Shown piece by piece: positions 1 through 64,000 of a stretch of DNA of 64,000 nt. Each line of letters opens with the position of its first letter. Within the stretch, counting starts at the first letter, position 1. Made by a program: the position numbers and the translations under genes. Below the pieces are notes generated by a model. The model did not search any database. It was not told the origin of the DNA and saw only the letters and a list, made by a program, of their open reading frames with translations. The DNA comes from Oscillatoria sp. FACHB-1406 (GTDB lineage Bacteria; Cyanobacteriota; Cyanobacteriia; Cyanobacteriales; Spirulinaceae), in NCBI RefSeq assembly GCF_014698145.1, contig NZ_JACJSM010000015.1, positions 1-64,000 of the forward strand, read 5' to 3'.

Positions 1-458
1 ATACGCTTAATTTTCTCGACCTGGTAGAAATTAAGATCGCGCGAACCGATTAATTTGAGCCTGCCAATCTTGAAGCCATCGGTCAAAGTTAGGGATTTCC
101 GCTCTTCGCTAAGCTTCCATCCTGAAGTTTTGTATTCGACAGAGTGACCGCGCTTTTTGAATCTCGGAAAGCCCTTTTTACCGGGTACTTTTTTCTGGCA
201 ATTCTCAAAGAATCGACTAATGGCAGACCACGCTCTTTCTGCACTGGCTTGTCTTGCTTGAGAATTTAGTTTTTTAGTAAACTCAAACTCTTTGGCAAGT
301 ACAGCACAGTATTTATTGAGGTCGTATTTATCGCTCCCTTTTACATCCATCCATAGCCTCAAAGCCTTATTGCGGACAAACAGAGCGGTACGAATCGCCT
401 CGTCTATGAGGTTATACTGCTCTGTCTTTCCTTTTAGTTTTGCTTCGAGTATTAGCAT
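1..458 (-). CDS. tnpB: IS200/IS605-family TnpB, 5' part only (cut by window edge)
   Basis: RNA-guided nuclease of the TnpB (OrfB) family carried by IS200/IS605 elements. The reverse complement from 458 reads without a stop to the window edge and begins MLILEAKLKGKTEQY. The segments WSAISRFFENCQ and GKKGFPRFKKRGHSVEY are the usual TnpB N-terminal motifs. The RuvC and zinc-ribbon parts would lie beyond base 1. No tnpA is seen on this side. It is a different protein from the Cas12-like effector near 60-62 kb. Whether the copy is intact cannot be told. Confidence 0.85.
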   Translation of the reverse strand, partial: MLILEAKLKGKTEQYNLIDEAIRTALFVRNKALRLWMDVKGSDKYDLNKYCAVLAKEFEFTKKLNSQARQASAERAWSAISRFFENCQKKVPGKKGFPRFKKRGHSVEYKTSGWKLSEERKSLTLTDGFKIGRLKLIGSRDLNFYQVEKIKR

Positions 459-515
459 GGATTGGGTCAGTCTTATGCTGGGCATTCTAGCAAAGAATGT
501 TAGATTAATACAAAG

Positions 516-532
516 CCGTCCTAGAAGGACGG
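516..532. mobile_element. Terminal hairpin of the IS200/IS605 element
   Basis: A perfect 6-bp stem (CCGTCC/GGACGG) with loop TAGAA lies 58 bp upstream of the tnpB start. It is followed by GGGGTTTTAAACCC. Subterminal hairpins of this kind are the transposase recognition structures of IS200/IS605 elements, so the element boundary is probably near 532-545. No flanking direct repeat is expected for this family. Only one end is in the window. Confidence 0.6.
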
Positions 533-568
533 GGTTTTAAACCCAATTTTTCGATAATCGTTTTTACC

Positions 569-1972
569 GTGCAGCATCTGACCGTCGATCGCATCCTCTC
601 CCATCTCCAACAGCACGAGCGCAATTTCGCGGGTTTCGATAACCGCCAAGTTTACCCTCGGGCGCGATCGCTAGCCGACTTTTTCGAGCAATACCCCGCA
701 CCTCCCATCGTTCTCCTCGCCGAACCCAATCCTCTCGCCTTTCTCTCGACTTTTCTCGCTGCTGTCGCGACCCACTGCCCTATTTTTTTAGGCAATCCCG
801 CTTGGCAAGAACGAGAATGGCAACAAGTTTTTACACTCGTTCAACCCGATTTAATTTTTGGTCGAGTCCCTCCCCAATTTCAATCAGTTCAATCTTCTCT
901 TCCCCAAACTTCCTCACAAAAATCCCCCTTACCCGGGGCTATTTATATTCCGACAGGCGGTACATCGGGTCGAGTACGCTTTGCAACCCATACTTGGCAA
1001 ACTTTGAGTTACTCAGTCCAAGGATTCTCTCAATATTTTAACACAAAATCTATCAATTCTTTCTGCACTTTACCGCTATTTCATGTCAGCGGTTTAATGC
1101 AGTTCATGCGCTCCTTTTTATCATCGGGAACCTTTTACTACTGTCCTTATTCTGACTTAAAATGTTCGCGAAATATCTCGCTAGCACCTGAAAACTATTT
1201 TATTTCCCTAGTTCCTACTCAATTACGATTTCTACTCGATGAACAAGCCGATTGGTTAGCCCAATTTCACACCGTCCTCCTCGGCGGCGCGCCCGCTTGG
1301 GACGATCTGTTAACAAAAGCGAGGGCAAAAAATATTCGGCTGGCGCTGACTTATGGAATGACGGAAACTGCCTCGCAAATCGCTACGCTTAAACCTGAAG
1401 ATTTTTTGCAGGGGAACGGAAGCAACGGCTCGGTTTTACCTCATGCTAAAATTACGATTATCCTTGCAAAAAACGAGCTATTAAGTCGGGAAAGTATAGG
1501 AGTTATTGGGATTGAAGCTAAATCGCTATTTCTGGGTTATTACCCGGATGTATTACCGAGCGATCGCCTTTATTTAACTGACGATTTAGGATATTGGGAC
1601 GATCGCGGCGATTTGAACCTTATCGGACGCAACAGTCAAAAAATCATTACAGGCGGCGAAAATGTGTTTCCTAGCGAAGTTGAAGCGGCGATTTTAGCAA
1701 CGCAATTCGTTGAAGATGTTTGCGTGGTGGGAATGCCGGACGCTATTTGGGGGCAAGCTGTAACGGCGGTTTACGTGCCAAAAAACGATCGCGTCGCAGT
1801 GCCGGAGATCGAAAGCGCGATCGCCACAAAAATCAGTAAATTCAAACACCCCAAGCATTGGATCCGAACGGAGAGTTTACCGCGCAACGATCGCGGTAAA
1901 ATCAACTGCGATCGCGTCCTTGAAATCGCCCGGACAACATTAAGCGCGAGCCAGAAAGTTTTCTCACCTTAA
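569..1972 (+). CDS. menE: o-succinylbenzoate--CoA ligase (MenE)
   Basis: Acyl-CoA synthetase of the adenylate-forming family, predicted to activate o-succinylbenzoate in phylloquinone synthesis. The 467-residue protein has the P-loop PTGGTSG (128-134), the TYGMTETASQ motif (261-270), TDD around 337-339, GRNSQKIITGGENVFP (353-368) and the C-terminal catalytic lysine in RGKIN (K444). The N-terminal part is short, as in other MenE proteins. The start is GTG at 569, only about 28 bp from the IS605 end, so the native promoter may have been displaced. It ends 4 bp inside the convergent gene on the other strand. Confidence 0.85.
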   Translation: MQHLTVDRILSHLQQHERNFAGFDNRQVYPRARSLADFFEQYPAPPIVLLAEPNPLAFLSTFLAAVATHCPIFLGNPAWQEREWQQVFTLVQPDLIFGRVPPQFQSVQSSLPQTSSQKSPLPGAIYIPTGGTSGRVRFATHTWQTLSYSVQGFSQYFNTKSINSFCTLPLFHVSGLMQFMRSFLSSGTFYYCPYSDLKCSRNISLAPENYFISLVPTQLRFLLDEQADWLAQFHTVLLGGAPAWDDLLTKARAKNIRLALTYGMTETASQIATLKPEDFLQGNGSNGSVLPHAKITIILAKNELLSRESIGVIGIEAKSLFLGYYPDVLPSDRLYLTDDLGYWDDRGDLNLIGRNSQKIITGGENVFPSEVEAAILATQFVEDVCVVGMPDAIWGQAVTAVYVPKNDRVAVPEIESAIATKISKFKHPKHWIRTESLPRNDRGKINCDRVLEIARTTLSASQKVFSP

Positions 1973-3258
1973 AAGCGTTTGACCTGAATTTGATTGAGAA
2001 CCGATAAATCTGCCGAACCGAAATGGATGCTTAAAGCAATATGCACGTTTTCCATCGTTTTTACTAGCCACGGCACTCCATCTTCAGCGGAAAACTCGTA
2101 ATGATTGAACAAGATCGAGAATCGTTTCTCCAGATGCGGTTTAACTTGGCGGCAAAGCAATGCAATCTTTAACAGCATTCCCACCGTCGGCGTTGCCCCC
2201 ATATTCGTAATCATATCGACAAAAATATAATGCTCCAGCCGTTGCGGGCTTTCCACCACAAGAAAATTGAGCAACTTACTCGAAGTTCTCAAAATCAAAA
2301 ATTCATTCGGTTTTTGGGAGTCGTAGCGCGTTAATGTATTTTCGAGATAATTATATAATCTCTCGTTAAATTGTAGTTGTCGGTGTTTGGGGTCAATCGA
2401 ACAAATTAAATAGTCGTAGAGCGCTTCTTTAAACTCTCGATAAGACTGTATTTTTTGAGATTGAACCAGAAAGTTTTGAGCGAGATCGCGATAAGTATAC
2501 CGTCCGTGAACTTGACCGACAAATTGCTTGAGTGCCATCCCTAGTTCGCCATCGCTCAACAGCGTTGGGTTCGCGACGGGTTGAATAGGACGCTTGAAGG
2601 CGGAAGGATTTGAAGAATTTCGCTCGCTCCGGGCGAGGCGAACTTGGTAAGTTACAAACTGCGATAAATCGCATTCAAAGCGCTGCTGAATGCGCGATTT
2701 AATCTGGCGCACGGTTTGTTGATGTTCGTAGCTGCTGTCTTCAGAGAGTAAGCAATGTTCGTACAGATAAGGATAGCGCTCGATGAGATGGGCAACTTTG
2801 GGTTTATCTTGTTCGCTGCGAGCCGATTGAATCACCCGCGCTAGCCGCTGCATGGTTAAATATTGCTCGGTTTGCTTAAACTGAGCCATTAACTGGCGGA
2901 TACGCCGCGTACTGCGCGGTAGCGTGCTAGTCATTGAGAGCGGTTCGTCAATCGCAGACACTAAAGCGGGGATCGCCCACTGGGTTCTAGATTGCATTTG
3001 CCAGCGATTGATTAAGATGTGGCAGACGCGATTGAGAACGAGTTTGAACGTTTCGTCAGCTTGCTTGGAGCTAATCAAATTATCGAGGGCGCGACGAATA
3101 TCGGGTTCGTCGTAATCTTTCGCATCGATAAAAAGTTTGCGAAAGCGTTCGAGAATTTGCTCGGGAGTTTCTGTCTGCACGTAATATAACAAGCGATCGT
3201 ACAGATATTGCTCCTCAGAACTGGGGGGGTAAAAATAATTATCTACTTGTGTAGGCAC
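1969..3258 (-). CDS. Conserved cyanobacterial protein of unknown function
   Basis: A 429-residue soluble, predominantly helical protein rich in Arg, Gln and Leu, beginning MPTQVDNYFYPPSSEEQ. No signal peptide, membrane segment or catalytic motif was recognised. It is convergent with menE and the two stop codons overlap (TTAA shared at 1969-1972). Full-length reading with cyanobacterial codon use and embedded HIP1-like GATCGC sites supports a real gene. I cannot assign a function. Confidence 0.7.
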   Translation of the reverse strand: MPTQVDNYFYPPSSEEQYLYDRLLYYVQTETPEQILERFRKLFIDAKDYDEPDIRRALDNLISSKQADETFKLVLNRVCHILINRWQMQSRTQWAIPALVSAIDEPLSMTSTLPRSTRRIRQLMAQFKQTEQYLTMQRLARVIQSARSEQDKPKVAHLIERYPYLYEHCLLSEDSSYEHQQTVRQIKSRIQQRFECDLSQFVTYQVRLARSERNSSNPSAFKRPIQPVANPTLLSDGELGMALKQFVGQVHGRYTYRDLAQNFLVQSQKIQSYREFKEALYDYLICSIDPKHRQLQFNERLYNYLENTLTRYDSQKPNEFLILRTSSKLLNFLVVESPQRLEHYIFVDMITNMGATPTVGMLLKIALLCRQVKPHLEKRFSILFNHYEFSAEDGVPWLVKTMENVHIALSIHFGSADLSVLNQIQVKRF

Positions 3259-3844
3259 TGTTGCCGTTCTCCCTTACAAACCAGCAATCAACGTGAGAGT
3301 TGGATAAATTTAACGATTTAACTTGCTTGAGGTAGGCTCGGCTTAAATGTAGATGCTAATTGATACAGTGTCCCTGACGATTGTTCCGCTTACCTTGAAT
3401 GCTTTGGCGCGCTCAAACTTGCCGATGCAACCCGATACTTTGTTTACTGCTATCCCTGTCATCATCATCATAACCTGTTACTCTGTTACCTGTTGTCTGC
3501 AAAATTACCGAAAAATGGTGATTTCAATCAGTTTCAGGTATGGTTAAAATCTCGGAACTTTAGAGATGCGAAAGCTCAAACATTGATTTTTCGCACGATA
3601 TCGCCTAAAGTGATGCGGACTAGCACCGGCACGCAAAATGTAAAATGTAAAATTCACTTCTAAGCTCCCTGATAGTATTTCAACGATTTTGATGGCTATC
3701 CTGCTTGTTCCCTCGGACGGGAAGGGCGCGATCGCAACAAGACGATCCGATCCGCTCAATTAATATTTCTCTGGCGAGAGAATTTCTAATACTTTTTAGT
3801 TTGAGAAAACACAATCGATTGGTAATTTTTGAGATTGAAATTTT
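3259..3844. other. Intergenic region between divergent unknown gene and murF
   Basis: This 586-bp gap carries only short low-quality reading frames (64 and 71 codons) without recognisable domains. It also has a small AAAATGT direct repeat near 3636-3650 and an AT-rich stretch just before murF. It presumably holds the promoters of both flanking divergent genes, but no clear -35/-10 pair or RNA gene was recognised. Confidence 0.5.
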
Positions 3845-5206
3845 ATGCGGGTTCGACTTTCTTTAACTCAACTTCGAGACATTATACAAGCGAATCCCCT
3901 TCTCGGATTTGAGGAGTCGGAGATGCTTGAAATTCGGGGCGTAACGACGGATTCGCGATCGCTGCAAGCCGGAGAAATATTTGTGGCTTTGCGAGGGGAA
4001 ACCTTTGACGGACACCGTTTTATTGGTGCGGCGATCGAGCGGGGCGCGATCGCAACGATTGTGAATTCTGGGATGCTCCTTGAAACTACAGACGACGTGC
4101 CTCAGTTACAAGTTGCAGATTCCTTAGTAGCGTATCAAAAATTGGGGCGTTGGTGGCGAGATCGCTTCGAGATTCCCGTCATTGGTATTACCGGATCTGC
4201 GGGCAAAACCACCACCAAGGAACTGATTGCAGCCGTTCTCTCGACGCGCGGTAACGTCCTCAAAACCGAGAAAAACTATAACAACGAGATTGGCGTTCCC
4301 AAAACGCTACTGCAACTCACCCCAGAACACGAGTACGCTGTTGTCGAAATGGCCATGCGCGCTGCGGGGGAAATCGCGCTGCTAACCGAAATCGCGCGTC
4401 CGACCATTCGCGTTATCGTTAATGTTGGGACGGCGCATATCGGACGCTTGGGATCCGAAGACGCGATCGCGCGAGCAAAATGCGAACTACTCGCCACAAT
4501 ACCCGATCGAAGTATCGCCATTTTAAACGCCGATAACGCGCGTTTAATGTCAACAGCAGCTAGCGTTTGGACGGGAGAAACGATAACCTACGGCTTCGAG
4601 AACGGCGACTTGCGCGGAAAATTGCTCGACTCGCAAACCTTAGAAGTAGACGGGATGGCATTTCCCTTACCGCTTCTGGGGCGACACAATGCTTCTAATT
4701 ACCTCGCCGCTTTAGCCGTTGCTAAAGTGTTGGGAATTGATTGGCAGCCGCTAACCGCAGGGTTAAATGTAGAATTACCCGGCGGGCGATCGCGCCGTTA
4801 TACGCTTCCCAACGATATCGAAATTCTCGATGAAACCTACAACGCCGGTTTAGAGTCGATGCTAGCGGCGTTGGAGTTGTTAAAAGAAACCCCAGGACAG
4901 CGACATTTAGCCGTTCTCGGCACGATGAAGGAGTTAGGAGATAAATCGGCACGACTGCACCAACGAGTCGGAGAAAAGGCAAAAACCCTCGGATTAGACG
5001 GATTGTTTTTGTTAGTAGACGATCCGGAAGCGGGCGAGATTGCGACAGGCGCGATCGGGATTCCCACGGAATGTTTTACGACGCACGCTGAGTTAATTCA
5101 GCGCTTGCGAGAAGTAATGAAAGGGGGCGATCGTATTTTGTTTAAAGCTTCTAATTCCGTCGGTTTAAATCGTGTCGTTAAAGAAATTATGAATTATGAA
5201 TTATGA
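3845..5206 (+). CDS. murF: UDP-N-acetylmuramoyl-tripeptide--D-alanyl-D-alanine ligase
   Basis: Cytoplasmic Mur ligase that adds D-Ala-D-Ala to the UDP-MurNAc-tripeptide. The 453-residue protein shows the ATP-binding loop GITGSAGKTTTKE (114-126), the Mur-ligase segment NYNNEIGVPKTLL and the C-terminal DETYNAG motif. N-terminal substrate-domain motifs TTDSRSLQAGEIFVAL are also present. The last residues, MNYEL, and the stop codon are encoded by the first units of the AATTATG tandem repeat that follows, so the native C-terminus may have been altered by repeat expansion. Confidence 0.95.
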   Translation: MRVRLSLTQLRDIIQANPLLGFEESEMLEIRGVTTDSRSLQAGEIFVALRGETFDGHRFIGAAIERGAIATIVNSGMLLETTDDVPQLQVADSLVAYQKLGRWWRDRFEIPVIGITGSAGKTTTKELIAAVLSTRGNVLKTEKNYNNEIGVPKTLLQLTPEHEYAVVEMAMRAAGEIALLTEIARPTIRVIVNVGTAHIGRLGSEDAIARAKCELLATIPDRSIAILNADNARLMSTAASVWTGETITYGFENGDLRGKLLDSQTLEVDGMAFPLPLLGRHNASNYLAALAVAKVLGIDWQPLTAGLNVELPGGRSRRYTLPNDIEILDETYNAGLESMLAALELLKETPGQRHLAVLGTMKELGDKSARLHQRVGEKAKTLGLDGLFLLVDDPEAGEIATGAIGIPTECFTTHAELIQRLREVMKGGDRILFKASNSVGLNRVVKEIMNYEL

Positions 5207-5364
5207 ATTATGAATTATGAATTATGAATTATGAATTATGAATTATGAATTATGAATTATGAATTATGAATTATGAATTATGAGTTATGAGTGTTGAATT
5301 ACGAACTACGAATTACGAATTACGAATTACGAATTATGAACTACGAATTACGAATTACGAATTA
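5185..5364. repeat. Heptamer tandem repeat array (AATTATG, then AATTACG variants)
   Basis: About 180 bp of near-perfect 7-bp units, first AATTATG and further on AATTACG/AACTACG. It begins inside the murF coding end and stops two bases before the nanE start. It resembles the short tandemly repeated repetitive (STRR) sequences of cyanobacteria. Related arrays recur in this window near 6040, 14630, 29640, 47320, 47930 and 56630. Confidence 0.9.
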
Positions 5365-5366
5365 GA

Positions 5367-6035
5367 ATGAATTATAAAACGCCTAAAGGTTTAATTGTTT
5401 CCTGCCAAGCCCCTGTCGATTCTCCCTTACACCATCCTGTTGTGATTGCAGCGATGGCACAAGCAGCAGTAAGGGGAGGTGCAACGGGCGTTCGTATCGA
5501 TACTCCCGCGCACGTTCGAGCCGTTCGAGAACGATTGCCCGAGACGTTAATTATTGGGCTGTGGAAACAACAAATTCCGGGTTACGAAACCTATATTACG
5601 CCAAGATTTGAAGATGCAGCCGCGATCGCAGCAGCCGGAGCCGATATCATTGCGATTGATGCAACCTTGCGCCCCCGTCCTAATGGAGAAACCGTAGCAA
5701 CTCTCATCCCGCGCATTCACCAGGAATTAGGTAAGTTAGTGATGGCGGATGCCGATACCCTCGAAGGTGCAGAACAGGCGATCTCAGCGGGTGCTGATTG
5801 GGTGGGTACAACGCTAGTCGGTTACACGCGCGAAACTCAGCATCTCACGCCGCCCGGTTGGGAACTCCTCAGTCAATTGGCAGCCGAAGTGAAAATTCCG
5901 GTGATTTGCGAGGGAGGAATTACCGATCCGGACATGGCAAAAACGGCTTTAGAATTAGGGGCTAATGCTGTTGTTATCGGCGGTGCAATCACGGGAATCG
6001 ATCTCAAAATTCAAGCATTTCAAAAAGTGTTTTAA
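5367..6035 (+). CDS. nanE: N-acetylmannosamine-6-phosphate 2-epimerase (NanE family)
   Basis: TIM-barrel epimerase predicted to convert ManNAc-6-P to GlcNAc-6-P. The 222-residue protein begins MNYKTPKGLIVSCQAP. It shows GLWKQQIPGYETYITP, IIAIDATLRPRP, VMADADTLEGA and the C-terminal phosphate-binding EGGIT...GANAVVIGGAIT motifs typical of NanE. No other sialic-acid catabolic gene is adjacent. There is no Shine-Dalgarno because the heptamer array runs up to the ATG, and the first codons ATG AAT TAT look repeat-derived. Confidence 0.88.
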   Translation: MNYKTPKGLIVSCQAPVDSPLHHPVVIAAMAQAAVRGGATGVRIDTPAHVRAVRERLPETLIIGLWKQQIPGYETYITPRFEDAAAIAAAGADIIAIDATLRPRPNGETVATLIPRIHQELGKLVMADADTLEGAEQAISAGADWVGTTLVGYTRETQHLTPPGWELLSQLAAEVKIPVICEGGITDPDMAKTALELGANAVVIGGAITGIDLKIQAFQKVF

Positions 6036-6133
6036 ATGATGAATGATGAGTGATAAATGGGGGAATTACGAATGATGAGTGATGAACTACGAATTACGAA
6101 TTACGAATTACGAATTACGAATTACGAATTACA
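6036..6133. repeat. Heptamer-type repeat block downstream of nanE
   Basis: After the nanE stop come ATGATGAATGATGAGTG-type units and then six or more AATTACG units, ending near 6133. It is the same family as the array between murF and nanE, so nanE is bracketed by these repeats. Confidence 0.8.
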
Positions 6134-6193
6134 ACATTCTGCTATATAAATTTAATTCTTAGGTTCGCTAGAATCCGATTCCCCATTCTCCTC

Positions 6194-7381
6194 CTAAGAT
6201 TGCCGCGCACTCGACTTCCACTCCTCCAAAGATTCAGCAATGACAGCTTGAATCAGCAGCATTCCTAAAACCTCTAAATCCCCAATTTGACCAATTCGCT
6301 CTCGCAATTCTACGGCAATTTCTCCAAAACGAACTTCCAGAATGCGAAGCAGATCTTCTTGTCTTTGCCTTCTTTGACCTTCCTGAAATCTCTTTTCCAA
6401 CTCCGTCGGCTCTGCGTCCGATTCGAGCGTTTCAACTTCTGCCGACAACACCGATTCAAACACATCTAGTGATTGAGTCGTCACCGCTTGAACCAAAAGC
6501 ATCTCGAGAACTTCCAAATCCTTAACAGCACCAACTCGCTCTCGTAATTGTGCCGGAATCTCTTCAAAACGAACCTCCAAAATGCGAAGAATATCTCTCT
6601 GCCCCTTCGTTATTTGACCTTCCTGCAATCCTTCTTGTCGTCCCTTTTCAATCCCGAACCGCTCGACACTGGTGATGTAAGGCATTTCCCTCTCCTTCTC
6701 TAAACTCTCCATTTCTTTCCACAAACGCCGTTCCTCAGTCCTTGGCAAGGCAATCAACCAATCAATCAATCGAAACAACTCGACAATATCCTGGCGGCTG
6801 AGTCCTCGTTGATAGAGACTTTTGACCAGTGCGAGCTTGTTTTCGTAGCCACTTTGAGGATTTTGACTCATCCGTTGTGCGGCGCGGTGGGCTTGCACGA
6901 TCGCGGCAAACGGATTAGGGTTATCGGCTAACTCTTTCTCATTGTAATCAAGCAGTTTAACGATGGGAAATTCTAACCTCGAACGACATCCCCACAGTTC
7001 CCTCTCGTAACAATTCGGTCGCCAAGAGGGTTGCTCGTCGGCTAATACGCCTAAACTGACGACGGGACGACGATAAGTATCGAAAATCCGCCCGTTGTAG
7101 AGGTACATCCGCTCGGCGAACTCCGATTGTTGCTGCGATTGGACTTCGATATGAACTAGAACCCAGGTTTCTTCGCCGTTCTGTCGCCAGACTTTGACCA
7201 GTTTATCTGCCTCTCGTCTGCCGGTTTTAGTCTCGCGTTTAATTTGCTGGAGTTCGGTATCGAGAAATTCAAAACCGTGCTGCCAGTTAATACCAGCTTC
7301 GATGGAAGGGAAGAAAAAGCGCAAAAAGTCCTGAAAGTAGAGCGAGATGGCTTCTTTCCAGGGCGAATCGTAATCGGTCAT
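6194..7381 (-). CDS. PD-(D/E)XK (Rpn/PDDEXK) family protein with two tandem DUF4351 domains
   Basis: This 395-residue protein resembles the cyanobacterial Rpn-like transposase/nuclease group. The N-terminal half holds a PD-(D/E)XK-type core (EADKLVKVW followed by VLVHIEVQSQ, roughly residues 55-85). The C-terminal half carries two copies of the DUF4351 unit: ILRILEVRFEEIPAQLRER and, about 80 residues later, LLRILEVRFGEIAVELRER, each followed by DLEVL-MLL-QAV. A charged linker separates the copies. Most family members carry one DUF4351, so this looks like an internal duplication. Substrate and role are unknown. Confidence 0.8.
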   Translation of the reverse strand: MTDYDSPWKEAISLYFQDFLRFFFPSIEAGINWQHGFEFLDTELQQIKRETKTGRREADKLVKVWRQNGEETWVLVHIEVQSQQQSEFAERMYLYNGRIFDTYRRPVVSLGVLADEQPSWRPNCYERELWGCRSRLEFPIVKLLDYNEKELADNPNPFAAIVQAHRAAQRMSQNPQSGYENKLALVKSLYQRGLSRQDIVELFRLIDWLIALPRTEERRLWKEMESLEKEREMPYITSVERFGIEKGRQEGLQEGQITKGQRDILRILEVRFEEIPAQLRERVGAVKDLEVLEMLLVQAVTTQSLDVFESVLSAEVETLESDAEPTELEKRFQEGQRRQRQEDLLRILEVRFGEIAVELRERIGQIGDLEVLGMLLIQAVIAESLEEWKSSARQS

Positions 7382-7443
7382 CGGTAGACGTTCGAGACTG
7401 CGACCTTTACTCTACTCTATGTTGTGCTAGAAATTTAATTTCG

Positions 7444-7698
7444 AGCGATCGCGTCCTACGATAATGCCCTGAAATACAAACCGAACTTGCACAAAGCTTG
7501 ATACAATCGGGGGAATTCTCTGGTCGATTTAGGACGCTACGAAGAAGCGATCGCGCCCTGGAAAACCTGCAACAGGCGATCGCGCTTAACCCCGAAAAGT
7601 ATCGCGAAATGGCAAAAGCCGATACCGATTTCGGCAGTCTTCGCGGAGACAAACGGTTTCAGTCGTTGCTTGAAGGTCGTCTCGGCTTGAATTTTTAG
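7444..7698 (+). pseudogene. Remnant of a TPR-repeat protein (nonsense and frameshift)
   Basis: Translation in successive frames gives a TPR pattern. ASYDNALKYKPNLHKA is followed by a TGA where Trp is expected, then YNRGNSLVDLGRYEEAIA. A frame change leads to ALENLQQAIALNPEKYREMAK and the ending DTDFGSLRGDKRFQSLL, typical of cyanobacterial TPR protein C-termini. The upstream part of the gene is missing, so it is a decayed 3' fragment. Confidence 0.65.
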
Positions 7699-7727
7699 AC
7701 TGGATTGAAAGCGAATTCAAGGAGTCA

Positions 7728-8681
7728 ATGGAGTTTTCGCAATTAGTCGGACAAGAGCGAGCGATTGAGTTATTGGAACGCGCGATCGCAACTCAGCGGA
7801 TTGCTCCAGCCTACCTCTTCGCAGGGCCGGACGGCGTAGGACGACAGTTAGCAGCACGAGCTTTTAGTAACCTCCTCCTCACTCCCCAGCACCAAGACAA
7901 TCGAGAGAAACACCGCACAACGAACAATCATCCCGATTTTATGGGGGTAGAACCGACTTATCTGCATCAAGGCGAACGGATTACCGCAGCAGAAGCAGCA
8001 GAAATGGGGGTGAAACGTCGAGCAAACCCGCAAATTCGCATCGAACAAATTCGGGAAATTGCAGAATTTTTAAGCCGTCCGCCGTTGGAAGCGGTGCGGG
8101 CAGTTGTGGTTATTGAGGAAGCCCAAGCGATGTCAGAAGCTTCGGCGAATGCGTTGCTCAAAACGCTGGAAGAACCGGGGCGAGCGACGTTGATTTTAAT
8201 CGCACCGAGTAGCGAGGCGTTGTTACCGACGTTAGTATCTCGCTGTCAGCGCATCCCGTTCTATCCGCTGGCGGCGGCGCAAGTGCAGCAAGTTCTGGAG
8301 CGTGAGGGGTATGAAGAGATTCTCAGCGCGCCCGAAATTATTGCGATCGCGCAGGGTTCCCCCGGAGCCGCAATTTCGGCTTGGCAACAGTTACAGGCGA
8401 TTCCCAGCGATTTGCTGCAAAGTTTAATCGAGCGACCCGATCGCGCCCTACAAGCCTTAGAATTGGCAAAAGCGATCGATAAAATGCTTGACACGGAAAC
8501 ACAATTGTGGTTGATTGATTACCTTCAATTTGCGTATTGGCAGCAGTTCCTCGCCCGGAAGTTAGCGCGACCGCCCTTAGAATTTCTAGAACGATCGCGT
8601 CAAGCTCTGTTATCTTACGCTCAACCCCGTTTAGTTTGGGAAGTTGCGCTGTGCCAGTTAACAGCGATCGCTAAAACCTAA
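7728..8681 (+). CDS. holB: DNA polymerase III subunit delta' (HolB)
   Basis: Clamp-loader subunit that helps load the beta clamp during replication. The 317-residue protein begins MEFSQLVGQERAIELL. It carries a degenerate Walker A (GPDGVGRQ, 33-40; Arg in place of Lys), NHPDF...VEPTYLH, the LLKTLEEPG motif and SRCQRIPFYPL. Loss of the P-loop lysine fits a non-ATP-hydrolysing delta' subunit. No Zn-binding cysteine cluster is seen. It ends 14 bp before pgeF, suggesting cotranscription. Confidence 0.88.
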   Translation: MEFSQLVGQERAIELLERAIATQRIAPAYLFAGPDGVGRQLAARAFSNLLLTPQHQDNREKHRTTNNHPDFMGVEPTYLHQGERITAAEAAEMGVKRRANPQIRIEQIREIAEFLSRPPLEAVRAVVVIEEAQAMSEASANALLKTLEEPGRATLILIAPSSEALLPTLVSRCQRIPFYPLAAAQVQQVLEREGYEEILSAPEIIAIAQGSPGAAISAWQQLQAIPSDLLQSLIERPDRALQALELAKAIDKMLDTETQLWLIDYLQFAYWQQFLARKLARPPLEFLERSRQALLSYAQPRLVWEVALCQLTAIAKT

Positions 8682-8695
8682 AACCTAACTCATCT

Positions 8696-9490
8696 ATGTG
8701 GAATTGGCAGCATTGGCAAGGACAACCTTACTTAACTTGCGACTTATTAAAAGAATGGCCTCACGGCTTCTTTACCCAGCAATTTGCGGGGCAGACACCC
8801 GAACAATTAGTCACTGTATTGCATCCGGAAGCGCGCGCCTACCGCGTTAAACAAGTCCACGGCGATCGCGTCCTGACTCCGAGCGAAATTGCCGCCGCCA
8901 TGACTGAAGACGCTAACTTTCCTCCCGCCGATGGCGTACTCACCGAAACCCCGCAGCAGTCAGCATGGGTAGCCAGTGCCGATTGTACGCCCGTCCTGAT
9001 TGGCGATACGGGAACCGGACGAGTGGCTGCGGTTCATGCGGGGTGGCGGGGAACGGCAAAACGCATCGTTCCGGAAGCGATCGCGCGTTTCCTCGCCCTG
9101 GGGAGTCGCCAAGAGAATTTGCGAGTTGCATTAGGGCCTGCGATTGCCGGTAGAGTGTATCAAGTTACCGAAGATGTTGCCGCCGAAGTGGGCAAAAGTC
9201 TTGTTTTTGGCGATCGCAAAGCGGCACGCGCCGCCCACTCCGACACAATTCTCGAAACCCTGCACCAACTCCCCGAACCCCCACTCCTCGCCGATCCCCA
9301 GCCGGGACGCATTCGCTTAGACGTGCGGCGTATCAATGTCTTGCAACTCGAAGACTTAGGGTTTGCTCGCGAACAAATTGCGGTTACAGAGCATTGTACC
9401 TACCAGCAACCGGAATACTTTTTCTCCTACCGCCGCAGCGCCGAAAAAAAAGTGCAATGGTCGGGAATTGTGAGTACGGCGGTTATTTGA
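8696..9490 (+). CDS. pgeF: Peptidoglycan editing factor PgeF (YfiH/DUF152, multicopper 'laccase' domain)
   Basis: Zn/Cu-binding enzyme of the YfiH family; the E. coli member removes mis-incorporated L-Ser from UDP-MurNAc. In the 264-residue protein the metal/catalytic motifs are VKQVHGDRV (H55), SADCTPV (C97) and AAVHAGWRGT (H114), in family order and spacing. It follows holB by 14 bp on the same strand and is convergent with the M48 peptidase gene. Confidence 0.88.
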   Translation: MWNWQHWQGQPYLTCDLLKEWPHGFFTQQFAGQTPEQLVTVLHPEARAYRVKQVHGDRVLTPSEIAAAMTEDANFPPADGVLTETPQQSAWVASADCTPVLIGDTGTGRVAAVHAGWRGTAKRIVPEAIARFLALGSRQENLRVALGPAIAGRVYQVTEDVAAEVGKSLVFGDRKAARAAHSDTILETLHQLPEPPLLADPQPGRIRLDVRRINVLQLEDLGFAREQIAVTEHCTYQQPEYFFSYRRSAEKKVQWSGIVSTAVI

Positions 9491-9603
9491 AATGCGATCG
9501 CGTCTGGAGGGATTCGACACTTGATCCAAAAATGATACGGTTTCGGAACGCTCTAAAAAACCTTACCGAATCATTGCTCTCTAGCGCGATCGCTGCTCTA
9601 CCT

Positions 9604-11499
9604 TCAACGCCGAAAAATTAAAGCTCTATCGATTTGACAAATCTTTTTCTTAAGCTTACCAGAATCGGCGTGGTTCAAAATGATGATATAGGCTTGAGTA
9701 GGAAACGGCACATTTGTAACAATCGAGTCAACTAACTTTTGACCCGCATATGAATTTTCAATCAAACCTTTTTTACGAATAATTCCTAAAACACAAAAGT
9801 GTTTTTCAGGTAAATACTTAACTACTTTCTCAACCAAATAAGCTTCTTTAACCTCTGGATAAGAAGCTATCTGCTGTCTCAGTTCATTGACCTGTGATGC
9901 TTTCAGAGTGTGAGATTTAAAACTATCGTTATCCCACACGCTAGCTCTTTCTTGTTGTGCTTTTAGTAAAAGTTGATAATGTCGCTCTGCTCGTTTGCGA
10001 TATTTCTGAGCCTCCTCGGTTTGACCTTGCCGCCAGAAAAAACTAGAAACTAACTCACAACCGTCTACAGCCCAATCTATATTTTGCGCTATAGCTTTTT
10101 CGATATAGGCAATACCTGATGGATCTGCCTTGCTTAAAAGAACTTGTCCAATCGTGTAGTTTGCTTCTGCACGATCGGGCTGAATTTTTAACACATCCTG
10201 CAATAAAGGAAGTGCTGCTTCAGCACCTTGCAGTTCCAAGGTGTAATAAGCTCGTTCCCAGGTCTCTTCTTCGCCTAGGCTTTGCATCTGAGCTTTTTGT
10301 TCTAAAGCTTGCAGTTTATTTTTGGTTTCCTGTAGGTATGCGTAGCGCTGTCGCCAAGGGGTTGATACAGATTCTTGCCAATGTCGATCGAACTGTGTAG
10401 CAAACTGGTGTAAAGTGTCTCCCAGAAGGTGTTCTGCTGCACTGGTTTGGAGGGTTACTGACTGAAACGTTTGCGATCGCGCGATCGGATAACCGAGCGA
10501 TTTCAGTCGATCGCTAAGGCAGGGATGCGTATCTGCATAATTGGTTTTTTGGACAAGCGCCTGCCCTAACCATTCTTTAGTCTGCTCTTCGGCAATCGGA
10601 CTGTGCAAAACGGTTAACATAGATGAATAAGTATTGCTCGATGGCTCGACCTGATGCTCGACCTGTTTATGGATATCTGACCAAAATGAACTCTCCAGAA
10701 AACGAGCCTTTACTTCTACGTTGATTAGAGCTTCGGCCATATTTTTGGCTCCAGTCAGTTGAGATGCACAGCGATCGGCTTCATACTCATTCATTCTGGC
10801 TAGCGTAAAAGAGTAGGCATTAAAAGAAGGCCAATACCAATCTAAGAAGCGATTAAATAGAACAGATGCTCCAGAGCGATCGCTTTGATGCAATCGTTCG
10901 TAAATCTGCATCCAAGTTTTGCGAATTCGATAAATCCATGCTGCAAAGCGAGAATGGTTGCCAGAGAGATGACCTAACTCGTGCGCCAGAACGGCTTTAA
11001 GTTGTTCCAGCGATAAGGATTGCATTAAGGGAAGTCCTAAAAGTAAGTAGTTTTCCTGCCAACCCAAAATACTCAGTCGTGGAACTTGAACGACTGCTGC
11101 ATTGAAATCTCGATTTAATAAGATATTGTGAAATCGGGGAGCTTGGAGTTTGGTCGTTAATTCATCGACTAGGGCAAATAATTGAGGAACTTGACGACGA
11201 CTCAGTTTCAAACCTTCAGGCGGAGGGAAAGTCACCCAAAGCGATCTCGCGATCGCCCATGCAGGAATGAGTAACAAGATAACCAGCTTAATAATGGCAC
11301 CATTGACACGGTGACTGAAAACAATAAATGAGATAACTAACCCAATTAGTGTTAACAGCCCAGCCAGTACCAGAAAGATGTAAACATACCCTAGTAAGGC
11401 AAACAGCGCAACTCGGCGGCGATAACTCCCAGGATGTGTCTTCGAGAAGTTTTCTAGCTTTGCAACTAAGGCCTCAAACTGTTCCTGTGCGATCGTCAT
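9604..11499 (-). CDS. M48-family membrane metalloprotease with TPR region
   Basis: HtpX/Ste24-like zinc endopeptidase of 631 residues. Two hydrophobic segments at roughly 33-63 and 68-88 precede the protease domain with HELGH (H173, E174, H177) and the downstream NEYEAD glutamate (238-242). Residues about 430-510 hold TPR-like repeats (ALPLLQDVLKIQPDRAEANYTIGQVLL). The C-terminal 120 residues are not recognised. Known family members take part in membrane-protein quality control; the substrate here is unknown. The start ATG at 11499 is preceded by AGGTAC. Confidence 0.85.
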   Translation of the reverse strand: MTIAQEQFEALVAKLENFSKTHPGSYRRRVALFALLGYVYIFLVLAGLLTLIGLVISFIVFSHRVNGAIIKLVILLLIPAWAIARSLWVTFPPPEGLKLSRRQVPQLFALVDELTTKLQAPRFHNILLNRDFNAAVVQVPRLSILGWQENYLLLGLPLMQSLSLEQLKAVLAHELGHLSGNHSRFAAWIYRIRKTWMQIYERLHQSDRSGASVLFNRFLDWYWPSFNAYSFTLARMNEYEADRCASQLTGAKNMAEALINVEVKARFLESSFWSDIHKQVEHQVEPSSNTYSSMLTVLHSPIAEEQTKEWLGQALVQKTNYADTHPCLSDRLKSLGYPIARSQTFQSVTLQTSAAEHLLGDTLHQFATQFDRHWQESVSTPWRQRYAYLQETKNKLQALEQKAQMQSLGEEETWERAYYTLELQGAEAALPLLQDVLKIQPDRAEANYTIGQVLLSKADPSGIAYIEKAIAQNIDWAVDGCELVSSFFWRQGQTEEAQKYRKRAERHYQLLLKAQQERASVWDNDSFKSHTLKASQVNELRQQIASYPEVKEAYLVEKVVKYLPEKHFCVLGIIRKKGLIENSYAGQKLVDSIVTNVPFPTQAYIIILNHADSGKLKKKICQIDRALIFRR

Positions 11500-11703
11500 A
11501 AAAGTACCTCTATTAACAATCGAAAGAGGGGTTTAATTAACTCCTTACTCTAAGTTAGCTGTAGCCAACTTGAGTAGTACCCGTAACGACGATCTTTACA
11601 AATATTAAAAGTAGACCGGCGCGATGTATTCACCAAAAATTAGCGGTCTAACTTAGAATTGTATTACAGGTGAGCTACAATTTTAGATTAGCCCAGAGAA
11701 GCA

Positions 11704-12228
11704 ATGAACGATAGTCCGACGAGCGCCGCTGCCCACAGCCAGTTGATGGCGCAATACAACCAGTGGATGAACTCCCGCTTGTATGAGCTTTGCGCCACAC
11801 TGCCAGACACAGAACTTCGCAAGGAGCGCGGAGCCTTTTTTAAGTCGATCTACGCCACCCTCAATCATATTGCGTATGGCGACCTCGCTTTTCTGTCTCG
11901 TTTCACGGGCAATCCAAGCGTCGTCCCCGAACCGGGTGACGACCTCTTTGGTACGTTTGATTTGTTGAGGGTGCAGCGTGCAGCGCTGGATCGACGTATT
12001 CTGGTCTGGTCGGAGGCGCTTTCCCCGGCTTGGCTTGCAGAGTCGCTAACGTACACCAGTAAGATTGACGGCAAGACTCGAACGGTTCCAAAGTGGATTC
12101 TAGTCGCGCATATGTTCAATCATCAAACGCACCACCGAGGTCAAGTCACCACACTCCTATCGCAAATGGGTCTAGATATTGGTTCGACTGACATTCCGTT
12201 CATGCCGCAGTTCCAGGCTGATGCCTAA
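11704..12228 (+). CDS. DinB family protein (YfiT/DinB four-helix metal-binding fold)
   Basis: A 174-residue putative thiol S-transferase-type DinB protein. Metal-ligand histidines are placed as in the family: TLNHIAYGD early, and MFNHQTHHRGQVTTLL near the C-terminus. The C-terminal GLDIGSTDIPF motif is common in proteobacterial relatives. The gene has no GCGATCGC site, while most genes of this length nearby have one, which hints at acquisition by transfer but is weak evidence. Biological role unknown. Confidence 0.85.
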   Translation: MNDSPTSAAAHSQLMAQYNQWMNSRLYELCATLPDTELRKERGAFFKSIYATLNHIAYGDLAFLSRFTGNPSVVPEPGDDLFGTFDLLRVQRAALDRRILVWSEALSPAWLAESLTYTSKIDGKTRTVPKWILVAHMFNHQTHHRGQVTTLLSQMGLDIGSTDIPFMPQFQADA

Positions 12229-12258
12229 CCTATTCTTGAAAATGTCCTTACTGTCACC

Positions 12259-14625
12259 CTACGATCGCGAAGCAACTTGTTGCGAAAGTTCCTCTTCCTC
12301 CTCCTCGTCTTCTTCCTCTTCCGCGTCCAAATCCGGCAAATCTTCCGCCTTCTGACTTTCCTTGAGGGAACGACGCTTTTTAGTAGCGCGTAACTTCGGC
12401 GTTTCCGAAAGCAGGACGGCGGTTTCGCTCGCTTCTGCTGGCATCTCGACTAATTCGCTATCATCCACCCCATTAATAACTACGCCTAACAAAGGTAATT
12501 CTGCTTCCACGAAGCGATCGAGCCGAGCGCTAAAAGGCGCTTTCAAGGTTACGCCGGGACGAGCAACTATGACAATACCCTCAACGAGGGGTTCGAGCAG
12601 CATGGCATCGTTGTAGCCCGAGAGAGGCGGCGAATCGACGATGACAAGATCGAAGCGCCCCTTCGCATCGTCGAGCAAGCGTTTGAACTCGCTCGATTCC
12701 AGGACAGCGGCGGCTTTTAGCTGCGGTCCGACTCCTGGAACGATGTAGAGGTTGGCAATGTTGGGAGCCAGTTGGAGGTAGTTGCTGCGGGCGTTGTAGT
12801 AGCTGAGGGGTTCGAGTTGAGCGTCGGGATCGGGTTCGATGCCGAGGGATCGCGCTACGGAAGGAGAGCGCAAATCGGCTTCAATGAGGAGGGTTCGCTT
12901 GCCTGCTTGTGCAGACGCGATCGCCAAATTATAAGCCGTTACCGTTTTTCCTTCATTGCCCATCTCGCTGGTTATCATAATCGTTTTCGCTCCCTTCGCG
13001 CCACTGCGACGCAGATTACTGCGGAAGAGTTCGTAAAAGTGCAAATCCTCTTGATTGTAGGGTTGAAGAATCGGACTAGCTTCGCCCTGCTGATTGAGAT
13101 TAAAAACTAACGGTAACTCTCCGAGCAAGGTGACATCGCGATCGCTTAAAATCCCTTGAATTTCCTTAACCGTATGAACGCGACCATCTAAGAACGAGAA
13201 GGCAAAAATAATTCCACTCGCTACAATCAACCCTGCCACCGTACCGCCCCCAATAGCTAACAGTGGATTAATCCCCCCCTTAACCACGGCAGGCGTTTCC
13301 GTAACGGCGGGCGGCTGGGACACCGTTAAACTCCCCGTCGTTTCTGCCTCCGCCGATTGTGCGTCCACCAACGACGAAAGCATATTGTTATAGAGCGTTT
13401 GCTTGAGTTGTAACTGTTGCTGCAAGCGCGACTTTTCTAACTGATTGCTCGGATAGCGCTCGTACTGCTGCTTCATTTGTTGCTCTTGGCGTTGTAGCGA
13501 TTGCAATTGACTGATTAGCGTATCCCGCTGCGTTCTCAACGTCACTAAATTATTCGCTAACTGCTGTCGTGCCGGATCCAAGCTGCTTTCCTTGCGAATT
13601 TGTCCCGGTAGCGGGGTAAGAACACCCGTTCCCATTAATTCCGTGTAGCGCTCCTGAAGCAGCCGTTCGGTGGATTGCTTTTGTTCGAGCAAGGTTTGTA
13701 TTTGCGGGTGTTCCGGTCGCAACTTCAAGCGCAACGGTTCCATTTGCATTTCAATTTCAAGCAATTTAGAGCGCAGGCTGCTCAAAATCGGGTCGGCACT
13801 CAGCATTGAGGAAGTGTAAGCTTGATCGGGATTCATCCCCAACTGAGAGCTAATACTGGCAATTTGAGCTTGCACTCCCTCTAAAGTAAGCTGCACTTGA
13901 CGCTGCTGTTGTTGCGAAGCGCTAATCCCGGCGAACAGCGTACCATCTTCGGCCGAAGCCATTGCTGCACCCTGTTGGCTGATGAACTGATAGTAGGCTT
14001 TTTCAACAGCTTGTTGGTCGCCTTGAGCTTGAACTAGGCGTTCTTTCAAAGCATCAATCTTGGTTCGCAGCAAAGCCGTATTAATCGCTCGGCTTTGCTT
14101 GACCATTTCCTGCATCAGCAAGTCAACGATCGAGACTGCACTTTTAGCAGCTTCGAGCTTATCTTTAGAAGTATCGCTTTTCGCTGCCTTTTCATACTTA
14201 ACCTCAAATTCAAAGGGTTCTTGCGGGGCTGCTGCGTCTCCTTTCTTTTTTGTGTCTTTAGCTGCGTCTTTACCGCCATCTTTTTTATCGGGAAATTTAA
14301 TTTCAACCTTTTCCTTGAGTTCATCGGGTTTCATCTGCGTTTTGTCCGAGACGGGCTTGAGAACTTGAGGTGAGAGCAAGGTATCTGGAGAAATTGCGAC
14401 CTGTTGACCTTGCTGTTGCAAAGCCTGTCCGGTTTGGGTAAACGTTGGCGGCGGCACGGAGAAGCGAAGTTTGCCTGCTGCCTCGTATTTGGGGGGTGTA
14501 GGTGGTGGCGGCGGTAACATAGAGAGCGCGCCACCCGCACCAACAACCAGTGCAAAACTAATAAGGGCAATGAGTTTGTTTTCGTCGAAGCTAACCGTAA
14601 AACGTTTAACAAGAGGTGAGGTCAT
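12259..14625 (-). CDS. Exopolysaccharide co-polymerase / BY-kinase-like protein (Wzz + ATPase)
   Basis: A 788-residue Wzc-like protein controlling polysaccharide chain length and export. There is an N-terminal membrane segment (about 18-37), then an unusual Lys/Asp-rich insert (KDGGKDAAKDTKKKG) and long coiled-coil helices. A second membrane segment at about 455-475 leads to a C-terminal ATPase with Walker A SEMGNEGKT (K560), Walker A' LLIEADLRSPS and Walker B FDLVIVDSPP. The tail has no tyrosine in the last 117 residues and ends in a Glu/Asp run, so classical Tyr-cluster autophosphorylation is unlikely. It is the last gene of the export operon. Confidence 0.88.
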   Translation of the reverse strand: MTSPLVKRFTVSFDENKLIALISFALVVGAGGALSMLPPPPPTPPKYEAAGKLRFSVPPPTFTQTGQALQQQGQQVAISPDTLLSPQVLKPVSDKTQMKPDELKEKVEIKFPDKKDGGKDAAKDTKKKGDAAAPQEPFEFEVKYEKAAKSDTSKDKLEAAKSAVSIVDLLMQEMVKQSRAINTALLRTKIDALKERLVQAQGDQQAVEKAYYQFISQQGAAMASAEDGTLFAGISASQQQQRQVQLTLEGVQAQIASISSQLGMNPDQAYTSSMLSADPILSSLRSKLLEIEMQMEPLRLKLRPEHPQIQTLLEQKQSTERLLQERYTELMGTGVLTPLPGQIRKESSLDPARQQLANNLVTLRTQRDTLISQLQSLQRQEQQMKQQYERYPSNQLEKSRLQQQLQLKQTLYNNMLSSLVDAQSAEAETTGSLTVSQPPAVTETPAVVKGGINPLLAIGGGTVAGLIVASGIIFAFSFLDGRVHTVKEIQGILSDRDVTLLGELPLVFNLNQQGEASPILQPYNQEDLHFYELFRSNLRRSGAKGAKTIMITSEMGNEGKTVTAYNLAIASAQAGKRTLLIEADLRSPSVARSLGIEPDPDAQLEPLSYYNARSNYLQLAPNIANLYIVPGVGPQLKAAAVLESSEFKRLLDDAKGRFDLVIVDSPPLSGYNDAMLLEPLVEGIVIVARPGVTLKAPFSARLDRFVEAELPLLGVVINGVDDSELVEMPAEASETAVLLSETPKLRATKKRRSLKESQKAEDLPDLDAEEEEDEEEEEELSQQVASRS

Positions 14626-14702
14626 TTGAGTTATGAGTTATGAATTATGAGTTATGAATTATGAATGGTGAATTGTGAATTATGAGTGGTGAATTGTGAG
14701 TG
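14626..14702. repeat. Heptamer repeat block between SLBB export gene and BY-kinase gene
   Basis: Imperfect units GAGTTAT/GAATTAT/GAATTGT fill the stretch directly upstream of the kinase-like gene's ATG. They leave no ribosome-binding site and occupy more than half of the 129-bp gap after the preceding gene. Confidence 0.8.
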
Positions 14703-14754
14703 ATTAGGGAACGAGGAGCGGAACTGGAATTTAAGCTGTTTTTATCCGATCGCG

Positions 14755-16260
14755 CTAGCGTTGGTTGGGGTTACTTCTAAACAGATTAGGAATCGTATTA
14801 ATCAGCGAATCGCGAATGAAATTAAATAAGTTGGTGACGCTATTAATCGGTCGAGTAATGGTTCGTAAAACATAATCAATTTTGGCAAAGGTGCTGCGCC
14901 GCACGACGAAAATATCGCCGTCTTGAAGGGGGATATCTTGAGAAATATCGCCTTCGATCGCGGAGAGCGCATTCAGGGATTGCGATACCACTTTCCCTTG
15001 TTCGGGGTCGAAGCGCAATAGCCCAATCGAGTCGAGATCGGCATTTTCAAAGCTAAGACCGAGTTGGGCGAGGGCATCGACAAAAGTGCTACCATTTCTG
15101 AGCGTTAGCGAACCGATCGCTTCGTTGGCATAGCTCAAAACGTTGATGACGATTTGCTGTTGGGCGACGGTGGAGCGCGAGACTAAGCTGCGATCGTAGT
15201 CTTGGATGCTACCCACTTCAACTTTTGCCACAAAAACCGAATCGCCATCTTGCAGGCGTAAAGGCGGCAAGCGCGTGCCGTTTTGCAACGAATCGAAGAT
15301 ATTCACCTGACGTTCCAGTACCGTACCATCGGCTAGCGATCGCCGCACGACGACCGTTCGCAGATCTGCCCAATCGGTACTCCCACCCGCCGCCACAATC
15401 GCTTCGTCTACTTCTGCGCCCGGTACGAGGTTATAAAATCCGGGTTTTACCACTTCCCCCATCACCGTAATCGTTGCCGGACGAGGATTAGAAAGAGTGC
15501 TGGTGACATCGGGGTTTTGGTAGAGATAGCGCTGTCCCAATAGGTAGCTAATCTTAGAACTTAACTCTTCTAGCGTTAGCCCGATCGCGGGAACTCCCCC
15601 CAAAATCGGTACGACAAAGTTTCCCTCGATATTAATTGTCCCTTGGGCGTTGAATTCGGGGAAGTTAGCCACTTGCACCGACAGGTTGTCGCCAATTCCC
15701 AGACGATAGCGACTGAAGGGGTTGTTGTAGTCGAATTGAAAATTTTGCGGTGCGGGACTGGTGGGCGGAATTGGACTTTGGGGACCAAACGTTTCTGGGG
15801 GCGGTGGATTGTTGAAATCAAAAGTCGGCGGCGGGCTGTTGGAATTAAAAACCGGCGGCGGATTATTGTTATCGAAGGTGCGCGGCGGGCTGGCGGGGGG
15901 CTGTTCGGGGATGACGGGTAGGGGGATTTGGGCGGTTTGTTGGGGGGGATGGGGGGAGGGGGTGACGGAGGGAGGGGGTGAGGGGGTGATGGGGGGATGG
16001 GGTGAGGGTGCTTCGACTTCACCCAGCGCACTGAGGACGGGGAGAGGGGGGGATGGTGCTTCGACTTCGCTCTGGACAGGCAGCGCACCGGGGAGGCTGG
16101 GAGGGGTGAAAGGCGGCGCAATGACTGCATTTTCAACTTCTTCAGCGCTAGCTGAGCTTTGAGGCTCATTGATTTCGGCAGCCAGGGAGAATTTAGCACC
16201 GGCTAAAACCGAAATACCCGCGATTAACAACAGCATTGAAGAATTGCGAACGCTTTTCAT
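14755..16260 (-). CDS. Polysaccharide export protein with SLBB domains (Wza-like)
   Basis: Outer-membrane/periplasmic export protein of 501 residues. Signal peptide at 1-28 (MLLLIAGISVLAGAKFSLAA). A very Pro-rich linker (about 45-170; PPPSVTPSPHPP, NNNPPPVF units) follows. Next comes the Poly_export domain beginning RYRLGIGDNLSVQVANFPEF and two SLBB-like domains (TVMGEVVKPGFYNL...; SLTLRNGSTFVDALAQLG...). No lipobox cysteine is visible. It sits 14 bp downstream of the cyanoexosortase-associated gene, in the same operon. Confidence 0.88.
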   Translation of the reverse strand: MKSVRNSSMLLLIAGISVLAGAKFSLAAEINEPQSSASAEEVENAVIAPPFTPPSLPGALPVQSEVEAPSPPLPVLSALGEVEAPSPHPPITPSPPPSVTPSPHPPQQTAQIPLPVIPEQPPASPPRTFDNNNPPPVFNSNSPPPTFDFNNPPPPETFGPQSPIPPTSPAPQNFQFDYNNPFSRYRLGIGDNLSVQVANFPEFNAQGTINIEGNFVVPILGGVPAIGLTLEELSSKISYLLGQRYLYQNPDVTSTLSNPRPATITVMGEVVKPGFYNLVPGAEVDEAIVAAGGSTDWADLRTVVVRRSLADGTVLERQVNIFDSLQNGTRLPPLRLQDGDSVFVAKVEVGSIQDYDRSLVSRSTVAQQQIVINVLSYANEAIGSLTLRNGSTFVDALAQLGLSFENADLDSIGLLRFDPEQGKVVSQSLNALSAIEGDISQDIPLQDGDIFVVRRSTFAKIDYVLRTITRPINSVTNLFNFIRDSLINTIPNLFRSNPNQR

Positions 16261-16274
16261 CCTTCCAGTTCTCC

Positions 16275-17018
16275 CTACTTCTGATTTTTCGGATTCCGCG
16301 TTGCCGCGATCGCCGTTTCGTGGACTTGTTGGGCTAAAGTTGCCATTTTGTCTCGAACCGGGGCAATTTCGGCAAGCGGCGCGATCGGCATTTGGATGCT
16401 AATCGCGATCCACGGTTGGCGATATCCGCGCAATTGCGCGCTTTGGTCGGCGGCGAACCAGGCGGCGGGGTTGGGGTTGCCGCCCTCGGGCCAAGCGTAC
16501 CATTGAGCGACGGCAAAGGTAGCGCGATCGCTCCAGGCTCGGAAGAAGCGCGTTTCGATGGGAATCTTGCCTTTTTCGCTTTCTACTTCAAATTTTAACG
16601 AACTGCGAGAATCGGTTTTCCAGCGATCGAGTCCTTTAATATCCACCCAATCGATTTCGGGTTGAGCTTTAGGGTCGTTTTGCGGTCGTAGTAGCAAGAT
16701 AATCGGTTTGCTGGCGGGATCGGTGTTGGCTTCGGGTTGAATTTTTTGAACGAACCATTTGTGTCCCCCGATACTCGCTTGTTCTCCCTCTAGGGTTTTC
16801 CATCCGGGAACGGAAAGTCCCGTTGTCGTCAACTGTCTGAGTTGCGCGAGGTTTTCCACGGGAAGGGGTTTTTTCCAAGTCCATTTCCCGCTTAAGTAGT
16901 GGGGAACTGCACCGATGGCGAGAATGAGTAGGAAGAGGGCGATTAGGGCAATGCGAGCGATGCGCGATCGCGTTACGGATTGAGAGGGGCGAGCGACTTC
17001 AACGGTGTTAGAACTCAT
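16275..17018 (-). CDS. Cyanoexosortase system-associated protein
   Basis: A 247-residue protein with one N-terminal membrane segment (about 22-43) and a periplasmic domain (GWKTLEGEQASIGGHKW, WYAWPEGGNPNPAAWF). Its place and size match the partner protein found beside cyanoexosortases, analogous to EpsI-like proteins. Its start overlaps the cyanoexosortase stop by 4 bp (ATGA), indicating translational coupling. Confidence 0.75.
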   Translation of the reverse strand: MSSNTVEVARPSQSVTRSRIARIALIALFLLILAIGAVPHYLSGKWTWKKPLPVENLAQLRQLTTTGLSVPGWKTLEGEQASIGGHKWFVQKIQPEANTDPASKPIILLLRPQNDPKAQPEIDWVDIKGLDRWKTDSRSSLKFEVESEKGKIPIETRFFRAWSDRATFAVAQWYAWPEGGNPNPAAWFAADQSAQLRGYRQPWIAISIQMPIAPLAEIAPVRDKMATLAQQVHETAIAATRNPKNQK

Positions 17019-17953
17019 GGATTTGACTCCTCGGGAGTTTCAGTCGGTTCTGCCACGGGGCTGGGTTCTGGCTGCTCTTTCATGGGTGCGGGGTTGCGAT
17101 CGAAATATTTGATAACTTCGAGCAAAACAACAATTAAACCTAGCATACAAGTCGAGTAAACGTCGCCTCCCCAACCTTCATGCAGCCAAGCAAAGGCCCC
17201 TTCATTCCCCGTACCGTGGAAGTAGGTAAGCAGCGTGTTGCGAACGATATTGCCGGAAATGCTAATCGCGATCGCCCCGAGGAGCAGTAAAATCGTTTTT
17301 CGGCGCGATCGCAGCGTATCAGTCCAGTACAACAGCATTAGCGCCACGTATAAGCTAGTAAAGAGCATTTTTAGTCCCGCGCAGTAGGGCGCAACTTCTA
17401 CCAGTCTTCCCCCCACGGTTAAATAAATCCCTTCGACTTGGACGGGAATCCCGAATTGGATCAAAATAAACCCCGCCATCGTTGCAATGAAGGTTTGTAG
17501 GGGCAGGGTGTAAGGCGCAAGCAGGTAGGGAATGGCGTTGGGTGTGGCTAGGAAAACCAGCAAGAGCGGAAAGGATAGAAGTTTAAAGCCTTCGATTCCT
17601 TTGAGCCAAAGACACAATCCCGCTAAAATGACGGGGAATGATAGGTTCGTCCATTCGCTTAAGCCGGTTAAGTAGAAGATTGTGCCGAGGACGAGAAGGA
17701 AGGCTCCGAGGGGATGGGCGCGATCGCGCAAGCGCTGCCATTTTTTGCGTTTCTCCCAAACAATATAAGCCGCAAGCGGCAACCCGATCAGCCCGTGACT
17801 AAAATATTCGTGTTCGATACTAATGCTTTTGTGAATCCAGCCATCCACCCAATGCAGTAACAGCGGCGCATAGAGGGCAGTTAAGAGGGCCGCGATCGCC
17901 AGATTCAAAAGATTCTGTCGTTCGAGAAACGGTAGGGAGCGTTGACTTTGCAT
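17015..17953 (-). CDS. Cyanoexosortase (probably type B)
   Basis: Integral-membrane cysteine transpeptidase-like enzyme, thought to cleave PEP-CTERM-like sorting signals on exported proteins. The 312-residue protein has about eight hydrophobic segments and the exosortase triad: C191 (VAPYCAGLKMLF), R238 (GNIVRNTLL) and H258 (WLHEGWGG). The C-terminal Pro/Glu-rich tail is cytoplasmic. Assignment to type B rests on neighbours and is less certain than the family. It leads the four-gene minus-strand operon with SLBB and Wzc-like proteins. Confidence 0.85.
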   Translation of the reverse strand: MQSQRSLPFLERQNLLNLAIAALLTALYAPLLLHWVDGWIHKSISIEHEYFSHGLIGLPLAAYIVWEKRKKWQRLRDRAHPLGAFLLVLGTIFYLTGLSEWTNLSFPVILAGLCLWLKGIEGFKLLSFPLLLVFLATPNAIPYLLAPYTLPLQTFIATMAGFILIQFGIPVQVEGIYLTVGGRLVEVAPYCAGLKMLFTSLYVALMLLYWTDTLRSRRKTILLLLGAIAISISGNIVRNTLLTYFHGTGNEGAFAWLHEGWGGDVYSTCMLGLIVVLLEVIKYFDRNPAPMKEQPEPSPVAEPTETPEESNP

Positions 17954-17986
17954 GATTTCAGCCCGTTAAAATTCAAACTTCATAAC

Positions 17987-19129
17987 TTATAAATTAATAA
18001 TTTCCTGCAAGCACCCTGCTACAGTTTTAACCTGAGTTTCATCCAAACCTGGATACATCGGTAAAGAAATAATTTCTCGCGATAAGGTTTCGGCATTGGG
18101 GAAGTCTCCGGCTTGGTAGCCTAGGAACTGGTAAGCGGGCTGGAGATGGCAGGGAATTGGGTAATGAATGCCGGTTTGAATGCCTGCGGCGGCGAGTTTT
18201 TCTTGTAGGGTTTCTCGCGTCATCGGGCAAGCTTCGCTAACGCGCGCGACATAGAGATGGTAGACGTGGCCGCTACCGGATTCATTGCGAATCGGAGTAA
18301 TCCCGCGATCGCGTAACGGTTCTAGGGCGCGATCGTACTGTTGGGCTGCGGTATTGCGCGCCTGATTCCAAGCGCTAAGGTGCGGCAATTTCACCTTGAG
18401 AATTGCTGCCTGCAACGTATCCAGACGACTATTGGTTCCGGGGTTGACATGAATGTATTTTTGTGTTGCGCCGTAATTTCGATAAGAGCGCATTGTTTTT
18501 GCAACTTGTTCGTCATGGGTAACGAGTGCGCCGCCATCCCCAAAAGCGCCGAGATTCTTACTCGGATAGAAGCTAAAGGCACTCGCTAACCCAATCGAAC
18601 CAGCGAGGTATCCTTCGCGTTTAGCGAGGTGCGCTTGAGCGGAATCTTCAAACACGATAAGATTGTGGTTGCTGGCAAAATCTAGGAGTTGTGCGGGCGA
18701 AACCATTTGTCCGTAAAGATGCACCGGCAGTATCGCTTTGGTTTGCGCCGTTACAACCTTCGCCGCTGCTTCGAGATCGATAAGTGCCGTATCGAGGTGG
18801 CAGTCTACTAAAACGGGGGTTGCCTTAGCTTTGAGAACGCCGATAACGGTTGCGATAAAGGTATTGGTGGGGACGATAACCTCATCGCCCTCGCCAATGC
18901 CGCACGCTTGCAATCCTAGCGCGATCGCGTCCGTTCCGGAAGCCACCCCAACCCCATAACGAACGCCGCACGCCAACGCAAACGCTCGCTCGAAATCGGC
19001 GAGTTCTTCCCCTAACACGAAATTTCCTTGATGGAGAATGGCGCGAACCGCTGCTTCAATTTGAGCTTGAATCGGTTCGTGCTGGAAAGAAAGATCGACA
19101 AACGGGATGTGTATAGAACTTGAGGTCAT
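17987..19129 (-). CDS. DegT/DnrJ/EryC1/StrS family sugar aminotransferase
   Basis: PLP-dependent aminotransferase for nucleotide-sugar amination. The 380-residue protein starts MTSSSIHIPFVDLSFQ; an upstream TTG extension is not favoured. It has GTDAIALGL for PLP phosphate binding, VFEDSAQAH, and the Schiff-base lysine K191 in FYPSKNLGAFGDGGA. The C-terminal GIHYPIPCHLQ and SREIISLPMYPGL motifs are standard. It lies 33 bp upstream of the cyanoexosortase gene, so it may belong to the same polysaccharide locus. Confidence 0.88.
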   Translation of the reverse strand: MTSSSIHIPFVDLSFQHEPIQAQIEAAVRAILHQGNFVLGEELADFERAFALACGVRYGVGVASGTDAIALGLQACGIGEGDEVIVPTNTFIATVIGVLKAKATPVLVDCHLDTALIDLEAAAKVVTAQTKAILPVHLYGQMVSPAQLLDFASNHNLIVFEDSAQAHLAKREGYLAGSIGLASAFSFYPSKNLGAFGDGGALVTHDEQVAKTMRSYRNYGATQKYIHVNPGTNSRLDTLQAAILKVKLPHLSAWNQARNTAAQQYDRALEPLRDRGITPIRNESGSGHVYHLYVARVSEACPMTRETLQEKLAAAGIQTGIHYPIPCHLQPAYQFLGYQAGDFPNAETLSREIISLPMYPGLDETQVKTVAGCLQEIINL

Positions 19130-19285
19130 GAGCGATCGCAAAATGAAAATAATGGAGGTAGCCTGGAGACAAAACTGCCTGTTCCTAGTTTATGCCCGAT
19201 TTTTGGCTGGCTGTCGTCACTCTTAACAATTGCGAGTCACAATAAAAAGAAATATTAGTTGAGCTTAGCTAGCGCGATCGCTGTT

Positions 19286-19648
19286 ATGAAAAAAATTTTT
19301 CGTCCCCTATTACAAACCTTTTGCCTGCTTGGACTCCTCAACACAGCCACTCCTCCCGCCTCCGCCCAAATCCAGCAACCGACTCTCGGTGTCATCCCTT
19401 CCCAAAAAACCTCGACCGGCTTCGATTCCGACCCACTTCTGTGCGATACTTCCTTTGCACGGGGTTGGTTCTACTGGTATATGGATGCCTTGGGTCAATG
19501 TTACATTGTTCCGATGTCCAACCCAGAAGAAGCCGCTCGCCGAGCCGATGAGTTAATCTCTAATTCCTTTTACGTCGTTGTCACTGGCTACGGATTGAGA
19601 GATTCCAGCGGCGTTCCTGTAAAAAACAATCCGTTATCGCGTCAATAG
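19286..19648 (+). CDS. Small secreted protein of unknown function
   Basis: About 120 residues starting MKKIFRPLLQTFCLLGL, with a clear signal peptide cleaved near ASAQ. Two cysteines in the mature part (LLCDTSF and GQCYIVP) could form a disulfide. No known domain was recognised. The start was chosen for the signal peptide; the frame is open further upstream from a TTG. Confidence 0.6.
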   Translation: MKKIFRPLLQTFCLLGLLNTATPPASAQIQQPTLGVIPSQKTSTGFDSDPLLCDTSFARGWFYWYMDALGQCYIVPMSNPEEAARRADELISNSFYVVVTGYGLRDSSGVPVKNNPLSRQ

Positions 19649-19716
19649 CAGACGTTATAAATTCTCGATCGCTCGCTAAGATAGAAGATAAGTCGCGACA
19701 ACGAGACATAAGAGCC

Positions 19717-20496
19717 ATGTACGACGAAACTACGCTCGAAATTGAGAATGGGCAAATGAAGAAAAGCGCGATCGATCTCGATTGTGCGAAGCTCTTGCTC
19801 GAGCAGGCGATCGAACCTAACTCCTTAACCGATGAAATCGACGAGTTTTTTAGAGAAGTTGCTGCACTAAAAGGGCAGAATGTCCGCGATACTGTGGAAG
19901 AGATGAGGGTGGGAACCCAAAAATATCTCGATGCAGTTAATACACCTATAGACTACAAAAATGAATTGCCAGAAAATATTCCTTTGTATGTCTCTAAGAT
20001 AGAGAATATTGCTGAAGGTATTGAATCCTGCTGGGATATTTTCTCTCCAGAGACTCAAACTTTTTTTATTTTACTGTCTCACTATTACTATCGTGCTAGG
20101 GAAAGCAATTTTAAGGGTTTGTCTGGATTGACGCTTAAGCTAAAATTGCTGTTACCTTCAATTCGAGTGCGATCGGATTTATATCATCAGTATCGGAACT
20201 CTTTTATTTTGATTCCGCAAGCTGTGGAAAAGTCACTAAAGTTAAGAGATAAAAAAGGGACTTCCAAACTTGCGGAAAGAGCAGCAACTTTATCTCAAAA
20301 AATTAAGATTAATTTGCAGCCCAATTCAACACTAGATTTTGAGTTTGATTTTAAGGGCGAACCCGAATCAATCATCTTATCCCCTGTAGATTGGGAAATT
20401 GTGACTTCCGCTCTTGAAGATTCAGCTGAGCCTAGCGAGCGGTTAAAAGAAGCTATGAAGAAATATTTACAACAGTATAATCCCGAGAGTGCATGA
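19717..20496 (+). CDS. Unknown protein with TacA (DUF1778)-like antitoxin C-terminus
   Basis: A 259-residue protein. The first ~205 residues are not recognised. The last ~45 (ILSPVDWEIVTSALEDSA, then EPSERLKEAMKKYLQQ) resemble the toxin-binding tail of TacA/DUF1778 antitoxins (DW...ALE.PPEP...LK.A). The stop codon overlaps the ATG of a GNAT-toxin fragment (ATGA), as in tacAT operons. The usual ribbon-helix-helix N-terminus is absent, so this may be a fusion of an unrelated N-terminal region to an antitoxin tail. Low Trp/Gly and AT-rich codon use differ somewhat from neighbours. Confidence 0.5.
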   Translation: MYDETTLEIENGQMKKSAIDLDCAKLLLEQAIEPNSLTDEIDEFFREVAALKGQNVRDTVEEMRVGTQKYLDAVNTPIDYKNELPENIPLYVSKIENIAEGIESCWDIFSPETQTFFILLSHYYYRARESNFKGLSGLTLKLKLLLPSIRVRSDLYHQYRNSFILIPQAVEKSLKLRDKKGTSKLAERAATLSQKIKINLQPNSTLDFEFDFKGEPESIILSPVDWEIVTSALEDSAEPSERLKEAMKKYLQQYNPESA

Positions 20497-20618
20497 GATG
20501 GATTTTCTGTCCGATTGACGACCCCAGAGCAATTCGAGAGCAATTTAACTGCGGTGTAACTGATTTAGATGATTACCTGAAGAAGTTGGCTAAACAGAAT
20601 CATAAGATAGCTGCTTAA
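20493..20618 (+). pseudogene. Truncated TacT-like GNAT toxin (N-terminal 41 residues only)
   Basis: The frame opened by the ATGA overlap reads 41 residues. It includes REQFNCGVTDLDDYLKKLAK and QNHK, the conserved N-terminal block of TacT/GNAT toxins. It then ends at TAA without any acetyl-CoA-binding motif. The remainder of the toxin is absent before the convergent gene at 20629. The toxin is therefore probably inactive. Confidence 0.6.
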
Positions 20619-20628
20619 ACTATAAAAT

Positions 20629-21171
20629 TTATTCCAAAACGAGAGAATCTTTGATTTTCGCGATCGCGGCTTTCCCAACCCCGCACTTCTCTTTAGCAAG
20701 AAAAGACAAGCTTTTAATTTTCGTTTTCTCTCGTTGTACGACAATGGCTTTAGCAGCCTTTTTAGGATTAATCGCTTTCAATCCCGCTTTTTGAACCTTC
20801 AAATATTCCAAGACTTCCGCAATCTCTTTCTCTAAAGCAGTCAGGATCGGAACTCTCACGATGTCGCCCGCTTCAACTCGGACGAGATCGAGCATTTCCG
20901 GTTTGATAACAATACACCAAACAAAATCGAGTTTTGCTTGTTTCGCAGCTTGCAAAATTTGAATATTTTGCACCGCTTCATATTTATCCTCGCTTAACAC
21001 TTGAACCATGACTGGGAGAATATTTTTACCCGTTTCCTTCAGTTGTTTTGCAATGTTATTAACAATAACCGGATGAGCATCTGATTTTCCCTTCACGGAC
21101 TTACAAGGAATTCTTAAAACTCGTCCAATCTCAACATCAAGAATTGAATTTTCATCTTCAAAAAGTGCCAT
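20629..21171 (-). CDS. ParB/Srx-like small protein, partner of the ParA fusion
   Basis: A 180-residue protein. Residues about 15-100 match the ParB N-terminal fold pattern: VLRIPCKSVKG, then IAKQLKETGKNILPVMVQVL, then YEAVQNIQILQAAKQAKLDFVWCIVI. The C-terminal basic helix-rich part (KAAKAIVVQREKTKIKSLSFLAKEK) may bind nucleic acid. It starts 3 bp after the ParA-fusion stop, so the pair is one operon. ParB-like DNA binding is inferred, not shown; no centromere-like iterons were recognised nearby. Confidence 0.55.
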   Translation of the reverse strand: MALFEDENSILDVEIGRVLRIPCKSVKGKSDAHPVIVNNIAKQLKETGKNILPVMVQVLSEDKYEAVQNIQILQAAKQAKLDFVWCIVIKPEMLDLVRVEAGDIVRVPILTALEKEIAEVLEYLKVQKAGLKAINPKKAAKAIVVQREKTKIKSLSFLAKEKCGVGKAAIAKIKDSLVLE

Positions 21172-21174
21172 AAT

Positions 21175-22602
21175 TCAATCATCCAAAAAGTGGTGTTGTA
21201 AGAAAATTTCCTCAACTAGCTTATGATATAGCTTAGTGATGGGTGAGTTTTGCCAACAGATAACAGGAGCATTTTTATATTCAGCTAGCTTGGTTTGAGC
21301 ATAAATTGCCAAACGAGTTTTACACTGTTTCCCAATAAAATTCTTTTTTTGAAGCTCTTTTTGAATACATCGTTCTAGTTGAGAAGTTGGGGTTACTCCA
21401 GTAGGACAGTTGCTAAATACTAATCCAAGATTCCAAGGGCCAATATAGAGCTTATCTTGCTGTTCTCGCTTATCTCTAACTGTTTTAGCATCCATTTGAT
21501 ATAAATCTGCGGCATGATGTAACGTTTTTCTACTGTAATCTGATGGAATCAGGAGCGTATCGCAGCCAAACAACATCATAACCATTAGATCGTCTCGTGC
21601 GGGAGAAACATCTATAAAAATGTAATCATAATCTTTTGCAAGTATATCTAGCATCTTTTTTAGAATTTTAACTTTATCTCTTTGAGAAAAGTTGGTCTTA
21701 TCATCTCTAATGTTAACTAAAGTATCTTGTTCTCCGGCTAGAATATCGAGAGAAAATGACTTTTTATCGATAGTCGGAAAAGAACGAGATCCGATGCAAT
21801 GTTTGAGAATAGCACGTGCGTTAGTTGTTTTCCCTGCCTGAAGATCGGTAAAACATTGATATAAACAGTCTTTATGATCTTTAGAATGAATTTGAAACGA
21901 GCGCGTTAAGTCCGTTTGAGTATCGAGATCGATCAAAAGAACTTTTTTTCCCGCTAATGCTAATACTGCACCTAAATTCAAGGTATTCGTTGTCTTAGCT
22001 ACTCCCCCTTTCCGGTTCCAAATAGCAGTAATTAATGCTCTCTTGGGCGCGTTAAAGCAGTGTTCGAGTTGCTGCATTAACTTTGGTATACTGTTTGCTG
22101 TCATTCGTTGCAGGGGTGTGAGCGGCAGCACTAAACCATCAACGCGCCTCCAGAGTTGAAAGAAATCGCCATTGATAACTAAACCGTAGGAAGCGAGGCG
22201 ATTTGGGTGGATATTTGAGTTACTCTTATTCAGATATTGACAAATTCCATTATTGTTATTGGAACCATCGCGATAACCAACCGCTAATCGATACAAGGAA
22301 TTCGGTTGATGGCATAACTTCAGAAAATCCTCATCGGAAGCAGCATTTGCTAAAGCTGCAATTCGTTTTTTGACTTCAACAACTAAAACCGGCGGTTGAG
22401 TTGGATCAGTGAAAATCAGATGGTCGGCTTTTAACCCAGACCCAGTTCCCAAACTAACATTCGATTTTACGAGACCTGTTGAGTAACCGAGTGCCTCAAA
22501 CATAGGCTGTACTAAGTGAAGTTCTATGCCTTGCTCTGAATAATCCAGAGGAATTTGCTTCCACCGATGGACAATCTTTTGATAACGAGCGGGAATAGCC
22601 AT
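21175..22602 (-). CDS. HsdR_N-type nuclease domain fused to a ParA-family ATPase
   Basis: A 475-residue two-domain protein. Residues 1-150 match the N-terminal domain of type I restriction R subunits, a PD-(D/E)XK nuclease fold with D60 (KADHLIF) and E76-V-K78 (VLVVEVKKR). Residues 188-475 are a ParA/MinD-type ATPase with deviant Walker A KGGVAKTT (198-205), LLIDLDTQTDLT (222-233) and Walker B FIDVSP (329-334). The catalytic residues of both domains are present. It lies downstream of alaS but behind a terminator hairpin. Partition, regulation or defence are all possible. Confidence 0.75.
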   Translation of the reverse strand: MAIPARYQKIVHRWKQIPLDYSEQGIELHLVQPMFEALGYSTGLVKSNVSLGTGSGLKADHLIFTDPTQPPVLVVEVKKRIAALANAASDEDFLKLCHQPNSLYRLAVGYRDGSNNNNGICQYLNKSNSNIHPNRLASYGLVINGDFFQLWRRVDGLVLPLTPLQRMTANSIPKLMQQLEHCFNAPKRALITAIWNRKGGVAKTTNTLNLGAVLALAGKKVLLIDLDTQTDLTRSFQIHSKDHKDCLYQCFTDLQAGKTTNARAILKHCIGSRSFPTIDKKSFSLDILAGEQDTLVNIRDDKTNFSQRDKVKILKKMLDILAKDYDYIFIDVSPARDDLMVMMLFGCDTLLIPSDYSRKTLHHAADLYQMDAKTVRDKREQQDKLYIGPWNLGLVFSNCPTGVTPTSQLERCIQKELQKKNFIGKQCKTRLAIYAQTKLAEYKNAPVICWQNSPITKLYHKLVEEIFLQHHFLDD

Positions 22603-22636
22603 AAATAAAATGTGGTAGAAGAAAAATCAAAAAGAA

Positions 22637-22659
22637 AGGGCAAGCTTTCTGCCTGCCCT
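22637..22659 (-). terminator. Rho-independent terminator of alaS
   Basis: On the minus strand a hairpin with AGGGCA/TGCCCT arms (inner GC/GC pairs) is followed by TTCTTTTTGATTTTT. It lies 6 bp past the alaS stop and before the ParA-fusion start, separating the two transcripts. Confidence 0.65.
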
Positions 22660-22665
22660 CTAATG

Positions 22666-25311
22666 TTACTTCAATCCTTCCCTTAACTGCCCCTTAGCAA
22701 ACTCCAAAGCTTCGGGTAACTTACTCGCATCGCGTCCCCCCGCTTGGGCTAAGTTCGGTCGTCCGCCGCCGCCGCCGCCGCATAGTTTGGCGATTTCACC
22801 GATAAATTTTCCGGCTTGTAGCTTCTTATCTTTATTCACTTTCGGACTGAAAGCTGCGACTAAACTTACCTTCCCAGCTTCGGGAACGGAGGCGAGAACA
22901 ACGGCGCTTTCACCCAATTTTTGCTGCAACCGTTCGGCAGCAGTTTTCAAACTTTCGGGATCTGCGCCTTCCATTTGCGCGACTAAAAGTTTATAGTCAC
23001 CGATGCTTTCTGCTGCTTCTAACAACCGTTCGGACTGACTCAATGCCAGTTGTTTTTTTACCTCTTCTAGTTCCTTCTGCGTTGCTTTTAATTCGGCTTG
23101 CAATTTATTAACGCGTTCGGTAACTTCTTCCGGTTGGACTTTGAAGCGATCGCTCAATTCCCGGACGACTTTATCGCGCACGTTGAGGTAATCTAAGATC
23201 GCAGGCCCCGCAACGGCTTCGATACGCCGCACGCCCGACGATATCCCCGCTTCGGAGATAATCTTAAACGCGCCAATTTCTGCCGTATTCTCCACGTGAG
23301 TGCCGCCGCATAGTTCCATCGATACGCCGGGGAAGTCAATCACGCGCACTTCGCTGCCGTACTTTTCGCCGAACATCGCGATCGCGCCCTTGGTTTTTGC
23401 CTCTTCAATCGGCATAATATTAACCTCGGCGGCGTGCGACTCGGAAATCCAAGCGTTCACCAACTCTTCGATCTGCTGCAATTCGTCGGCTGTCACCGGA
23501 CGCGGTAAATTAAAGTCAAACCGCAAGCGATCGAACGCGACTAAGGAACCCGCCTGCGAGACGGACTCATCGACAATCTTCTTCAAAGCGGCTTGTAACA
23601 GGTGCGTTGCGGTATGATTGGCTTGCAAGCGACGACGACAAGCGCGATCGATTTGGGCGGTGACGACATCGCCGATTTGCAAGCTGCCGCGATCGATGCG
23701 TCCTTCGTGAATGAACAGATTTGAGGCTTTTTGTACGTCCTCAATGCGAATCAGTAGGTTATCGCCGCTTAAGTAGCCTTTATCGCCGATTTGTCCGCCG
23801 GATTCTGCATAGAATGGCGTTTTATCGAGGATAACGCGCACTTCCGTTCCGGCTTCTGCGGCTTCTACCATCTGCCCATCGACGACAATAGCAGTAATCG
23901 TCGCGATCGCGTGCGGATCGCTGTAACCGAGGAATTCCGTCCCTTGCAAGTCTGTCGAAACGCCGTCGAAGTCTTCGCCGTCGGTCAGATCGATGATTCT
24001 ATAGGCTTTACGGCCGCGATCGCGTTGTTTTTCCATTTCTGCTTCAAAACCGGCGCGATCGACCGTTAAGCCCTGTTCTTCGGCGATTTCTTCAGTCAGT
24101 TCAAACGGAAAACCATAGGTATCAAATAATTTAAACGCATCCGACCCAGAAATTTCGGTTTGATGCAAATTGGCGGCTTGTCCGACGATCTCAGCTAACA
24201 GTTTCTCGCCTCGTTCTAACGTCTTGGTAAACTGCACTTCTTCCCGCTGCAATTCTTCCTTAATTTGCTCGGATTTTTCGCGCACGATCGGGTAAACGGC
24301 TTCTGAGAGTTGAATCGCGGTTTCTGCTACCTTCGCGATGAACTCGCCTTCAATCCCAATTAAACGGCCATGACGAACCACGCGCCGAATCAAACGCCGT
24401 AAAATATAACCGCGCCCTAAATTAGAAGCCCTCACGCCATCAGCAATTAAATGCACGACCGCCCGAACGTGATCCCCGATCACTTTTAAGGAAACTTGGG
24501 TCTTATCGTCGGCTTTGCTGTAATCAATTCCAGCAATTTCTGCGGCAGTTTTAATAATCGGAAAAATGAAATCGGTTTCGTAGTTATTGGGGACGTTTTG
24601 GAGGATTTGCGCCATGCGTTCCAATCCCATCCCGGTATCGATATTTTGGTTTTGCAACGGCGTTAAGTTGCCATCGATATCGCGGTTATATTGCATGAAT
24701 ACCAAGTTATAAAACTCGATAAACCGCGTATCGTCTTCGAGATCGATTTCTTTATCGCCTTTTTCGGGATGAAAATCGTAGTAAATCTCGGAACAAGGGC
24801 CACAAGGGCCGGTTGGGCCGGATACCCAAAAGTTATCGTCCGCACCCATGCGTTGAATGCGATGTTCGGCGATGCCAATTTTGTCGCGCCAAATGGCAAA
24901 GGCTTCGTCATCTTCTTCGTAAACGCTGGGGACGAGACGTTCTGGGGGCAAACCAAAGACTTCGGTGGACAGTTCCCACGCCCACGCGATCGCTTGTTCT
25001 TTAAAATAGTCCCCAAAGCTAAAGTTGCCCAACATCTCGAAAAAGGTGTGGTGGCGCGCCGTGCGTCCGACATTTTCAATATCGTTGGTACGGATGCACT
25101 TCTGCGAGGTGGTGGCGCGGGGGGTAGGGGCAGGTTTTTGCCCGAGGAAGATCGGTTTAAAGGGTAACATCCCCGCGATCGTTAATAAAACGGTGGGATC
25201 TTCCGGGACGAGGGAAGCACTGGGGAGAATTTTGTGCTGCCGTTCGGCGTAGAAATTTAAGAATTTATCGCGAATTTCGCTGCCGCTTAAGTATTGGAGA
25301 GAGTAAGTCAT
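22666..25311 (-). CDS. alaS: Alanyl-tRNA synthetase
   Basis: Class II tRNA synthetase charging tRNA-Ala, about 881 residues from the ATG at 25311; an in-frame ATG 30 bases further upstream is an alternative. It shows the N-terminal aminoacylation core ([40 protein letters not shown]) and the editing-domain motifs HTATHLLQ and CGGTHV. The C-terminal C-Ala region is Gly-rich ([15 protein letters not shown]). Length is normal. Confidence 0.97.
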
Positions 25312-25706
25312 AATTCGTTCGTTGTATATCGTATCGGGCATTCGTTCTATTGTAGACTACCTGTCATCACATTTACTGGCTTCGCACCCATAATCTAAGT
25401 TTCCGGATTGGTTTGCTAGGTTAGCGATCGCGGGGCTTCTTCCAGAGATCGTAAAGACTAGAAAAAAGGCTTTATCGTTCCTCATTTAACTCTGAAGATC
25501 GGTTTTTAGAATACGGATTTTCCGGCTCACGATCTTTGCTGGATATAATTAATCTTGTCAGCTTGAAGCAGGTTAAATCCAAGCTGTATAATTCTCTAAA
25601 AAGTGGGGAGTAAGCATTTTCAACGATTATCCGATCGCGGTGTGAAGAGTTCGGGCTAGATTTCTCGGTTGTTTATCGATCCAATAAAAACGACAATAGA
25701 GAGAGT
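25312..25706. other. Intergenic region alaS / GNAT gene
   Basis: About 390 bp between divergent genes. It is AT-rich near 25540-25600. No tRNA, hairpin with T-run, or convincing open frame was recognised. It presumably carries both promoters. Confidence 0.5.
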
Positions 25707-26204
25707 ATGAATATAGAAATTTTTCCTTGTTCTATTCATCATCTTGAAACGCTGATTGAGGGTAAAAAAGCTTTTCAAGCGGCTTATCATCTGGACGCGA
25801 TTGAAGGGTATATGCCATTTGAAGGCGCACTTGAGTATATTCTAAAGCAGATGAAAGATTCGCAAATTTGGCATCCTTGGTTGCCCTACTTGTTTGTCTT
25901 TTCTCCCGATCGCGCTTTAGTTGGGCTGGGCGGCTTTAAGTCAGTTCCCGATCCTCAACGAAGCGTTGAAATTGGCTATTCAATCGCTCCTTCTTATCAA
26001 GGTAGAGGTTTCGCCACATCGGCAGCAAAAAAACTGATTGAGATAGCCTTTGAATCGCAGCTTGTCGATCGCGTTTTTGCGCATACGCTAGCCGAACCCA
26101 ATGCTTCAACGCGAGTTTTAGAGAAGTGCGGAATGACGCAAGTTGCAGAAGCTTTTGAGCCTGATATCGGGAAGGTTTGGCGGTGGGAAATCGAGCGAGT
26201 TTAA
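25707..26204 (+). CDS. GNAT family N-acetyltransferase (RimJ/RimL-like)
   Basis: A 165-residue acetyltransferase. The acetyl-CoA site reads IGYSIAPSYQGRGFATSAAKKLIE (Q/RxxGxG/A type). The C-terminal AHTLAEPNASTRVLEKCGM motif is characteristic of RimJ/RimL-type enzymes. Substrate unknown. An AGAGAG purine run 5-10 bases before the ATG serves as ribosome-binding site. Confidence 0.88.
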   Translation: MNIEIFPCSIHHLETLIEGKKAFQAAYHLDAIEGYMPFEGALEYILKQMKDSQIWHPWLPYLFVFSPDRALVGLGGFKSVPDPQRSVEIGYSIAPSYQGRGFATSAAKKLIEIAFESQLVDRVFAHTLAEPNASTRVLEKCGMTQVAEAFEPDIGKVWRWEIERV

Positions 26205-26246
26205 GTTGGAATTCGGCAATCATTAAATCTGAAGAGATTAAACTCA

Positions 26247-26477
26247 ATGGCAACCAGCACTATTGCGAATTTAGTAGAACTGCTCGAAACTTTGCCGCCA
26301 GAACTTCAGGAACGAACGGTAGAACATTTGCGGGAATATATTGCCAATCTGCAAGATGAAGCGCGGTGGGATGCGTCGTTTAGTCGAACGGAAACTGCTT
26401 TGATTGCGGCAGCAAAACGGGCGAAACAAGAACGGGCTGCGGGAAAAGCAACTGCAATGGATTACGATCGGTTATGA
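26247..26477 (+). CDS. Small antitoxin-like protein
   Basis: A 76-residue acidic helical protein, MATSTIANLVELLETLPP..., with a central VEHLREYIANLQDE and an Ala/Lys-rich C-terminus. Proteins of this type precede RelE-like toxin genes in cyanobacteria. Its TGA overlaps the ATG of the short frame that follows (ATGA), typical of coupled antitoxin-toxin pairs. No DNA-binding motif was recognised with certainty. Confidence 0.6.
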   Translation: MATSTIANLVELLETLPPELQERTVEHLREYIANLQDEARWDASFSRTETALIAAAKRAKQERAAGKATAMDYDRL

Positions 26478-26590
26478 AATCGGAAGTTCTTCCCTCTTTC
26501 TGGGTTGAGTATCGAAAACCTAGTTTTGGATTGGCAGTCACGACGATTATGAAAGGTTTTTCGGCTAGTGGTTTGTCAAAATTTATTTAA
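26474..26590 (+). pseudogene. Truncated RelE-like toxin remnant
   Basis: The overlapping frame encodes 38 residues beginning MKSEVLPSFWVEYRK, which resembles the first block of RelE/ParE-like toxins (MKS..LPSFW..Y..L). The rest diverges and stops at TAA. No catalytic C-terminal block follows. Likely a decayed toxin. Confidence 0.5.
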
Positions 26591-26768
26591 AGTAGGAGAA
26601 AGGAATGCGACGATCGCGACAGCAGAACTTTCAGCCCGCGCGATCGCGAATTTGTCCCTAAAGATATCGGGCGAAAACAATTCAGCACGCCAGCGCACGC
26701 CAGGAAATAGGGGTTAGCCCCCCCATCCTGCTTTGTCGCTTAGAGCTTATCCTAATGAAGAGTTTGTT

Positions 26769-26798
26769 AAAAAAAATCCCCAGCTGGCGCTAGGGATT
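26769..26798 (-). terminator. Rho-independent terminator of ppx
   Basis: On the minus strand AATCCC and GGGATT form a stem around a 12-base loop, directly followed by eight T residues. It lies about 60 bp past the ppx stop codon. Confidence 0.7.
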
Positions 26799-26860
26799 GT
26801 TTAGGGTGCATCTACTCTTTATTACAGTTCGCAGTTATTCCCTCTGATTCGGGAAAGTTT

Positions 26861-28504
26861 TTAAAATCCTTCTAATTTCGCAGTCACTTTCAGATCGAAC
26901 TCCTCCTCAAATACGTCTTTTTTGTAGTTCAAGTTCCACAACTCCAATTCGCAGGTATCGTCCGGGTAAGTGGGAGTGAGGTGTAGAATGAGTTCGCGCT
27001 CTTGAGGAGCGTACTCGCATTTAACCCGGGAGATTGCACCGATTTGTCGCCGGTCGAGGGCGACAGCAAGCCGTAAAATCGCACTAACTTGAGAGACGAG
27101 GAGGCGGCGATCCTTACTGGGCAGGTTGCAGAAGTTCGGATGTCGTTTCTTGGGTTTGCTCTTGCGATGGTAGCGGGCGATATTGGCGATGAGTTCGAGT
27201 TCGAGTTCGCTAAAGCCGAGCAATTCGGCATTGCGAATCAGATAATAGGAGTGTTTGTGATGGGCGGTGTGGGAGATATAAACCCCGCAGTTATGCAGGA
27301 GTGCAGCAGTCCAGAGTAATTCGCGTTCCGTTGCGCCCCAATGATGAAGCAACCCTTGAGTTTGGTCGAACAGACTCAGGGCAAAATTGGCGATGCGATC
27401 GCTGTGTTCCAAATCAACGTGATATTTGCGCGCGATTTTAATGGCATTGCGTTCCCGGACTTCGCTTTGGTAGCGTAGTCTGTCTTCAATTAAGCCGTGG
27501 GCTAGCATCCAATCGACTAAAACGCCTTCACGCAGGGCGCGCTCGCACACTTGTACGGATTCGACACCGAGCATTGTCATCGCTTCCCAGAGAACAACCG
27601 CCCCAGCAACGATGATTTCCGCTCGTCTAGCATCCATCCCTGGAATTTTAACCCGTTCTTCGTAGGATAAAGCAGCTAATTGCTGCACGATCGCGTCGAG
27701 ATCGCTGAGGGCGAGGCTGTAACCTTGAAGGGAATTGGGTTCGCAGCCCGATTTCGCGATCGCATCGAGAGTGGCGAGGGTTTTAATCGTTCCGGAAGTA
27801 CCAATTCCTCGCAGGTACTCGCTAGGTTGCAACTGGGCGCGCAACTCCTCAATCGGGCGCTCGAGCATTCCCCGCACGTAAGCTTGCAAGTAGCCAAACT
27901 CTTGGGGATTAATCGGATCGCTATGGACGAAATCTTGGGTCAGCCGTACTGCACCGATCTTAGAACTGCTTAAAAAGCGGGGTTGGTGACTGTCGGCGAG
28001 AACCAACTCCGTCGAACCGCCGCCAATGTCGATAATGACGTGGGGCTGGTTCTGGAAATCCATACAAGATAAAACGCCGAGATAGATGCGCCGCGCTTCC
28101 TCTTGTCCGGAGATGAGATTGACTTCTAAACCCAGTTGTTCGGCAATTTCGAGCAGAAAATCTTGACCGTTGGGCGCTTCCCGCATCGCGCTGGTGGCGA
28201 CGGCGATTGTTTGTTTGACCTTGAAACTGGCGGCTAAATCCTGGCAGCGTCGCAGAGTTGCGATCGCGCGTTGCATCGCTTCTGGGGTTAAGCATTTGGT
28301 TTTGGGGTCGCGATCGCCCAATCGTACCGTATCCTTTTCCCGAGCGATAATACTAAAAGCAGGCAAGCTCGGTTCAATACGCGCGATCGCCATATGAATC
28401 GAGTTTGTTCCGATATCGATAGCCGCCAAGTTGAAGTCTTCCGAAAGCTCGGAGATGTTGGCACGTAAGGGTTTCGTGTTTTGCTGAATCATGGAATTAA
28501 CCAT
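26861..28504 (-). CDS. ppx: Exopolyphosphatase / guanosine-5'-triphosphate,3'-diphosphate pyrophosphatase family (Ppx/GppA)
   Basis: ASKHA-fold phosphatase degrading polyphosphate and/or pppGpp. About 547 residues from the ATG at 28504; ATG at 28492 is also possible. It shows the phosphate-binding loops NLAAIDIGTNSIHMAI and VIDIGGGSTELVLAD, ATSAMREAPNG, and GTSGTIKTLATL. The C-terminal half is HD-like (LLHNCGVYISHTAHHKHSYYLI). Length suits the two-domain Ppx form. It is divergent from the prenyltransferase gene. Confidence 0.92.
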   Translation of the reverse strand: MVNSMIQQNTKPLRANISELSEDFNLAAIDIGTNSIHMAIARIEPSLPAFSIIAREKDTVRLGDRDPKTKCLTPEAMQRAIATLRRCQDLAASFKVKQTIAVATSAMREAPNGQDFLLEIAEQLGLEVNLISGQEEARRIYLGVLSCMDFQNQPHVIIDIGGGSTELVLADSHQPRFLSSSKIGAVRLTQDFVHSDPINPQEFGYLQAYVRGMLERPIEELRAQLQPSEYLRGIGTSGTIKTLATLDAIAKSGCEPNSLQGYSLALSDLDAIVQQLAALSYEERVKIPGMDARRAEIIVAGAVVLWEAMTMLGVESVQVCERALREGVLVDWMLAHGLIEDRLRYQSEVRERNAIKIARKYHVDLEHSDRIANFALSLFDQTQGLLHHWGATERELLWTAALLHNCGVYISHTAHHKHSYYLIRNAELLGFSELELELIANIARYHRKSKPKKRHPNFCNLPSKDRRLLVSQVSAILRLAVALDRRQIGAISRVKCEYAPQERELILHLTPTYPDDTCELELWNLNYKKDVFEEEFDLKVTAKLEGF

Positions 28505-28745
28505 CGGCTCTAATCTCTCCCAACTTGATTTTCCCACCCTCGCGGCGCTACTCCCTCGAGCGAGACAAGATTTCGGCGTAAAGCTGCAAGGGGAAAAGCC
28601 CTACACATAATACAGTTTTTTGTCAAGGCGCGTTCTAGACTGGCTCTCCAGCCCTAATTGAAGCGATAATTTGAGTTGACAGGCGCGAAAAGACTTCAGT
28701 TTTCCGATTCCCGCCTGCTGTTTGCTGTTTACCGAACTTACGCTC

Positions 28746-29627
28746 GTGCAATCCCTCAATTCCTCCGAACCGACTTGGTTAACCGTCCTGCGATTGCTGC
28801 GCTGGGATAAGCCCGCCGGACGCTTGATCCTCATGATTCCAGCGCTGTGGGCTGTCTTTTTAGCCGCGCAAGGTCAGCCCCCACTCCCCCTCGTCGGTAC
28901 GATCGTTTTGGGGAGTTTAGCCACCAGTGCGGCGGGCTGCGTTGTTAACGATCTCTGGGATCGCGATCTCGATCCGGAAGTGGAAAGAACCAAAAATCGT
29001 CCTCTGGCTTCCCGCGCGCTGTCGGTCACGACGGGGATTGTCGTCGCGATCGCGTCCCTCGCCTGCGCCGCCGTTCTCGCACTCTATCTCAATCCGCTCA
29101 GCTTTTGGCTATGCGTCGCTGCCGTCCCCATTATCATCGCCTATCCCCTCGCCAAGCGCTTTTTTCCCGTCCCCCAACTGGTTCTCTCCCTCGCTTGGGG
29201 GTTCGCCGTTCTGATTAGTTGGACGGCCGTCACCCGTCACCTCGAACCCGCAACTTGGCTGCTGTGGGGGGCTGTCGTTCTCTGGACGCTTGGTTTCGAT
29301 ACCGTCTACGCCATGTCCGATCGCGAGGACGACCGGCGCATCGGCATTAACTCCAGTGCGTTGTTTTTCGGGCAATACGCCCCCCTCGCCGTTGGAGGCT
29401 TTTTTGCGGGAACGGCTGTCCTTTTAGCCGTTCTGGGGATGAATTTACACCTCTCAGCGCTTTTTTGGCTAACGTGGGGGGTTGCTTTGGGGGTCTGGCT
29501 GTGGCACACCGTGCAACTCAACCGCGAAACCGTCCCGCATCCCCTCTACGCCGCCGTTTTCCGCCAGAATGTCGTCATTGGTTTTATTCTCCTCGCGGGC
29601 ATGATTTTGGGGTCGCTTCTCCCCTAA
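28746..29627 (+). CDS. 4-hydroxybenzoate polyprenyltransferase (UbiA family, plastoquinone pathway)
   Basis: Membrane prenyltransferase attaching the isoprenoid tail to 4-hydroxybenzoate. About 293 residues with eight to nine membrane segments. The two Asp-rich motifs are NDLWDRDLDPEVERT and YAMSDREDDRRIGI. The start is uncertain: GTG at 28746 is preferred, TTG at 28722 is alternative, and no ATG is available before the RWDKPAGR motif. Confidence 0.9.
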   Translation: MQSLNSSEPTWLTVLRLLRWDKPAGRLILMIPALWAVFLAAQGQPPLPLVGTIVLGSLATSAAGCVVNDLWDRDLDPEVERTKNRPLASRALSVTTGIVVAIASLACAAVLALYLNPLSFWLCVAAVPIIIAYPLAKRFFPVPQLVLSLAWGFAVLISWTAVTRHLEPATWLLWGAVVLWTLGFDTVYAMSDREDDRRIGINSSALFFGQYAPLAVGGFFAGTAVLLAVLGMNLHLSALFWLTWGVALGVWLWHTVQLNRETVPHPLYAAVFRQNVVIGFILLAGMILGSLLP

Positions 29628-29706
29628 ACTCCACGATTCCGAATTACGAATTCCAAATTACGTCTGATGTGCATTATCCAAAAGTCTTGATTTCCCTCAC
29701 CCCCAG

Positions 29707-29733
29707 CCCCTCTCCCAATCGGTGGGAGAGGGG
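29707..29733. repeat. Hairpin of a cyanobacterial interspersed repeat
   Basis: A perfect 11-bp stem CCCCTCTCCCA/TGGGAGAGGGG with loop ATCGG, preceded by TCACCCCCAG. AATTACG repeat units lie on both sides (29640-29665 and 29785-29803). It could end transcription of the two convergent genes, though no T-run follows. Confidence 0.6.
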
Positions 29734-29806
29734 AGAAAGAACAGTAAGAGCGATCTTTCTGGCTTCTAATTCACATTAGGCGTAAATTACGAATTACGAA
29801 TTAACC

Positions 29807-30730
29807 CTACCTTGCCCATTGCTCGAGCAGATAATCGTAAAAAGCTTCGCGATCGACCGATCGCACCACTCGCACCGGACGGCCGCCGGGACGCACTTTC
29901 ACTTGTCCCTGACTGCGCCCTGCGGTGACGATTTCGGTTTCGTATTCTTCGAGGCGGTAGAGTTCGGGACGAGCGAGGTAGGCAGTGGCTAAAACGTCCC
30001 AGCAGTAATAGTTTTGGGGCAGAGCGAGGGCGTAGCACAATCCAGCGAGTTCTGAAATCGGATGGTGGCGCTGTTTGGCAAGTTTGTGGATAAACTCCGA
30101 GGTGACGGGAACGGTGTTGGTGATGTCAAGCGGGCAAATAAAGATGGGAATTTGCGTTTTCCAGACGCGATCGACAGCCAGCGGATCCCAGAACGCATTC
30201 CATTCTGCCGAACCATCGTGTTCCGGGGCAAAATTTTTTTCGACATTGCCTGGAACCTCAAGCGCGCCCCCCATCCAAACCAATCGCTCGATCTTGGGTT
30301 CGATGTGCGGTGCTACCGCGATCGCCTCAGCAAGAGTCGTCAGCGGCCCCGTTACGATTAAACTGACGGGTTCGCTACTTTCCTCCAAAACTTTAACCAT
30401 GAATTTCGCACCCGACAGGCGAGCTAAAGGCGTTTCAATCGTCTCCTGTTGATTGAGAATGGGAAAATGATCGATGGTGATGCAATCGCGTCGATAAACG
30501 GACGGAAAGGGATTGATACCCCGTACCCGACTTTCGACGACAGGAATATCCGTGCGCTGCATCAAATCGAGAATTTTTCGAGTGACCTGAAGAGCGGATT
30601 CGATGTAGCAGTCCGCTGGCGTAACGATTACGCCCAGCGGTTGGAACTGTTCCATTGTCATCAGCAGGATGGTCGCCAGAAAATCATCAATCGCTCCATC
30701 TTGATCCATTAAGACTAATTTTTTGGACAT
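29807..30730 (-). CDS. Nucleoside hydrolase (IunH family)
   Basis: Predicted to hydrolyse ribonucleosides to base and ribose. About 307 residues from ATG at 30730 (MSKKLVLMDQDGAIDDFLA), which carries the Ca-binding DxDxxxDD motif. A longer in-frame extension is open to 30805 but lacks family similarity. MKVLEESSEPVSLIVTGPLTTLAEA and LVWMGGALEVPGN are typical of the family. Upstream lie two small hairpins (30762-30776 and near 30797-30822). Confidence 0.85.
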   Translation of the reverse strand: MSKKLVLMDQDGAIDDFLATILLMTMEQFQPLGVIVTPADCYIESALQVTRKILDLMQRTDIPVVESRVRGINPFPSVYRRDCITIDHFPILNQQETIETPLARLSGAKFMVKVLEESSEPVSLIVTGPLTTLAEAIAVAPHIEPKIERLVWMGGALEVPGNVEKNFAPEHDGSAEWNAFWDPLAVDRVWKTQIPIFICPLDITNTVPVTSEFIHKLAKQRHHPISELAGLCYALALPQNYYCWDVLATAYLARPELYRLEEYETEIVTAGRSQGQVKVRPGGRPVRVVRSVDREAFYDYLLEQWAR

Positions 30731-31026
30731 AGATCTTCCCCAATGTTTGAAGGCTAGACAAACGGGCAGAACGCCCGAGGGTATCTGCAAAACAGAGCGC
30801 GTCAATATCCTGACGCTCTCCCATTACTATTCTTAAAATTCCCGACTCTACTGTTGCGATTTTAGTGTTCGGTCGGGGAACAGTGACATCTTATTTTTAT
30901 TTTACAAAATAAAATTAGGTCGTAGGATGATAGCAGCTTAGAAAACTTTAGAAAACTTATTTCTGAGGAAGTGTGCCAAAATTCAACAGCAGCCGTTAAA
31001 TTAAAGTATTCAAATCCTCCCGAACT

Positions 31027-31407
31027 ATGTCGATTGAATTTTTACCGTTTCAATGCCAGATCGATACCGTTATCATCGCAGGCGCTTGTCTGTGGTCGCT
31101 GGCGCTGTACCTCGGTTTGGCATCAGTCCGGGAGCTTATAACGGGCTGGCTCGATCGCTGGTTTAACTTTGCCGAACGCTCGCTGTATACTTCCGTGCAA
31201 GAATTTGAACGGACGCGAGCGGCTCGGGAAGCTCAAAATGCTTTCTACGCTTCGCTGCTAAGTATCATTCCTTTTTTGGGGGCGGGGGCGCTCTGCAATT
31301 GGGGTTTGGAAGCGAGTTTAGGTCGCAGTTGGTCGGTGAGCGTTGGCATTTTAGCCTGCGTGAGTTGTGGATTGTATGAATTAGGACGGCGGCAAGGGGA
31401 ATTATAA
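31027..31407 (+). CDS. Small membrane protein of unknown function
   Basis: 126 residues with a hydrophobic segment at about 14-34 and one or two more between 80 and 118. A charged amphipathic stretch lies between them (SLYTSVQEFERTRAAREAQNAFY). No family was recognised. The frame and start (preceded by TCCTCCCGAACT) look coding. Confidence 0.6.
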   Translation: MSIEFLPFQCQIDTVIIAGACLWSLALYLGLASVRELITGWLDRWFNFAERSLYTSVQEFERTRAAREAQNAFYASLLSIIPFLGAGALCNWGLEASLGRSWSVSVGILACVSCGLYELGRRQGEL

Positions 31408-31498
31408 AGTTAACTCAAACTTAGCGAATTCTAAAGTTCTATGGAGTATCCTTCGCTGCGTTCTCTTTTCCTAATTATCTTGAGGGTGCTAAGTTGCT

Positions 31499-32422
31499 AT
31501 GATTGCTGATAAAAAAATTTGGGATTGCTTATCTTTTACCGATACCGACAACCGACAATTGAGTAAAGTGGCAACAGCAGTCGAGATTGCTTTGCTAGAA
31601 GGCGAGGATTTAGATGCTACGATCCATAAAGCTCATACGCTTTGGAAACAAGGAGAGCGCGACAAGGCGATTGCCCTATTCAATCAAGCGGCTGCGATCG
31701 ATGCCAATTACGTGCAAAAATGGCTCGACGGTGCGAAAGAAAGGTATCTGAATTTGTTGCAGCACGCTGCTTCGATCCGCACTTATAACCGTACTTTAGA
31801 TACGGCTCCCGCGCGCGTTAAAACTTGGTCTCGCCTGCAAACAGGAATGCTTTCTTCCCTCGAACAGTGGGAGCAAGCGCTTACCTCCTACGACCAGTTA
31901 CTCGAAGTGCAACCGAACAATCATTTAGCTTGGTATTATCGCGGCGATGCGCTGCTGGAACTGCAACGAGATGATGAGGCAGTTGCGGCGTTTAAACGAG
32001 CCGTCGAAAACGAGCCGCGAGCCAAGGGAGGATGGTTGATGCGCGTTCGCAAGCTAATCCGCAGCCAGCACTTCAAAGAAGCGATCGCGCTGTGCGGTTA
32101 CGTTTGCGTCTCCCTAAAAGCCAAAGCTTCTCCCAGCGACGCTCTCAGTTCGTCAGTGCGGCAAGAATTTCACGACAGTTGGAAGCAATTAGGGGCTTAT
32201 TTCGATCGCCTGGAAGGTTCTTCCGAAGCCGAAAAAGCCTATCAACGCGCGATCGCTTTCAAAGCCGACGAAATCGAAACCTGGCTGCTGCGAGCCGAAG
32301 CTTGCGAAACCCTGCAACGCTACGCAGAAGCGATCGATTGTTACGATCGCATCTTAGCGCTTGACTCGGAGAATGTCGCGGCGCAAACCGCTCGCCAAAA
32401 GCTCCAATCGCCGCTATTGTAA
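31499..32422 (+). CDS. TPR-repeat protein
   Basis: 307 residues with about five tetratricopeptide repeats (AHTLWKQGERDKAIALFNQAAAI; SLEQWEQALTSYDQLLEVQPNN; HLAWYYRGDALLELQRDDEAVAAFKRAVE; ...YAEAIDCYDRILAL). No signal peptide, so a cytoplasmic scaffold is likely. Partner unknown. Confidence 0.85.
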   Translation: MIADKKIWDCLSFTDTDNRQLSKVATAVEIALLEGEDLDATIHKAHTLWKQGERDKAIALFNQAAAIDANYVQKWLDGAKERYLNLLQHAASIRTYNRTLDTAPARVKTWSRLQTGMLSSLEQWEQALTSYDQLLEVQPNNHLAWYYRGDALLELQRDDEAVAAFKRAVENEPRAKGGWLMRVRKLIRSQHFKEAIALCGYVCVSLKAKASPSDALSSSVRQEFHDSWKQLGAYFDRLEGSSEAEKAYQRAIAFKADEIETWLLRAEACETLQRYAEAIDCYDRILALDSENVAAQTARQKLQSPLL

Positions 32423-32443
32423 CCGTTCAGCCCCCCATAAAAA

Positions 32444-32998
32444 ATGCGTACTCAATACTACGTCGCTTCGAGTCTCGACGGATTTATCGCCGACTCCAAC
32501 AATTCCTTGGATTGGCTCTTGCAATTCGGAGAAGTAGCAGGAGAGCGGTACGAGAGATTTCTGGCCAATGTTGGCGCGCTCGCAATGGGCTCGACCACTT
32601 ACGAATGGCTGCTCGAGCATCATCTTCAACTGGATTCAGACTCTCCCCAAGCATGGCCCTACGAGCAACCGACGTGGGTGTTTAGCTCTCGCGTCTTGCC
32701 GAGAGTGGAGGGAGCAAATCTTTACTTCGCCAGCGGCGACGTGCGACCGGCTTATGACAAAATGGCAGAAGTGGCGGGCGAGCGTAACCTCTGGATTGTT
32801 GGTGGCGGCAAGTTAGCAGGGCAATTTTACGATCGCGCCTTACTCGATGAGATTATTGTCTCGATAGCCCCCGTGCTGCTGGGAGACGGCGTGCCGCTCC
32901 TACCGTACCGAATTGCTCGACCGCCCCTCGTGTTGCGGGAGATAACCCCCATAACGCCTTTTGTCGAACTTCAGTATCAAGTTAATTACAACGAATGA
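32444..32998 (+). CDS. Dihydrofolate reductase family protein (RibD C-terminal-like)
   Basis: 184 residues beginning MRTQYYVASSLDGFIADSNNSLDWLL, the signature start of the RibD_C/YwjB-type reductases. WIVGGGKLAGQFYDRALLDEI supplies the NADPH-binding part. Substrate unknown. Its stop overlaps the ABC permease ATG by 4 bp (ATGA), so it may be cotranscribed with the exporter although no functional link is obvious. Confidence 0.85.
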   Translation: MRTQYYVASSLDGFIADSNNSLDWLLQFGEVAGERYERFLANVGALAMGSTTYEWLLEHHLQLDSDSPQAWPYEQPTWVFSSRVLPRVEGANLYFASGDVRPAYDKMAEVAGERNLWIVGGGKLAGQFYDRALLDEIIVSIAPVLLGDGVPLLPYRIARPPLVLREITPITPFVELQYQVNYNE

Positions 32999-33831
32999 GA
33001 GATGGCGCTCAAAGCGAATTAATTGTCGAAGCCGGTCGAGCCGAAAAGCATTACTGGCAAGACTTATGGAGATACCGAGAGTTATTTTATTTCCTCGCTT
33101 GGCGCGATATCCTCGTGCGCTACAAACAAACCGCCGTCGGCATGGCTTGGGCATTATTGCAACCCTTCCTAACAATGATCGTCCTCACCGTTGTCTTCGG
33201 AAAAATTGCCAAACTGCCCTCCGAAGGCGGTGCGCCTTATCCCATCCTCGTCTTCTCTGCCCTGTTGCCTTGGCAATTTTTCTCCAACTCGCTTTCCGCT
33301 TGCAGCAACAGCTTGCTTTCTAATGCCAACTTAATTTCTAAAGTTTATTTCCCCCGATTGATCGTTCCCGCGAGCGCTGTCGTGGTGAGTTTCGTCGATT
33401 TCTTGGTTTCGGGAATTATCCTGCTGGGTTTGATGGCGCGGTATAACTTTTTACCAACCTGGCAAATTATCTTTCTGCCAGCTTTCATTGCGATCGCAGC
33501 CCTAGCAAGCCTGGGTGCGGGGTTGTGGCTTGCTGCCCTCAACGTTGAATACCGAGATTTCCGCTACATCGTTCCTTTTATGATTCAATTCGGTCTCTAT
33601 ATTTCCCCCGTCGGCTTCAGCAGCACCATCGTTCCGGAACAATGGCGCTGGTTGTACTATCTCAATCCCCTCGTCGGCGTTATCGACGGATTTCGCGCTT
33701 GCATTATCGGCGGTTCGGGAAGCGTTTATTGGCCGGGATTTGCCCTCTCGGGCGGCTTGCTTTTATTGCTATTGGCGAGCGGGATATGGTACTTTCGCAA
33801 AATGGAACGGACGTTCGCCGATGTCATTTAG
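32995..33831 (+). CDS. wzm: ABC-2 polysaccharide exporter permease (Wzm)
   Basis: 278-residue integral membrane protein with about six membrane segments. The cytoplasmic N-terminal motif is WRYRELFYFLAWRDILVRYKQTAVGMAWALLQP, characteristic of Wzm/TagG permeases. It forms the channel that exports completed polysaccharide together with the ATPase encoded 6 bp downstream. Confidence 0.93.
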   Translation: MRDGAQSELIVEAGRAEKHYWQDLWRYRELFYFLAWRDILVRYKQTAVGMAWALLQPFLTMIVLTVVFGKIAKLPSEGGAPYPILVFSALLPWQFFSNSLSACSNSLLSNANLISKVYFPRLIVPASAVVVSFVDFLVSGIILLGLMARYNFLPTWQIIFLPAFIAIAALASLGAGLWLAALNVEYRDFRYIVPFMIQFGLYISPVGFSSTIVPEQWRWLYYLNPLVGVIDGFRACIIGGSGSVYWPGFALSGGLLLLLLASGIWYFRKMERTFADVI

Positions 33832-33837
33832 GTTAGT

Positions 33838-35112
33838 ATGTCAGATACGGTAATTCGGGTTGAGAATCTGGGGAAAAAGTTTATTATCGGCCACCAGCAG
33901 GAACCTTACCGAGCCTTGCGCGACGTTCTCGCCCAAAATGCTCGAGCCATAGGGCGAGCGATCTTGCGTCCGGGACAAAAGACTAAAAACCCCGCCCGAG
34001 AGGAATTCTGGGCGCTGAAAGATATATCCTTTGAAGTGAAACAAGGCGATCGCGTCGGATTAATCGGGCGCAACGGTGCGGGTAAATCCACCCTCCTAAA
34101 AATCCTCAGTCGCATTACCGAACCCACCACCGGACGCATTTTTCTTAGAGGGAGAGTGGCGAGTTTATTGGAGATTGGAACCGGGTTTCATCCCGAACTC
34201 ACCGGGCGCGAAAATATTTTTCTCAACGGTGCGATTCTGGGGATGAGTCGGGCGGAAATCGCGCGCAAATTCGATGCAATTGTCGCCTTTGCTGAAGTTG
34301 AAAAGTTCCTCGATACGCCCGTCAAACGTTATTCTTCCGGGATGCACGTCCGCCTCGCTTTTGCTGTGGCAGCCCATTTAGAACCGGATATTTTGATCGT
34401 CGATGAAGTTCTCGCAGTAGGCGATGCTCAGTTTCAAAAGAAATGTTTGGGCAAAATGGAGGATGTGGGGAAAGAAGGACGCACGGTGTTATTCGTCAGT
34501 CATAATATGGCAGCGGTGGAGAAACTTTGCGATCGCGGCGTAGTATTACAACAGGGAAAAGTCTTGGCGACGGGCAGCCAAACCGACGCGATCGCGCGTT
34601 ATTTAGTGGGTTTGTCGGAAGGACAGCTTTCGCTGCGCGATCGCACCGATCGCCAGGGTTCTGGGGAAATTAAAGTCGTCGCGATCGATATTCGCGATGA
34701 AGACGGCAACTTATTAGATATGGTGCAATCGGGACAAACAATTGATGTTTATCTCCACTTTGAAAAATCGCCCGATTTCGCTCCCTCGCACATCATTGCT
34801 AGCGTTTCTGTGAAAACACAACTCGATCTTCCAATTTTTCTCCATCACAATCGCTTAATTCGCTACCAATTCGATCGCATTCCCGAATCCGGAGCCTTTG
34901 TCTGTCGGATTCATCGCCTTCCCCTCCCCGCTGCTACCTATCAGCTTGCCTATTCTTTAATACAGGATAATTTGTTTTTAGATTATCTCGAAAATGCCGC
35001 TCCTTTAGATGTCACCCAAGGCGATTTTTACTCCTCCGGCGAAATCCCCCCCTTCTCTCATGGTGTTTGTTTAGTCAATGCTGGATGGCGACTCGAACCC
35101 AAAATAATTTGA
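33838..35112 (+). CDS. wzt: ABC polysaccharide exporter ATP-binding protein (Wzt) with C-terminal carbohydrate-binding domain
   Basis: 424 residues. The ATPase has Walker A GRNGAGKST (77-85), signature YSSGMHVRLAFAVAAH and Walker B ILIVDEVLAVGD. Residues about 265-424 resemble the Wzt C-terminal domain that reads the non-reducing end of the glycan. This makes a substrate-selective O-antigen-type exporter with Wzm. Confidence 0.93.
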   Translation: MSDTVIRVENLGKKFIIGHQQEPYRALRDVLAQNARAIGRAILRPGQKTKNPAREEFWALKDISFEVKQGDRVGLIGRNGAGKSTLLKILSRITEPTTGRIFLRGRVASLLEIGTGFHPELTGRENIFLNGAILGMSRAEIARKFDAIVAFAEVEKFLDTPVKRYSSGMHVRLAFAVAAHLEPDILIVDEVLAVGDAQFQKKCLGKMEDVGKEGRTVLFVSHNMAAVEKLCDRGVVLQQGKVLATGSQTDAIARYLVGLSEGQLSLRDRTDRQGSGEIKVVAIDIRDEDGNLLDMVQSGQTIDVYLHFEKSPDFAPSHIIASVSVKTQLDLPIFLHHNRLIRYQFDRIPESGAFVCRIHRLPLPAATYQLAYSLIQDNLFLDYLENAAPLDVTQGDFYSSGEIPPFSHGVCLVNAGWRLEPKII

Positions 35113-35169
35113 AAGAAAAGCGAGTATTTACTATTATCTTATTGGGTTTGTTTCGACTGCCACATTATT

Positions 35170-36042
35170 ATGCACGTTGAAGATTGTTGCCAAGCACTGC
35201 TTTGTTATTTACTTCCCAAACTCGATCGCCAGAGATTGGGGTTAACCGTCGATATTGGGGTCGGGACTTTTGCGTTTTATTGCGAACTCTTCGATAAATT
35301 GAAGTTTAAAACGCTCGCTGTCGAACCGTTGCCAACCCAACAACTTCGACACCTCTGTCAATACAGAAATATTCCTTTAGTTGAAAGCTGTATTTCAGAA
35401 GCTGAGGGCAAAGTTAAGCTTTATATCGGCACTTATGAAGGTGAAGAAAATCTCAATCTGAATTCTTTACGTTCGGACTGGTGGGGAATCACCAGTACAG
35501 CAAAAGAAGTTCCCTCAATGCGCTTAAAAAAATTGTTTGAAAATCATCCTATTTCGCAAATTACTTGTTTGAAAATCGATGTAGAAGGGCTAGAATATGC
35601 GATTATTCAACAGTTAACGGAGTTGCCCAGCGGACTTCTGCCTAAAGTTTTGATGTTTGAGTATGGGGGGGGATGTACGAAGGCTGAGAACAAGGGCGGT
35701 TGGTCTGAGGAAATTTTAGCGGGGACGATGAAATCGTTAGAAGTTCTCCGAGATTTGGGATACAATAGCGCGATTTTAGTCGATTCCGCTGCCGATACAG
35801 AAGAACAAGTTTTCTCTTTGTCAGATTTAAACTTAACCCCAGAATCCATTTTCTCTCCACACTATATCTACGGCAATATCATCGCCTTGCGAGGAATAGA
35901 AGTTTCTACTGAGGAAATCTCAGCCATTTGTCAGCCTTATCGGAATAATCAACTTCCATCTCCTCCCTTACCCTTAAAAGAGAAATTATTCGATCGCGCC
36001 TTGCGGAAAATTCGTTATCTACTGACCCCCAAGTTGTGTTAA
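35170..36042 (+). CDS. FkbM family methyltransferase
   Basis: 290 residues, SAM-dependent. VDIGVGTFAFYCELFD is the SAM loop, TLAVEPLPTQQ follows, and CLKIDVEGLEYAIIQQL is the FkbM hallmark. It probably O-methylates a sugar of the exported glycan, given its place right after Wzt. The stop overlaps the next GTG start by 7 bp. Confidence 0.85.
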   Translation: MHVEDCCQALLCYLLPKLDRQRLGLTVDIGVGTFAFYCELFDKLKFKTLAVEPLPTQQLRHLCQYRNIPLVESCISEAEGKVKLYIGTYEGEENLNLNSLRSDWWGITSTAKEVPSMRLKKLFENHPISQITCLKIDVEGLEYAIIQQLTELPSGLLPKVLMFEYGGGCTKAENKGGWSEEILAGTMKSLEVLRDLGYNSAILVDSAADTEEQVFSLSDLNLTPESIFSPHYIYGNIIALRGIEVSTEEISAICQPYRNNQLPSPPLPLKEKLFDRALRKIRYLLTPKLC

Positions 36043-37379
36043 AAATTTACCCGAATCTCGAATTTAAGGCTTCGTGTCCCCAAGATGGAGTAACCTTGCA
36101 ATGGTTAGGCGTTGCGATTCCGGGGATGCGGTGTTTAGCGGATGGAATTTGTCCGACTTGCAATGCCCGCTACTATGCAGATTTACCCGTTTCTCACGCC
36201 TTAGAATTGCCAATGATTTTGAATCGGGAAACGGGAGAAATTTACGACCCTAAAGATGTAGAATGGTTTCGCCGTCCCTTAAAAGAAGGATTTCGCGCGC
36301 CGATTGAAGAAGAAATCGTGCCGCAGGTGCATCGGTTTTTAGAATGCGATCGCATTATTATTGTAAATTGTCTTGACTACCTTTACGGTCATTGTTTGTT
36401 AAAATTACTCAACGTTCAGCGGCATCTCGACGAACATCCCGAACTCGGATGTTGCGTTCTGGTTCCCTCGCAATTGTTGCATTTGGTTCCCGATGGTGTT
36501 GCAGAAATTTGGGAGTTTCCGCGATCGATTTCTGAGGGGGGTAAATGGTATTCTTCCCTGCAACGTTGGATAAACGAAAAAATTTCCAATTACCAAGAAT
36601 GCTATCTCAGTCCTGCTTATTCGCATCCCAGCCATCGGGTTTACGATTTGCGGCGTTTTGTGCGTAATTTGCCCGATCTTTCCGATAAAATTCGCGATCG
36701 CGCTCCGATTATTTTATTCAGCTATCGCGAAGATCGCCCTTGGGGTAGAACTCTACAACAACAGCAGCAGAAATTGCAAAATCTTTACGAGCGTTTGAGT
36801 CGGATTTTTCCGGAAATGCTGTTTGTTTTAGTCGGTTTTGGGAGGGAAAATCGGATTCAAAATACCGGCGCTGAAGTGTTAGATTTAAGAGCAGAGAAAT
36901 TTGAGGTAGAGCGCGATCGCTTGTGGATGGCTTATATGAGTGTAGCGGATTGCGCGATCGGCGTACATGGTTCTAATATGCTCCTCCCTTCTGGTTTGGC
37001 AAAATCTACCATAACTTTAGTCCCGCGATCGCGCCTCGGTAATATTTTCCAAGATACTTTATTTCCCCACAATCTCCACGATGCGCGCGATATTCTCTTG
37101 CAATATCGCTCGATTTATGGTAGTGAAGACCTTTCCGATCTTCGCAGTTCTACCGTCGCTGAAATTGCGATCGCTCTGTTGGCTTTTCAACAACAGCAGT
37201 CTTTTTGGTTTAAAGTAGGCGAAGAGGAAATTTCTTCTCCTGAAGTATCTCGCGTGCAACAGTTTGCGACGCAATACTTTCTACCCTTTCCTTTTCGTCC
37301 ATTAAGGATTTATGGAAAACTGACCCTCAGAGTTAAAAATTTTCTGAACGATTACTTAGAGCGCTTAGACGAGCGGTAA
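36036..37379 (+). CDS. Putative glycosyltransferase (GT61/DUF563-like C-terminus)
   Basis: 447 residues from a GTG start. The N-terminal ~120 residues include a CPTCNARYYADLP cysteine pair. The C-terminal half holds ILFSYREDRPWGR, EMLFVLVGFGRE and the ADCAIGVHGSNMLLPSGLA block that resembles the GT61 HGA(N) motif. Function as a glycosyltransferase is inferred from that motif and from the locus; the N-terminus is not recognised. Confidence 0.55.
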   Translation: MLKIYPNLEFKASCPQDGVTLQWLGVAIPGMRCLADGICPTCNARYYADLPVSHALELPMILNRETGEIYDPKDVEWFRRPLKEGFRAPIEEEIVPQVHRFLECDRIIIVNCLDYLYGHCLLKLLNVQRHLDEHPELGCCVLVPSQLLHLVPDGVAEIWEFPRSISEGGKWYSSLQRWINEKISNYQECYLSPAYSHPSHRVYDLRRFVRNLPDLSDKIRDRAPIILFSYREDRPWGRTLQQQQQKLQNLYERLSRIFPEMLFVLVGFGRENRIQNTGAEVLDLRAEKFEVERDRLWMAYMSVADCAIGVHGSNMLLPSGLAKSTITLVPRSRLGNIFQDTLFPHNLHDARDILLQYRSIYGSEDLSDLRSSTVAEIAIALLAFQQQQSFWFKVGEEEISSPEVSRVQQFATQYFLPFPFRPLRIYGKLTLRVKNFLNDYLERLDER

Positions 37380-37439
37380 TAAATGATACCCTTTGTACAA
37401 AGGCAGTTGGGCGATTTTTACCTTAAAAAATACTAAAAA

Positions 37440-38375
37440 ATGATTGAAACTCCTGTTGTTTTGTTTGTATTCAATCGTCCAGACTTAACCGAAATTGTCT
37501 TTAATGCAATTGCTCGAGTCAAGCCCAAAACGTTGTTTGTGATTGCAGATGGTCCCCGCTTCCCTGAAGAAGTAGAACTTTGTAAAAAAACGAGAGAAAT
37601 CATTAATAAAGTAGATTGGAAGTGCGAACTTTTTACAGATTTTTCTGAAGTCAATCTTTACGCAACTCCCCGTATTCATAGCGGCTTAAACTGGGTATTT
37701 TCGCAAGTTGAAGAAGCTATTATTTTTGAAGATGACTGTCTGCCGAGTGATTCTTTCTTCACATTCTGCGAAGAACTTCTCTCGCGATATAGAAATGACG
37801 ATAGGATTATGCACATTAGTGGTAATAATTTTCAAGGATCGCACCCTAGAACTTCCTATAGTTACTATTTCTCTAAGTACCTTCACGGGTGGGGGTGGGC
37901 ATCCTGGCGACGTGCATGGAAACATCTCGATCTATCCATGAAAACTTGGTCTGAATTTAAACAGGAGGGATTACTCGATTTAGTCTGCGAAGATCGATGG
38001 GAAAAGCTGTACTGGATACAAGTTTTCGATCGCTGTTTTACGGATGGACACTTTGAATGGGATTATTCCTGGCTTTATACCGGTTGGAGTCAAAACAGAT
38101 TATCAATTATTCCTAATGTTAATCTTGTTTCTAATATTGGATTTCGGGCTGATGCTACTCATCTCAAAAATGGAAATAGTCCACTCGCTAATATTCCTGC
38201 GGTTGAATTAGAAAACATTAAACATCCTCCTTGCGTCGTGCGGCATAAAGAAGCAGATAATTATACTTTTGACTATGTTTTTGGAGGCAAAAAGTTAAAA
38301 GAGTTACACACAATTCGCGGGAAAATAGCTTGGCGAATCGAACGTTTATATGAGAAGATGAAAGGTAAGATTTGA
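37440..38375 (+). CDS. Glycosyltransferase (GT-A fold, GT2/HlpA-like)
   Basis: 311 residues starting IETPVVLFVFNRPDLTEIVFNAI. The DXD-type motif is EEAIIFEDDCLPSDSFF. ...RRAWKHLDLSMKTW and SWLYTGWSQNRLSIIPNVNLVSNIGF are typical of nucleotide-diphospho-sugar transferases annotated as hemolysin-like HlpA. Likely adds a sugar to the locus glycan. Confidence 0.75.
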   Translation: MIETPVVLFVFNRPDLTEIVFNAIARVKPKTLFVIADGPRFPEEVELCKKTREIINKVDWKCELFTDFSEVNLYATPRIHSGLNWVFSQVEEAIIFEDDCLPSDSFFTFCEELLSRYRNDDRIMHISGNNFQGSHPRTSYSYYFSKYLHGWGWASWRRAWKHLDLSMKTWSEFKQEGLLDLVCEDRWEKLYWIQVFDRCFTDGHFEWDYSWLYTGWSQNRLSIIPNVNLVSNIGFRADATHLKNGNSPLANIPAVELENIKHPPCVVRHKEADNYTFDYVFGGKKLKELHTIRGKIAWRIERLYEKMKGKI

Positions 38376-38430
38376 ACTTAAGTTAATAGAGTGCAATATT
38401 GTGAATAATAGAAGCGATTAAGCCAGCAAA

Positions 38431-39651
38431 ATGAACGTTCTACATCTCAATCAATCGGATATCGGGGGAGGTGCGGCAATTGCTGCTTATCGTCTCCATC
38501 AAGGATTATTGGCAAAGGGGGTAGAATCGCGCTTATTAGTGGGGGCAAAAAAAACGAGTAGCGATCGCGTCGCTGTCGTTCCTCGTCAGTTAAAAATAGA
38601 AGCCCAACTCTCTCGCCTCAATCGCATCCCCAGCCTCAACTACCTTAATGTTATTAGCAGCTTCAATCTCCCGCAACATCCTTTTTTCCAAGAAGCTGAT
38701 GTTCTGAACTTACATAACCTCCATACTGGCTATTTTAACTATCTTGCAATTCCGAAACTAGCAGCAGCAAAACCAACGGTTTGGACGCTACACGATTTAT
38801 GGGCTTTTACCGGACATTGTTCTCATCCCTACGATTGCGATCGCTGGAAAATTGGCTGTGGAAAATGCCCTTACCCAGATACTTACCCTGCTATTCAACG
38901 CGATAATACAAGCATTGAATGGAGACTCAAACGGTGGGCATCCCATCAATCGCCCCTTGCCATTGTGACACCGAGTCATTGGCTCATGCAACGCGCACAG
39001 CAAAGCTTATTGGGAGATCTTCCCATTCATCGAATTCCTCATGGGATTGATGTTGAAATTTATGCCCCCCTAGAAACAGAACAATGTCGTTTCGTACTAG
39101 GAATCCCGAAAGGAAAGAAAGTTTTAATGTTTGCTGCGGAAAATTTAAGCGATCCTTATAAAGGGATAAATTTGTTGCTCCAATCTCTCGCAAAACTTCC
39201 TGCATCTCTAAAAGCGGAATTGTTTTTATTGATCCTAGGCAACGGCGGTGAAGCGATCGCAAAGGCAGCAGATATAGAAAATTTGCATCTTGGATATACA
39301 AGTAGCGATCGCGTCAAATGTATCGCTTATTCTGCCGCAGATTTGTTTCTTATCCCCACTCAAGCAGATGTCTTTTCTTTAGTCGCTCTTGAAGCAATGG
39401 CTTGCGGTACGCCTTCCGTTTCTTTTGCTGTAGGAGGTGTAGGGGATTTAATACGTCCTAGTGTGACGGGATATTTAGCACAACCGGGAGACACGACGGA
39501 TTTTTCGCGGGGAATCCTACAACTGTGGGAAGATGATACTCTACGAGATCGCCTCAGTCAAAATTGCCGCGCGATCGCGGTTAGTGAATATTCCTTAGAA
39601 TTACAAGCCAAACGCTATATCCAACTCTACCAGCAACTCTTGTCCTCTTAA
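38431..39651 (+). CDS. Family 4 glycosyltransferase
   Basis: 406 residues, GT-B fold. N-terminal MNVLHLNQSDIGGGAAIAAYRLHQGL; C-terminal nucleotide-sugar site DLFLIPTQADVFSLVALEAMACGTPSVSFAVGGVGDLI with the EX7E-type glutamates. WTLHDLWAFTGHCSHPYDCDRW is typical of this GT4 subgroup. Retaining transferase in polysaccharide assembly. Confidence 0.9.
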   Translation: MNVLHLNQSDIGGGAAIAAYRLHQGLLAKGVESRLLVGAKKTSSDRVAVVPRQLKIEAQLSRLNRIPSLNYLNVISSFNLPQHPFFQEADVLNLHNLHTGYFNYLAIPKLAAAKPTVWTLHDLWAFTGHCSHPYDCDRWKIGCGKCPYPDTYPAIQRDNTSIEWRLKRWASHQSPLAIVTPSHWLMQRAQQSLLGDLPIHRIPHGIDVEIYAPLETEQCRFVLGIPKGKKVLMFAAENLSDPYKGINLLLQSLAKLPASLKAELFLLILGNGGEAIAKAADIENLHLGYTSSDRVKCIAYSAADLFLIPTQADVFSLVALEAMACGTPSVSFAVGGVGDLIRPSVTGYLAQPGDTTDFSRGILQLWEDDTLRDRLSQNCRAIAVSEYSLELQAKRYIQLYQQLLSS

Positions 39652-39657
39652 CACATT

Positions 39658-40383
39658 ATGCCGCAAATTGTCTCGGCTCTTTTTAAACTTCCCCTACTCC
39701 GAGAACTCAAACCGGGCTGGATCGATACGGCGCGCGCGATCGTTCAAGGGGCTGTTTTTCAAGAGATGACGCGCGCTCATCTCTGGCAGGGAAAATGTTT
39801 GAATGCTGGCTGCGGTGAAGGGTTATATTGCTCATTTTTATCGTCCTTTCCCGATCTGAGCGAAATTGTGAATCTCGACCTAGAAACTCCCCAACTTTAT
39901 TATAGTCGAGTTGACGACAGACATCAAGAGATAAAAGGGTCTTTAACTGCACTTCCGTTTGCAAAGGAAACTTTTGATTGCTGTCTTTGTAGCGAGGTGA
40001 TCGAGCATATTGAAGCGGATGAATTAGCGGTGGCAGAATTGGCTCGCGTTTTAAAAGTAGGTGCAACTTTGTTGCTGAGCGTGCCAACTCCTCCCGCCCC
40101 AAACGATCCCGCTCACGTTCGCGAAGGATATACTTACGAGCAACTTTCTTCTCTCTTAGAACGGCAGGGATTTAAGATTCAATGCCATGCTTACTGTTTC
40201 TACAATCCGATGCGCGTTCTCGACACTCTTTGGCGCTGGCAGTATCGCGTTTTAGGGGCAGAGAAGCGCAACTATTTTCCGCAATTTTTGGTTAAAGGGT
40301 TGGGATATTGCGATCGCGTCTTGAAAGTCGGCAAGCCTTGGGATTTAGTCGTTTTAGCGCGAAAAGAGTCGGAAATCATTTAA
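39658..40383 (+). CDS. Class I SAM-dependent methyltransferase
   Basis: 241 residues with LNAGCGEGLYCSFL (SAM motif I), EIVNLDLETPQ (acidic loop), ALPFAKETFDCCLCSEVIEHIEADELAVAELARVLK and the C-terminal RQGFKI. Methyltransf_11 type. Six bp after the GT4 stop, so the two are coupled; probably modifies the glycan or its precursor. Confidence 0.85.
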   Translation: MPQIVSALFKLPLLRELKPGWIDTARAIVQGAVFQEMTRAHLWQGKCLNAGCGEGLYCSFLSSFPDLSEIVNLDLETPQLYYSRVDDRHQEIKGSLTALPFAKETFDCCLCSEVIEHIEADELAVAELARVLKVGATLLLSVPTPPAPNDPAHVREGYTYEQLSSLLERQGFKIQCHAYCFYNPMRVLDTLWRWQYRVLGAEKRNYFPQFLVKGLGYCDRVLKVGKPWDLVVLARKESEII

Positions 40384-40426
40384 AATCAATCGAAAGAGGC
40401 TGAGTTAAAAAGATTCAATTAATTAA

Positions 40427-41446
40427 ATGCCCACTCTCCATTCTGCCCTAACCCTGGAAAATCTCCCCGCTCCCCCTCCTCAAAAAACGGGTTGGCCTTG
40501 GACGAAACAAAGCGATTCGATAGTCATGAAAGGCGGCGATTTACCTCGCATCACCATTGTTACGCCGAGCTACAATCAAGGGGCGTTTATCGAAGAAACC
40601 ATTCGTTCGATTTTATTACAAAATTATCCAAATTTAGAATATATTATTATCGATGGTGGCAGCACGGATAATACCCTCGAAATTATTCAAAAATACGAGC
40701 CTTTTATTGCCTATTGGAGTAGCGAACCCGATCGCGGCCAGTCGGAAGCCGTCAATAAAGGCTTTCGCCGCGCCACCGGACAGTTAATCGGCTGGCAAAA
40801 CTCCGACGATATTTATCAACCGGGCGCATTTTGGGCGGCGGTACAAAAGTTTAAAGCTTGTCCGCAAGCCGATGTTATTTATGGCAATCTTAACTTTATC
40901 GACGAGGCGAGTCAGTTTATTTCTTCCTATCCAATTGGAGAGGCAAACGTTGAAAACATGATTCCCTATCCTGCGGTTTGCAACCAAGCTGCATTTTTTC
41001 GCGATCGCGTCTTTAAGGAAAATCAATATCTCGATGAATCCCTCAAACATTGCATGGATCAAGAGTTCTTTCTAAGACTGCTGATTAAGGACTATAAATT
41101 CGCCTTCGAGCCAGAATTATTAGCCGGATTTCGCCGACACCAAGCCGCAAAAACCTCCCAACAAGCCGCAATTTGGTCGGAGGAATCCTTCGCGCTTTAC
41201 CGTTCGATTTATCAAAATCGGGAGATTAGCGATCGATTGCGCGATCGCGCGAAAGATTGTCTGATTGGAATTTGTCGCGAAGACTATAGAAACTCAAGAA
41301 TGGAAGCCTTTCGCGACAAAGTTAAGAACTTCAATAAAATTGTCGGTTGGCAAGCCTTAAACCTTGAACTCAGTCTCAAATATATGCTATCCTTTCTTAA
41401 GGAAAATAAAACTGCAAAAATAGAGCCAAATTCTTCCTCGTTTTAG
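40427..41446 (+). CDS. Family 2 glycosyltransferase
   Basis: 339 residues. The GT-A core reads ITIVTPSYNQGAFIEETIRSILLQNYPNLEYIIIDGGSTDNTLEII, then EPDRGQSEAVNKGF and GWQNSDDIYQPGAF (the DXD region is SDD). The C-terminal 80 residues are helical. Inverting transferase of the polysaccharide locus. Confidence 0.9.
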   Translation: MPTLHSALTLENLPAPPPQKTGWPWTKQSDSIVMKGGDLPRITIVTPSYNQGAFIEETIRSILLQNYPNLEYIIIDGGSTDNTLEIIQKYEPFIAYWSSEPDRGQSEAVNKGFRRATGQLIGWQNSDDIYQPGAFWAAVQKFKACPQADVIYGNLNFIDEASQFISSYPIGEANVENMIPYPAVCNQAAFFRDRVFKENQYLDESLKHCMDQEFFLRLLIKDYKFAFEPELLAGFRRHQAAKTSQQAAIWSEESFALYRSIYQNREISDRLRDRAKDCLIGICREDYRNSRMEAFRDKVKNFNKIVGWQALNLELSLKYMLSFLKENKTAKIEPNSSSF

Positions 41447-41452
41447 AACTCA

Positions 41453-42298
41453 ATGGTGAATATTGGCTATCGCGCCGCCCGCGCTCAAGGAAAAGTCAAT
41501 CGCGAACTGTTCTGTAAATTAATCCCCAATATTATCAAAGCGCCGATCGCGTCGGTTGGATCGGTTCCGGCTCGAATTTATGCCCTGTCCTGCGAGCGCG
41601 ATTTCCCCGAACAAGTAGCGAGTTTGCGATCGTTTTTGCGCTGCGTCGGCATTCCCCAACAATTCACAATTGTTTCCGATGGTAGCTATTCCGAATCCAG
41701 TTTAAAAGCACTGCGCGCCATTCATTCTTGCGTCGAAGTTACTCCCTTTTCCGAGTTTGTCAAACCCAACTTACCCGGCGCGGTTTTTGATTATGCAACG
41801 CAAAATCCGATGGGTAAAAAATTAGCAACAATCCTTTCAATTCCCGTCGATCGCGCCGCGCTTTATGTGGACTCCGACGTTCTCTTTTTCGCCGGGGCAA
41901 CAGCGATCGCCGATTTAATTGTCGCACGCGATCGCGAATGTTACTACTTACCCGACTCAGCCCGAGCGCTCGATTTCCGACTGCTAGAAACGGACGCAGA
42001 AGCCGAAAACCCAGTCAATGGCGGCTTTATCCTCCTCAAACGTCCCCTCGATTGGACGGCGGGAATGGAACGCTTTTTAGCCCTAAAAGAACCGCCGAAT
42101 TATTTTAGCGAACAGACGGTCGTACACTTGACAATGCACCATAATCGTGCATTACCGCTTCCCCCGGATAAATATATCATGGCGCGCGACGATGAATTTA
42201 TTTACCGCGATCGCTACGCAGGCGATAACATCGTGTTGCGCCATTACGTCAATCCGGTGCGGCACAAATTGTGGTTCAGCTTGCAAAAATTGCTTTAA
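41453..42298 (+). CDS. Putative GT-A glycosyltransferase (GT8-like)
   Basis: 281 residues. YVDSDVLFFAGATAIADLI supplies a DXD motif, NGGFILLKRPLDW and FSEQTVVHLTMHH match later conserved blocks of GT8/GT24-like enzymes. It is the last gene of the plus-strand locus, 6 bp after the GT2 stop, and is convergent with crtH (7-bp gap). Confidence 0.6.
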   Translation: MVNIGYRAARAQGKVNRELFCKLIPNIIKAPIASVGSVPARIYALSCERDFPEQVASLRSFLRCVGIPQQFTIVSDGSYSESSLKALRAIHSCVEVTPFSEFVKPNLPGAVFDYATQNPMGKKLATILSIPVDRAALYVDSDVLFFAGATAIADLIVARDRECYYLPDSARALDFRLLETDAEAENPVNGGFILLKRPLDWTAGMERFLALKEPPNYFSEQTVVHLTMHHNRALPLPPDKYIMARDDEFIYRDRYAGDNIVLRHYVNPVRHKLWFSLQKLL

Positions 42299-42305
42299 AG
42301 CAACG

Positions 42306-43841
42306 CTACAGACCCAAATCCACCGCAATGCGATGCGCGCAAGCAAAGCCCGAAAACGCCACCGCATTCAACCCTTGCCCCGGAAACGTGCTATCTCCCA
42401 CGCAATATAACCCCGGAACCGCCGTGCGATTAAACGGCATTCCCAACAACCCCGGCAACTTACGCCGAGGAATCGGTCCATACGTTCCATCCTCGCGCCC
42501 CAAAAAGCGGCGATGGGTGCGCGGCGTTCCCACTTCCTGAAAGTCCAATCCCGCTTCAATCCCCGGAAAAATCGCCTCTAACCGACGAACGAGGCGCGCG
42601 GCGGCTTCCTCCTTTTTATCCCGGTAGTCCGAACTCGAAAGCCCTTGCCAGGTTTCCACCCAACTGGGGGTAAAAGTATGCACGATATGATGGCCTTCTG
42701 GGGCTAAACTCGGATCTAACAGGGTGGGAATCGAAACAAAAATCGTTCCCTGTTCGGTTTCCATCTCCGCCCAATCTTCCAGCAAAATATGATGGCATTC
42801 CGTATCGGGGGGCAGAACTTCCGCTTTTACGCCCAAATGCAAGCTGAGGAAACTGGGCGATTTTTGGTAGCGTTTTTGCCAGCGTTTTTCTTGCGGCGGC
42901 ATTTGTTCGGGGGATAGCAATTTCTCGAAAGTATCCCAGCGCGTGGCGTTGGAAACGATGCGTTTGGCGCGATATTCCCGCCCGTCGGCGAGTTTTACGC
43001 CCACCGCTTTGCCATGCTCGAGAATAATATTGGTAACTCTGGCTTTATAGGCGATCGCGCTGCCTGCTTTTTCCAATCCTTCCACCAGCTTTTGGGCAAT
43101 TTGTCCCACGCCGCCTTTAGGATAGTTAATGCCCCCATAGTGGCGATCGCTAAAAACCATTCCCGCATTAATCGCTGGCGTTTTATCCGCTTCCACCACC
43201 GACCAGCAGTAACATTCCATATCGATGAATTTTAACAACTGCGGGTCGCGGATGTAGCGACGGGCAATATCTCCGGCATTTTGGGGTAAATATTTCACCA
43301 AACCCAGACAGGCGAAGGGATGCTGGAAAAAAACGCGCATTAAATAGCGCGGTTCTTCCAACGACAGTAAATCCATCGCATTCAGGCAGTTAAAGACTTT
43401 CCAGCATTCATCGTAGAAGCGGCGAATCCCCTCCCGTTCGTGGGGAAATTTATCGCCCAGTTCTTGCAAAAAATTCTCATAAGCGCGATAAACTTTTAGC
43501 TCCAATCCCTCGGGCAGGTGGTAATGAATTTGACAGGAGTCGGGAATCGTTTCGATACTGACATTAACCGCATCGAGGGCGCGGGTGAGGAGGTTGGTTG
43601 TCCCTTCGGTGCCAAAACCGAAGATCATCGACGCGCCGACATCAAAACGGTAGCCCTCGCGATCGAAATATCCCGCACTGCCGCCCGGTATAAGATAGCG
43701 CTCCAAAACCAGAACTTTAGCACCTTTCGCCGCGAGTTGGGTGGCGGTGACGAGTCCGCCGATTCCAGAACCGATAACAATAACGTCAAAGTTGGCGGTA
43801 AGCGGTTCCGAGGCGGAGCGAGAAACAGAGGTAGCGGTCAT
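42306..43841 (-). CDS. crtH: Carotenoid (prolycopene) isomerase CrtH
   Basis: FAD-dependent isomerase converting poly-cis to all-trans lycopene. About 511 residues from ATG at 43841; the upstream extension of the frame runs into a MITE-like repeat and is not real. FAD-binding [30 protein letters not shown] at the N-terminus, [25 protein letters not shown], and C-terminal [23 protein letters not shown]. Confidence 0.9.
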
Positions 43842-43892
43842 AGCGAGGGCAAAACTGAGAAGCGTCCGGTTTTCTAGTGTACCGCTATCCTT

Positions 43893-43988
43893 ATACCAAT
43901 TCAAAATTCAAAATTCAAAATGAAGAAACCTAGATATATTAGGGGTTTCAGCCTCAAGATGTGTCGTCCGAACTCGGAGAATTGGTAT
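43893..43988. repeat. MITE-like repeat (ATACCAATTC ... GAATTGGTAT), left copy
   Basis: A 96-bp stretch with inverted ends ATACCAATTC and GAATTGGTAT. Inside are three AAAATTC units and GAAACCTAGATATATTAGGGGTTTCAGC. The inner part recurs in inverted orientation at 44853-44934. Such elements are common in cyanobacterial intergenic DNA. Confidence 0.65.
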
Positions 43989-44189
43989 GACGCGAAGAAA
44001 TCCCGGTTTTGACAAATTTCGTCCCCAAAAAAAAAGAGGGGGCAGCCTGCTTTCGCCCAGCTATCCCGCCTGCCAATCCTTAATGAGAGGAGAACACTGA
44101 AAATTAATATAACCTTATTGATATAGATTGTCAACACTATCGATAAAAATTCTCAGTTGAACCTCTCGACGGTTGAAACTCGCTCCAAT

Positions 44190-44444
44190 TTAGCGCAACC
44201 AAATTTTGCGTACTAACAAACTGATGACTTCGTTGAGTTTGCCGGTGGGCTGTAAGGGACTCCAAAGCGTCACTTCGGCAAAACCGAGGCGATGGAGTTG
44301 GTGTATGGTGGCTTTTACGGCTTGAGGAGAACCGATAATCGTAATTTTTACGACTTCTGGATGGAATGCTGGAGAAGGCACGAGTTGACCGGTTTTTTCG
44401 GAGTTTTCCGGCGCGTTCGGAGTGGTCAAAAAGTAAGTTTGCAT
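44190..44444 (-). CDS. Small conserved unknown protein, divergent from XRE regulator
   Basis: 84 residues with ribosome-binding site AAGAGG nine bases before the ATG. VVKITIIGSPQAVKATIHQLHRLGFAEVTLWSPLQP looks like a small alpha/beta (ACT/ferredoxin-like) fold. It is transcribed away from the twin palindromes that also precede the XRE gene, so its expression is probably controlled by that regulator. Confidence 0.6.
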   Translation of the reverse strand: MQTYFLTTPNAPENSEKTGQLVPSPAFHPEVVKITIIGSPQAVKATIHQLHRLGFAEVTLWSPLQPTGKLNEVISLLVRKIWLR

Positions 44445-44482
44445 GGCGACGACCTCTTAAATCAAGCTGACGATCTATCTTG

Positions 44483-44498
44483 ACCACAAATTTGTGGT
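44483..44498. promoter_or_regulatory. Palindromic operator 1 (ACCACAAATTTGTGGT)
   Basis: Perfect 16-bp palindrome between the divergent 84-residue gene and the XRE regulator gene. The 14-bp core CCACAAATTTGTGG occurs again 36 bp to the right. Probable binding site of the adjacent XRE protein, controlling both genes. Confidence 0.65.
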
Positions 44499-44519
44499 TA
44501 CTCTCATTGTACGCGATAA

Positions 44520-44533
44520 CCACAAATTTGTGG
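44520..44533. promoter_or_regulatory. Palindromic operator 2 (CCACAAATTTGTGG)
   Basis: Perfect 14-bp palindrome identical in core to the one at 44484-44497 and 40 bp before the XRE start codon. Two identical symmetric sites 36 bp apart suggest cooperative or looped repression. Confidence 0.65.
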
Positions 44534-44572
44534 ATGTTTACTTGCTTCTCGTGCTTTGACAGGATTGAAAGT

Positions 44573-44836
44573 ATGGGAAAAGCGGGACACGCCTTAAAAA
44601 AGACACTGGAAGCGTACAAAATCTCTCAGCGCCACCTCGCAACGGTGCTTGGGGTGAGAAGTTATGTTGTCTACCGCTGGTTCCACGAACAGATTGACCC
44701 CAGCGCGGAAAATACAGCCGCGATCGCGTCGGCTTTGCAACAAATCGACCCCGATGCTGCGAACGCCTTCGTGCGCTTGTATTTGGGCGAATATTTAGAA
44801 GAAAAGCCAGTCCAAGCCGGAAAAGAGGAGGAGTAA
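44573..44836 (+). CDS. XRE-family HTH transcriptional regulator
   Basis: 87 residues from ATG at 44573. An upstream in-frame ATG at 44480 would translate through both palindromes and is rejected. The helix-turn-helix reads LKKTLEAYKISQRHLATVLGVRSYVVYRWFHEQIDPSAENTAAIASAL. No effector domain. Likely autoregulates through the two palindromes. Confidence 0.8.
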   Translation: MGKAGHALKKTLEAYKISQRHLATVLGVRSYVVYRWFHEQIDPSAENTAAIASALQQIDPDAANAFVRLYLGEYLEEKPVQAGKEEE

Positions 44837-44852
44837 TTGCCCATCCGTTTGA

Positions 44853-44934
44853 CGCTGAAACCCCTAACCTATCTAGGCTTTTTAATTTTTAATTTTTAAT
44901 TTTTAATTTTTAATTTTTAATTTTTAATTGGTAT
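44853..44934. repeat. MITE-like repeat, right copy (inverted)
   Basis: CGCTGAAACCCCTAACCTATCT is followed by eight TTTTTAA-type units and ends AATTGGTAT. It is the inverted counterpart of the left copy at 43893. Its outer end supplies the last codons (Asp-Thr-Asn) and the TAA stop of the amidase gene on the minus strand. Confidence 0.65.
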
Positions 44935-46327
44935 CAGACGAAGGAGGACGATGTTGACTCCAGGGATAAGCCGCCTCAAACTGCGCGGCAAGGGCAATTA
45001 TCGTTGCTTCGGCGGCGGGTTTCCCCACCAGTTGCACGCCGACGGGCAAGCCATTGTCGTCAAAACCGACGGGAAACGCGATCGCGGGCAATCCCGAAGC
45101 ATTAAACGGCGGACAGGGCGCAACCCAACCGATAACCTTCTCCAACGTCTCCTGCGGGCTTAAATCCGCCCACTCGCCGACGCGAATCGTCGGGTGCAAA
45201 TAAACCGGCAGCAGCAAAGCGTCAAAATTCTCGAAAAACGCCACAATTCTGCGCGAAATAAACTGCATCTGCCCCACCGCCCGCAAATAATCCCCTGCTG
45301 TTCCCGCTTGGGCAGCAATCCAAGCATTCATCGGACTCAACGCTTCGGGAGGAAAGCCGGTTGCTGAAACGCCCGCCTGCCAAATTTTTACAAATGGTTC
45401 CACTAAACCGCTAAAGTCGGGGCAGGTTTCCTCGAGGTGGTGTCCCAAATCTTGCAAGCGGTGGGCGGTTTGCCGGACGAATTTTTGGGTTACTGCAACC
45501 GCTTCGCCAATCGGGGGAACATCGGTTGAGAAGGCAATACGCAGCGGTGCGGGGGGTTGGCGCGTCGCTTCGAGAAAGGGCGTTTCCGGCGCGGGCAACC
45601 AGTAAGGATCGCCGGTGATGTAGCCGGACATGACATCGAGGAGGGCAGCCGCATCGGCGACGGTGCGCGCGAGGGGGCCGTTGGTGGCGATCCCGTTTTG
45701 ATGATCCCCGGCTGGGGCGTAGGAGATTCGGCCCCGCGCCGGTTTGATGCCGACGATGCCGCAACAGCAGGCGGGACCTCGGATCGAGCCGCCACCATCG
45801 GATCCTTGCGCGATCGCGCACAGTCCCGCCGCGACAGCCGCCGCCGCCCCGCCGGAGGAACCGCCGGGGGTGTAGTCTGGGTTCCAGGGGTTACGTGCGG
45901 GGGCAAAGCCGGGAGATTCGCTGTAGGGGAGGGAACCGACTTCAGAGGTGGCGGTTTTACCCAGCAGGATGAAACCGGCTTGTTTCAGTCGTGCGACAAC
46001 GCCATCGTCGTAGGCGGCGATCTCGTTTTTGTGGCAGGCAACGCCATAGCTGACAGGCATTCCGGCGACGGCGTTGAGGTCTTTGATGGCGGTAGGAACG
46101 CCGAAGAAGGGGGGAAGTTCGGTAGCGGTGGCGAGGGTTTCGGTTTTGGCTTTAGCGTCCGCGATCGCGCTTTCGGCGGCAATATGGAAAAAGCTGCCGA
46201 GTTGGGGGTTGAGGCGGGCAATGCGATCGAGGTAGAGTTGGGTGAGTTCTAGGGGGGAAAGGACGCGATCGCGAATCGAGCGGGCTTGGTCGAGAGCGGA
46301 GGCAAACGCAAGATCGGTTGAATTCAT
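44924..46327 (-). CDS. Amidase (amidase signature family)
   Basis: About 467 residues from ATG at 46327 ([14 protein letters not shown]). The Ser-cisSer-Lys amidase signature is present: Lys in [20 protein letters not shown] and [39 protein letters not shown]. Substrate unknown; related to indoleacetamide/Glu-tRNA amidases but no gatB/C neighbour. The C-terminus ends in a MITE-like repeat, so the original end may have been changed. Confidence 0.88.
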
Positions 46328-46429
46328 GGAGGCTTTCTGCTTCGAGGCTAAGCTATTTTTAGCATAATCTCGAATGCGCTCCCTATTCACTCATAGCCCA
46401 TAACCGATAACTGTTGACTGATAACTGAA

Positions 46430-47191
46430 ATGACTTACTGCCTCGGAATCATCAATCGTGCCGGCTTAGTTTTAGCTGCTGATTCTAGAACGAATGCTGG
46501 CGTTGACCATATTTCAACGTATCGAAAATTATTTGATTTCTCTAATCCGGGGGAAAGAGTCATTATCGCTTGCACTTCGGGGAATCTCTCGCTCACTCAA
46601 GGCGCGATCGCGCAGTTTAAAAGAGACCTGCAAGACCCAGAAGCCGCCAACCTGCACAACCTACCGACAATGTACGAAGTTTCTCGCTATATTGGCGAAA
46701 AAATTCGCGTTTTACAAGAAAGCGATGGGCCTTGGTTGAAAAAAGATAAAATCGACTTTAAATGTAGCTTTTTATTAGGCGGTCAAATTCGCGGCGAAGA
46801 ACCGCAACTCTATTTAATTTATTCCCAAGGAAATGGCATTCAAGCCATGCCAGAAACGCCCTTTCTTCAAATCGGAGAAACGAAATATGGCAAACCCATT
46901 TTAGATCGAACGCTAACCTTCGATACACCGCTCGATGCTGTTGCTAAATGCGCGCTTCTCTCCATTGACTCGACCATGAAGTCTAATATTTCAGTCGGGC
47001 CGCCGATTAATGTTGTCATGTATCATGCCAATAGCTTCGCAATTCGCCACAAATTGCAATTGCGCTTAGGCGACCCTTACCTCGCCAAAGTTCGGATGCA
47101 ATGGCAAGAATCCCTACGTCAAGCCTTTAATTCAGTTCCCGATTTAGAATGGGAACAAACCGACGATGCTGAGGAGATTATCATTGATTAA
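46430..47191 (+). CDS. Anbu, proteasome-related Ntn-hydrolase
   Basis: 253 residues beginning MTYCLGIINRAGLVLAADSRTNAGVDHISTYRKLFDF. Thr2 would be the N-terminal nucleophile after Met removal; D18 and K33 fill the other proteasome-type positions. GPPINVVMYHAN is also conserved. Anbu usually sits with an ATP-grasp/alpha-E and a transglutaminase gene; none is adjacent here. Assembles into ring/helical particles in known members. Confidence 0.85.
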   Translation: MTYCLGIINRAGLVLAADSRTNAGVDHISTYRKLFDFSNPGERVIIACTSGNLSLTQGAIAQFKRDLQDPEAANLHNLPTMYEVSRYIGEKIRVLQESDGPWLKKDKIDFKCSFLLGGQIRGEEPQLYLIYSQGNGIQAMPETPFLQIGETKYGKPILDRTLTFDTPLDAVAKCALLSIDSTMKSNISVGPPINVVMYHANSFAIRHKLQLRLGDPYLAKVRMQWQESLRQAFNSVPDLEWEQTDDAEEIIID

Positions 47192-47317
47192 AAATGGTTC
47201 AGGCTGCGTCGTGACCCAATAACTTGTAATTGCAGGTCACAAGCTTCTAATTTCGATCGGGAAAAAGTAGATTAATGCCCAGCAATGATACTCAAGCCCC
47301 AGACTTTAGGCGCGGTG

Positions 47318-47354
47318 TAATAATTACGAACTACGAATTATCAATTACGAATTA
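47318..47354. repeat. AATTACG/AATTATC heptamer repeats near gloA 3' end
   Basis: Units AATTACG, AACTACG, AATTATC run into the last codons of gloA (minus strand). Same family as the 5.2-kb array. Confidence 0.6.
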
Positions 47355-47752
47355 TCTTGACTCTCTTTCGTTTTGGACTGAATTAACTCGATTTTGTAAC
47401 CCGTGGGATCCTCAACGAAAGCGATAACTGTTGAACCATGTTTCATCGGCCCTGGCTCGCGAGTCACCTTTCCACCTTTTTCCTTAATTTCTTGGCAAGT
47501 TTTATAAATATCTTCGACTCCGAGGGCAATATGACCGTAAGCAGTCCCGATATCGTAGGTATCGACTCCCCAATTGTAGGTCAGTTCGATAACAGTATTA
47601 TCGCTTTCGTCTCCGTAACCGACAAAAGCCAGCGTAAATTGACCGCCGGGATAATCTTTTTGGCGTAACACTTTCATGCCAAGAATATCGCAATAAAACC
47701 TAAGCGATTCTTCCAGGTTAGTCACTCGCAGCATGGTATGTAACATTCTCAT
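47345..47752 (-). CDS. gloA: Lactoylglutathione lyase (glyoxalase I)
   Basis: 135 residues converting the methylglyoxal-glutathione hemithioacetal to lactoylglutathione. Metal ligands H5, E56, H74 and E122 are in place ([32 protein letters not shown]). Length matches Ni-type bacterial GloA. The C-terminal KESQDNS is partly encoded by flanking repeat units. Confidence 0.95.
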
Positions 47753-47795
47753 AGCCTAAAACTCCTTACTTTAACAAATAGATGGACGGTGCGTT

Positions 47796-47875
47796 ATACC
47801 AATTCTCATTGATTTTGCACGAATCCCTAAGAGGGCATAACGGTGTTATGCCCCTACAGCGACAAATTTAGTGCA
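47796..47875. repeat. MITE-like repeat, truncated copy
   Basis: ATACCAATTCTCATTGATTT and the following hairpin AGGGCATAACGGTGTTATGCCCCT match, in opposite orientation, the 100-bp element at 62802-62901. The right terminal repeat is missing after AAATTTAGTGCA. Confidence 0.7.
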
Positions 47876-47966
47876 AAACTTTTAGGAAATGGTGTTACGC
47901 TCTCGCTAACAGACCCGACTCAATAATTAACTTCATTATCCATTATCCATTATCCATTGTCAATTA

Positions 47967-48344
47967 TTATACCTTTCCTTCTAAGGGCAAACAAAAGTCA
48001 TCGAGTCCTTGTTTTAAGACGTAAATTAAGACGGGGACGGCTAAAATAGAAGGAATGATTTTGAGATTAGCGAGCGCGATCGCGGCTTTATCCAAAGCGC
48101 CTGTTTCCAAGTTATCTCGCAACACTTCTTGACAAATAACAGCCCGACAGCGTTTTGCCATCGATCCCAACCAATCTACGCTATCTTGTTGGGGTTCCTG
48201 GCCTGCCCGAATCGCTAAAGAAAGAGCGGCATCTGCTAAATCGCCCTCGCAATCTTCAATCTCATCTAATGCTTTTAAAGCCGGGGGATAATTAGCTAGC
48301 TTTTGGCGAAAGTCCTCAATTTCTTCGGGGGTAACAACGTACAT
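47967..48344 (-). CDS. Conserved small protein of unknown function
   Basis: About 125 residues from ATG at 48344 (MYVVTPEEIEDFRQKLANYPPALKALDEIEDCEGDLADAALSLAIRAGQEP). Acidic N-terminus and a hydrophobic C-terminal helix (IIPSILAVPVLIYVLKQGL). Flanked on both sides by ATTATCCATT-type repeats. No function assigned. Confidence 0.6.
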   Translation of the reverse strand: MYVVTPEEIEDFRQKLANYPPALKALDEIEDCEGDLADAALSLAIRAGQEPQQDSVDWLGSMAKRCRAVICQEVLRDNLETGALDKAAIALANLKIIPSILAVPVLIYVLKQGLDDFCLPLEGKV

Positions 48345-48424
48345 AATTAATGGATAATTGATAATGAAATACAATGGATTAATTGATAATTTTTCTGAGC
48401 GCATTGGCTAAGCAGTATAGGGCG

Positions 48425-48829
48425 TTAATCGAAACTAAAGGCGTGGGGTAGTAACTGCCGGATTGAAGATTCTTGTAGCCCCTTACTATCGTAAAACAAA
48501 ACGATCGCGTCCCTGCCAAATTCCCAGATAAACTGTCTGCAAGCACCGCAGGGAGAACAAGGCGTTTGATCTTCGTTGACAATCGCGATCGCGCGAATTC
48601 TCATTTTTTCTCCGCCTTGGGCAGCTACAGCACTAACAATCGCCGTCCGTTCGGCACAAATCGTCAGCCCATACGACTGATTTTCAACATTACATCCCTC
48701 AAAAATATTCCCTGATTCCGTCAAAATCGCAGCCCCTACCCGAAAGCCAGAAAAAGGCGCGTATGCTTTCCTCGTTGCAGCTTCTGCAACGGCAATCAGC
48801 CGTGCTTTGTCCTCACTCGAAATAGACAT
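48425..48829 (-). CDS. cdd: Cytidine deaminase
   Basis: 134-residue tetrameric-type enzyme of pyrimidine salvage. Zn site and catalytic Glu: C58-A-E60 (ICAERTAI) and C94, C97 (PCGACRQF). N-terminal YAPFSGFRVGAAI and GCNVENQSYGLT are conserved. Full length. Confidence 0.95.
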   Translation of the reverse strand: MSISSEDKARLIAVAEAATRKAYAPFSGFRVGAAILTESGNIFEGCNVENQSYGLTICAERTAIVSAVAAQGGEKMRIRAIAIVNEDQTPCSPCGACRQFIWEFGRDAIVLFYDSKGLQESSIRQLLPHAFSFD

Positions 48830-48850
48830 TTACGCTCTCCGTTCGATTCT

Positions 48851-50314
48851 TCATTCTTTACCGACTAATACAAACTTGCGAACGGGTGAAATAGAGGTCG
48901 AACTTTTCCGAAATTGTCCGATATTTTTTAACGTTTTCCAAGCAACCGGCGATAAAAGTGCGGGCAGCAAAAAACGGCTGGCTTGAACCAACTTTCTGCT
49001 TTTCACTGCTTGACCAAACAATCGCCACCTCAAATGAACTTCCATTTCTTGAGTCGGAGGGAGTTGGTCGTGATATCGGCTACTCACAAGCTCGTAGATT
49101 CGTTGCATTGCCGCTAAATTATTAGCTTCGATTTGTTTTTGAGATAAACCATATTGGGGGTAGGTTTGAGGTAAAGTCGAAGCCATTAATAACTTCCAAG
49201 CTTCTTGAGAAAGAAGCGCCGAAGTTGCCGATCGAACCCCGGGTAAAATCCGACCTTCTTGTAAAGCCGTTAATCCCCAACATTGTTTAGTCTGATTTCT
49301 TAACAGCTTAATCCGCTTAAGTTCTATTTGTTGAAAAAGTTCTAAAACTTCCGGGGCAGTGGGAACCGCTTCTAGCTGACGAATAGATGCCGTATCGATC
49401 GCGCGGTTTGCCCTTGCTAGAAGCAGGTTCCAAGCGGCAGGCGAAGCAATGGCAGGCCAAGCAATTAAGACAATATCGCGCCATCGAGCGTGTTTTAGCG
49501 CGACCAATCCCCAATGCAATTTTAAATAATTTTCCAACGTTTCTAAGCTCGGAATTTCATCTCGATATTTTTCGCTGACAAAAGCGTAAATCTTCTGTTT
49601 AATCGCAAGATTTGTCCGGAATCTGGCGGGCAGCGAGAACTTTTGATTAAAAGAACCCGACCAAATCGTGCGATAGGCCAAACACTGATTGATAAACACC
49701 GCATCGCCGAATTGTGCGATTTTCACCCAAGAGTCGATATCGTCAAAATTGGCATCGAGACTGGAATCCCAACCGCCGGTTTTCAGGAAAGCATCGCGCC
49801 GAAAAGCAACTTGTACCGGCGTACCAAAAGGAACTTGTTCGAGTAACATTCCATAATGAATATCTTCCTGGGGGATATAAAAAACTTTCCCCGGACCAAT
49901 CGACTGAGTTCGACTGAGTTCGCCTTCCTCGTCATCAACTTGAATCGCTTGACAGGAACAAAGGGCTGCTTGCGGGCGTAACGCGATCGCGCGCTGCATT
50001 TCTTCAATACAGTTTGGCGCGAGATAATCGTCATCATCCACTAACTTAATCCAATCTCCCGTCGCCAGTTCCACCCCAAGGTTCACACTGCGGGAATGAC
50101 CGAGATTCGTTTCATTGCGATGATAAACTAAACGTCCGTCATCGCAATCTTTCAGTTCTTGGCTTAAGGCGCTCGTATACTCCTGCGTCCCATCAGAAGA
50201 ACCGTCATCTATAACAATCGTCTCGCAAGGAATAGATTGGCTTAACGCCGTTCTAATCGCTCGCTGAAGTAGGGGTAAACGATTGTAAGTTGTAATGACA
50301 ATAGAGAATTTCAT
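48851..50314 (-). CDS. Family 2 glycosyltransferase
   Basis: 487 residues from ATG at 50314 (MKFSIVITTYNRLPLLQRAIRTAL). GT-A motifs ETIVIDDGSSDGTQEYT, NLGHSRSVNLGVELATGDWIKLVDDDDYLAPNCIEEM. The C-terminal ~220 residues are helical and hold two related segments (each with LKHARWRDIVLIAWPAIASPAAWNLL-like or RFLLPALLSPVAWKTL pattern), suggesting an internal repeat. Stands apart from the 33-42 kb glycan cluster. Confidence 0.85.
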   Translation of the reverse strand: MKFSIVITTYNRLPLLQRAIRTALSQSIPCETIVIDDGSSDGTQEYTSALSQELKDCDDGRLVYHRNETNLGHSRSVNLGVELATGDWIKLVDDDDYLAPNCIEEMQRAIALRPQAALCSCQAIQVDDEEGELSRTQSIGPGKVFYIPQEDIHYGMLLEQVPFGTPVQVAFRRDAFLKTGGWDSSLDANFDDIDSWVKIAQFGDAVFINQCLAYRTIWSGSFNQKFSLPARFRTNLAIKQKIYAFVSEKYRDEIPSLETLENYLKLHWGLVALKHARWRDIVLIAWPAIASPAAWNLLLARANRAIDTASIRQLEAVPTAPEVLELFQQIELKRIKLLRNQTKQCWGLTALQEGRILPGVRSATSALLSQEAWKLLMASTLPQTYPQYGLSQKQIEANNLAAMQRIYELVSSRYHDQLPPTQEMEVHLRWRLFGQAVKSRKLVQASRFLLPALLSPVAWKTLKNIGQFRKSSTSISPVRKFVLVGKE

Positions 50315-50473
50315 GACAATTTTGGTTTCAATACCTTCTCTTCTCGAATCTCCCACGCAGGCAGAGATTTGACTCTACAATGATAATGGGTAGAATCCAG
50401 GTGAGTTGAATCAAAATGTTTCCCAAACTGCTTCCCTGAAGGTCTTCTTTGCCCCTACTTTAGCAAAACTTGC

Positions 50474-51949
50474 CTACGCTAGAAAACATTCCGAACTCCA
50501 ACTCCCATGCAACCCATAAGGAATGCGATCTCTCAAATGCAAGCGGGCGATTTCCGAGAGGTTGCCCGCCTCCAGAATTACCAGATCCGAACGTTGCGCG
50601 CTCGCATCGATAACAGGGACTAAAAGCCAACCGTCATCTTCAGCGCCAGCTTCGGGTTTCGGTACGAAAATCGGTTCGCTAACAAACCCCCGAGGCGCAG
50701 CACTCCATAACTGCCGTTCTCTTGTTGCTAAATCCAACTTGAGAACGCCTTGCAAGGGTGCATTGTCTGTGGGATGATGGCCCGTCCCGATATAAAGGTA
50801 GCGGGCGTTGCGTCCGACGCAAGCCGGGTTAAGGGTGGGAAATTCGCAGCAACGAGCATCAATCAACTCGCGATCGACGGTTTCTGCCTCTAAATCCAGC
50901 GTGAAACGCCACAACTGCCCGGGAGCGAGTGCATCAAAATTCACCTCTTTGTAACTCAGTTCCGGATCGACTTGCGACAAACTCGCATAGGCAATCGAAT
51001 CGATACAAATGCGATTCCCTTCGAGTTCAAAGGCGTTGGCGTGGTGGAAAATAAAACCCGCTTTTGCTTCTAGGACTTTTATCGGTTCGCTGGGCGAGGT
51101 ACGAGGAACGATGATGATACGAGTCGGTTTGTCGGACTGAAAATTCAAACATTCGCCCGCACCCCGTAGCCCTAACAGGAAAGGAATCGGATTAAAGGCA
51201 ACGGGATTTTGGAAGAAAATGCAGTAGTGGGGAGTAATCGCAAAGTCGTGGACGAACGCAAATCCGGGAATGACGCGCTGCTGCTGTCGCAGGAGTTGTC
51301 CGCTGGGATCGATTTCATAAAGCGAAATCGTGCTGGATAGCCCGGTTTTAATGGCAAAATTCACCAAACAGGGCGCGCCACGATCCATTTCGCAAGCCGG
51401 ATCGACGCGCGGATGGGCGGAAAAGGAATCGCCCGGTTTCAGGAGTCCGTCTAAGTCGTCTAATCCTTCCGTTTCGAGGGTGTCGGGATTGAGGCGATAG
51501 GGTTGCGCCGCTTCCCAGAGGGCAAGCAGTTTGCCGCCCCAGTGAATGACGTTGGTGTTGGCGATGTTTTTTAGCCGCAAGTCGAAGGCATTTTTCAGCC
51601 AGCCGCCCGGTTTTTGGGTGCCAAATACGCCGCGATAGAGCATTTTTCCGGCTTTCTGTTCGGCGAGAAAGGCTTCGGTACGCACGAAACGGTTGCGAAA
51701 GTGGGCGCGTCCGTCCTGAAACGCGATCGCGCACACCATACCATCGCCGTCAAAAGGATGTTTGATGGGAACTCCACCAATCTCAAACAAGCCGGGGCCG
51801 TTACGAAATAGCGTACCGCACAGTTCGGGCGGAATTTCGCCTTCAATCTCGTCTACCCAATAGGCAGATTCTCGAGTGATGGATTCGTATCCTTGCCGCC
51901 AATCGGCAAGGGTATAGGATTTAGTGGGAGAGGGCGCTAAATTTTGCAT
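50474..51949 (-). CDS. Carotenoid oxygenase (carotenoid cleavage dioxygenase)
   Basis: 491-residue Fe(II) seven-bladed propeller enzyme cleaving carotenoids or apocarotenoids. Conserved His-containing motifs: FSAHPRVDP, FVHDFAITPHYCIFFQNP, FIFHHANAFE and YGLHGSW near the C-terminus. Its ATG directly abuts the stop of the upstream transporter gene (TAAATG), so the two form an operon. Confidence 0.92.
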   Translation of the reverse strand: MQNLAPSPTKSYTLADWRQGYESITRESAYWVDEIEGEIPPELCGTLFRNGPGLFEIGGVPIKHPFDGDGMVCAIAFQDGRAHFRNRFVRTEAFLAEQKAGKMLYRGVFGTQKPGGWLKNAFDLRLKNIANTNVIHWGGKLLALWEAAQPYRLNPDTLETEGLDDLDGLLKPGDSFSAHPRVDPACEMDRGAPCLVNFAIKTGLSSTISLYEIDPSGQLLRQQQRVIPGFAFVHDFAITPHYCIFFQNPVAFNPIPFLLGLRGAGECLNFQSDKPTRIIIVPRTSPSEPIKVLEAKAGFIFHHANAFELEGNRICIDSIAYASLSQVDPELSYKEVNFDALAPGQLWRFTLDLEAETVDRELIDARCCEFPTLNPACVGRNARYLYIGTGHHPTDNAPLQGVLKLDLATRERQLWSAAPRGFVSEPIFVPKPEAGAEDDGWLLVPVIDASAQRSDLVILEAGNLSEIARLHLRDRIPYGLHGSWSSECFLA

Positions 51950-53335
51950 TTATTGAGAAGAGGCGACGGGTTGAAGGGCGGGTTCGGAAAATTCGATCGC
52001 GGCGGGCGTTTCGGGTAGGGTGGGTTCGGCGGCGGGCAACCAGCGCAGGAAGGGCAAGGGCAGCAGCGTCGTCAGGTTGGCAATGATAACTAGCAACCAA
52101 AGGCGATCGAACTGCGTATCGGTAATGCCTAGGAGTTGCGTTAACAAAGCGCCGGATTCGTGCGATAAAAGCCCAGCAAGGTTCCAAATCGACATCATGA
52201 GGGCAAAAAAGGTCGCTTCGACTCCAGGGGGACACAGACGCGCAGAAAGCACCAATACGGGCATAAACGCAATTTGTCCCATAACGGTGAGGATTAAACT
52301 GTCGCCCAGACTAAACCAGCGATCGTCGATCCCGATCGCGCGGTTAGCGTGGGTGACAAGCAGCAAAGTCGTCATCCCCAATGTGGAGGCAAAAACGGTA
52401 CTCCAGCCCAAAATGACGCGGAAGGGAACAGCCCGCAAGAAGCGCTGATAAATCCCCACCCCAATCAAGGCAGCAATACTCGTAACCAGACGCACGCGCC
52501 CTAAAAATTCGGGTTCAAAGCCGAGTTCGTTGGTGGTGAAGTAGAACAGGGCAGAATCGGCTGTCGGCGTGGCTTGCCAAATAAAGATAAAGAGCGTCGG
52601 CAGCCAGATCGATTTTTGGCGCATTCCCTCCCAGAGATGGCGCAGTTGTTCGCGAATTCCCAAGGGTTGCGCTTCGGATATTTCGATGGCGTGTAGCGGT
52701 TCTTCGGCAATCAATCCCGCAACGGCGGATACAAGCAGGGGAAAGGTAGCGACAATCCAAAATAGGGTTTGGGGGCTGAACTGTTGCAGCAACCAACCGC
52801 TCAGGTAGGCGGTAATGATGCCTCCTAAAGCGGACGTTCCCCAAGTTAGCGCTTGCAGCGAACCCGCATTTTCGAGGTCTTCGTGGCGGACGCGCTCGAC
52901 GACGAGCGAATCCACGATTACGTCGCTCATGGCGACAGACAGGGAGGTGACAAGGATGGCGAGGGTCGCCGTCCAACCGTTATGAACCCAAGTGGCTAGC
53001 GCAATCCAGGCGGCAGTCCCCAGACCTCCCGCTAGAATTAGGTACGGACGGCGGCGGTAGCCCGCGATCGGCAATCCGTCGGAGAGAAAGCCGAATAAGG
53101 GTTTGATCGTCCAAGGAATGGCAGCAACGCCTAGCAAAGCCGCCGTTTGCGCGGGACTCAGGCCGAGTTCGTCTTTGAGGAAAAAGCTGATAGCTAAGCG
53201 AGCCAGCCCGAGAATCCCTTGCACGAAATAAACGGTAAGGATGGCCAGTAACTCTGGGGTTGGTTCGTTGCCGAATAGAAGTTTTTCCGTTAAGGTCTCT
53301 TTCAGCTTGCGCGCGCGCGCGTTAAGGCAAGACAT
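51950..53335 (-). CDS. Folate/biopterin transporter (BT1/FBT family, MFS)
   Basis: 461 residues with about twelve membrane segments. LARLAISFFLKDELGLSPAQTAALLGVAAIPWTIKPLFGFLSDGLPIAGYRRRPYLIL is the FBT signature. Known relatives in cyanobacteria and plastids import folates. The start lies beside a GC-alternating run (GCGCGCGCGCG). Cotranscribed with the carotenoid oxygenase. Confidence 0.9.
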   Translation of the reverse strand: MSCLNARARKLKETLTEKLLFGNEPTPELLAILTVYFVQGILGLARLAISFFLKDELGLSPAQTAALLGVAAIPWTIKPLFGFLSDGLPIAGYRRRPYLILAGGLGTAAWIALATWVHNGWTATLAILVTSLSVAMSDVIVDSLVVERVRHEDLENAGSLQALTWGTSALGGIITAYLSGWLLQQFSPQTLFWIVATFPLLVSAVAGLIAEEPLHAIEISEAQPLGIREQLRHLWEGMRQKSIWLPTLFIFIWQATPTADSALFYFTTNELGFEPEFLGRVRLVTSIAALIGVGIYQRFLRAVPFRVILGWSTVFASTLGMTTLLLVTHANRAIGIDDRWFSLGDSLILTVMGQIAFMPVLVLSARLCPPGVEATFFALMMSIWNLAGLLSHESGALLTQLLGITDTQFDRLWLLVIIANLTTLLPLPFLRWLPAAEPTLPETPAAIEFSEPALQPVASSQ

Positions 53336-53650
53336 GAATATTCTTTAAGAATTATTGCTTTTTACATCATATACGCTCTCATCGCAGATGGCGCGATCTC
53401 GTTCCTTAATGGCTTCGCGATCGCGCTCTCGAAATCTGCCGGACGAATCGCGACTTTGACGTTTGCCCCCCGTAGCGCTCTAATAGTTATCTAGTTATCA
53501 ACGAACCTGGATCGCAAAACCTGTCCTAACCTGGATGGCTCGGACGCAGGTAAGAGCAATCTCTGTTAGGGCAAGTTGGCTCGTCAAAATAAGAGTCCGC
53601 GATCGCGAATTTTTGCTTTCATAAATTAACAATTTGTAAAGGACATCACC
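53336..53650. other. Intergenic region transporter / universal stress protein
   Basis: About 315 bp between divergent genes with two HIP1 sites and two short AACCTGGAT repeats near 53506-53540. No RNA gene or reading frame was recognised. AAAGGA before the plus-strand ATG is the ribosome-binding site. Confidence 0.5.
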
Positions 53651-54505
53651 ATGATTCAAAAAATTTTGCTAGCTGGCTCGGGAACGGGCAATTCAGTTGA
53701 AATGCTAAAAAACTTATTAGCTTTGCCCGCCCTTCAAGGAAGTTCCGTAACTGTTTTGCACGTTATCCCTCAAAAGACCTCCGATCGCGAAATGGGAGCG
53801 AAATCGGAAGAAGGCGAAAAAATTATGACCGAAACCGTGCAAACTTTGAACTTACGTGAAGACAAGATTTCTACAAAACTCCTCCAAGGCGACCCAAAAA
53901 CTGAAGTCTGCAAGGTTGCCGATGAAATTAATGCCGATCTAATCGTCATGGGTTCTCGCGGTCTGAATCGATTGAGAGCGATCCTACAAAATTCGGTCAG
54001 CCAATATGTTTTCCAGCTAACCAACCGTCCGATGTTGTTGGTGAAGGACGATATTTACGTTAAAAAACTTCGTCGCGTCGCGATCGCGCTCGATAAAACC
54101 GATGCCGCTAAATACTGTTTAGATTTAGCCCTCTACCTGCTGCGCGACTACTCCGATGCCGAACTCATTCTCGTGCGCGTCAACCCCGATTTAGACCCCA
54201 AACTTCTCCCCCTCTCAAAAGAAGAAACCGAAAACAATCCGACCATTGCCGAAGCCTTACCCAAGGTCAAACGCTCTGGGGTGAATTACCGTTGCGTCGT
54301 CACCGCCGGTCGTCCCGGAGAGGAACTGTGCAAAGTTGCTGAAGAATACAACATCGATCTCTTAATTCTCGGTTCTCCCGATCGCCGTCCTTCCATTGCT
54401 AAGTCCCTGCCCGATTTAGATCGCTTGTTGGGAACCTCGCTGTCCGACTACGTGCGCGTTAATGCAACCTGCCCGATCCTCCTGGCTCGCCAAGAATCGG
54501 CTTAA
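53651..54505 (+). CDS. Universal stress protein with two tandem Usp domains
   Basis: 284 residues. Domain 1 (1-140) ends IVMGSRGLNRLRAILQNSVSQYVFQLTNRPMLLV, the ATP-binding G-2x-G-9x-G(S/T)-like motif. Domain 2 (about 145-284) ends LLILGSPDRRPSIAKSLPDLDRLLGTSLSDYV, with a more degenerate nucleotide site. Cytoplasmic. A strong terminator follows. Confidence 0.88.
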   Translation: MIQKILLAGSGTGNSVEMLKNLLALPALQGSSVTVLHVIPQKTSDREMGAKSEEGEKIMTETVQTLNLREDKISTKLLQGDPKTEVCKVADEINADLIVMGSRGLNRLRAILQNSVSQYVFQLTNRPMLLVKDDIYVKKLRRVAIALDKTDAAKYCLDLALYLLRDYSDAELILVRVNPDLDPKLLPLSKEETENNPTIAEALPKVKRSGVNYRCVVTAGRPGEELCKVAEEYNIDLLILGSPDRRPSIAKSLPDLDRLLGTSLSDYVRVNATCPILLARQESA

Positions 54506-54531
54506 AGTCCTAGAGGCTCCTATTTTCCGTT

Positions 54532-54568
54532 AAAAAGGGATGGAAGAAAATTTCTTCATCCCTTTTTT
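54532..54568. terminator. Bidirectional rho-independent terminator (usp / psbM)
   Basis: AAAAAGGGATG...CATCCCTTTTTT forms a long stem with further pairing inside (GAAGAAA/TTTCTTC). A/T runs lie on both sides, so it can end the plus-strand usp and the minus-strand psbM transcripts. Confidence 0.75.
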
Positions 54569-54589
54569 AATACCCGTACCTGGCGCGAT

Positions 54590-54703
54590 TTATTCGCTCT
54601 TGCTATTCCGACTTGCCGTCTGAATGTACAAAATCAGCAGGAATACAGCCGGGACAAACACAAACAAAATTGTTGCGACAAACCCAAGATCGTTAACTCG
54701 CAT
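54590..54703 (-). CDS. psbM: Photosystem II protein M (PsbM)
   Basis: A 37-residue single-span thylakoid protein at the PSII dimer interface. Translation of the minus strand from ATG at 54703 gives [20 protein letters not shown], then a hydrophobic run [10 protein letters not shown] and the polar tail SRNSKSE. The N-terminal VN-LGF and [13 protein letters not shown] pattern is that of PsbM. It is too short for routine gene length cutoffs. Monocistronic, with a terminator downstream. Confidence 0.9.
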
Positions 54704-54789
54704 TGAAGCCTCTGTCTAATCTCTAGATTTTTAAACAACTTTTAGGATATCACTAAGTCGGGCGGCGTTTTTGACCGGCATCGAAATCG

Positions 54790-55092
54790 CTACGATTTAG
54801 GCTTAGTCTTAACCGCGATCGGGCCATTCACCAGCGTTTGACAGGCTAAGCGGTAGGTTTCGGGTTTCTTTTTGAGTTTTCGCTGCTCGAATTCCGTCCG
54901 CTCTGAGAGATTTTCTGCCCCTTCAACGATCTCGACGATACAAGTCCCGCACTGACCGTAACCGCCGCAATTGGTCATTTTTCCCATAAAGGTGTAAATG
55001 TCGATGTCGTTCTGTAACGCTTTTTCCCGCAAATTGGCTCCCGCAGCGACGATGACTTCTTTGTTTTCATTGACAAAATTAATACTGCTCAT
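54790..55092 (-). CDS. Plant-type [2Fe-2S] ferredoxin
   Basis: 100 residues with cysteines C42, C48, C51 and C84 ([15 protein letters not shown] and LACQ). The C-X5-C-X2-C spacing is that of plant-type ferredoxins, but the sequence is of the less acidic, specialised group rather than PetF. Electron partner unknown. Confidence 0.88.
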
Positions 55093-55222
55093 GTCTTTCC
55101 TTGGGGATAATGATGTTCTCTCTAAGATATTAAGAAATCATAAGTTTTTTTGCGGATTTTTTCACGTGCAAAGGGGCATAGCATTGCTACGCCCCCAGAA
55201 ATACGACGGGATATTGGTTATC

Positions 55223-55666
55223 CTAATGTTCGACCTGCTTGCCTTTCCCCGGCGATGCCGATCGCGGTTTGCGCTTCGGGGGGACGAAAGAGGTCGGAAA
55301 ACCGAGATGTTTGAGGACTTGGTGCTGGCGATCTTGTTCTAACTGCTTGAGTTCGGTGTAATCGACCCAATGGATGCAATCCACCGGACAAGTATCGATC
55401 GCTTCTTGAACGCAGTCTTCTGTATCCCCATCTTGACGCAAGGCGCGCGATCGCCCGTAGGTGGGTTCGATGTAAAAGGTATTGGGCGCGACGTGGGCGC
55501 AGTGCTTGCAGCCGATGCAAGTAGCTTCATCGACATACACGCCTTTTTGCCGCAGTTCGCCGCCTAACTCCGGCTCGAAGCCGGAGCGTTCCGCTACCTC
55601 TCGCCAGATACCCCCGAGTTCGGGTTCCGCACCCGTTCGCGCTTCTGTTGCCTCAGAGTCGGACAT
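55223..55666 (-). CDS. [4Fe-4S] ferredoxin of the ycf35-linked cluster
   Basis: 147 residues from ATG at 55666. The cluster ligands are C50, C53, C56 (CIGCKHC) and C93 (DTCPVDCIHW), with another Cys at 85. The N-terminal 40 residues contain a doubled EPELGG motif and the C-terminal ~40 are basic. It overlaps the ycf35 stop by one base (TAATG). Confidence 0.88.
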   Translation of the reverse strand: MSDSEATEARTGAEPELGGIWREVAERSGFEPELGGELRQKGVYVDEATCIGCKHCAHVAPNTFYIEPTYGRSRALRQDGDTEDCVQEAIDTCPVDCIHWVDYTELKQLEQDRQHQVLKHLGFPTSFVPPKRKPRSASPGKGKQVEH

Positions 55667-56052
55667 TATGCACTCCAGCGTTGAACCACTAAGCGGATCG
55701 AACCATCTTCGCGATTTTGCTCTTCTGCGACTTGAAAGCCTTGTTTGGCGGATTCGCTGACTACCGCACGGTAAGCATAGCGCTGCGTGACGCGCTTGAG
55801 GAAACCTTCGACCGACCAAGGCTGCTGCCAGTATTGCAAGTCGGCAACGAGTTCGTATTCGCTACCGTTCCAGCTAAAACCGATGTCGTATTGGTTGTCT
55901 TGCGCGATCGCAACTTCAGCGCTGCGGGTTTGCCCTTGATAACCGCGAATCGACTGCGGGCCTGCTTTCCAGTCGATTTCGAGATCGTCGAGCGCCTCTT
56001 GTAAGGAGCTTAAGTTGCGAATTTGGGTTTTGATATTGCTGAAATGAGACAT
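55666..56052 (-). CDS. ycf35: Ycf35 / DUF1257 protein
   Basis: About 128 residues from ATG at 56052 (MSHFSNIKTQIRNLSSLQEALDDLEIDW). RGYQGQTRSAEVAIAQDNQYDIGFSWNG is the conserved DUF1257 block, found in cyanobacteria and algal plastid genomes. Function unknown; constant association with a 4Fe-4S ferredoxin and DUF2997 suggests a shared redox role. Confidence 0.9.
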   Translation of the reverse strand: MSHFSNIKTQIRNLSSLQEALDDLEIDWKAGPQSIRGYQGQTRSAEVAIAQDNQYDIGFSWNGSEYELVADLQYWQQPWSVEGFLKRVTQRYAYRAVVSESAKQGFQVAEEQNREDGSIRLVVQRWSA

Positions 56053-56100
56053 AATGCCGAAACTGATTTTGAAGGACAATTTAATAGATAGGGTATTGAT

Positions 56101-56187
56101 GCCCGCCCTTTAAGGCAGGGCTGCTTCGCGAGGCACTCGAGAAGTTCTGTTAGGGCGTAAGATTTGCGCCCGTGCTGGACTGGGGCT
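56101..56187. repeat. Structured intergenic element between DUF2997 and ycf35
   Basis: Contains hairpins GCCC-CCTT/AAGG-GGGC (56101-56121) and GGGCG/CGCCC around 56153-56171, in a GC-rich stretch unlike the AT-rich flanks. It may be a decayed IS200/IS605 end or a MITE. No gene inside. Confidence 0.35.
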
Positions 56188-56210
56188 GCCGCAGGGTTCC
56201 GTTCCCCACG

Positions 56211-56426
56211 TTACCACTCTCCCCAAACTGTCTGCTGAGTCGTCTTTGCCGCCGTTTGAGCTTCTTTTGCGTAGTATTCTGAAGTATTCTCGTTGGAAAC
56301 CACGCGCCCGAGTTGGGCTTCAATGGCAGCGGTAACTTCAGCGCAAGAACTCCCAATAATGCCGGTGACTTTCTCTTGGACGCGACCGTCGGGATAAATA
56401 ATGAATTCCAAGGTTTCCATGCTCAT
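56211..56426 (-). CDS. DUF2997 protein
   Basis: 71 residues beginning MSMETLEFIIYPDGRVQEKVTGIIGSSCAEVTAAIEAQLG, the DUF2997 pattern. First gene of the ycf35/ferredoxin group on the minus strand, 158 bp ahead of ycf35. Function unknown. Confidence 0.85.
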   Translation of the reverse strand: MSMETLEFIIYPDGRVQEKVTGIIGSSCAEVTAAIEAQLGRVVSNENTSEYYAKEAQTAAKTTQQTVWGEW

Positions 56427-56780
56427 AGCGAATCAGGAGCGATCGAGATGGGGTTGAAATTGGAAAAGTCTTTAAGCCGGATAAGCGCGCTCTAATTTAA
56501 TATTTGCGCGCGTTTCTCAGCATTGATTTTCAAATCTTAACTAAGTTTAATATTTATCGAGCCGTTTACATCAGCTTTTTGTTAAGTGTCGCGTAACTTC
56601 CTAAATCCGTCAAGTAGATGTAGGGATAATTGACAATGGATAATGGATAATTGACAACGTGAAGACATCCGCAGAGCGATCGCGTCTTTGTCAAGATGGC
56701 CAATAAATAACGTGAAGACACCGAGAGGGCGAACGGTTCGCCCGAAGCTCGTTTCTCACGACCGAATAGCGTAATTGCGT
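56427..56780. other. Intergenic region with short repeats
   Basis: About 350 bp. It includes ATAATTGACAATGGATAATGG repeats (56630-56660), a repeated AACGTGAAGACA at two places 59 bp apart, and the hairpin GGGCGAAC/GTTCGCCC near 56727-56743, which may end the kinase transcript. No reading frame of substance. Confidence 0.5.
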
Positions 56781-57872
56781 TTAACAGGTTCTCGGCAAGT
56801 TTTGTTTGGGAGTTTTGCGATCGCGACGCGCTTTCGATTCCCGAATCGAGCGGGCCATTCGCTCGATTGAGGACAAATGCTCGACGACGCTAGGGGGTTC
56901 CTCTTTAGGGGGCGCGGGGGCTTGATTCAAGCAGCGAAATAGATCGTCTCGAGGCAAGAGGCTATCGAGATCGGCCAGAATTTCCGCCGCCGACTGATAG
57001 CGCCTTTGCAAAGACGGTTCCAACATTTTGTCGAGGATGGTACTAAAAGATTTGCTCAAAGCGATGCGCTCCGTTCCGCGAAAGCCTTCAGACGTTCGCC
57101 ATTGCACGTTCGACGACATTCGATCGCGATCGAACTCTAAAGGCGCTTTCCCGCTTAGCAGGTACAAGCACGTCATCCCCAAAGCATACAAGTCGCTGCC
57201 ATAAACCGGGCGCAGTGCCATCTGCTCTGGCGGCGCAAAACCCGCTGTGCCGACGAAATGAGTTGTCGTACATTTTGTACTTAATTCTAAAACTTTAACC
57301 AATTGTTCCTTAACCGCACCAAAGTCAATTAAAACTAAGCGACCGTCGTCTTCACAGCGGATCACATTTTGCGGTTTAATATCCCGATGAATCGCTCCAT
57401 TACTATGAACGTATTCCAGCAGCAAAAGCATTTCTCTGAGCCAGTTTTTAACAACCGTCTCCGACTGGCAACCGTAGCGTCGAATTAATCTCGCTAGCGT
57501 CATTCCTCGAACGTATTCTTGAATCAAATAAAATTCTTCTTCTAAGACAAAATAATCTAATAAAGAGGGGATTCGGGAGTGACTGCCCAGGAGTGCTAAG
57601 ACTTTTGCTTCTCGCTGAAAGCGTCGGCGAGCCGTTTCTAAGGCTGAGGGGGCGCTAACTCGCGGGCAGAGTTGCTTGATCGCGCACAGAGGCTTACCGG
57701 GTAAGCTCCAGTCTCGCGCCAAAAAGGTTACGCCAAAGCCCCCGCGCCCCAACATTCGCAAAATTAGATAGCGCTCCCGAAACAGTTCTTTTCGACCGCA
57801 AAGCTGCCCGAGTTGTGTTTCTTGAAATACATCATTATGAAAAGCGGACAAATTGTTCAGCGGGAGAGGCAT
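56781..57872 (-). CDS. Serine/threonine protein kinase (PknB/Hanks type)
   Basis: 363-residue soluble kinase. Gly loop LGRGGFGVTF (41-50), catalytic Lys K66 (CAIKQL), HRDIKPQN (D164) and DFG (183-185). No membrane segment or sensory domain follows; the C-terminal ~60 residues are low-complexity and basic. All catalytic residues are present. Targets unknown. Confidence 0.92.
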   Translation of the reverse strand: MPLPLNNLSAFHNDVFQETQLGQLCGRKELFRERYLILRMLGRGGFGVTFLARDWSLPGKPLCAIKQLCPRVSAPSALETARRRFQREAKVLALLGSHSRIPSLLDYFVLEEEFYLIQEYVRGMTLARLIRRYGCQSETVVKNWLREMLLLLEYVHSNGAIHRDIKPQNVIRCEDDGRLVLIDFGAVKEQLVKVLELSTKCTTTHFVGTAGFAPPEQMALRPVYGSDLYALGMTCLYLLSGKAPLEFDRDRMSSNVQWRTSEGFRGTERIALSKSFSTILDKMLEPSLQRRYQSAAEILADLDSLLPRDDLFRCLNQAPAPPKEEPPSVVEHLSSIERMARSIRESKARRDRKTPKQNLPRTC

Positions 57873-58312
57873 AGTGTTTTAAGCGAGGTAAAAATTTACC
57901 GGAGTTATAATATCGAGTGTAATTTTTCTGCTCGCAAATCATATCTCAAATTATAAAATATTTCTAAATCTCACAAGTGAATTTACGAAATACTTAAGCT
58001 CGATTAAATGACTTGCTCCGAGAAAACCACAAATTATCCGTAAATGTGCTTAGAGGTGTTTAAAAAGACAGGAATTGTTAAAACATTAACATCCAATTTG
58101 ATTATACAAAAGTCGATCGAGAAAAATAAGTGCGACAGGCGGTCAAAGATTTTTGAGGACTTTTTAGGTAGGGTTGGGTTAAGGCTTCTGACGGGTCTTA
58201 GCCGAGAAGGGCAGCTTTTTAAGGTATCCTAAAGCTGAAGCGACGAACTCCGAATCTTCGCCCCAGCAGTGCGGAGAGAATCGATCGAACACCCGAAAAA
58301 AATAGCAAGACA
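57873..58312. other. Intergenic region kinase / ycf23
   Basis: 440 bp, AT-rich near the kinase start. One weak 62-codon plus-strand frame (58044-58232) has no recognisable domain. It presumably carries divergent promoters. Confidence 0.45.
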
Positions 58313-59065
58313 ATGACAATGAAGTCTAAATTACAGCAAGCCTTTCAAGGACGCAATGCTCTCAAAATTATTAGCGGTTTGAACAATTTTGACCGCGATC
58401 GCACCGCAGCCACGATTAAAGCCGCTACAGCGGGCGGCGCAACCTTTGTCGATATTGCTGCGGATCCAGAACTCGTCAAAATGGCACGCCAACTGACTGC
58501 TTTACCGATTTGCGTTTCAGCAGTGGAACCGGAAAAATTGGTTCGTGCGGTGGAAGCAGGGGCCGATTTAGTCGAAATCGGTAACTTTGATAGCTTCTAC
58601 GCGATCGGACGGCGCTTTGAAGCCGAAGAAGTTTTAGCGCTGACTCGCGAAACGCGATCGCTCCTACCCGATATTCTTCTTTCCGTTACCGTTCCCCACA
58701 TCCTCGAACTCGATCGCCAAGTCGAACTCGCTGAAGCCCTCGTCGAAGCCGGTGCGGACATCATTCAAACCGAAGGCGGAACCAGCAGCCATCCCGTTGC
58801 ACCCGGAACCCTCGGTTTAATCGAAAAAGCTGCCCCCACCCTAGCCGCAGCTTACAGCATTTCTCGCGCCGTCTCCGTTCCCGTTCTCTGCGCTTCCGGT
58901 ATCTCCAGCGTCACCGCACCGATGGCGATCGCGGCGGGCGCTTCCGGCGTTGGCGTTGGCTCGGCTATCAACAAGCTCGGCGACGAAGTAGCAATGGTTG
59001 CAGCCGTCCGCAGTTTAGTCGAAGCCTTAGCGACAGCGACGGCAACTGTTGAAAATCGCGCTTAA
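58313..59065 (+). CDS. ycf23: Ycf23 / DUF561 protein
   Basis: 250-residue TIM-barrel-like protein conserved in cyanobacteria and red-algal plastids. ALKIISGLNNFDRDRTAATIKAATAGGATFVDIAADPELV and IIQTEGGTSSHPVAPGTLGLIEKAAPTLAAAYSISRAVSVPVLCASGISSVTAPMAIAAGASGVGVGSAIN are the typical blocks. Biochemical role unknown. Confidence 0.92.
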   Translation: MTMKSKLQQAFQGRNALKIISGLNNFDRDRTAATIKAATAGGATFVDIAADPELVKMARQLTALPICVSAVEPEKLVRAVEAGADLVEIGNFDSFYAIGRRFEAEEVLALTRETRSLLPDILLSVTVPHILELDRQVELAEALVEAGADIIQTEGGTSSHPVAPGTLGLIEKAAPTLAAAYSISRAVSVPVLCASGISSVTAPMAIAAGASGVGVGSAINKLGDEVAMVAAVRSLVEALATATATVENRA

Positions 59066-59160
59066 TTCGCTCGATTAGCAGGGGGGGGTCGGGGATTAGG
59101 GATTAGGGTAGAATGGCACTGCTTTAAGGCTGGTGGCGCTGCTTCACCCTACAAAGTTAT

Positions 59161-59193
59161 CTGTAGAGACGTTGACTTGCAACGTCTCTACAG
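59161..59193. repeat. Perfect 14-bp-stem inverted repeat
   Basis: CTGTAGAGACGTTG and CAACGTCTCTACAG flank the loop ACTTG. It is an interspersed hairpin of a kind frequent in cyanobacterial spacers. A second hairpin-like repeat (GGTGTGTTAGCG...CGTAACGCACC) follows near 59353-59382. The rest of 59066-59434 has no gene. Confidence 0.75.
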
Positions 59194-59434
59194 GCAATTT
59201 GTTCTTTCTTAAGTCATACCAGATTGATGTGAAGCTGCATAGCATAAAACGTAGTGGATTGTTTCAGCTAAAACTGTGCGATAGGTTTCTCGTTCTATTG
59301 CTTACTCGATCGGGGTTTCGAGAGTTTTTCTAAAGCCTCATTTTAGCTTAAACAATACAGTAGGGTGTGTTAGCGAAGCGTAACGCACCGTATATCCTGA
59401 TAATTTAGGAGAGTTTATTCTAGGCAACGCAATC

Positions 59435-60037
59435 CTAAATTGCTATAAGAGGTATTGGAATTGATTGTAACAATTGATGAAAAATCGCCTATTCTTCTTT
59501 GCGTCGTTTCAATTCCTAAGAGGTATTGGAATTGATTGTAACCTTTTTCTTCTAGATATAGGTTTCCGTCGTTATCGTTTCAATTCCTAAGAGGTATTGG
59601 AATTGATTGTAACAGTGTTGGGGTATCCATTAATATCCCTCCCACCGTTTCAATTCCTAAGAGGTATTGGAATTGATTGTAACGCTTCCTTTCGGTCGCA
59701 AAGTCGCAACTTTAACCGATGTTTCAATTCCTAAGAGGTATTGGAATTGATTGTAACGATTTCATCGAAGAAGTGCCGGGAGTTACGAAGGTTTCAATTC
59801 CTAAGAGGTATTGGAATTGATTGTAACCGTCCGGAACTCAGGACAATCAGTCCGGAACTCAGGTTTCAATTCCTAAGAGGTATTGGAATTGATTGTAACC
59901 TGTTGGTATAATCCGACCGCCCAATTGTAGCGGTTTCAATTCCTAAGAGGTATTGGAATTGATTGTAACGCTAAGAAATGGCTCTTATCTGTTGAGTTGC
60001 GTTTCAATTCCTAAGAGGTATTGGAATTGATTGTAAC
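59435..60037 (-). CRISPR. CRISPR array, 9 repeats and 8 spacers, next to a Cas12-like gene
   Basis: Eight identical 37-nt repeats start at 59506, 59577, 59647, 59721, 59791, 59863, 59933 and 60001. A ninth (59435-59471) keeps only its right 26 nt intact. Spacers are 31-37 nt and differ from each other. Read on the minus strand the repeat ends ATTGAAAC, the common crRNA handle of cyanobacterial repeats. The degenerate copy lies at the far left end. Both facts place the leader at the right and transcription leftward, in the same direction as the effector gene. The repeat contains a CAATTCC/GGAATTG inverted pair, so its RNA can fold. Confidence 0.95.
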
Positions 60038-60175
60038 CGCTATGCTGTAGAGCCAAGACTCAGTAAGGCTTTCAGCCTCTGGTTCCGGGGCTTGCATATC
60101 GGTAATGGATTCCAGAGTTTCAGTTTAGCACGAAAATCGCTGAAACCCTTACCCCATCTGGTGCGGGAGGCAATC
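60038..60175 (-). other. Putative CRISPR leader between effector and array
   Basis: 138 bp between the effector stop and the first (right-most) intact repeat. No further repeat copy and no cas1/cas2. It would hold the leader if the array is read leftward. An 86-codon frame crossing it overlaps the effector and is not believed. Confidence 0.4.
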
Positions 60176-62326
60176 TCACGCATCATCGCCTGTAACCCGC
60201 TTTCTGCGGACTTTTGAGGGTTGTTTGTTTTGTTCGTTCCATTTACACCTCCTGCCTCCCGCATCTTCATAATTTTCCGAGTAAATATACTTATCGTCAA
60301 ACTTAGCCCGTTGTAGCAACACGATCGCGGCTTTACAATCGCGATCTTCCTCGTAATTACAGCGATCGCAGCGATACCAACGCTCTTCTAGTGTAATATC
60401 GACGATGTTTCCGCAAACGGGGCATTCTTTTGTACTATTTTTGCTCTCAATGCGCTTAAACTCTACACCAGCAACCTTAGACTTTTGTTCGATGAGACTA
60501 ATCAGTTGTCCGGGGGCAGCATCGACTAAAGACTTACTCAGCCCGGATTTCTGCTGTTTCCGGTTGCGATCGTATCCCGAACCGTCTTCGCGAAGTTTTT
60601 TCTTCGCTTTTTTACGGAGATTGGCTGATTGTACGCCATCCTCAATCGCGATCGCGCCAAATGTCCGTACTAAATAAGTGCTAATTTTATGGTTGAGACA
60701 GCGCCGCGACAACTTCACTTGTTCGTGCAATCGCTTCTCTGCTTGCTGTAACTTGGCTTCGCGTTGACTTTGTTTTTTACCCTGCCAATGTTCGTAGTGG
60801 CGATACTTCAAAGTATTGCACGCCGATTGAGAAATAATCGCTTTAATATCCTTCTCACTGTGCAAAGGCTCGCGTAATAAAGATTCAGCATCTTTAATGG
60901 AAATATGAGGACTCACTTCTCGAATTTCTTCTACCGTGCGTCCCGGTTCCTTTAACCAGATAATCAAGCGTTTGATTAACTTTTTCGCTTGCTTGCGTTG
61001 CAGTCGCTTCAACCGCTTTTCTGAGTTCCGCAAAAAGCGAGGATTTTGTATTTTTTTATTACTATCCGTCGTCAAAAGTGCATTTAAACCCGGATCGATG
61101 CCTACTGCCTTCTTCGATTTTGTCGGTTTAATCCGACTGGGCAACTCGCCGGTAAGCTGAACGTAATAGCCCGAAACTCGCTTGCAAATCTTAAAGACGG
61201 CAATTAGGGGAATTTCCCCTGTTTCAGGATTGCGCCAGCGCTTGGTTAAACCCTTAACTTTGAGGGTATCAACTGTTAATTTAGCAAATCCTGGAATGCC
61301 TCGGAGTCTATCGTACTTATCAGTATCGGGTTTTACGCTTGTCTTAGGGTTAGGATGAATTAATGTCTCGATTGTCTCTTTGCGGGGCTTAAATCTAGGT
61401 TTACCTCGTTTGTTATTATTAGACCCAAAACGAGATTTATCGTACTCTTGCCAACTGGTTGCTAAATTCTTAAGAGTACCTGCTCTAAACTTAGTAGGGA
61501 TGGGAATTACCGCATCAATCCATTCAGGATGTACTTCGCTAGAGCGCATTTCTTTTAGGATTTTATTGTCGTTCATTTTGGTGATTCCACCCTTCTGCCC
61601 AAAGCCCGTAGAACGCAAATAAACATCGACGCGCTTGACTTCGGGATAAAGTTCATCATCGCCCCATACTTCGCCATCTCTACGATTAGGTTCGCGCCAG
61701 TCGGGATGCTTCCGATACAGAACAATTGGTTTTCCTTGCTCGTCCTTTTGCCACTGCCAGCCCCAGACATTTAAAAATGCTGCATTTGTATAAACGCACT
61801 TCTCATGGTCGAGAATGAGCGGTAAAGTACCATCCTTTTTCGGCGTGACATTTTTGTAGCGTTTAAGCTTCTTAATTTCCTGAAGTGCTTGATGGTCGAG
61901 AAGAGAGCAATAAGGAACGAGGATGCGATCGCATTGGTCTTGCTGGTCACTTTTTAGATCTCGATAGTTATTGACCCAGCATTTCGTTTCATTGTCAATG
62001 TAAACGTATCGTTTTTCAATCGGTAACGGACAGCAAGGTAAATTCAAGTCGCCAACATCTTCAACGTGCTTTTTAAATTCGCCCGCTTTCGTTTGTGCCT
62101 TCCCCTTTTTATCCAGTAAATCTTCGGGGGGATACCCAACTAAAAGTTTTACGGTTTTGGGTGCATACCCTCGGAACTCATCAAAATCGCATAATGCTCG
62201 CAATCCAAGATTCCAGACATTGCGCTGCACTTCCAAACAGCGATCGATGAACTCTGCTTGTTCGCGAGTGGGATAGCATTTAAACTCCAAAACAAGCATC
62301 CCTTTAGAACTCTCTTCCTTTTCCAT
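60176..62326 (-). CDS. Type V CRISPR effector, TnpB-like Cas12 (type V-U class)
   Basis: 716-residue RuvC nuclease, predicted RNA-guided. An N-terminal TnpB-like opening (LVLEFKCYPTREQAEFIDRCLEVQRNVWNLGLRAL) and a long recognition region (about 70-400) come first. RuvC-I has D411 (AVGIDPGLNALL). A ~75-residue helical insertion precedes RuvC-II with E562 (AIAIEDG). The zinc ribbon has C635, C638, C653 and C656 (CPVCGN and CDRC). RuvC-III has D661-R-D663 (EEDRDCKAAIVLL). All catalytic residues are intact, unlike Cas12k. Length exceeds IS605 TnpB (about 400) and suits small Cas12 types. GAGAG lies 5 bp before the ATG. Subtype (possibly V-U2/C2c8-like) is not settled. Confidence 0.82.
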   Translation of the reverse strand: MEKEESSKGMLVLEFKCYPTREQAEFIDRCLEVQRNVWNLGLRALCDFDEFRGYAPKTVKLLVGYPPEDLLDKKGKAQTKAGEFKKHVEDVGDLNLPCCPLPIEKRYVYIDNETKCWVNNYRDLKSDQQDQCDRILVPYCSLLDHQALQEIKKLKRYKNVTPKKDGTLPLILDHEKCVYTNAAFLNVWGWQWQKDEQGKPIVLYRKHPDWREPNRRDGEVWGDDELYPEVKRVDVYLRSTGFGQKGGITKMNDNKILKEMRSSEVHPEWIDAVIPIPTKFRAGTLKNLATSWQEYDKSRFGSNNNKRGKPRFKPRKETIETLIHPNPKTSVKPDTDKYDRLRGIPGFAKLTVDTLKVKGLTKRWRNPETGEIPLIAVFKICKRVSGYYVQLTGELPSRIKPTKSKKAVGIDPGLNALLTTDSNKKIQNPRFLRNSEKRLKRLQRKQAKKLIKRLIIWLKEPGRTVEEIREVSPHISIKDAESLLREPLHSEKDIKAIISQSACNTLKYRHYEHWQGKKQSQREAKLQQAEKRLHEQVKLSRRCLNHKISTYLVRTFGAIAIEDGVQSANLRKKAKKKLREDGSGYDRNRKQQKSGLSKSLVDAAPGQLISLIEQKSKVAGVEFKRIESKNSTKECPVCGNIVDITLEERWYRCDRCNYEEDRDCKAAIVLLQRAKFDDKYIYSENYEDAGGRRCKWNEQNKQPSKVRRKRVTGDDA

Positions 62327-62367
62327 AAAACTCTCAAAAAAGAATTAAATTTTAGTTCTACGATCCC

Positions 62368-62396
62368 TTGATTTTCCCGGAAAACAAATATATTAT
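62368..62396 (+). promoter_or_regulatory. Promoter for the candidate tracrRNA
   Basis: -35 TTGATT (62368-62373), 17-bp spacer, -10 TATTAT (62391-62396), predicting a start near 62403. It points away from the effector gene into the hairpin-rich stretch. The same AT-rich segment also reads TATAAT on the minus strand (62392-62397) and could serve the effector gene. Confidence 0.6.
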
Positions 62397-62402
62397 AAAG
62401 TG

Positions 62403-62635
62403 AGATAGCGACGTTTGGGCGCGAATCGTAGGGATCCTTAAATTTAAGGATGAAGCGGAATTAACCGATGCGGCATTGACGCAAAGCAATGCTTATCCCT
62501 CTAAGCGCGGGGACTTTTGAGGCGAGGCAGAAACAGAACCGCGAACTTATATAAGACCCCATCGCAAGGCGATGGCAATACCTTAAGAGGTAGGAGCGGA
62601 GCTTTAGGCTCCGCTTCGGCTTTATTCTAGATTAG
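62403..62635 (+). ncRNA. Candidate tracrRNA of the type V locus
   Basis: No reading frame, but a dense series of hairpins: 18-bp palindrome ATCCTTAAATTTAAGGAT (62434-62451), GCATTG/CAATGC (62473-62492), CCATCGC/GCGATGG (62559-62575), and GCGGAGC/GCTCCGC (62596-62614) followed by a T-rich end. Segment 62576-62592 (CAATACCTTAAGAGGTA) matches the plus-strand repeat CAATTCCTAAGAGGTA except for one substitution and one extra T. RNA made rightward could therefore pair with leftward-transcribed crRNA. Anti-repeat near the 3' end recalls type V-K tracrRNAs. Confidence 0.6.
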
Positions 62636-62740
62636 ACTCTTACACGCTCTCGATAGCAACCTCACATTAATGACCCTGACTTTCGAGCCAAAAACTTATA
62701 GAAATTTACTAATAAAGTATCAACCTAAAGTGAAACACTT

Positions 62741-62971
62741 AGCCCGCCAAGAACTCAAGTTCTTGGCTAATAGCTGAAACCCGTTGAAACGGGTTGGATA
62801 ATACCAATTCTCAGTTACGATGCACTAAATTTTTCGTCGTAGGGGCAGCCACATTGTTATGCCCTCTTCGGGAATCGTGCAAAATCAATGAGAATTGGTA
62901 TAAGTCTGAATTTCCGAGTCATCTTTAGATGACTTGAGTTATTAGCCTTGGGTTTGAACCCAAGGCGGGCT
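62741..62971. repeat. REP-doublet-like element (AGCCCGCC ... GGCGGGCT)
   Basis: Inverted copies AGCCCGCC-hairpin-GGCTAATA at both ends. The left hairpin arms are AAGAACT/AGTTCTT and the right ones are TTGGGTT/AACCCAA; both are fully self-complementary although their sequences differ. A second hairpin in each half also differs but still pairs (AACCCGTT/AACGGGTT against AGTCATCT/AGATGACT). The 100-bp ATACCAATT element is nested in the centre. Confidence 0.6.
62802..62901. mobile_element. 100-bp MITE-like element with perfect 13-bp terminal inverted repeats
   Basis: Ends ATACCAATTCTCA and TGAGAATTGGTAT. The inner part matches, in the opposite orientation, the truncated copy at 47796-47875. Non-coding. 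It sits inside a larger inverted-repeat element. Confidence 0.75.
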
Positions 62972-62989
62972 ATGCTTCGATTCATTAAC

Positions 62990-63020
62990 AATGCCCACCA
63001 AAACTTAGAGGGTGGGCATT
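62990..63020 (+). repeat. Hairpin AATGCCCACC/GGTGGGCATT
   Basis: 10-bp perfect stem with a 11-base loop, followed by T-rich sequence, so it may also work as a terminator. The arm AATGCCCACCC recurs at about 63064, just downstream of the DegT gene end. Confidence 0.55.
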
Positions 63021-63108
63021 GCTAGTTTTTAACGCTTTTTTGAACTTTTGATACAGAATAGCAATGCCCACCCTACAGGAGGTTAAGATTTGCTCGATAA
63101 ATAGCCCC

Positions 63109-64000
63109 TTAACTCGCTAGCACTTCGCTGGCAACTAAACAATCCTTTAGTCCGGCAGCGATGCGCTGTTGTTCTTCAAGCGACAGTTCGGGGAACATCG
63201 GCAGGGAGAGAACTTCGCGGGCGGCGCGTTCGGCGCGGGGGAATTGTCCGACGCGATCGCTGCCTTGTTGATACACCGTCTGGAGGTGCAAGGGAATGGG
63301 ATAATATACCATCGAACTGATGCCTAATTCTTGGAGATACTGGCGAACGCGCGCCCGAAGGGATCCGCTTTGCGGATCGCGCAGATTTTCCCCGCCTCGT
63401 TCTTGCAAGCGAATCGTGTATTGATTCCAAGCCGATGTACCGCCCGCAGGTGCTTGAGGGAGTACGACATCGGGAAGGGCGCGCAGTAATTGTTGGTAGC
63501 GGGTAGCAACGCGATCGCGCCCTTGGTTCCAAGCATCGAGATGGCGCAGTTTAATGGTTAAAATCGCCGCTTGTAGGGCATCGAGACGGCTATTAAGGCC
63601 GATGGCTTCGTGGTGATAGCGATCCGTCATGCCGTGTTCTTTGAGCATTCTCACCCGCGCCGCGATCGCGCTATCGTTTGTCGTTACCGCACCACCATCG
63701 CCGCACGCCCCTAAATTTTTAGTCGGAAAAAAGCTAAAACAACCGATATGCCCGATGCTGCCAACTTTTTGCCCCGCCCACTCCGCACCCGTCGCTTGGG
63801 CGCAGTCTTCAATAACCGCTAGATTGTGCGCTTCGGCAATCGCCATCAATCGCGTCATATCCACCGGCTGCCCGAACAAATGTACCGGCATAATCGCCTT
63901 GGTTTTTGGCGTAATCGCGGCTTCAATCTGTTCTAAATCCAAATTAAAGCTTTCGTCGATGTCTACAAAAACCGGAGTCGCGCCAACTCGGGTAATCACT
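63109..64000 (-). CDS. DegT/DnrJ/EryC1/StrS aminotransferase, 5' end beyond window
   Basis: About 297 C-terminal residues of a PLP-dependent sugar aminotransferase. VIEDCAQATGAEWAG, the Schiff-base lysine in FFPTKNLGACGDGGA, GLNSRLDALQAAIL and SMVYYPIPLHLQTVY are conserved. About 90 N-terminal residues are missing. A 17-bp palindrome (GATCCGC/GCGGATC, 63362-63378) is inserted in frame and encodes a non-conserved RDPQSGSLRARV loop. It is a distinct gene from the DegT at 18-19 kb. Confidence 0.88.
   Translation of the reverse strand, partial: VITRVGATPVFVDIDESFNLDLEQIEAAITPKTKAIMPVHLFGQPVDMTRLMAIAEAHNLAVIEDCAQATGAEWAGQKVGSIGHIGCFSFFPTKNLGACGDGGAVTTNDSAIAARVRMLKEHGMTDRYHHEAIGLNSRLDALQAAILTIKLRHLDAWNQGRDRVATRYQQLLRALPDVVLPQAPAGGTSAWNQYTIRLQERGGENLRDPQSGSLRARVRQYLQELGISSMVYYPIPLHLQTVYQQGSDRVGQFPRAERAAREVLSLPMFPELSLEEQQRIAAGLKDCLVASEVLAS

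Follow-up and report, generated by a model that had tools for sequence, protein, structure and literature searches.

Introduction

To our knowledge, the role of ParA proteins is to position DNA and other cargo, and they are not known to act as nucleases. The closest described relatives of the locus analyzed here are the ParABS systems (Soj/ParA with a ParB CTPase), which share with it a Soj-type ParA domain and an operon partner of the ParB-CTPase/sulfiredoxin (Srx) fold. Type Ia ParA proteins carry an extra N-terminal DNA-binding part, similar in position and size to the additional domain considered below. A further point of comparison is the pNOB8 system, which also has a ParA, and in which ParB is an adaptor; the N-domain of pNOB8-type ParB shares a ParB-like fold with the partner protein of our locus, whereas the tail of the latter differs. 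On the nuclease side, the HsdR, HSDR_N and HSDR_N_2 nucleases have in common with our protein the motif order E, D, E-x-K, followed by a "YGL..NG" stretch.

ParB-CTPase-fold proteins were surveyed in 2025 on the basis of PF02195 matches at the curated cut-off, and the available portion of that survey likewise describes proteins of the ParB fold in unusual combinations, frequently on mobile elements, its section 7 giving only the ParB-DUF3850 fusion as consistently located beside a parA (PMC12704722). The cyanophage Mic1 is another cyanobacterial element with genes for both ParA and ParB, although these lie apart (parA is ORF5 and parB is ORF82), and the available portion of its description mentions no nuclease fusion (PMC7156551). 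Cyanobacteria are described as lacking the classical ParA/B/S mechanism in the corresponding passages of a review (PMC7766704). We found no description of a nuclease–ParA fusion in the open-licence literature, and neither ParA nor ParB occurs as a whole word in the main text of three further papers that were searched for terms (PMC10899382, PMC9978351 and PMC10079941). A conserved ParA–nuclease with a ParB-fold partner would couple DNA movement with cutting.

Results and Discussion

Locus Architecture

The window analyzed here is a stretch of 64,000 nucleotides from Oscillatoria sp. FACHB-1406, and forms part of a 130-kb contig in a genome of 5.47 Mb. The PD-(D/E)XK–ParA fusion gene (21175..22602, minus strand) starts with ATG and encodes 475 amino acids in a frame that is open throughout, with the predicted nuclease domain at residues 1–185 (approximately 1–186; 22048..22602, minus strand), as supported by the comparison of the clade A N-terminal profile with HSDR_N_2 proteins, and the ParA (AAA_31) domain at residues 186–475 (also given as 187–475; 21175..22047, minus strand), as supported by Pfam and by the structural match to Soj. 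Three bases (21172–21174) separate it from the partner gene (20629..21171, minus strand), an intact frame of 180 amino acids with a predicted ParB/sulfiredoxin-fold domain (residues ~14–105) and a ComEA-like helix-hairpin-helix tail (residues ~105–180). The original prediction had described a protein of 475 residues with D60, E76-V77-K78 and KGGVAKTT (K203), and a small partner three bases behind it, all of which the sequence bears out.

Upstream of the fusion gene and on the same strand lies alaS (22666–25341, minus strand), with a tentatively assigned terminator-like stem-loop behind it and before the fusion gene (22635..22661, minus strand), such sites numbering four in the whole stretch against 2.3 expected in shuffled sequences. 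No sigma-70-like site was found ahead of the fusion gene. On the other side, and outside the module, are a gene with a C-terminal TacA1-type antitoxin segment (19717..20496, plus strand; Pfam PF08681, E = 4.7e-5) and a 41-codon stub read from the sequence (20493..20618, plus strand), the start of which (20493) overlaps the stop of the antitoxin gene, and which ends about 10 bases from the end of the partner gene. We take this stub to resemble the start of a GNAT toxin, and the labels ileS, glycosyltransferase, kinase and similar that we use for neighboring genes, as well as our clade names, are likewise our own readings. The coordinates thus place the pair between alaS and a decayed toxin–antitoxin module, as had been proposed. 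The further proposal that this is accessory DNA also holds: the pair is absent behind alaS in 12/12 relatives with about 1.5 kb of sequence at this position (a 13th relative, the contig of which ends after 147 bases, is not counted), and the window copy is therefore an accessory insertion behind alaS. Type I restriction-modification partners (HsdM or HsdS) were not found beside the pair in the window, where the neighbors are alaS and the antitoxin gene.

The Fusion Protein

The key residues of the fusion protein are E23, D60, E76 and K78 in the nuclease part, and K198/K203, D225/D227 and D331 in the ParA part. The identity of the latter is clear, with residues 191–370 matching AAA_31 in Pfam (E = 3.7e-29) and residues 187–471 of the AlphaFold model (built from 18 sequences; mean pLDDT 92.1, pTM 0.92, five residues below 70) superposing on Soj (8jmj_A) with a Z-score of 28.7 and an rmsd of 2.5 over 254 aligned residues, in agreement with the ParA ATPase originally called here. 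In an alignment of 67 sequences, K198 is found in 65, K203 in 66 and D331 in 65, with gaps counted as misses.

The N-terminal part of the window protein has no Pfam match, including to HSDR_N, up to an E-value of 1, and a search of its profile against PDB sequences with hmmsearch returned nothing credible (best E = 0.65). Foldseek and VIA-align searches with the whole fusion model gave only ParA-type folds among the matches listed, because the ParA half fills the list. However, comparison of the clade A N-terminal profile with seven HSDR_N_2 proteins from related genomes gave a match at E = 2.3e-7 (Prob 93.5), and comparison with the N-termini of six HsdR proteins one at E = 2.7e-5 (Prob 74), whereas the controls gave E = 0.02–0.7. 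The corresponding clade B and clade C profiles match the HSDR_N_2 set at E = 7.5e-13 and 4e-8, respectively, although the match to the HsdR set is weak for clade B (E = 4e-4) and not significant for clade C (E = 0.03). The N-domain of clade A in turn matches those of clade B (E = 7.5e-22) and clade C (E = 6.4e-9). Individual members were also scanned against Pfam: of nine from clades A and B, three match HSDR_N_2 (best E = 1.4e-5) and two HSDR_N, while two of four from clade C score 27.0 and 27.7 bits for HSDR_N_2, above its cut-off of 25.

Motif order, the order of helices and strands in the model, and these profile comparisons together support the prediction that the N-domain is an HSDR_N-type nuclease domain. 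The HsdR_N-type assignment of the original prediction is thus upheld, through the profile–profile match and the relatives above the Pfam cut-off, and a spurious nuclease call can be rejected in view of that match and its controls. Structure prediction, which had been proposed as a check on both proteins, supports the calls for the ParA half and the partner, while the fold of the N-domain rests on the profiles and on its helix–strand order. Unlike in HsdR, the domain is fused to a ParA and not to an SF2 helicase and, unlike in ParABS, the ParA of the window carries an HSDR_N nuclease. In clade A, the two halves of the fusion show the same degree of conservation, with a mean identity of 0.506 for the nuclease part and 0.505 for the ParA part over 153 pairs.

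The Partner Protein

The window partner has no Pfam family match. Among eight partners scanned, ParB_N is matched in five (best E = 0.0033), Rho_N in three and SAP in two, and of six plasmid partners compared with PF02195, four are detected but score below the cut-off, while the other two go undetected. In this they differ from the set in the available portion of the PF02195-based survey (PMC12704722), as all six plasmid partners miss that cut-off.

The structural model of the partner (mean pLDDT 87.6) is more informative, with residues 17–105 matching Myxococcus xanthus ParB (7bnk_A) at a Z-score of 12.2 and an rmsd of 2.8 over 86 aligned residues, and with further matches of the model to a sulfiredoxin (6ky4, Z = 10.1) and to the pNOB8-type ParB N-domain (5k5d_A, Z = 7.7). 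That the partner would be ParB/Srx-like, as had been suggested, is thus borne out at the level of structure. As regards the central HTH that reads parS in ParABS, which the partner may still possess, the C-terminal part (residues 105–180) resembles the helix-hairpin-helix of ComEA, with a middling Z-score of 7.0 against 8dss_B (rmsd 2.4, 63 aligned residues, 25% identity) and a match to TIGR01259 (comE; E = 0.0015) that lies far below the cut-off. These comparisons support a ParB/Srx fold with a ComEA-like helix-hairpin-helix tail for the modeled partner, and a Rho_N or SAP tail in other members. The ParB CTP-binding motifs GxRR and ENxQR are present in 0/64 distinct partners, so that the partner differs from the ParB of ParABS both in lacking these motifs and in the nature of its tail.

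Distribution

Three clades (A, B and C) of the nuclease–ParA fusion with its partner are found in cyanobacteria. Seventeen further full-length cyanobacterial sequences align with the window fusion at 34–54% identity, and in 40 regions that were fetched (39 picked by a partner match and one by a ParA match, and including two from the window's own genome) the fused frame is present in 38, with the partner directly behind it in 37/38. Of the two regions without the fused frame, one starts just before the partner, and the other shows only a 67-residue partner fragment. The number of full-length relatives and the recurrence of the fused frame with its partner show that the fusion is not a chance event. 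Furthermore, HSDR_N_2 and ParA matches share one open frame in 26/59 genomes, that of the window included (matched by eye, all but one of the 26 exceeding the Pfam cut-off), and the earlier view of a ParA with a nuclease as an exception therefore does not apply to cyanobacteria.

The window's own genome contains three fused genes in total: the contig of the window also carries the second, which lies near 102 kb and belongs to a clade B pair, while the third is located on another contig and has no partner. Clade B partners are longer than those of clade A. The partner profile for clades A and B matches 42/386 cyanobacterial genomes and that for clade C 58/386, with 19 shared by both profiles and up to 81/386 in their union; this last value includes clade C profile matches near E = 1e-7, some of which may be ordinary ParB, and the fused ParA is confirmed only where regions were fetched. 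Pairs this common in cyanobacteria, with partners below the usual ParB_N cut-off where tested, provide named genes for the segregation question.

Relatives of clade A were found on plasmids in five records (Nostoc, Pseudanabaena and Leptolyngbya; 48–53% identity), two of which are near-identical strains, and on genome contigs of cyanobacteria at 19 loci, of which one is partial, while four loci from other phyla match the window fusion in the ParA part only. In one set of regions, 13/20 contigs are 3–6.8 Mb in size and thus chromosomal, as are 5/13 regions of clade C if contigs of at least 3 Mb are considered. Clade C had no match among plasmids at E = 1e-40. In contrast to what would be expected of homologues confined to plasmids, the named refuting condition of the original prediction, the family is therefore found on megabase chromosomal contigs as well. 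Since neither gene of the window copy is damaged and the family as a whole retains its active-site residues, the plasmid-derived partition remnant considered there is rejected for this copy.

Among viruses, a collection of named phages contains no match to the window fusion; with a clade C query, 151 phage records were matched, none over 80% of the query length, and the 20 records listed are chiefly ParA-part matches. In IMG/VR, the clade A query finds one locus, again a ParA-part match, and the clade C query 80 loci, one of which, on a 58-kb contig (L225), holds a complete clade B pair with a nuclease site that looks intact by eye. Beside clades A and B, we observed no third recurrent gene beyond plasmid- or genus-level synteny.

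Conservation of the Nuclease Site

The D, E and K residues of the predicted nuclease site are all intact in 61/65 scorable sequences, mostly of clades A and B (67 non-identical sequences less two with cut starts, close relatives included), and in 52/55 at 80% non-redundancy. The site is also intact in 13/13 clade C sequences, one of which is among the three clade C members already present in the set of 65. The four broken sites (L044, with N; L045, with K; L099, with G and T; and L125, with H and R) occur in members that keep their ATPase motifs.

We note that the partner is absent in 3/4 of these broken-site members compared to 1/60 of those with an intact site (Fisher p = 3.8e-4, or 4.6e-3 when the sister pair L044/L045 is merged), in a test that treats 64 sequences as independent despite their relatedness and from which one sequence, L048, was dropped as having no downstream sequence. 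In scoring, L025 was taken as partner-present despite a short partner frame, and L042 as site-intact and partner-present though its fusion is broken in two frames. Since a broken site is mostly found without a partner, it appears that the nuclease site and the partner are employed jointly, as judged from few independent events. In L021, the intact site scored without a partner, another gene lies behind the fusion, which is ParB-like by eye, and L099 runs against the pattern, having a broken site with the partner present.

Proposed Function

Taking these data into account, our leading reading, which we hold tentatively and at somewhat less than even odds, is that the two genes form a mobile, partition-type module for DNA positioning, with a predicted working nuclease arm. 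DNA positioning follows from the parts, namely a ParA switch and a ParB-fold binder in one operon, and from the two plasmids without other par genes described below; the nuclease, which appears to be under selection and to go with the partner, is not explained by ordinary partition, and this is why a partition module with a nuclease arm is ranked first, ahead of defense, chromosomal segregation or unlinking, and an idle N-domain, in that order. In such a module, the partner would sit on the DNA that carries it and bind the ParA dimer, while ATP-bound ParA would coat the nucleoid and the partner would trigger hydrolysis, such that the replicon could be moved and distributed throughout the polyploid cell. 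The partner may also switch on or aim the nuclease arm, which would nick or cut either DNA that is being segregated, such as linked copies, or DNA in which the module is missing.

The case for partition draws on the ParA identity, the intact Walker residues and the operon with a ParB-fold partner, and also on plasmid contexts. Six plasmids carry the fusion and partner pair, and on two of them, the 12.6-kb Pseudanabaena plasmid ABRG53g (with a replication protein annotated as CyRepA1) and the 77.8-kb Leptolyngbya plasmid pLBA, the fusion is the sole AAA_31 protein, with no ParB_N protein found above the family cut-off on either. ABRG53g also contains nine TGTAAC(A/G)G repeats (411–873), which on the circular record lie immediately beyond the partner region; this array, TGTAACAG, is a candidate centromere, although the repeats could also be replication iterons. 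No such repeats occur in the 25 kb examined of pPg_01. Nostoc sp. UHCC 0870 has three co-resident, related plasmids that share an integrase-type gene and a 597-residue gene and carry three versions of the fusion (54%, 27% and 26% identity to that of the window), as would be expected of incompatibility determinants. The nuclease arm is in turn suggested by a site that almost all relatives retain and that tends to disappear along with the partner.

Against partition, the other four of the six plasmids also carry ordinary ParA/ParB, no centromere-like repeat or parS was found beside the window pair (a further difference from ParABS), the partners are without the CTP motifs, and there is no obvious reason for a partition system to require an active nuclease. 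In addition, the partner frame of ABRG53g ends at the last base of the record after 134 residues, with its tail in another frame at the record start, so that either the gene is broken or the record was joined incorrectly. This split slightly lowered our confidence in the partition module, from just short of an even chance to a little further below it.

The second explanation, which we consider possible though rather unlikely, is that of an anti-plasmid or anti-phage defense system, in which the partner would sense foreign or odd DNA, ParA would act as an ATP switch or loader, and HSDR_N would destroy the DNA; if so, it would be a new architecture for such a system. HSDR_N is the nuclease of restriction enzymes, and the retention of the nuclease site, its loss together with the partner, the patchy distribution and the several copies per genome (three fused genes in that of the window) would all fit, as would the adjoining toxin–antitoxin remnant and the variability of the spot behind alaS. 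The pair is, however, without a methylase or self-mark, clade C is conserved to a degree unusual for defense genes (55–72% identity to the first row in 11/12 further rows, and 28% in one), and the best PADLOC match of the module's own proteins, PDC-M28B (E = 1.1e-4), covers only residues 190–227, the next match of the fusion being a CARF model (E = 0.012, residues 286–347) and the partner having none.

Genomic neighborhoods were also surveyed for defense enrichment, as proposed with the original prediction. Scanning 209 of 213 neighboring proteins (the four left out being alaS, a gene of the window, a piece of a broken fusion and one further protein) identified PADLOC models for AriA, mad3 and mad2 in 4/125, and PD-T4-6 models in up to 3/125 and 2/84, at E = 1e-8 or better. 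A few models therefore do recur, but this is a weak scan, the recurring models being few, given without their loci, and taken from the 25 best of 79 and of 138 families without control regions.

A bolder version of the leading reading, which we regard as unlikely, is that many chromosomes and plasmids of cyanobacteria would be segregated by this nuclease-armed ParA/ParB-like system, a machine missed by standard ParB searches, in which a helix-hairpin-helix replaces the CTP clamp and ParA both moves and cuts DNA. Cutting would then serve, for instance, to unlink sister copies in polyploid cells or to eliminate competing replicons.

Less probable again is a chromosomal DNA-organizing or segregation system represented by clade C, from which the mobile clades A and B would be derived (or the reverse), and in which the nuclease would resolve linked sister DNA. 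The chromosomal contigs of clade C are consistent with such a role, as are the intact nuclease site in 13/13 and a partner directly behind the fusion in 13/13 (12 of the same family, and one from another family that is ParB-like by eye), and the classical ParA/B/S mechanism is described as missing from cyanobacteria in the cited portion of the review (PMC7766704). With the clade C partner profile in 58/386 genomes only, however, this is not a general cyanobacterial segregation system. The least probable explanation, a catalytically idle N-domain used for DNA binding or autoregulation in an otherwise ordinary partition or regulator pair, like the winged-helix part of P1 ParA/SopA, would account for the resemblance in position and size to the N-terminal part of type Ia ParA and for the four members that keep ATPase motifs without catalytic residues, but the residues E23, D60, E76 and K78 persist in three clades that are well separated, and decayed sites mostly go with partner loss.

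Finally, as another point against the two-gene partition reading, a further ParA-like gene of ~300 residues lies beside the clade C pairs in 6/13 regions and, given this recurrence, the two genes may not be the whole set in clade C.

Plasmid, Putative Viral, and Clade C Contexts of the Module

A complete clade B pair lies at 5806-7829 of IMGVR_UViG_3300009787_000008 (L225), a 58-kb contig that is viral by classification. Near this pair are two further frames, which we take to be Rad52/22-like and HTH, respectively; a gene annotated as Rad52/Rad22 is also found near the pair on the Leptolyngbya boryana plasmid pLBA.

On the 12.6-kb Pseudanabaena plasmid ABRG53g (NZ_AP017567.1, L025), the motif TGTAAC(A/G)G occurs nine times in an array behind the pair (411-873), and these repeats are candidates for a centromere or for replication iterons. 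The partner gene of this plasmid is in two pieces across the joint of the record (12170-12574 and 1-131), with a 134-aa frame reaching the last base and the tail, at the start of the record, in a different frame. Either the gene is truly disrupted or the record is misassembled.

In clade C, one or two additional ParA-like genes of ~300 aa adjoin the pair in 6 of the 13 regions (L165-L167 and L169-L171). Two further neighbors recur beside clade C pairs, presumably an ileS-like gene (three regions) and a glycosyltransferase-like gene (four regions).

Additional and Broken Fusion Copies

The genome of the window carries a third fused ParA (L003/L125, G000:C2:340801-341520), the nuclease site of which is broken, with H and R present, and for which no partner was found within its 16-kb region. 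Separately, Gloeomargaritales cyanobacterium VI4D9 (L049) has a second, broken fusion copy (251-709 and 1870-2301, minus strand) ~6 kb away from its intact fusion.

Genes Flanking the Module in the Window

Within 19717-20618, a 259-aa protein with a TacA1-type antitoxin segment at its end is followed, with a 4-base overlap between the genes, by a 41-codon frame, which we take, by resemblance, to be GNAT-toxin-like and which adjoins the end of the module. The junction at this stub is likely an insertion or deletion boundary.

Elsewhere in the window, two membrane-protein genes that resemble those for an exosortase and its companion lie side by side at 16275-17953, adjoined by what appears to be a DegT-type aminotransferase gene (17987-19141); the gene at 12259-14625 is presumably tyrosine-autokinase-like.
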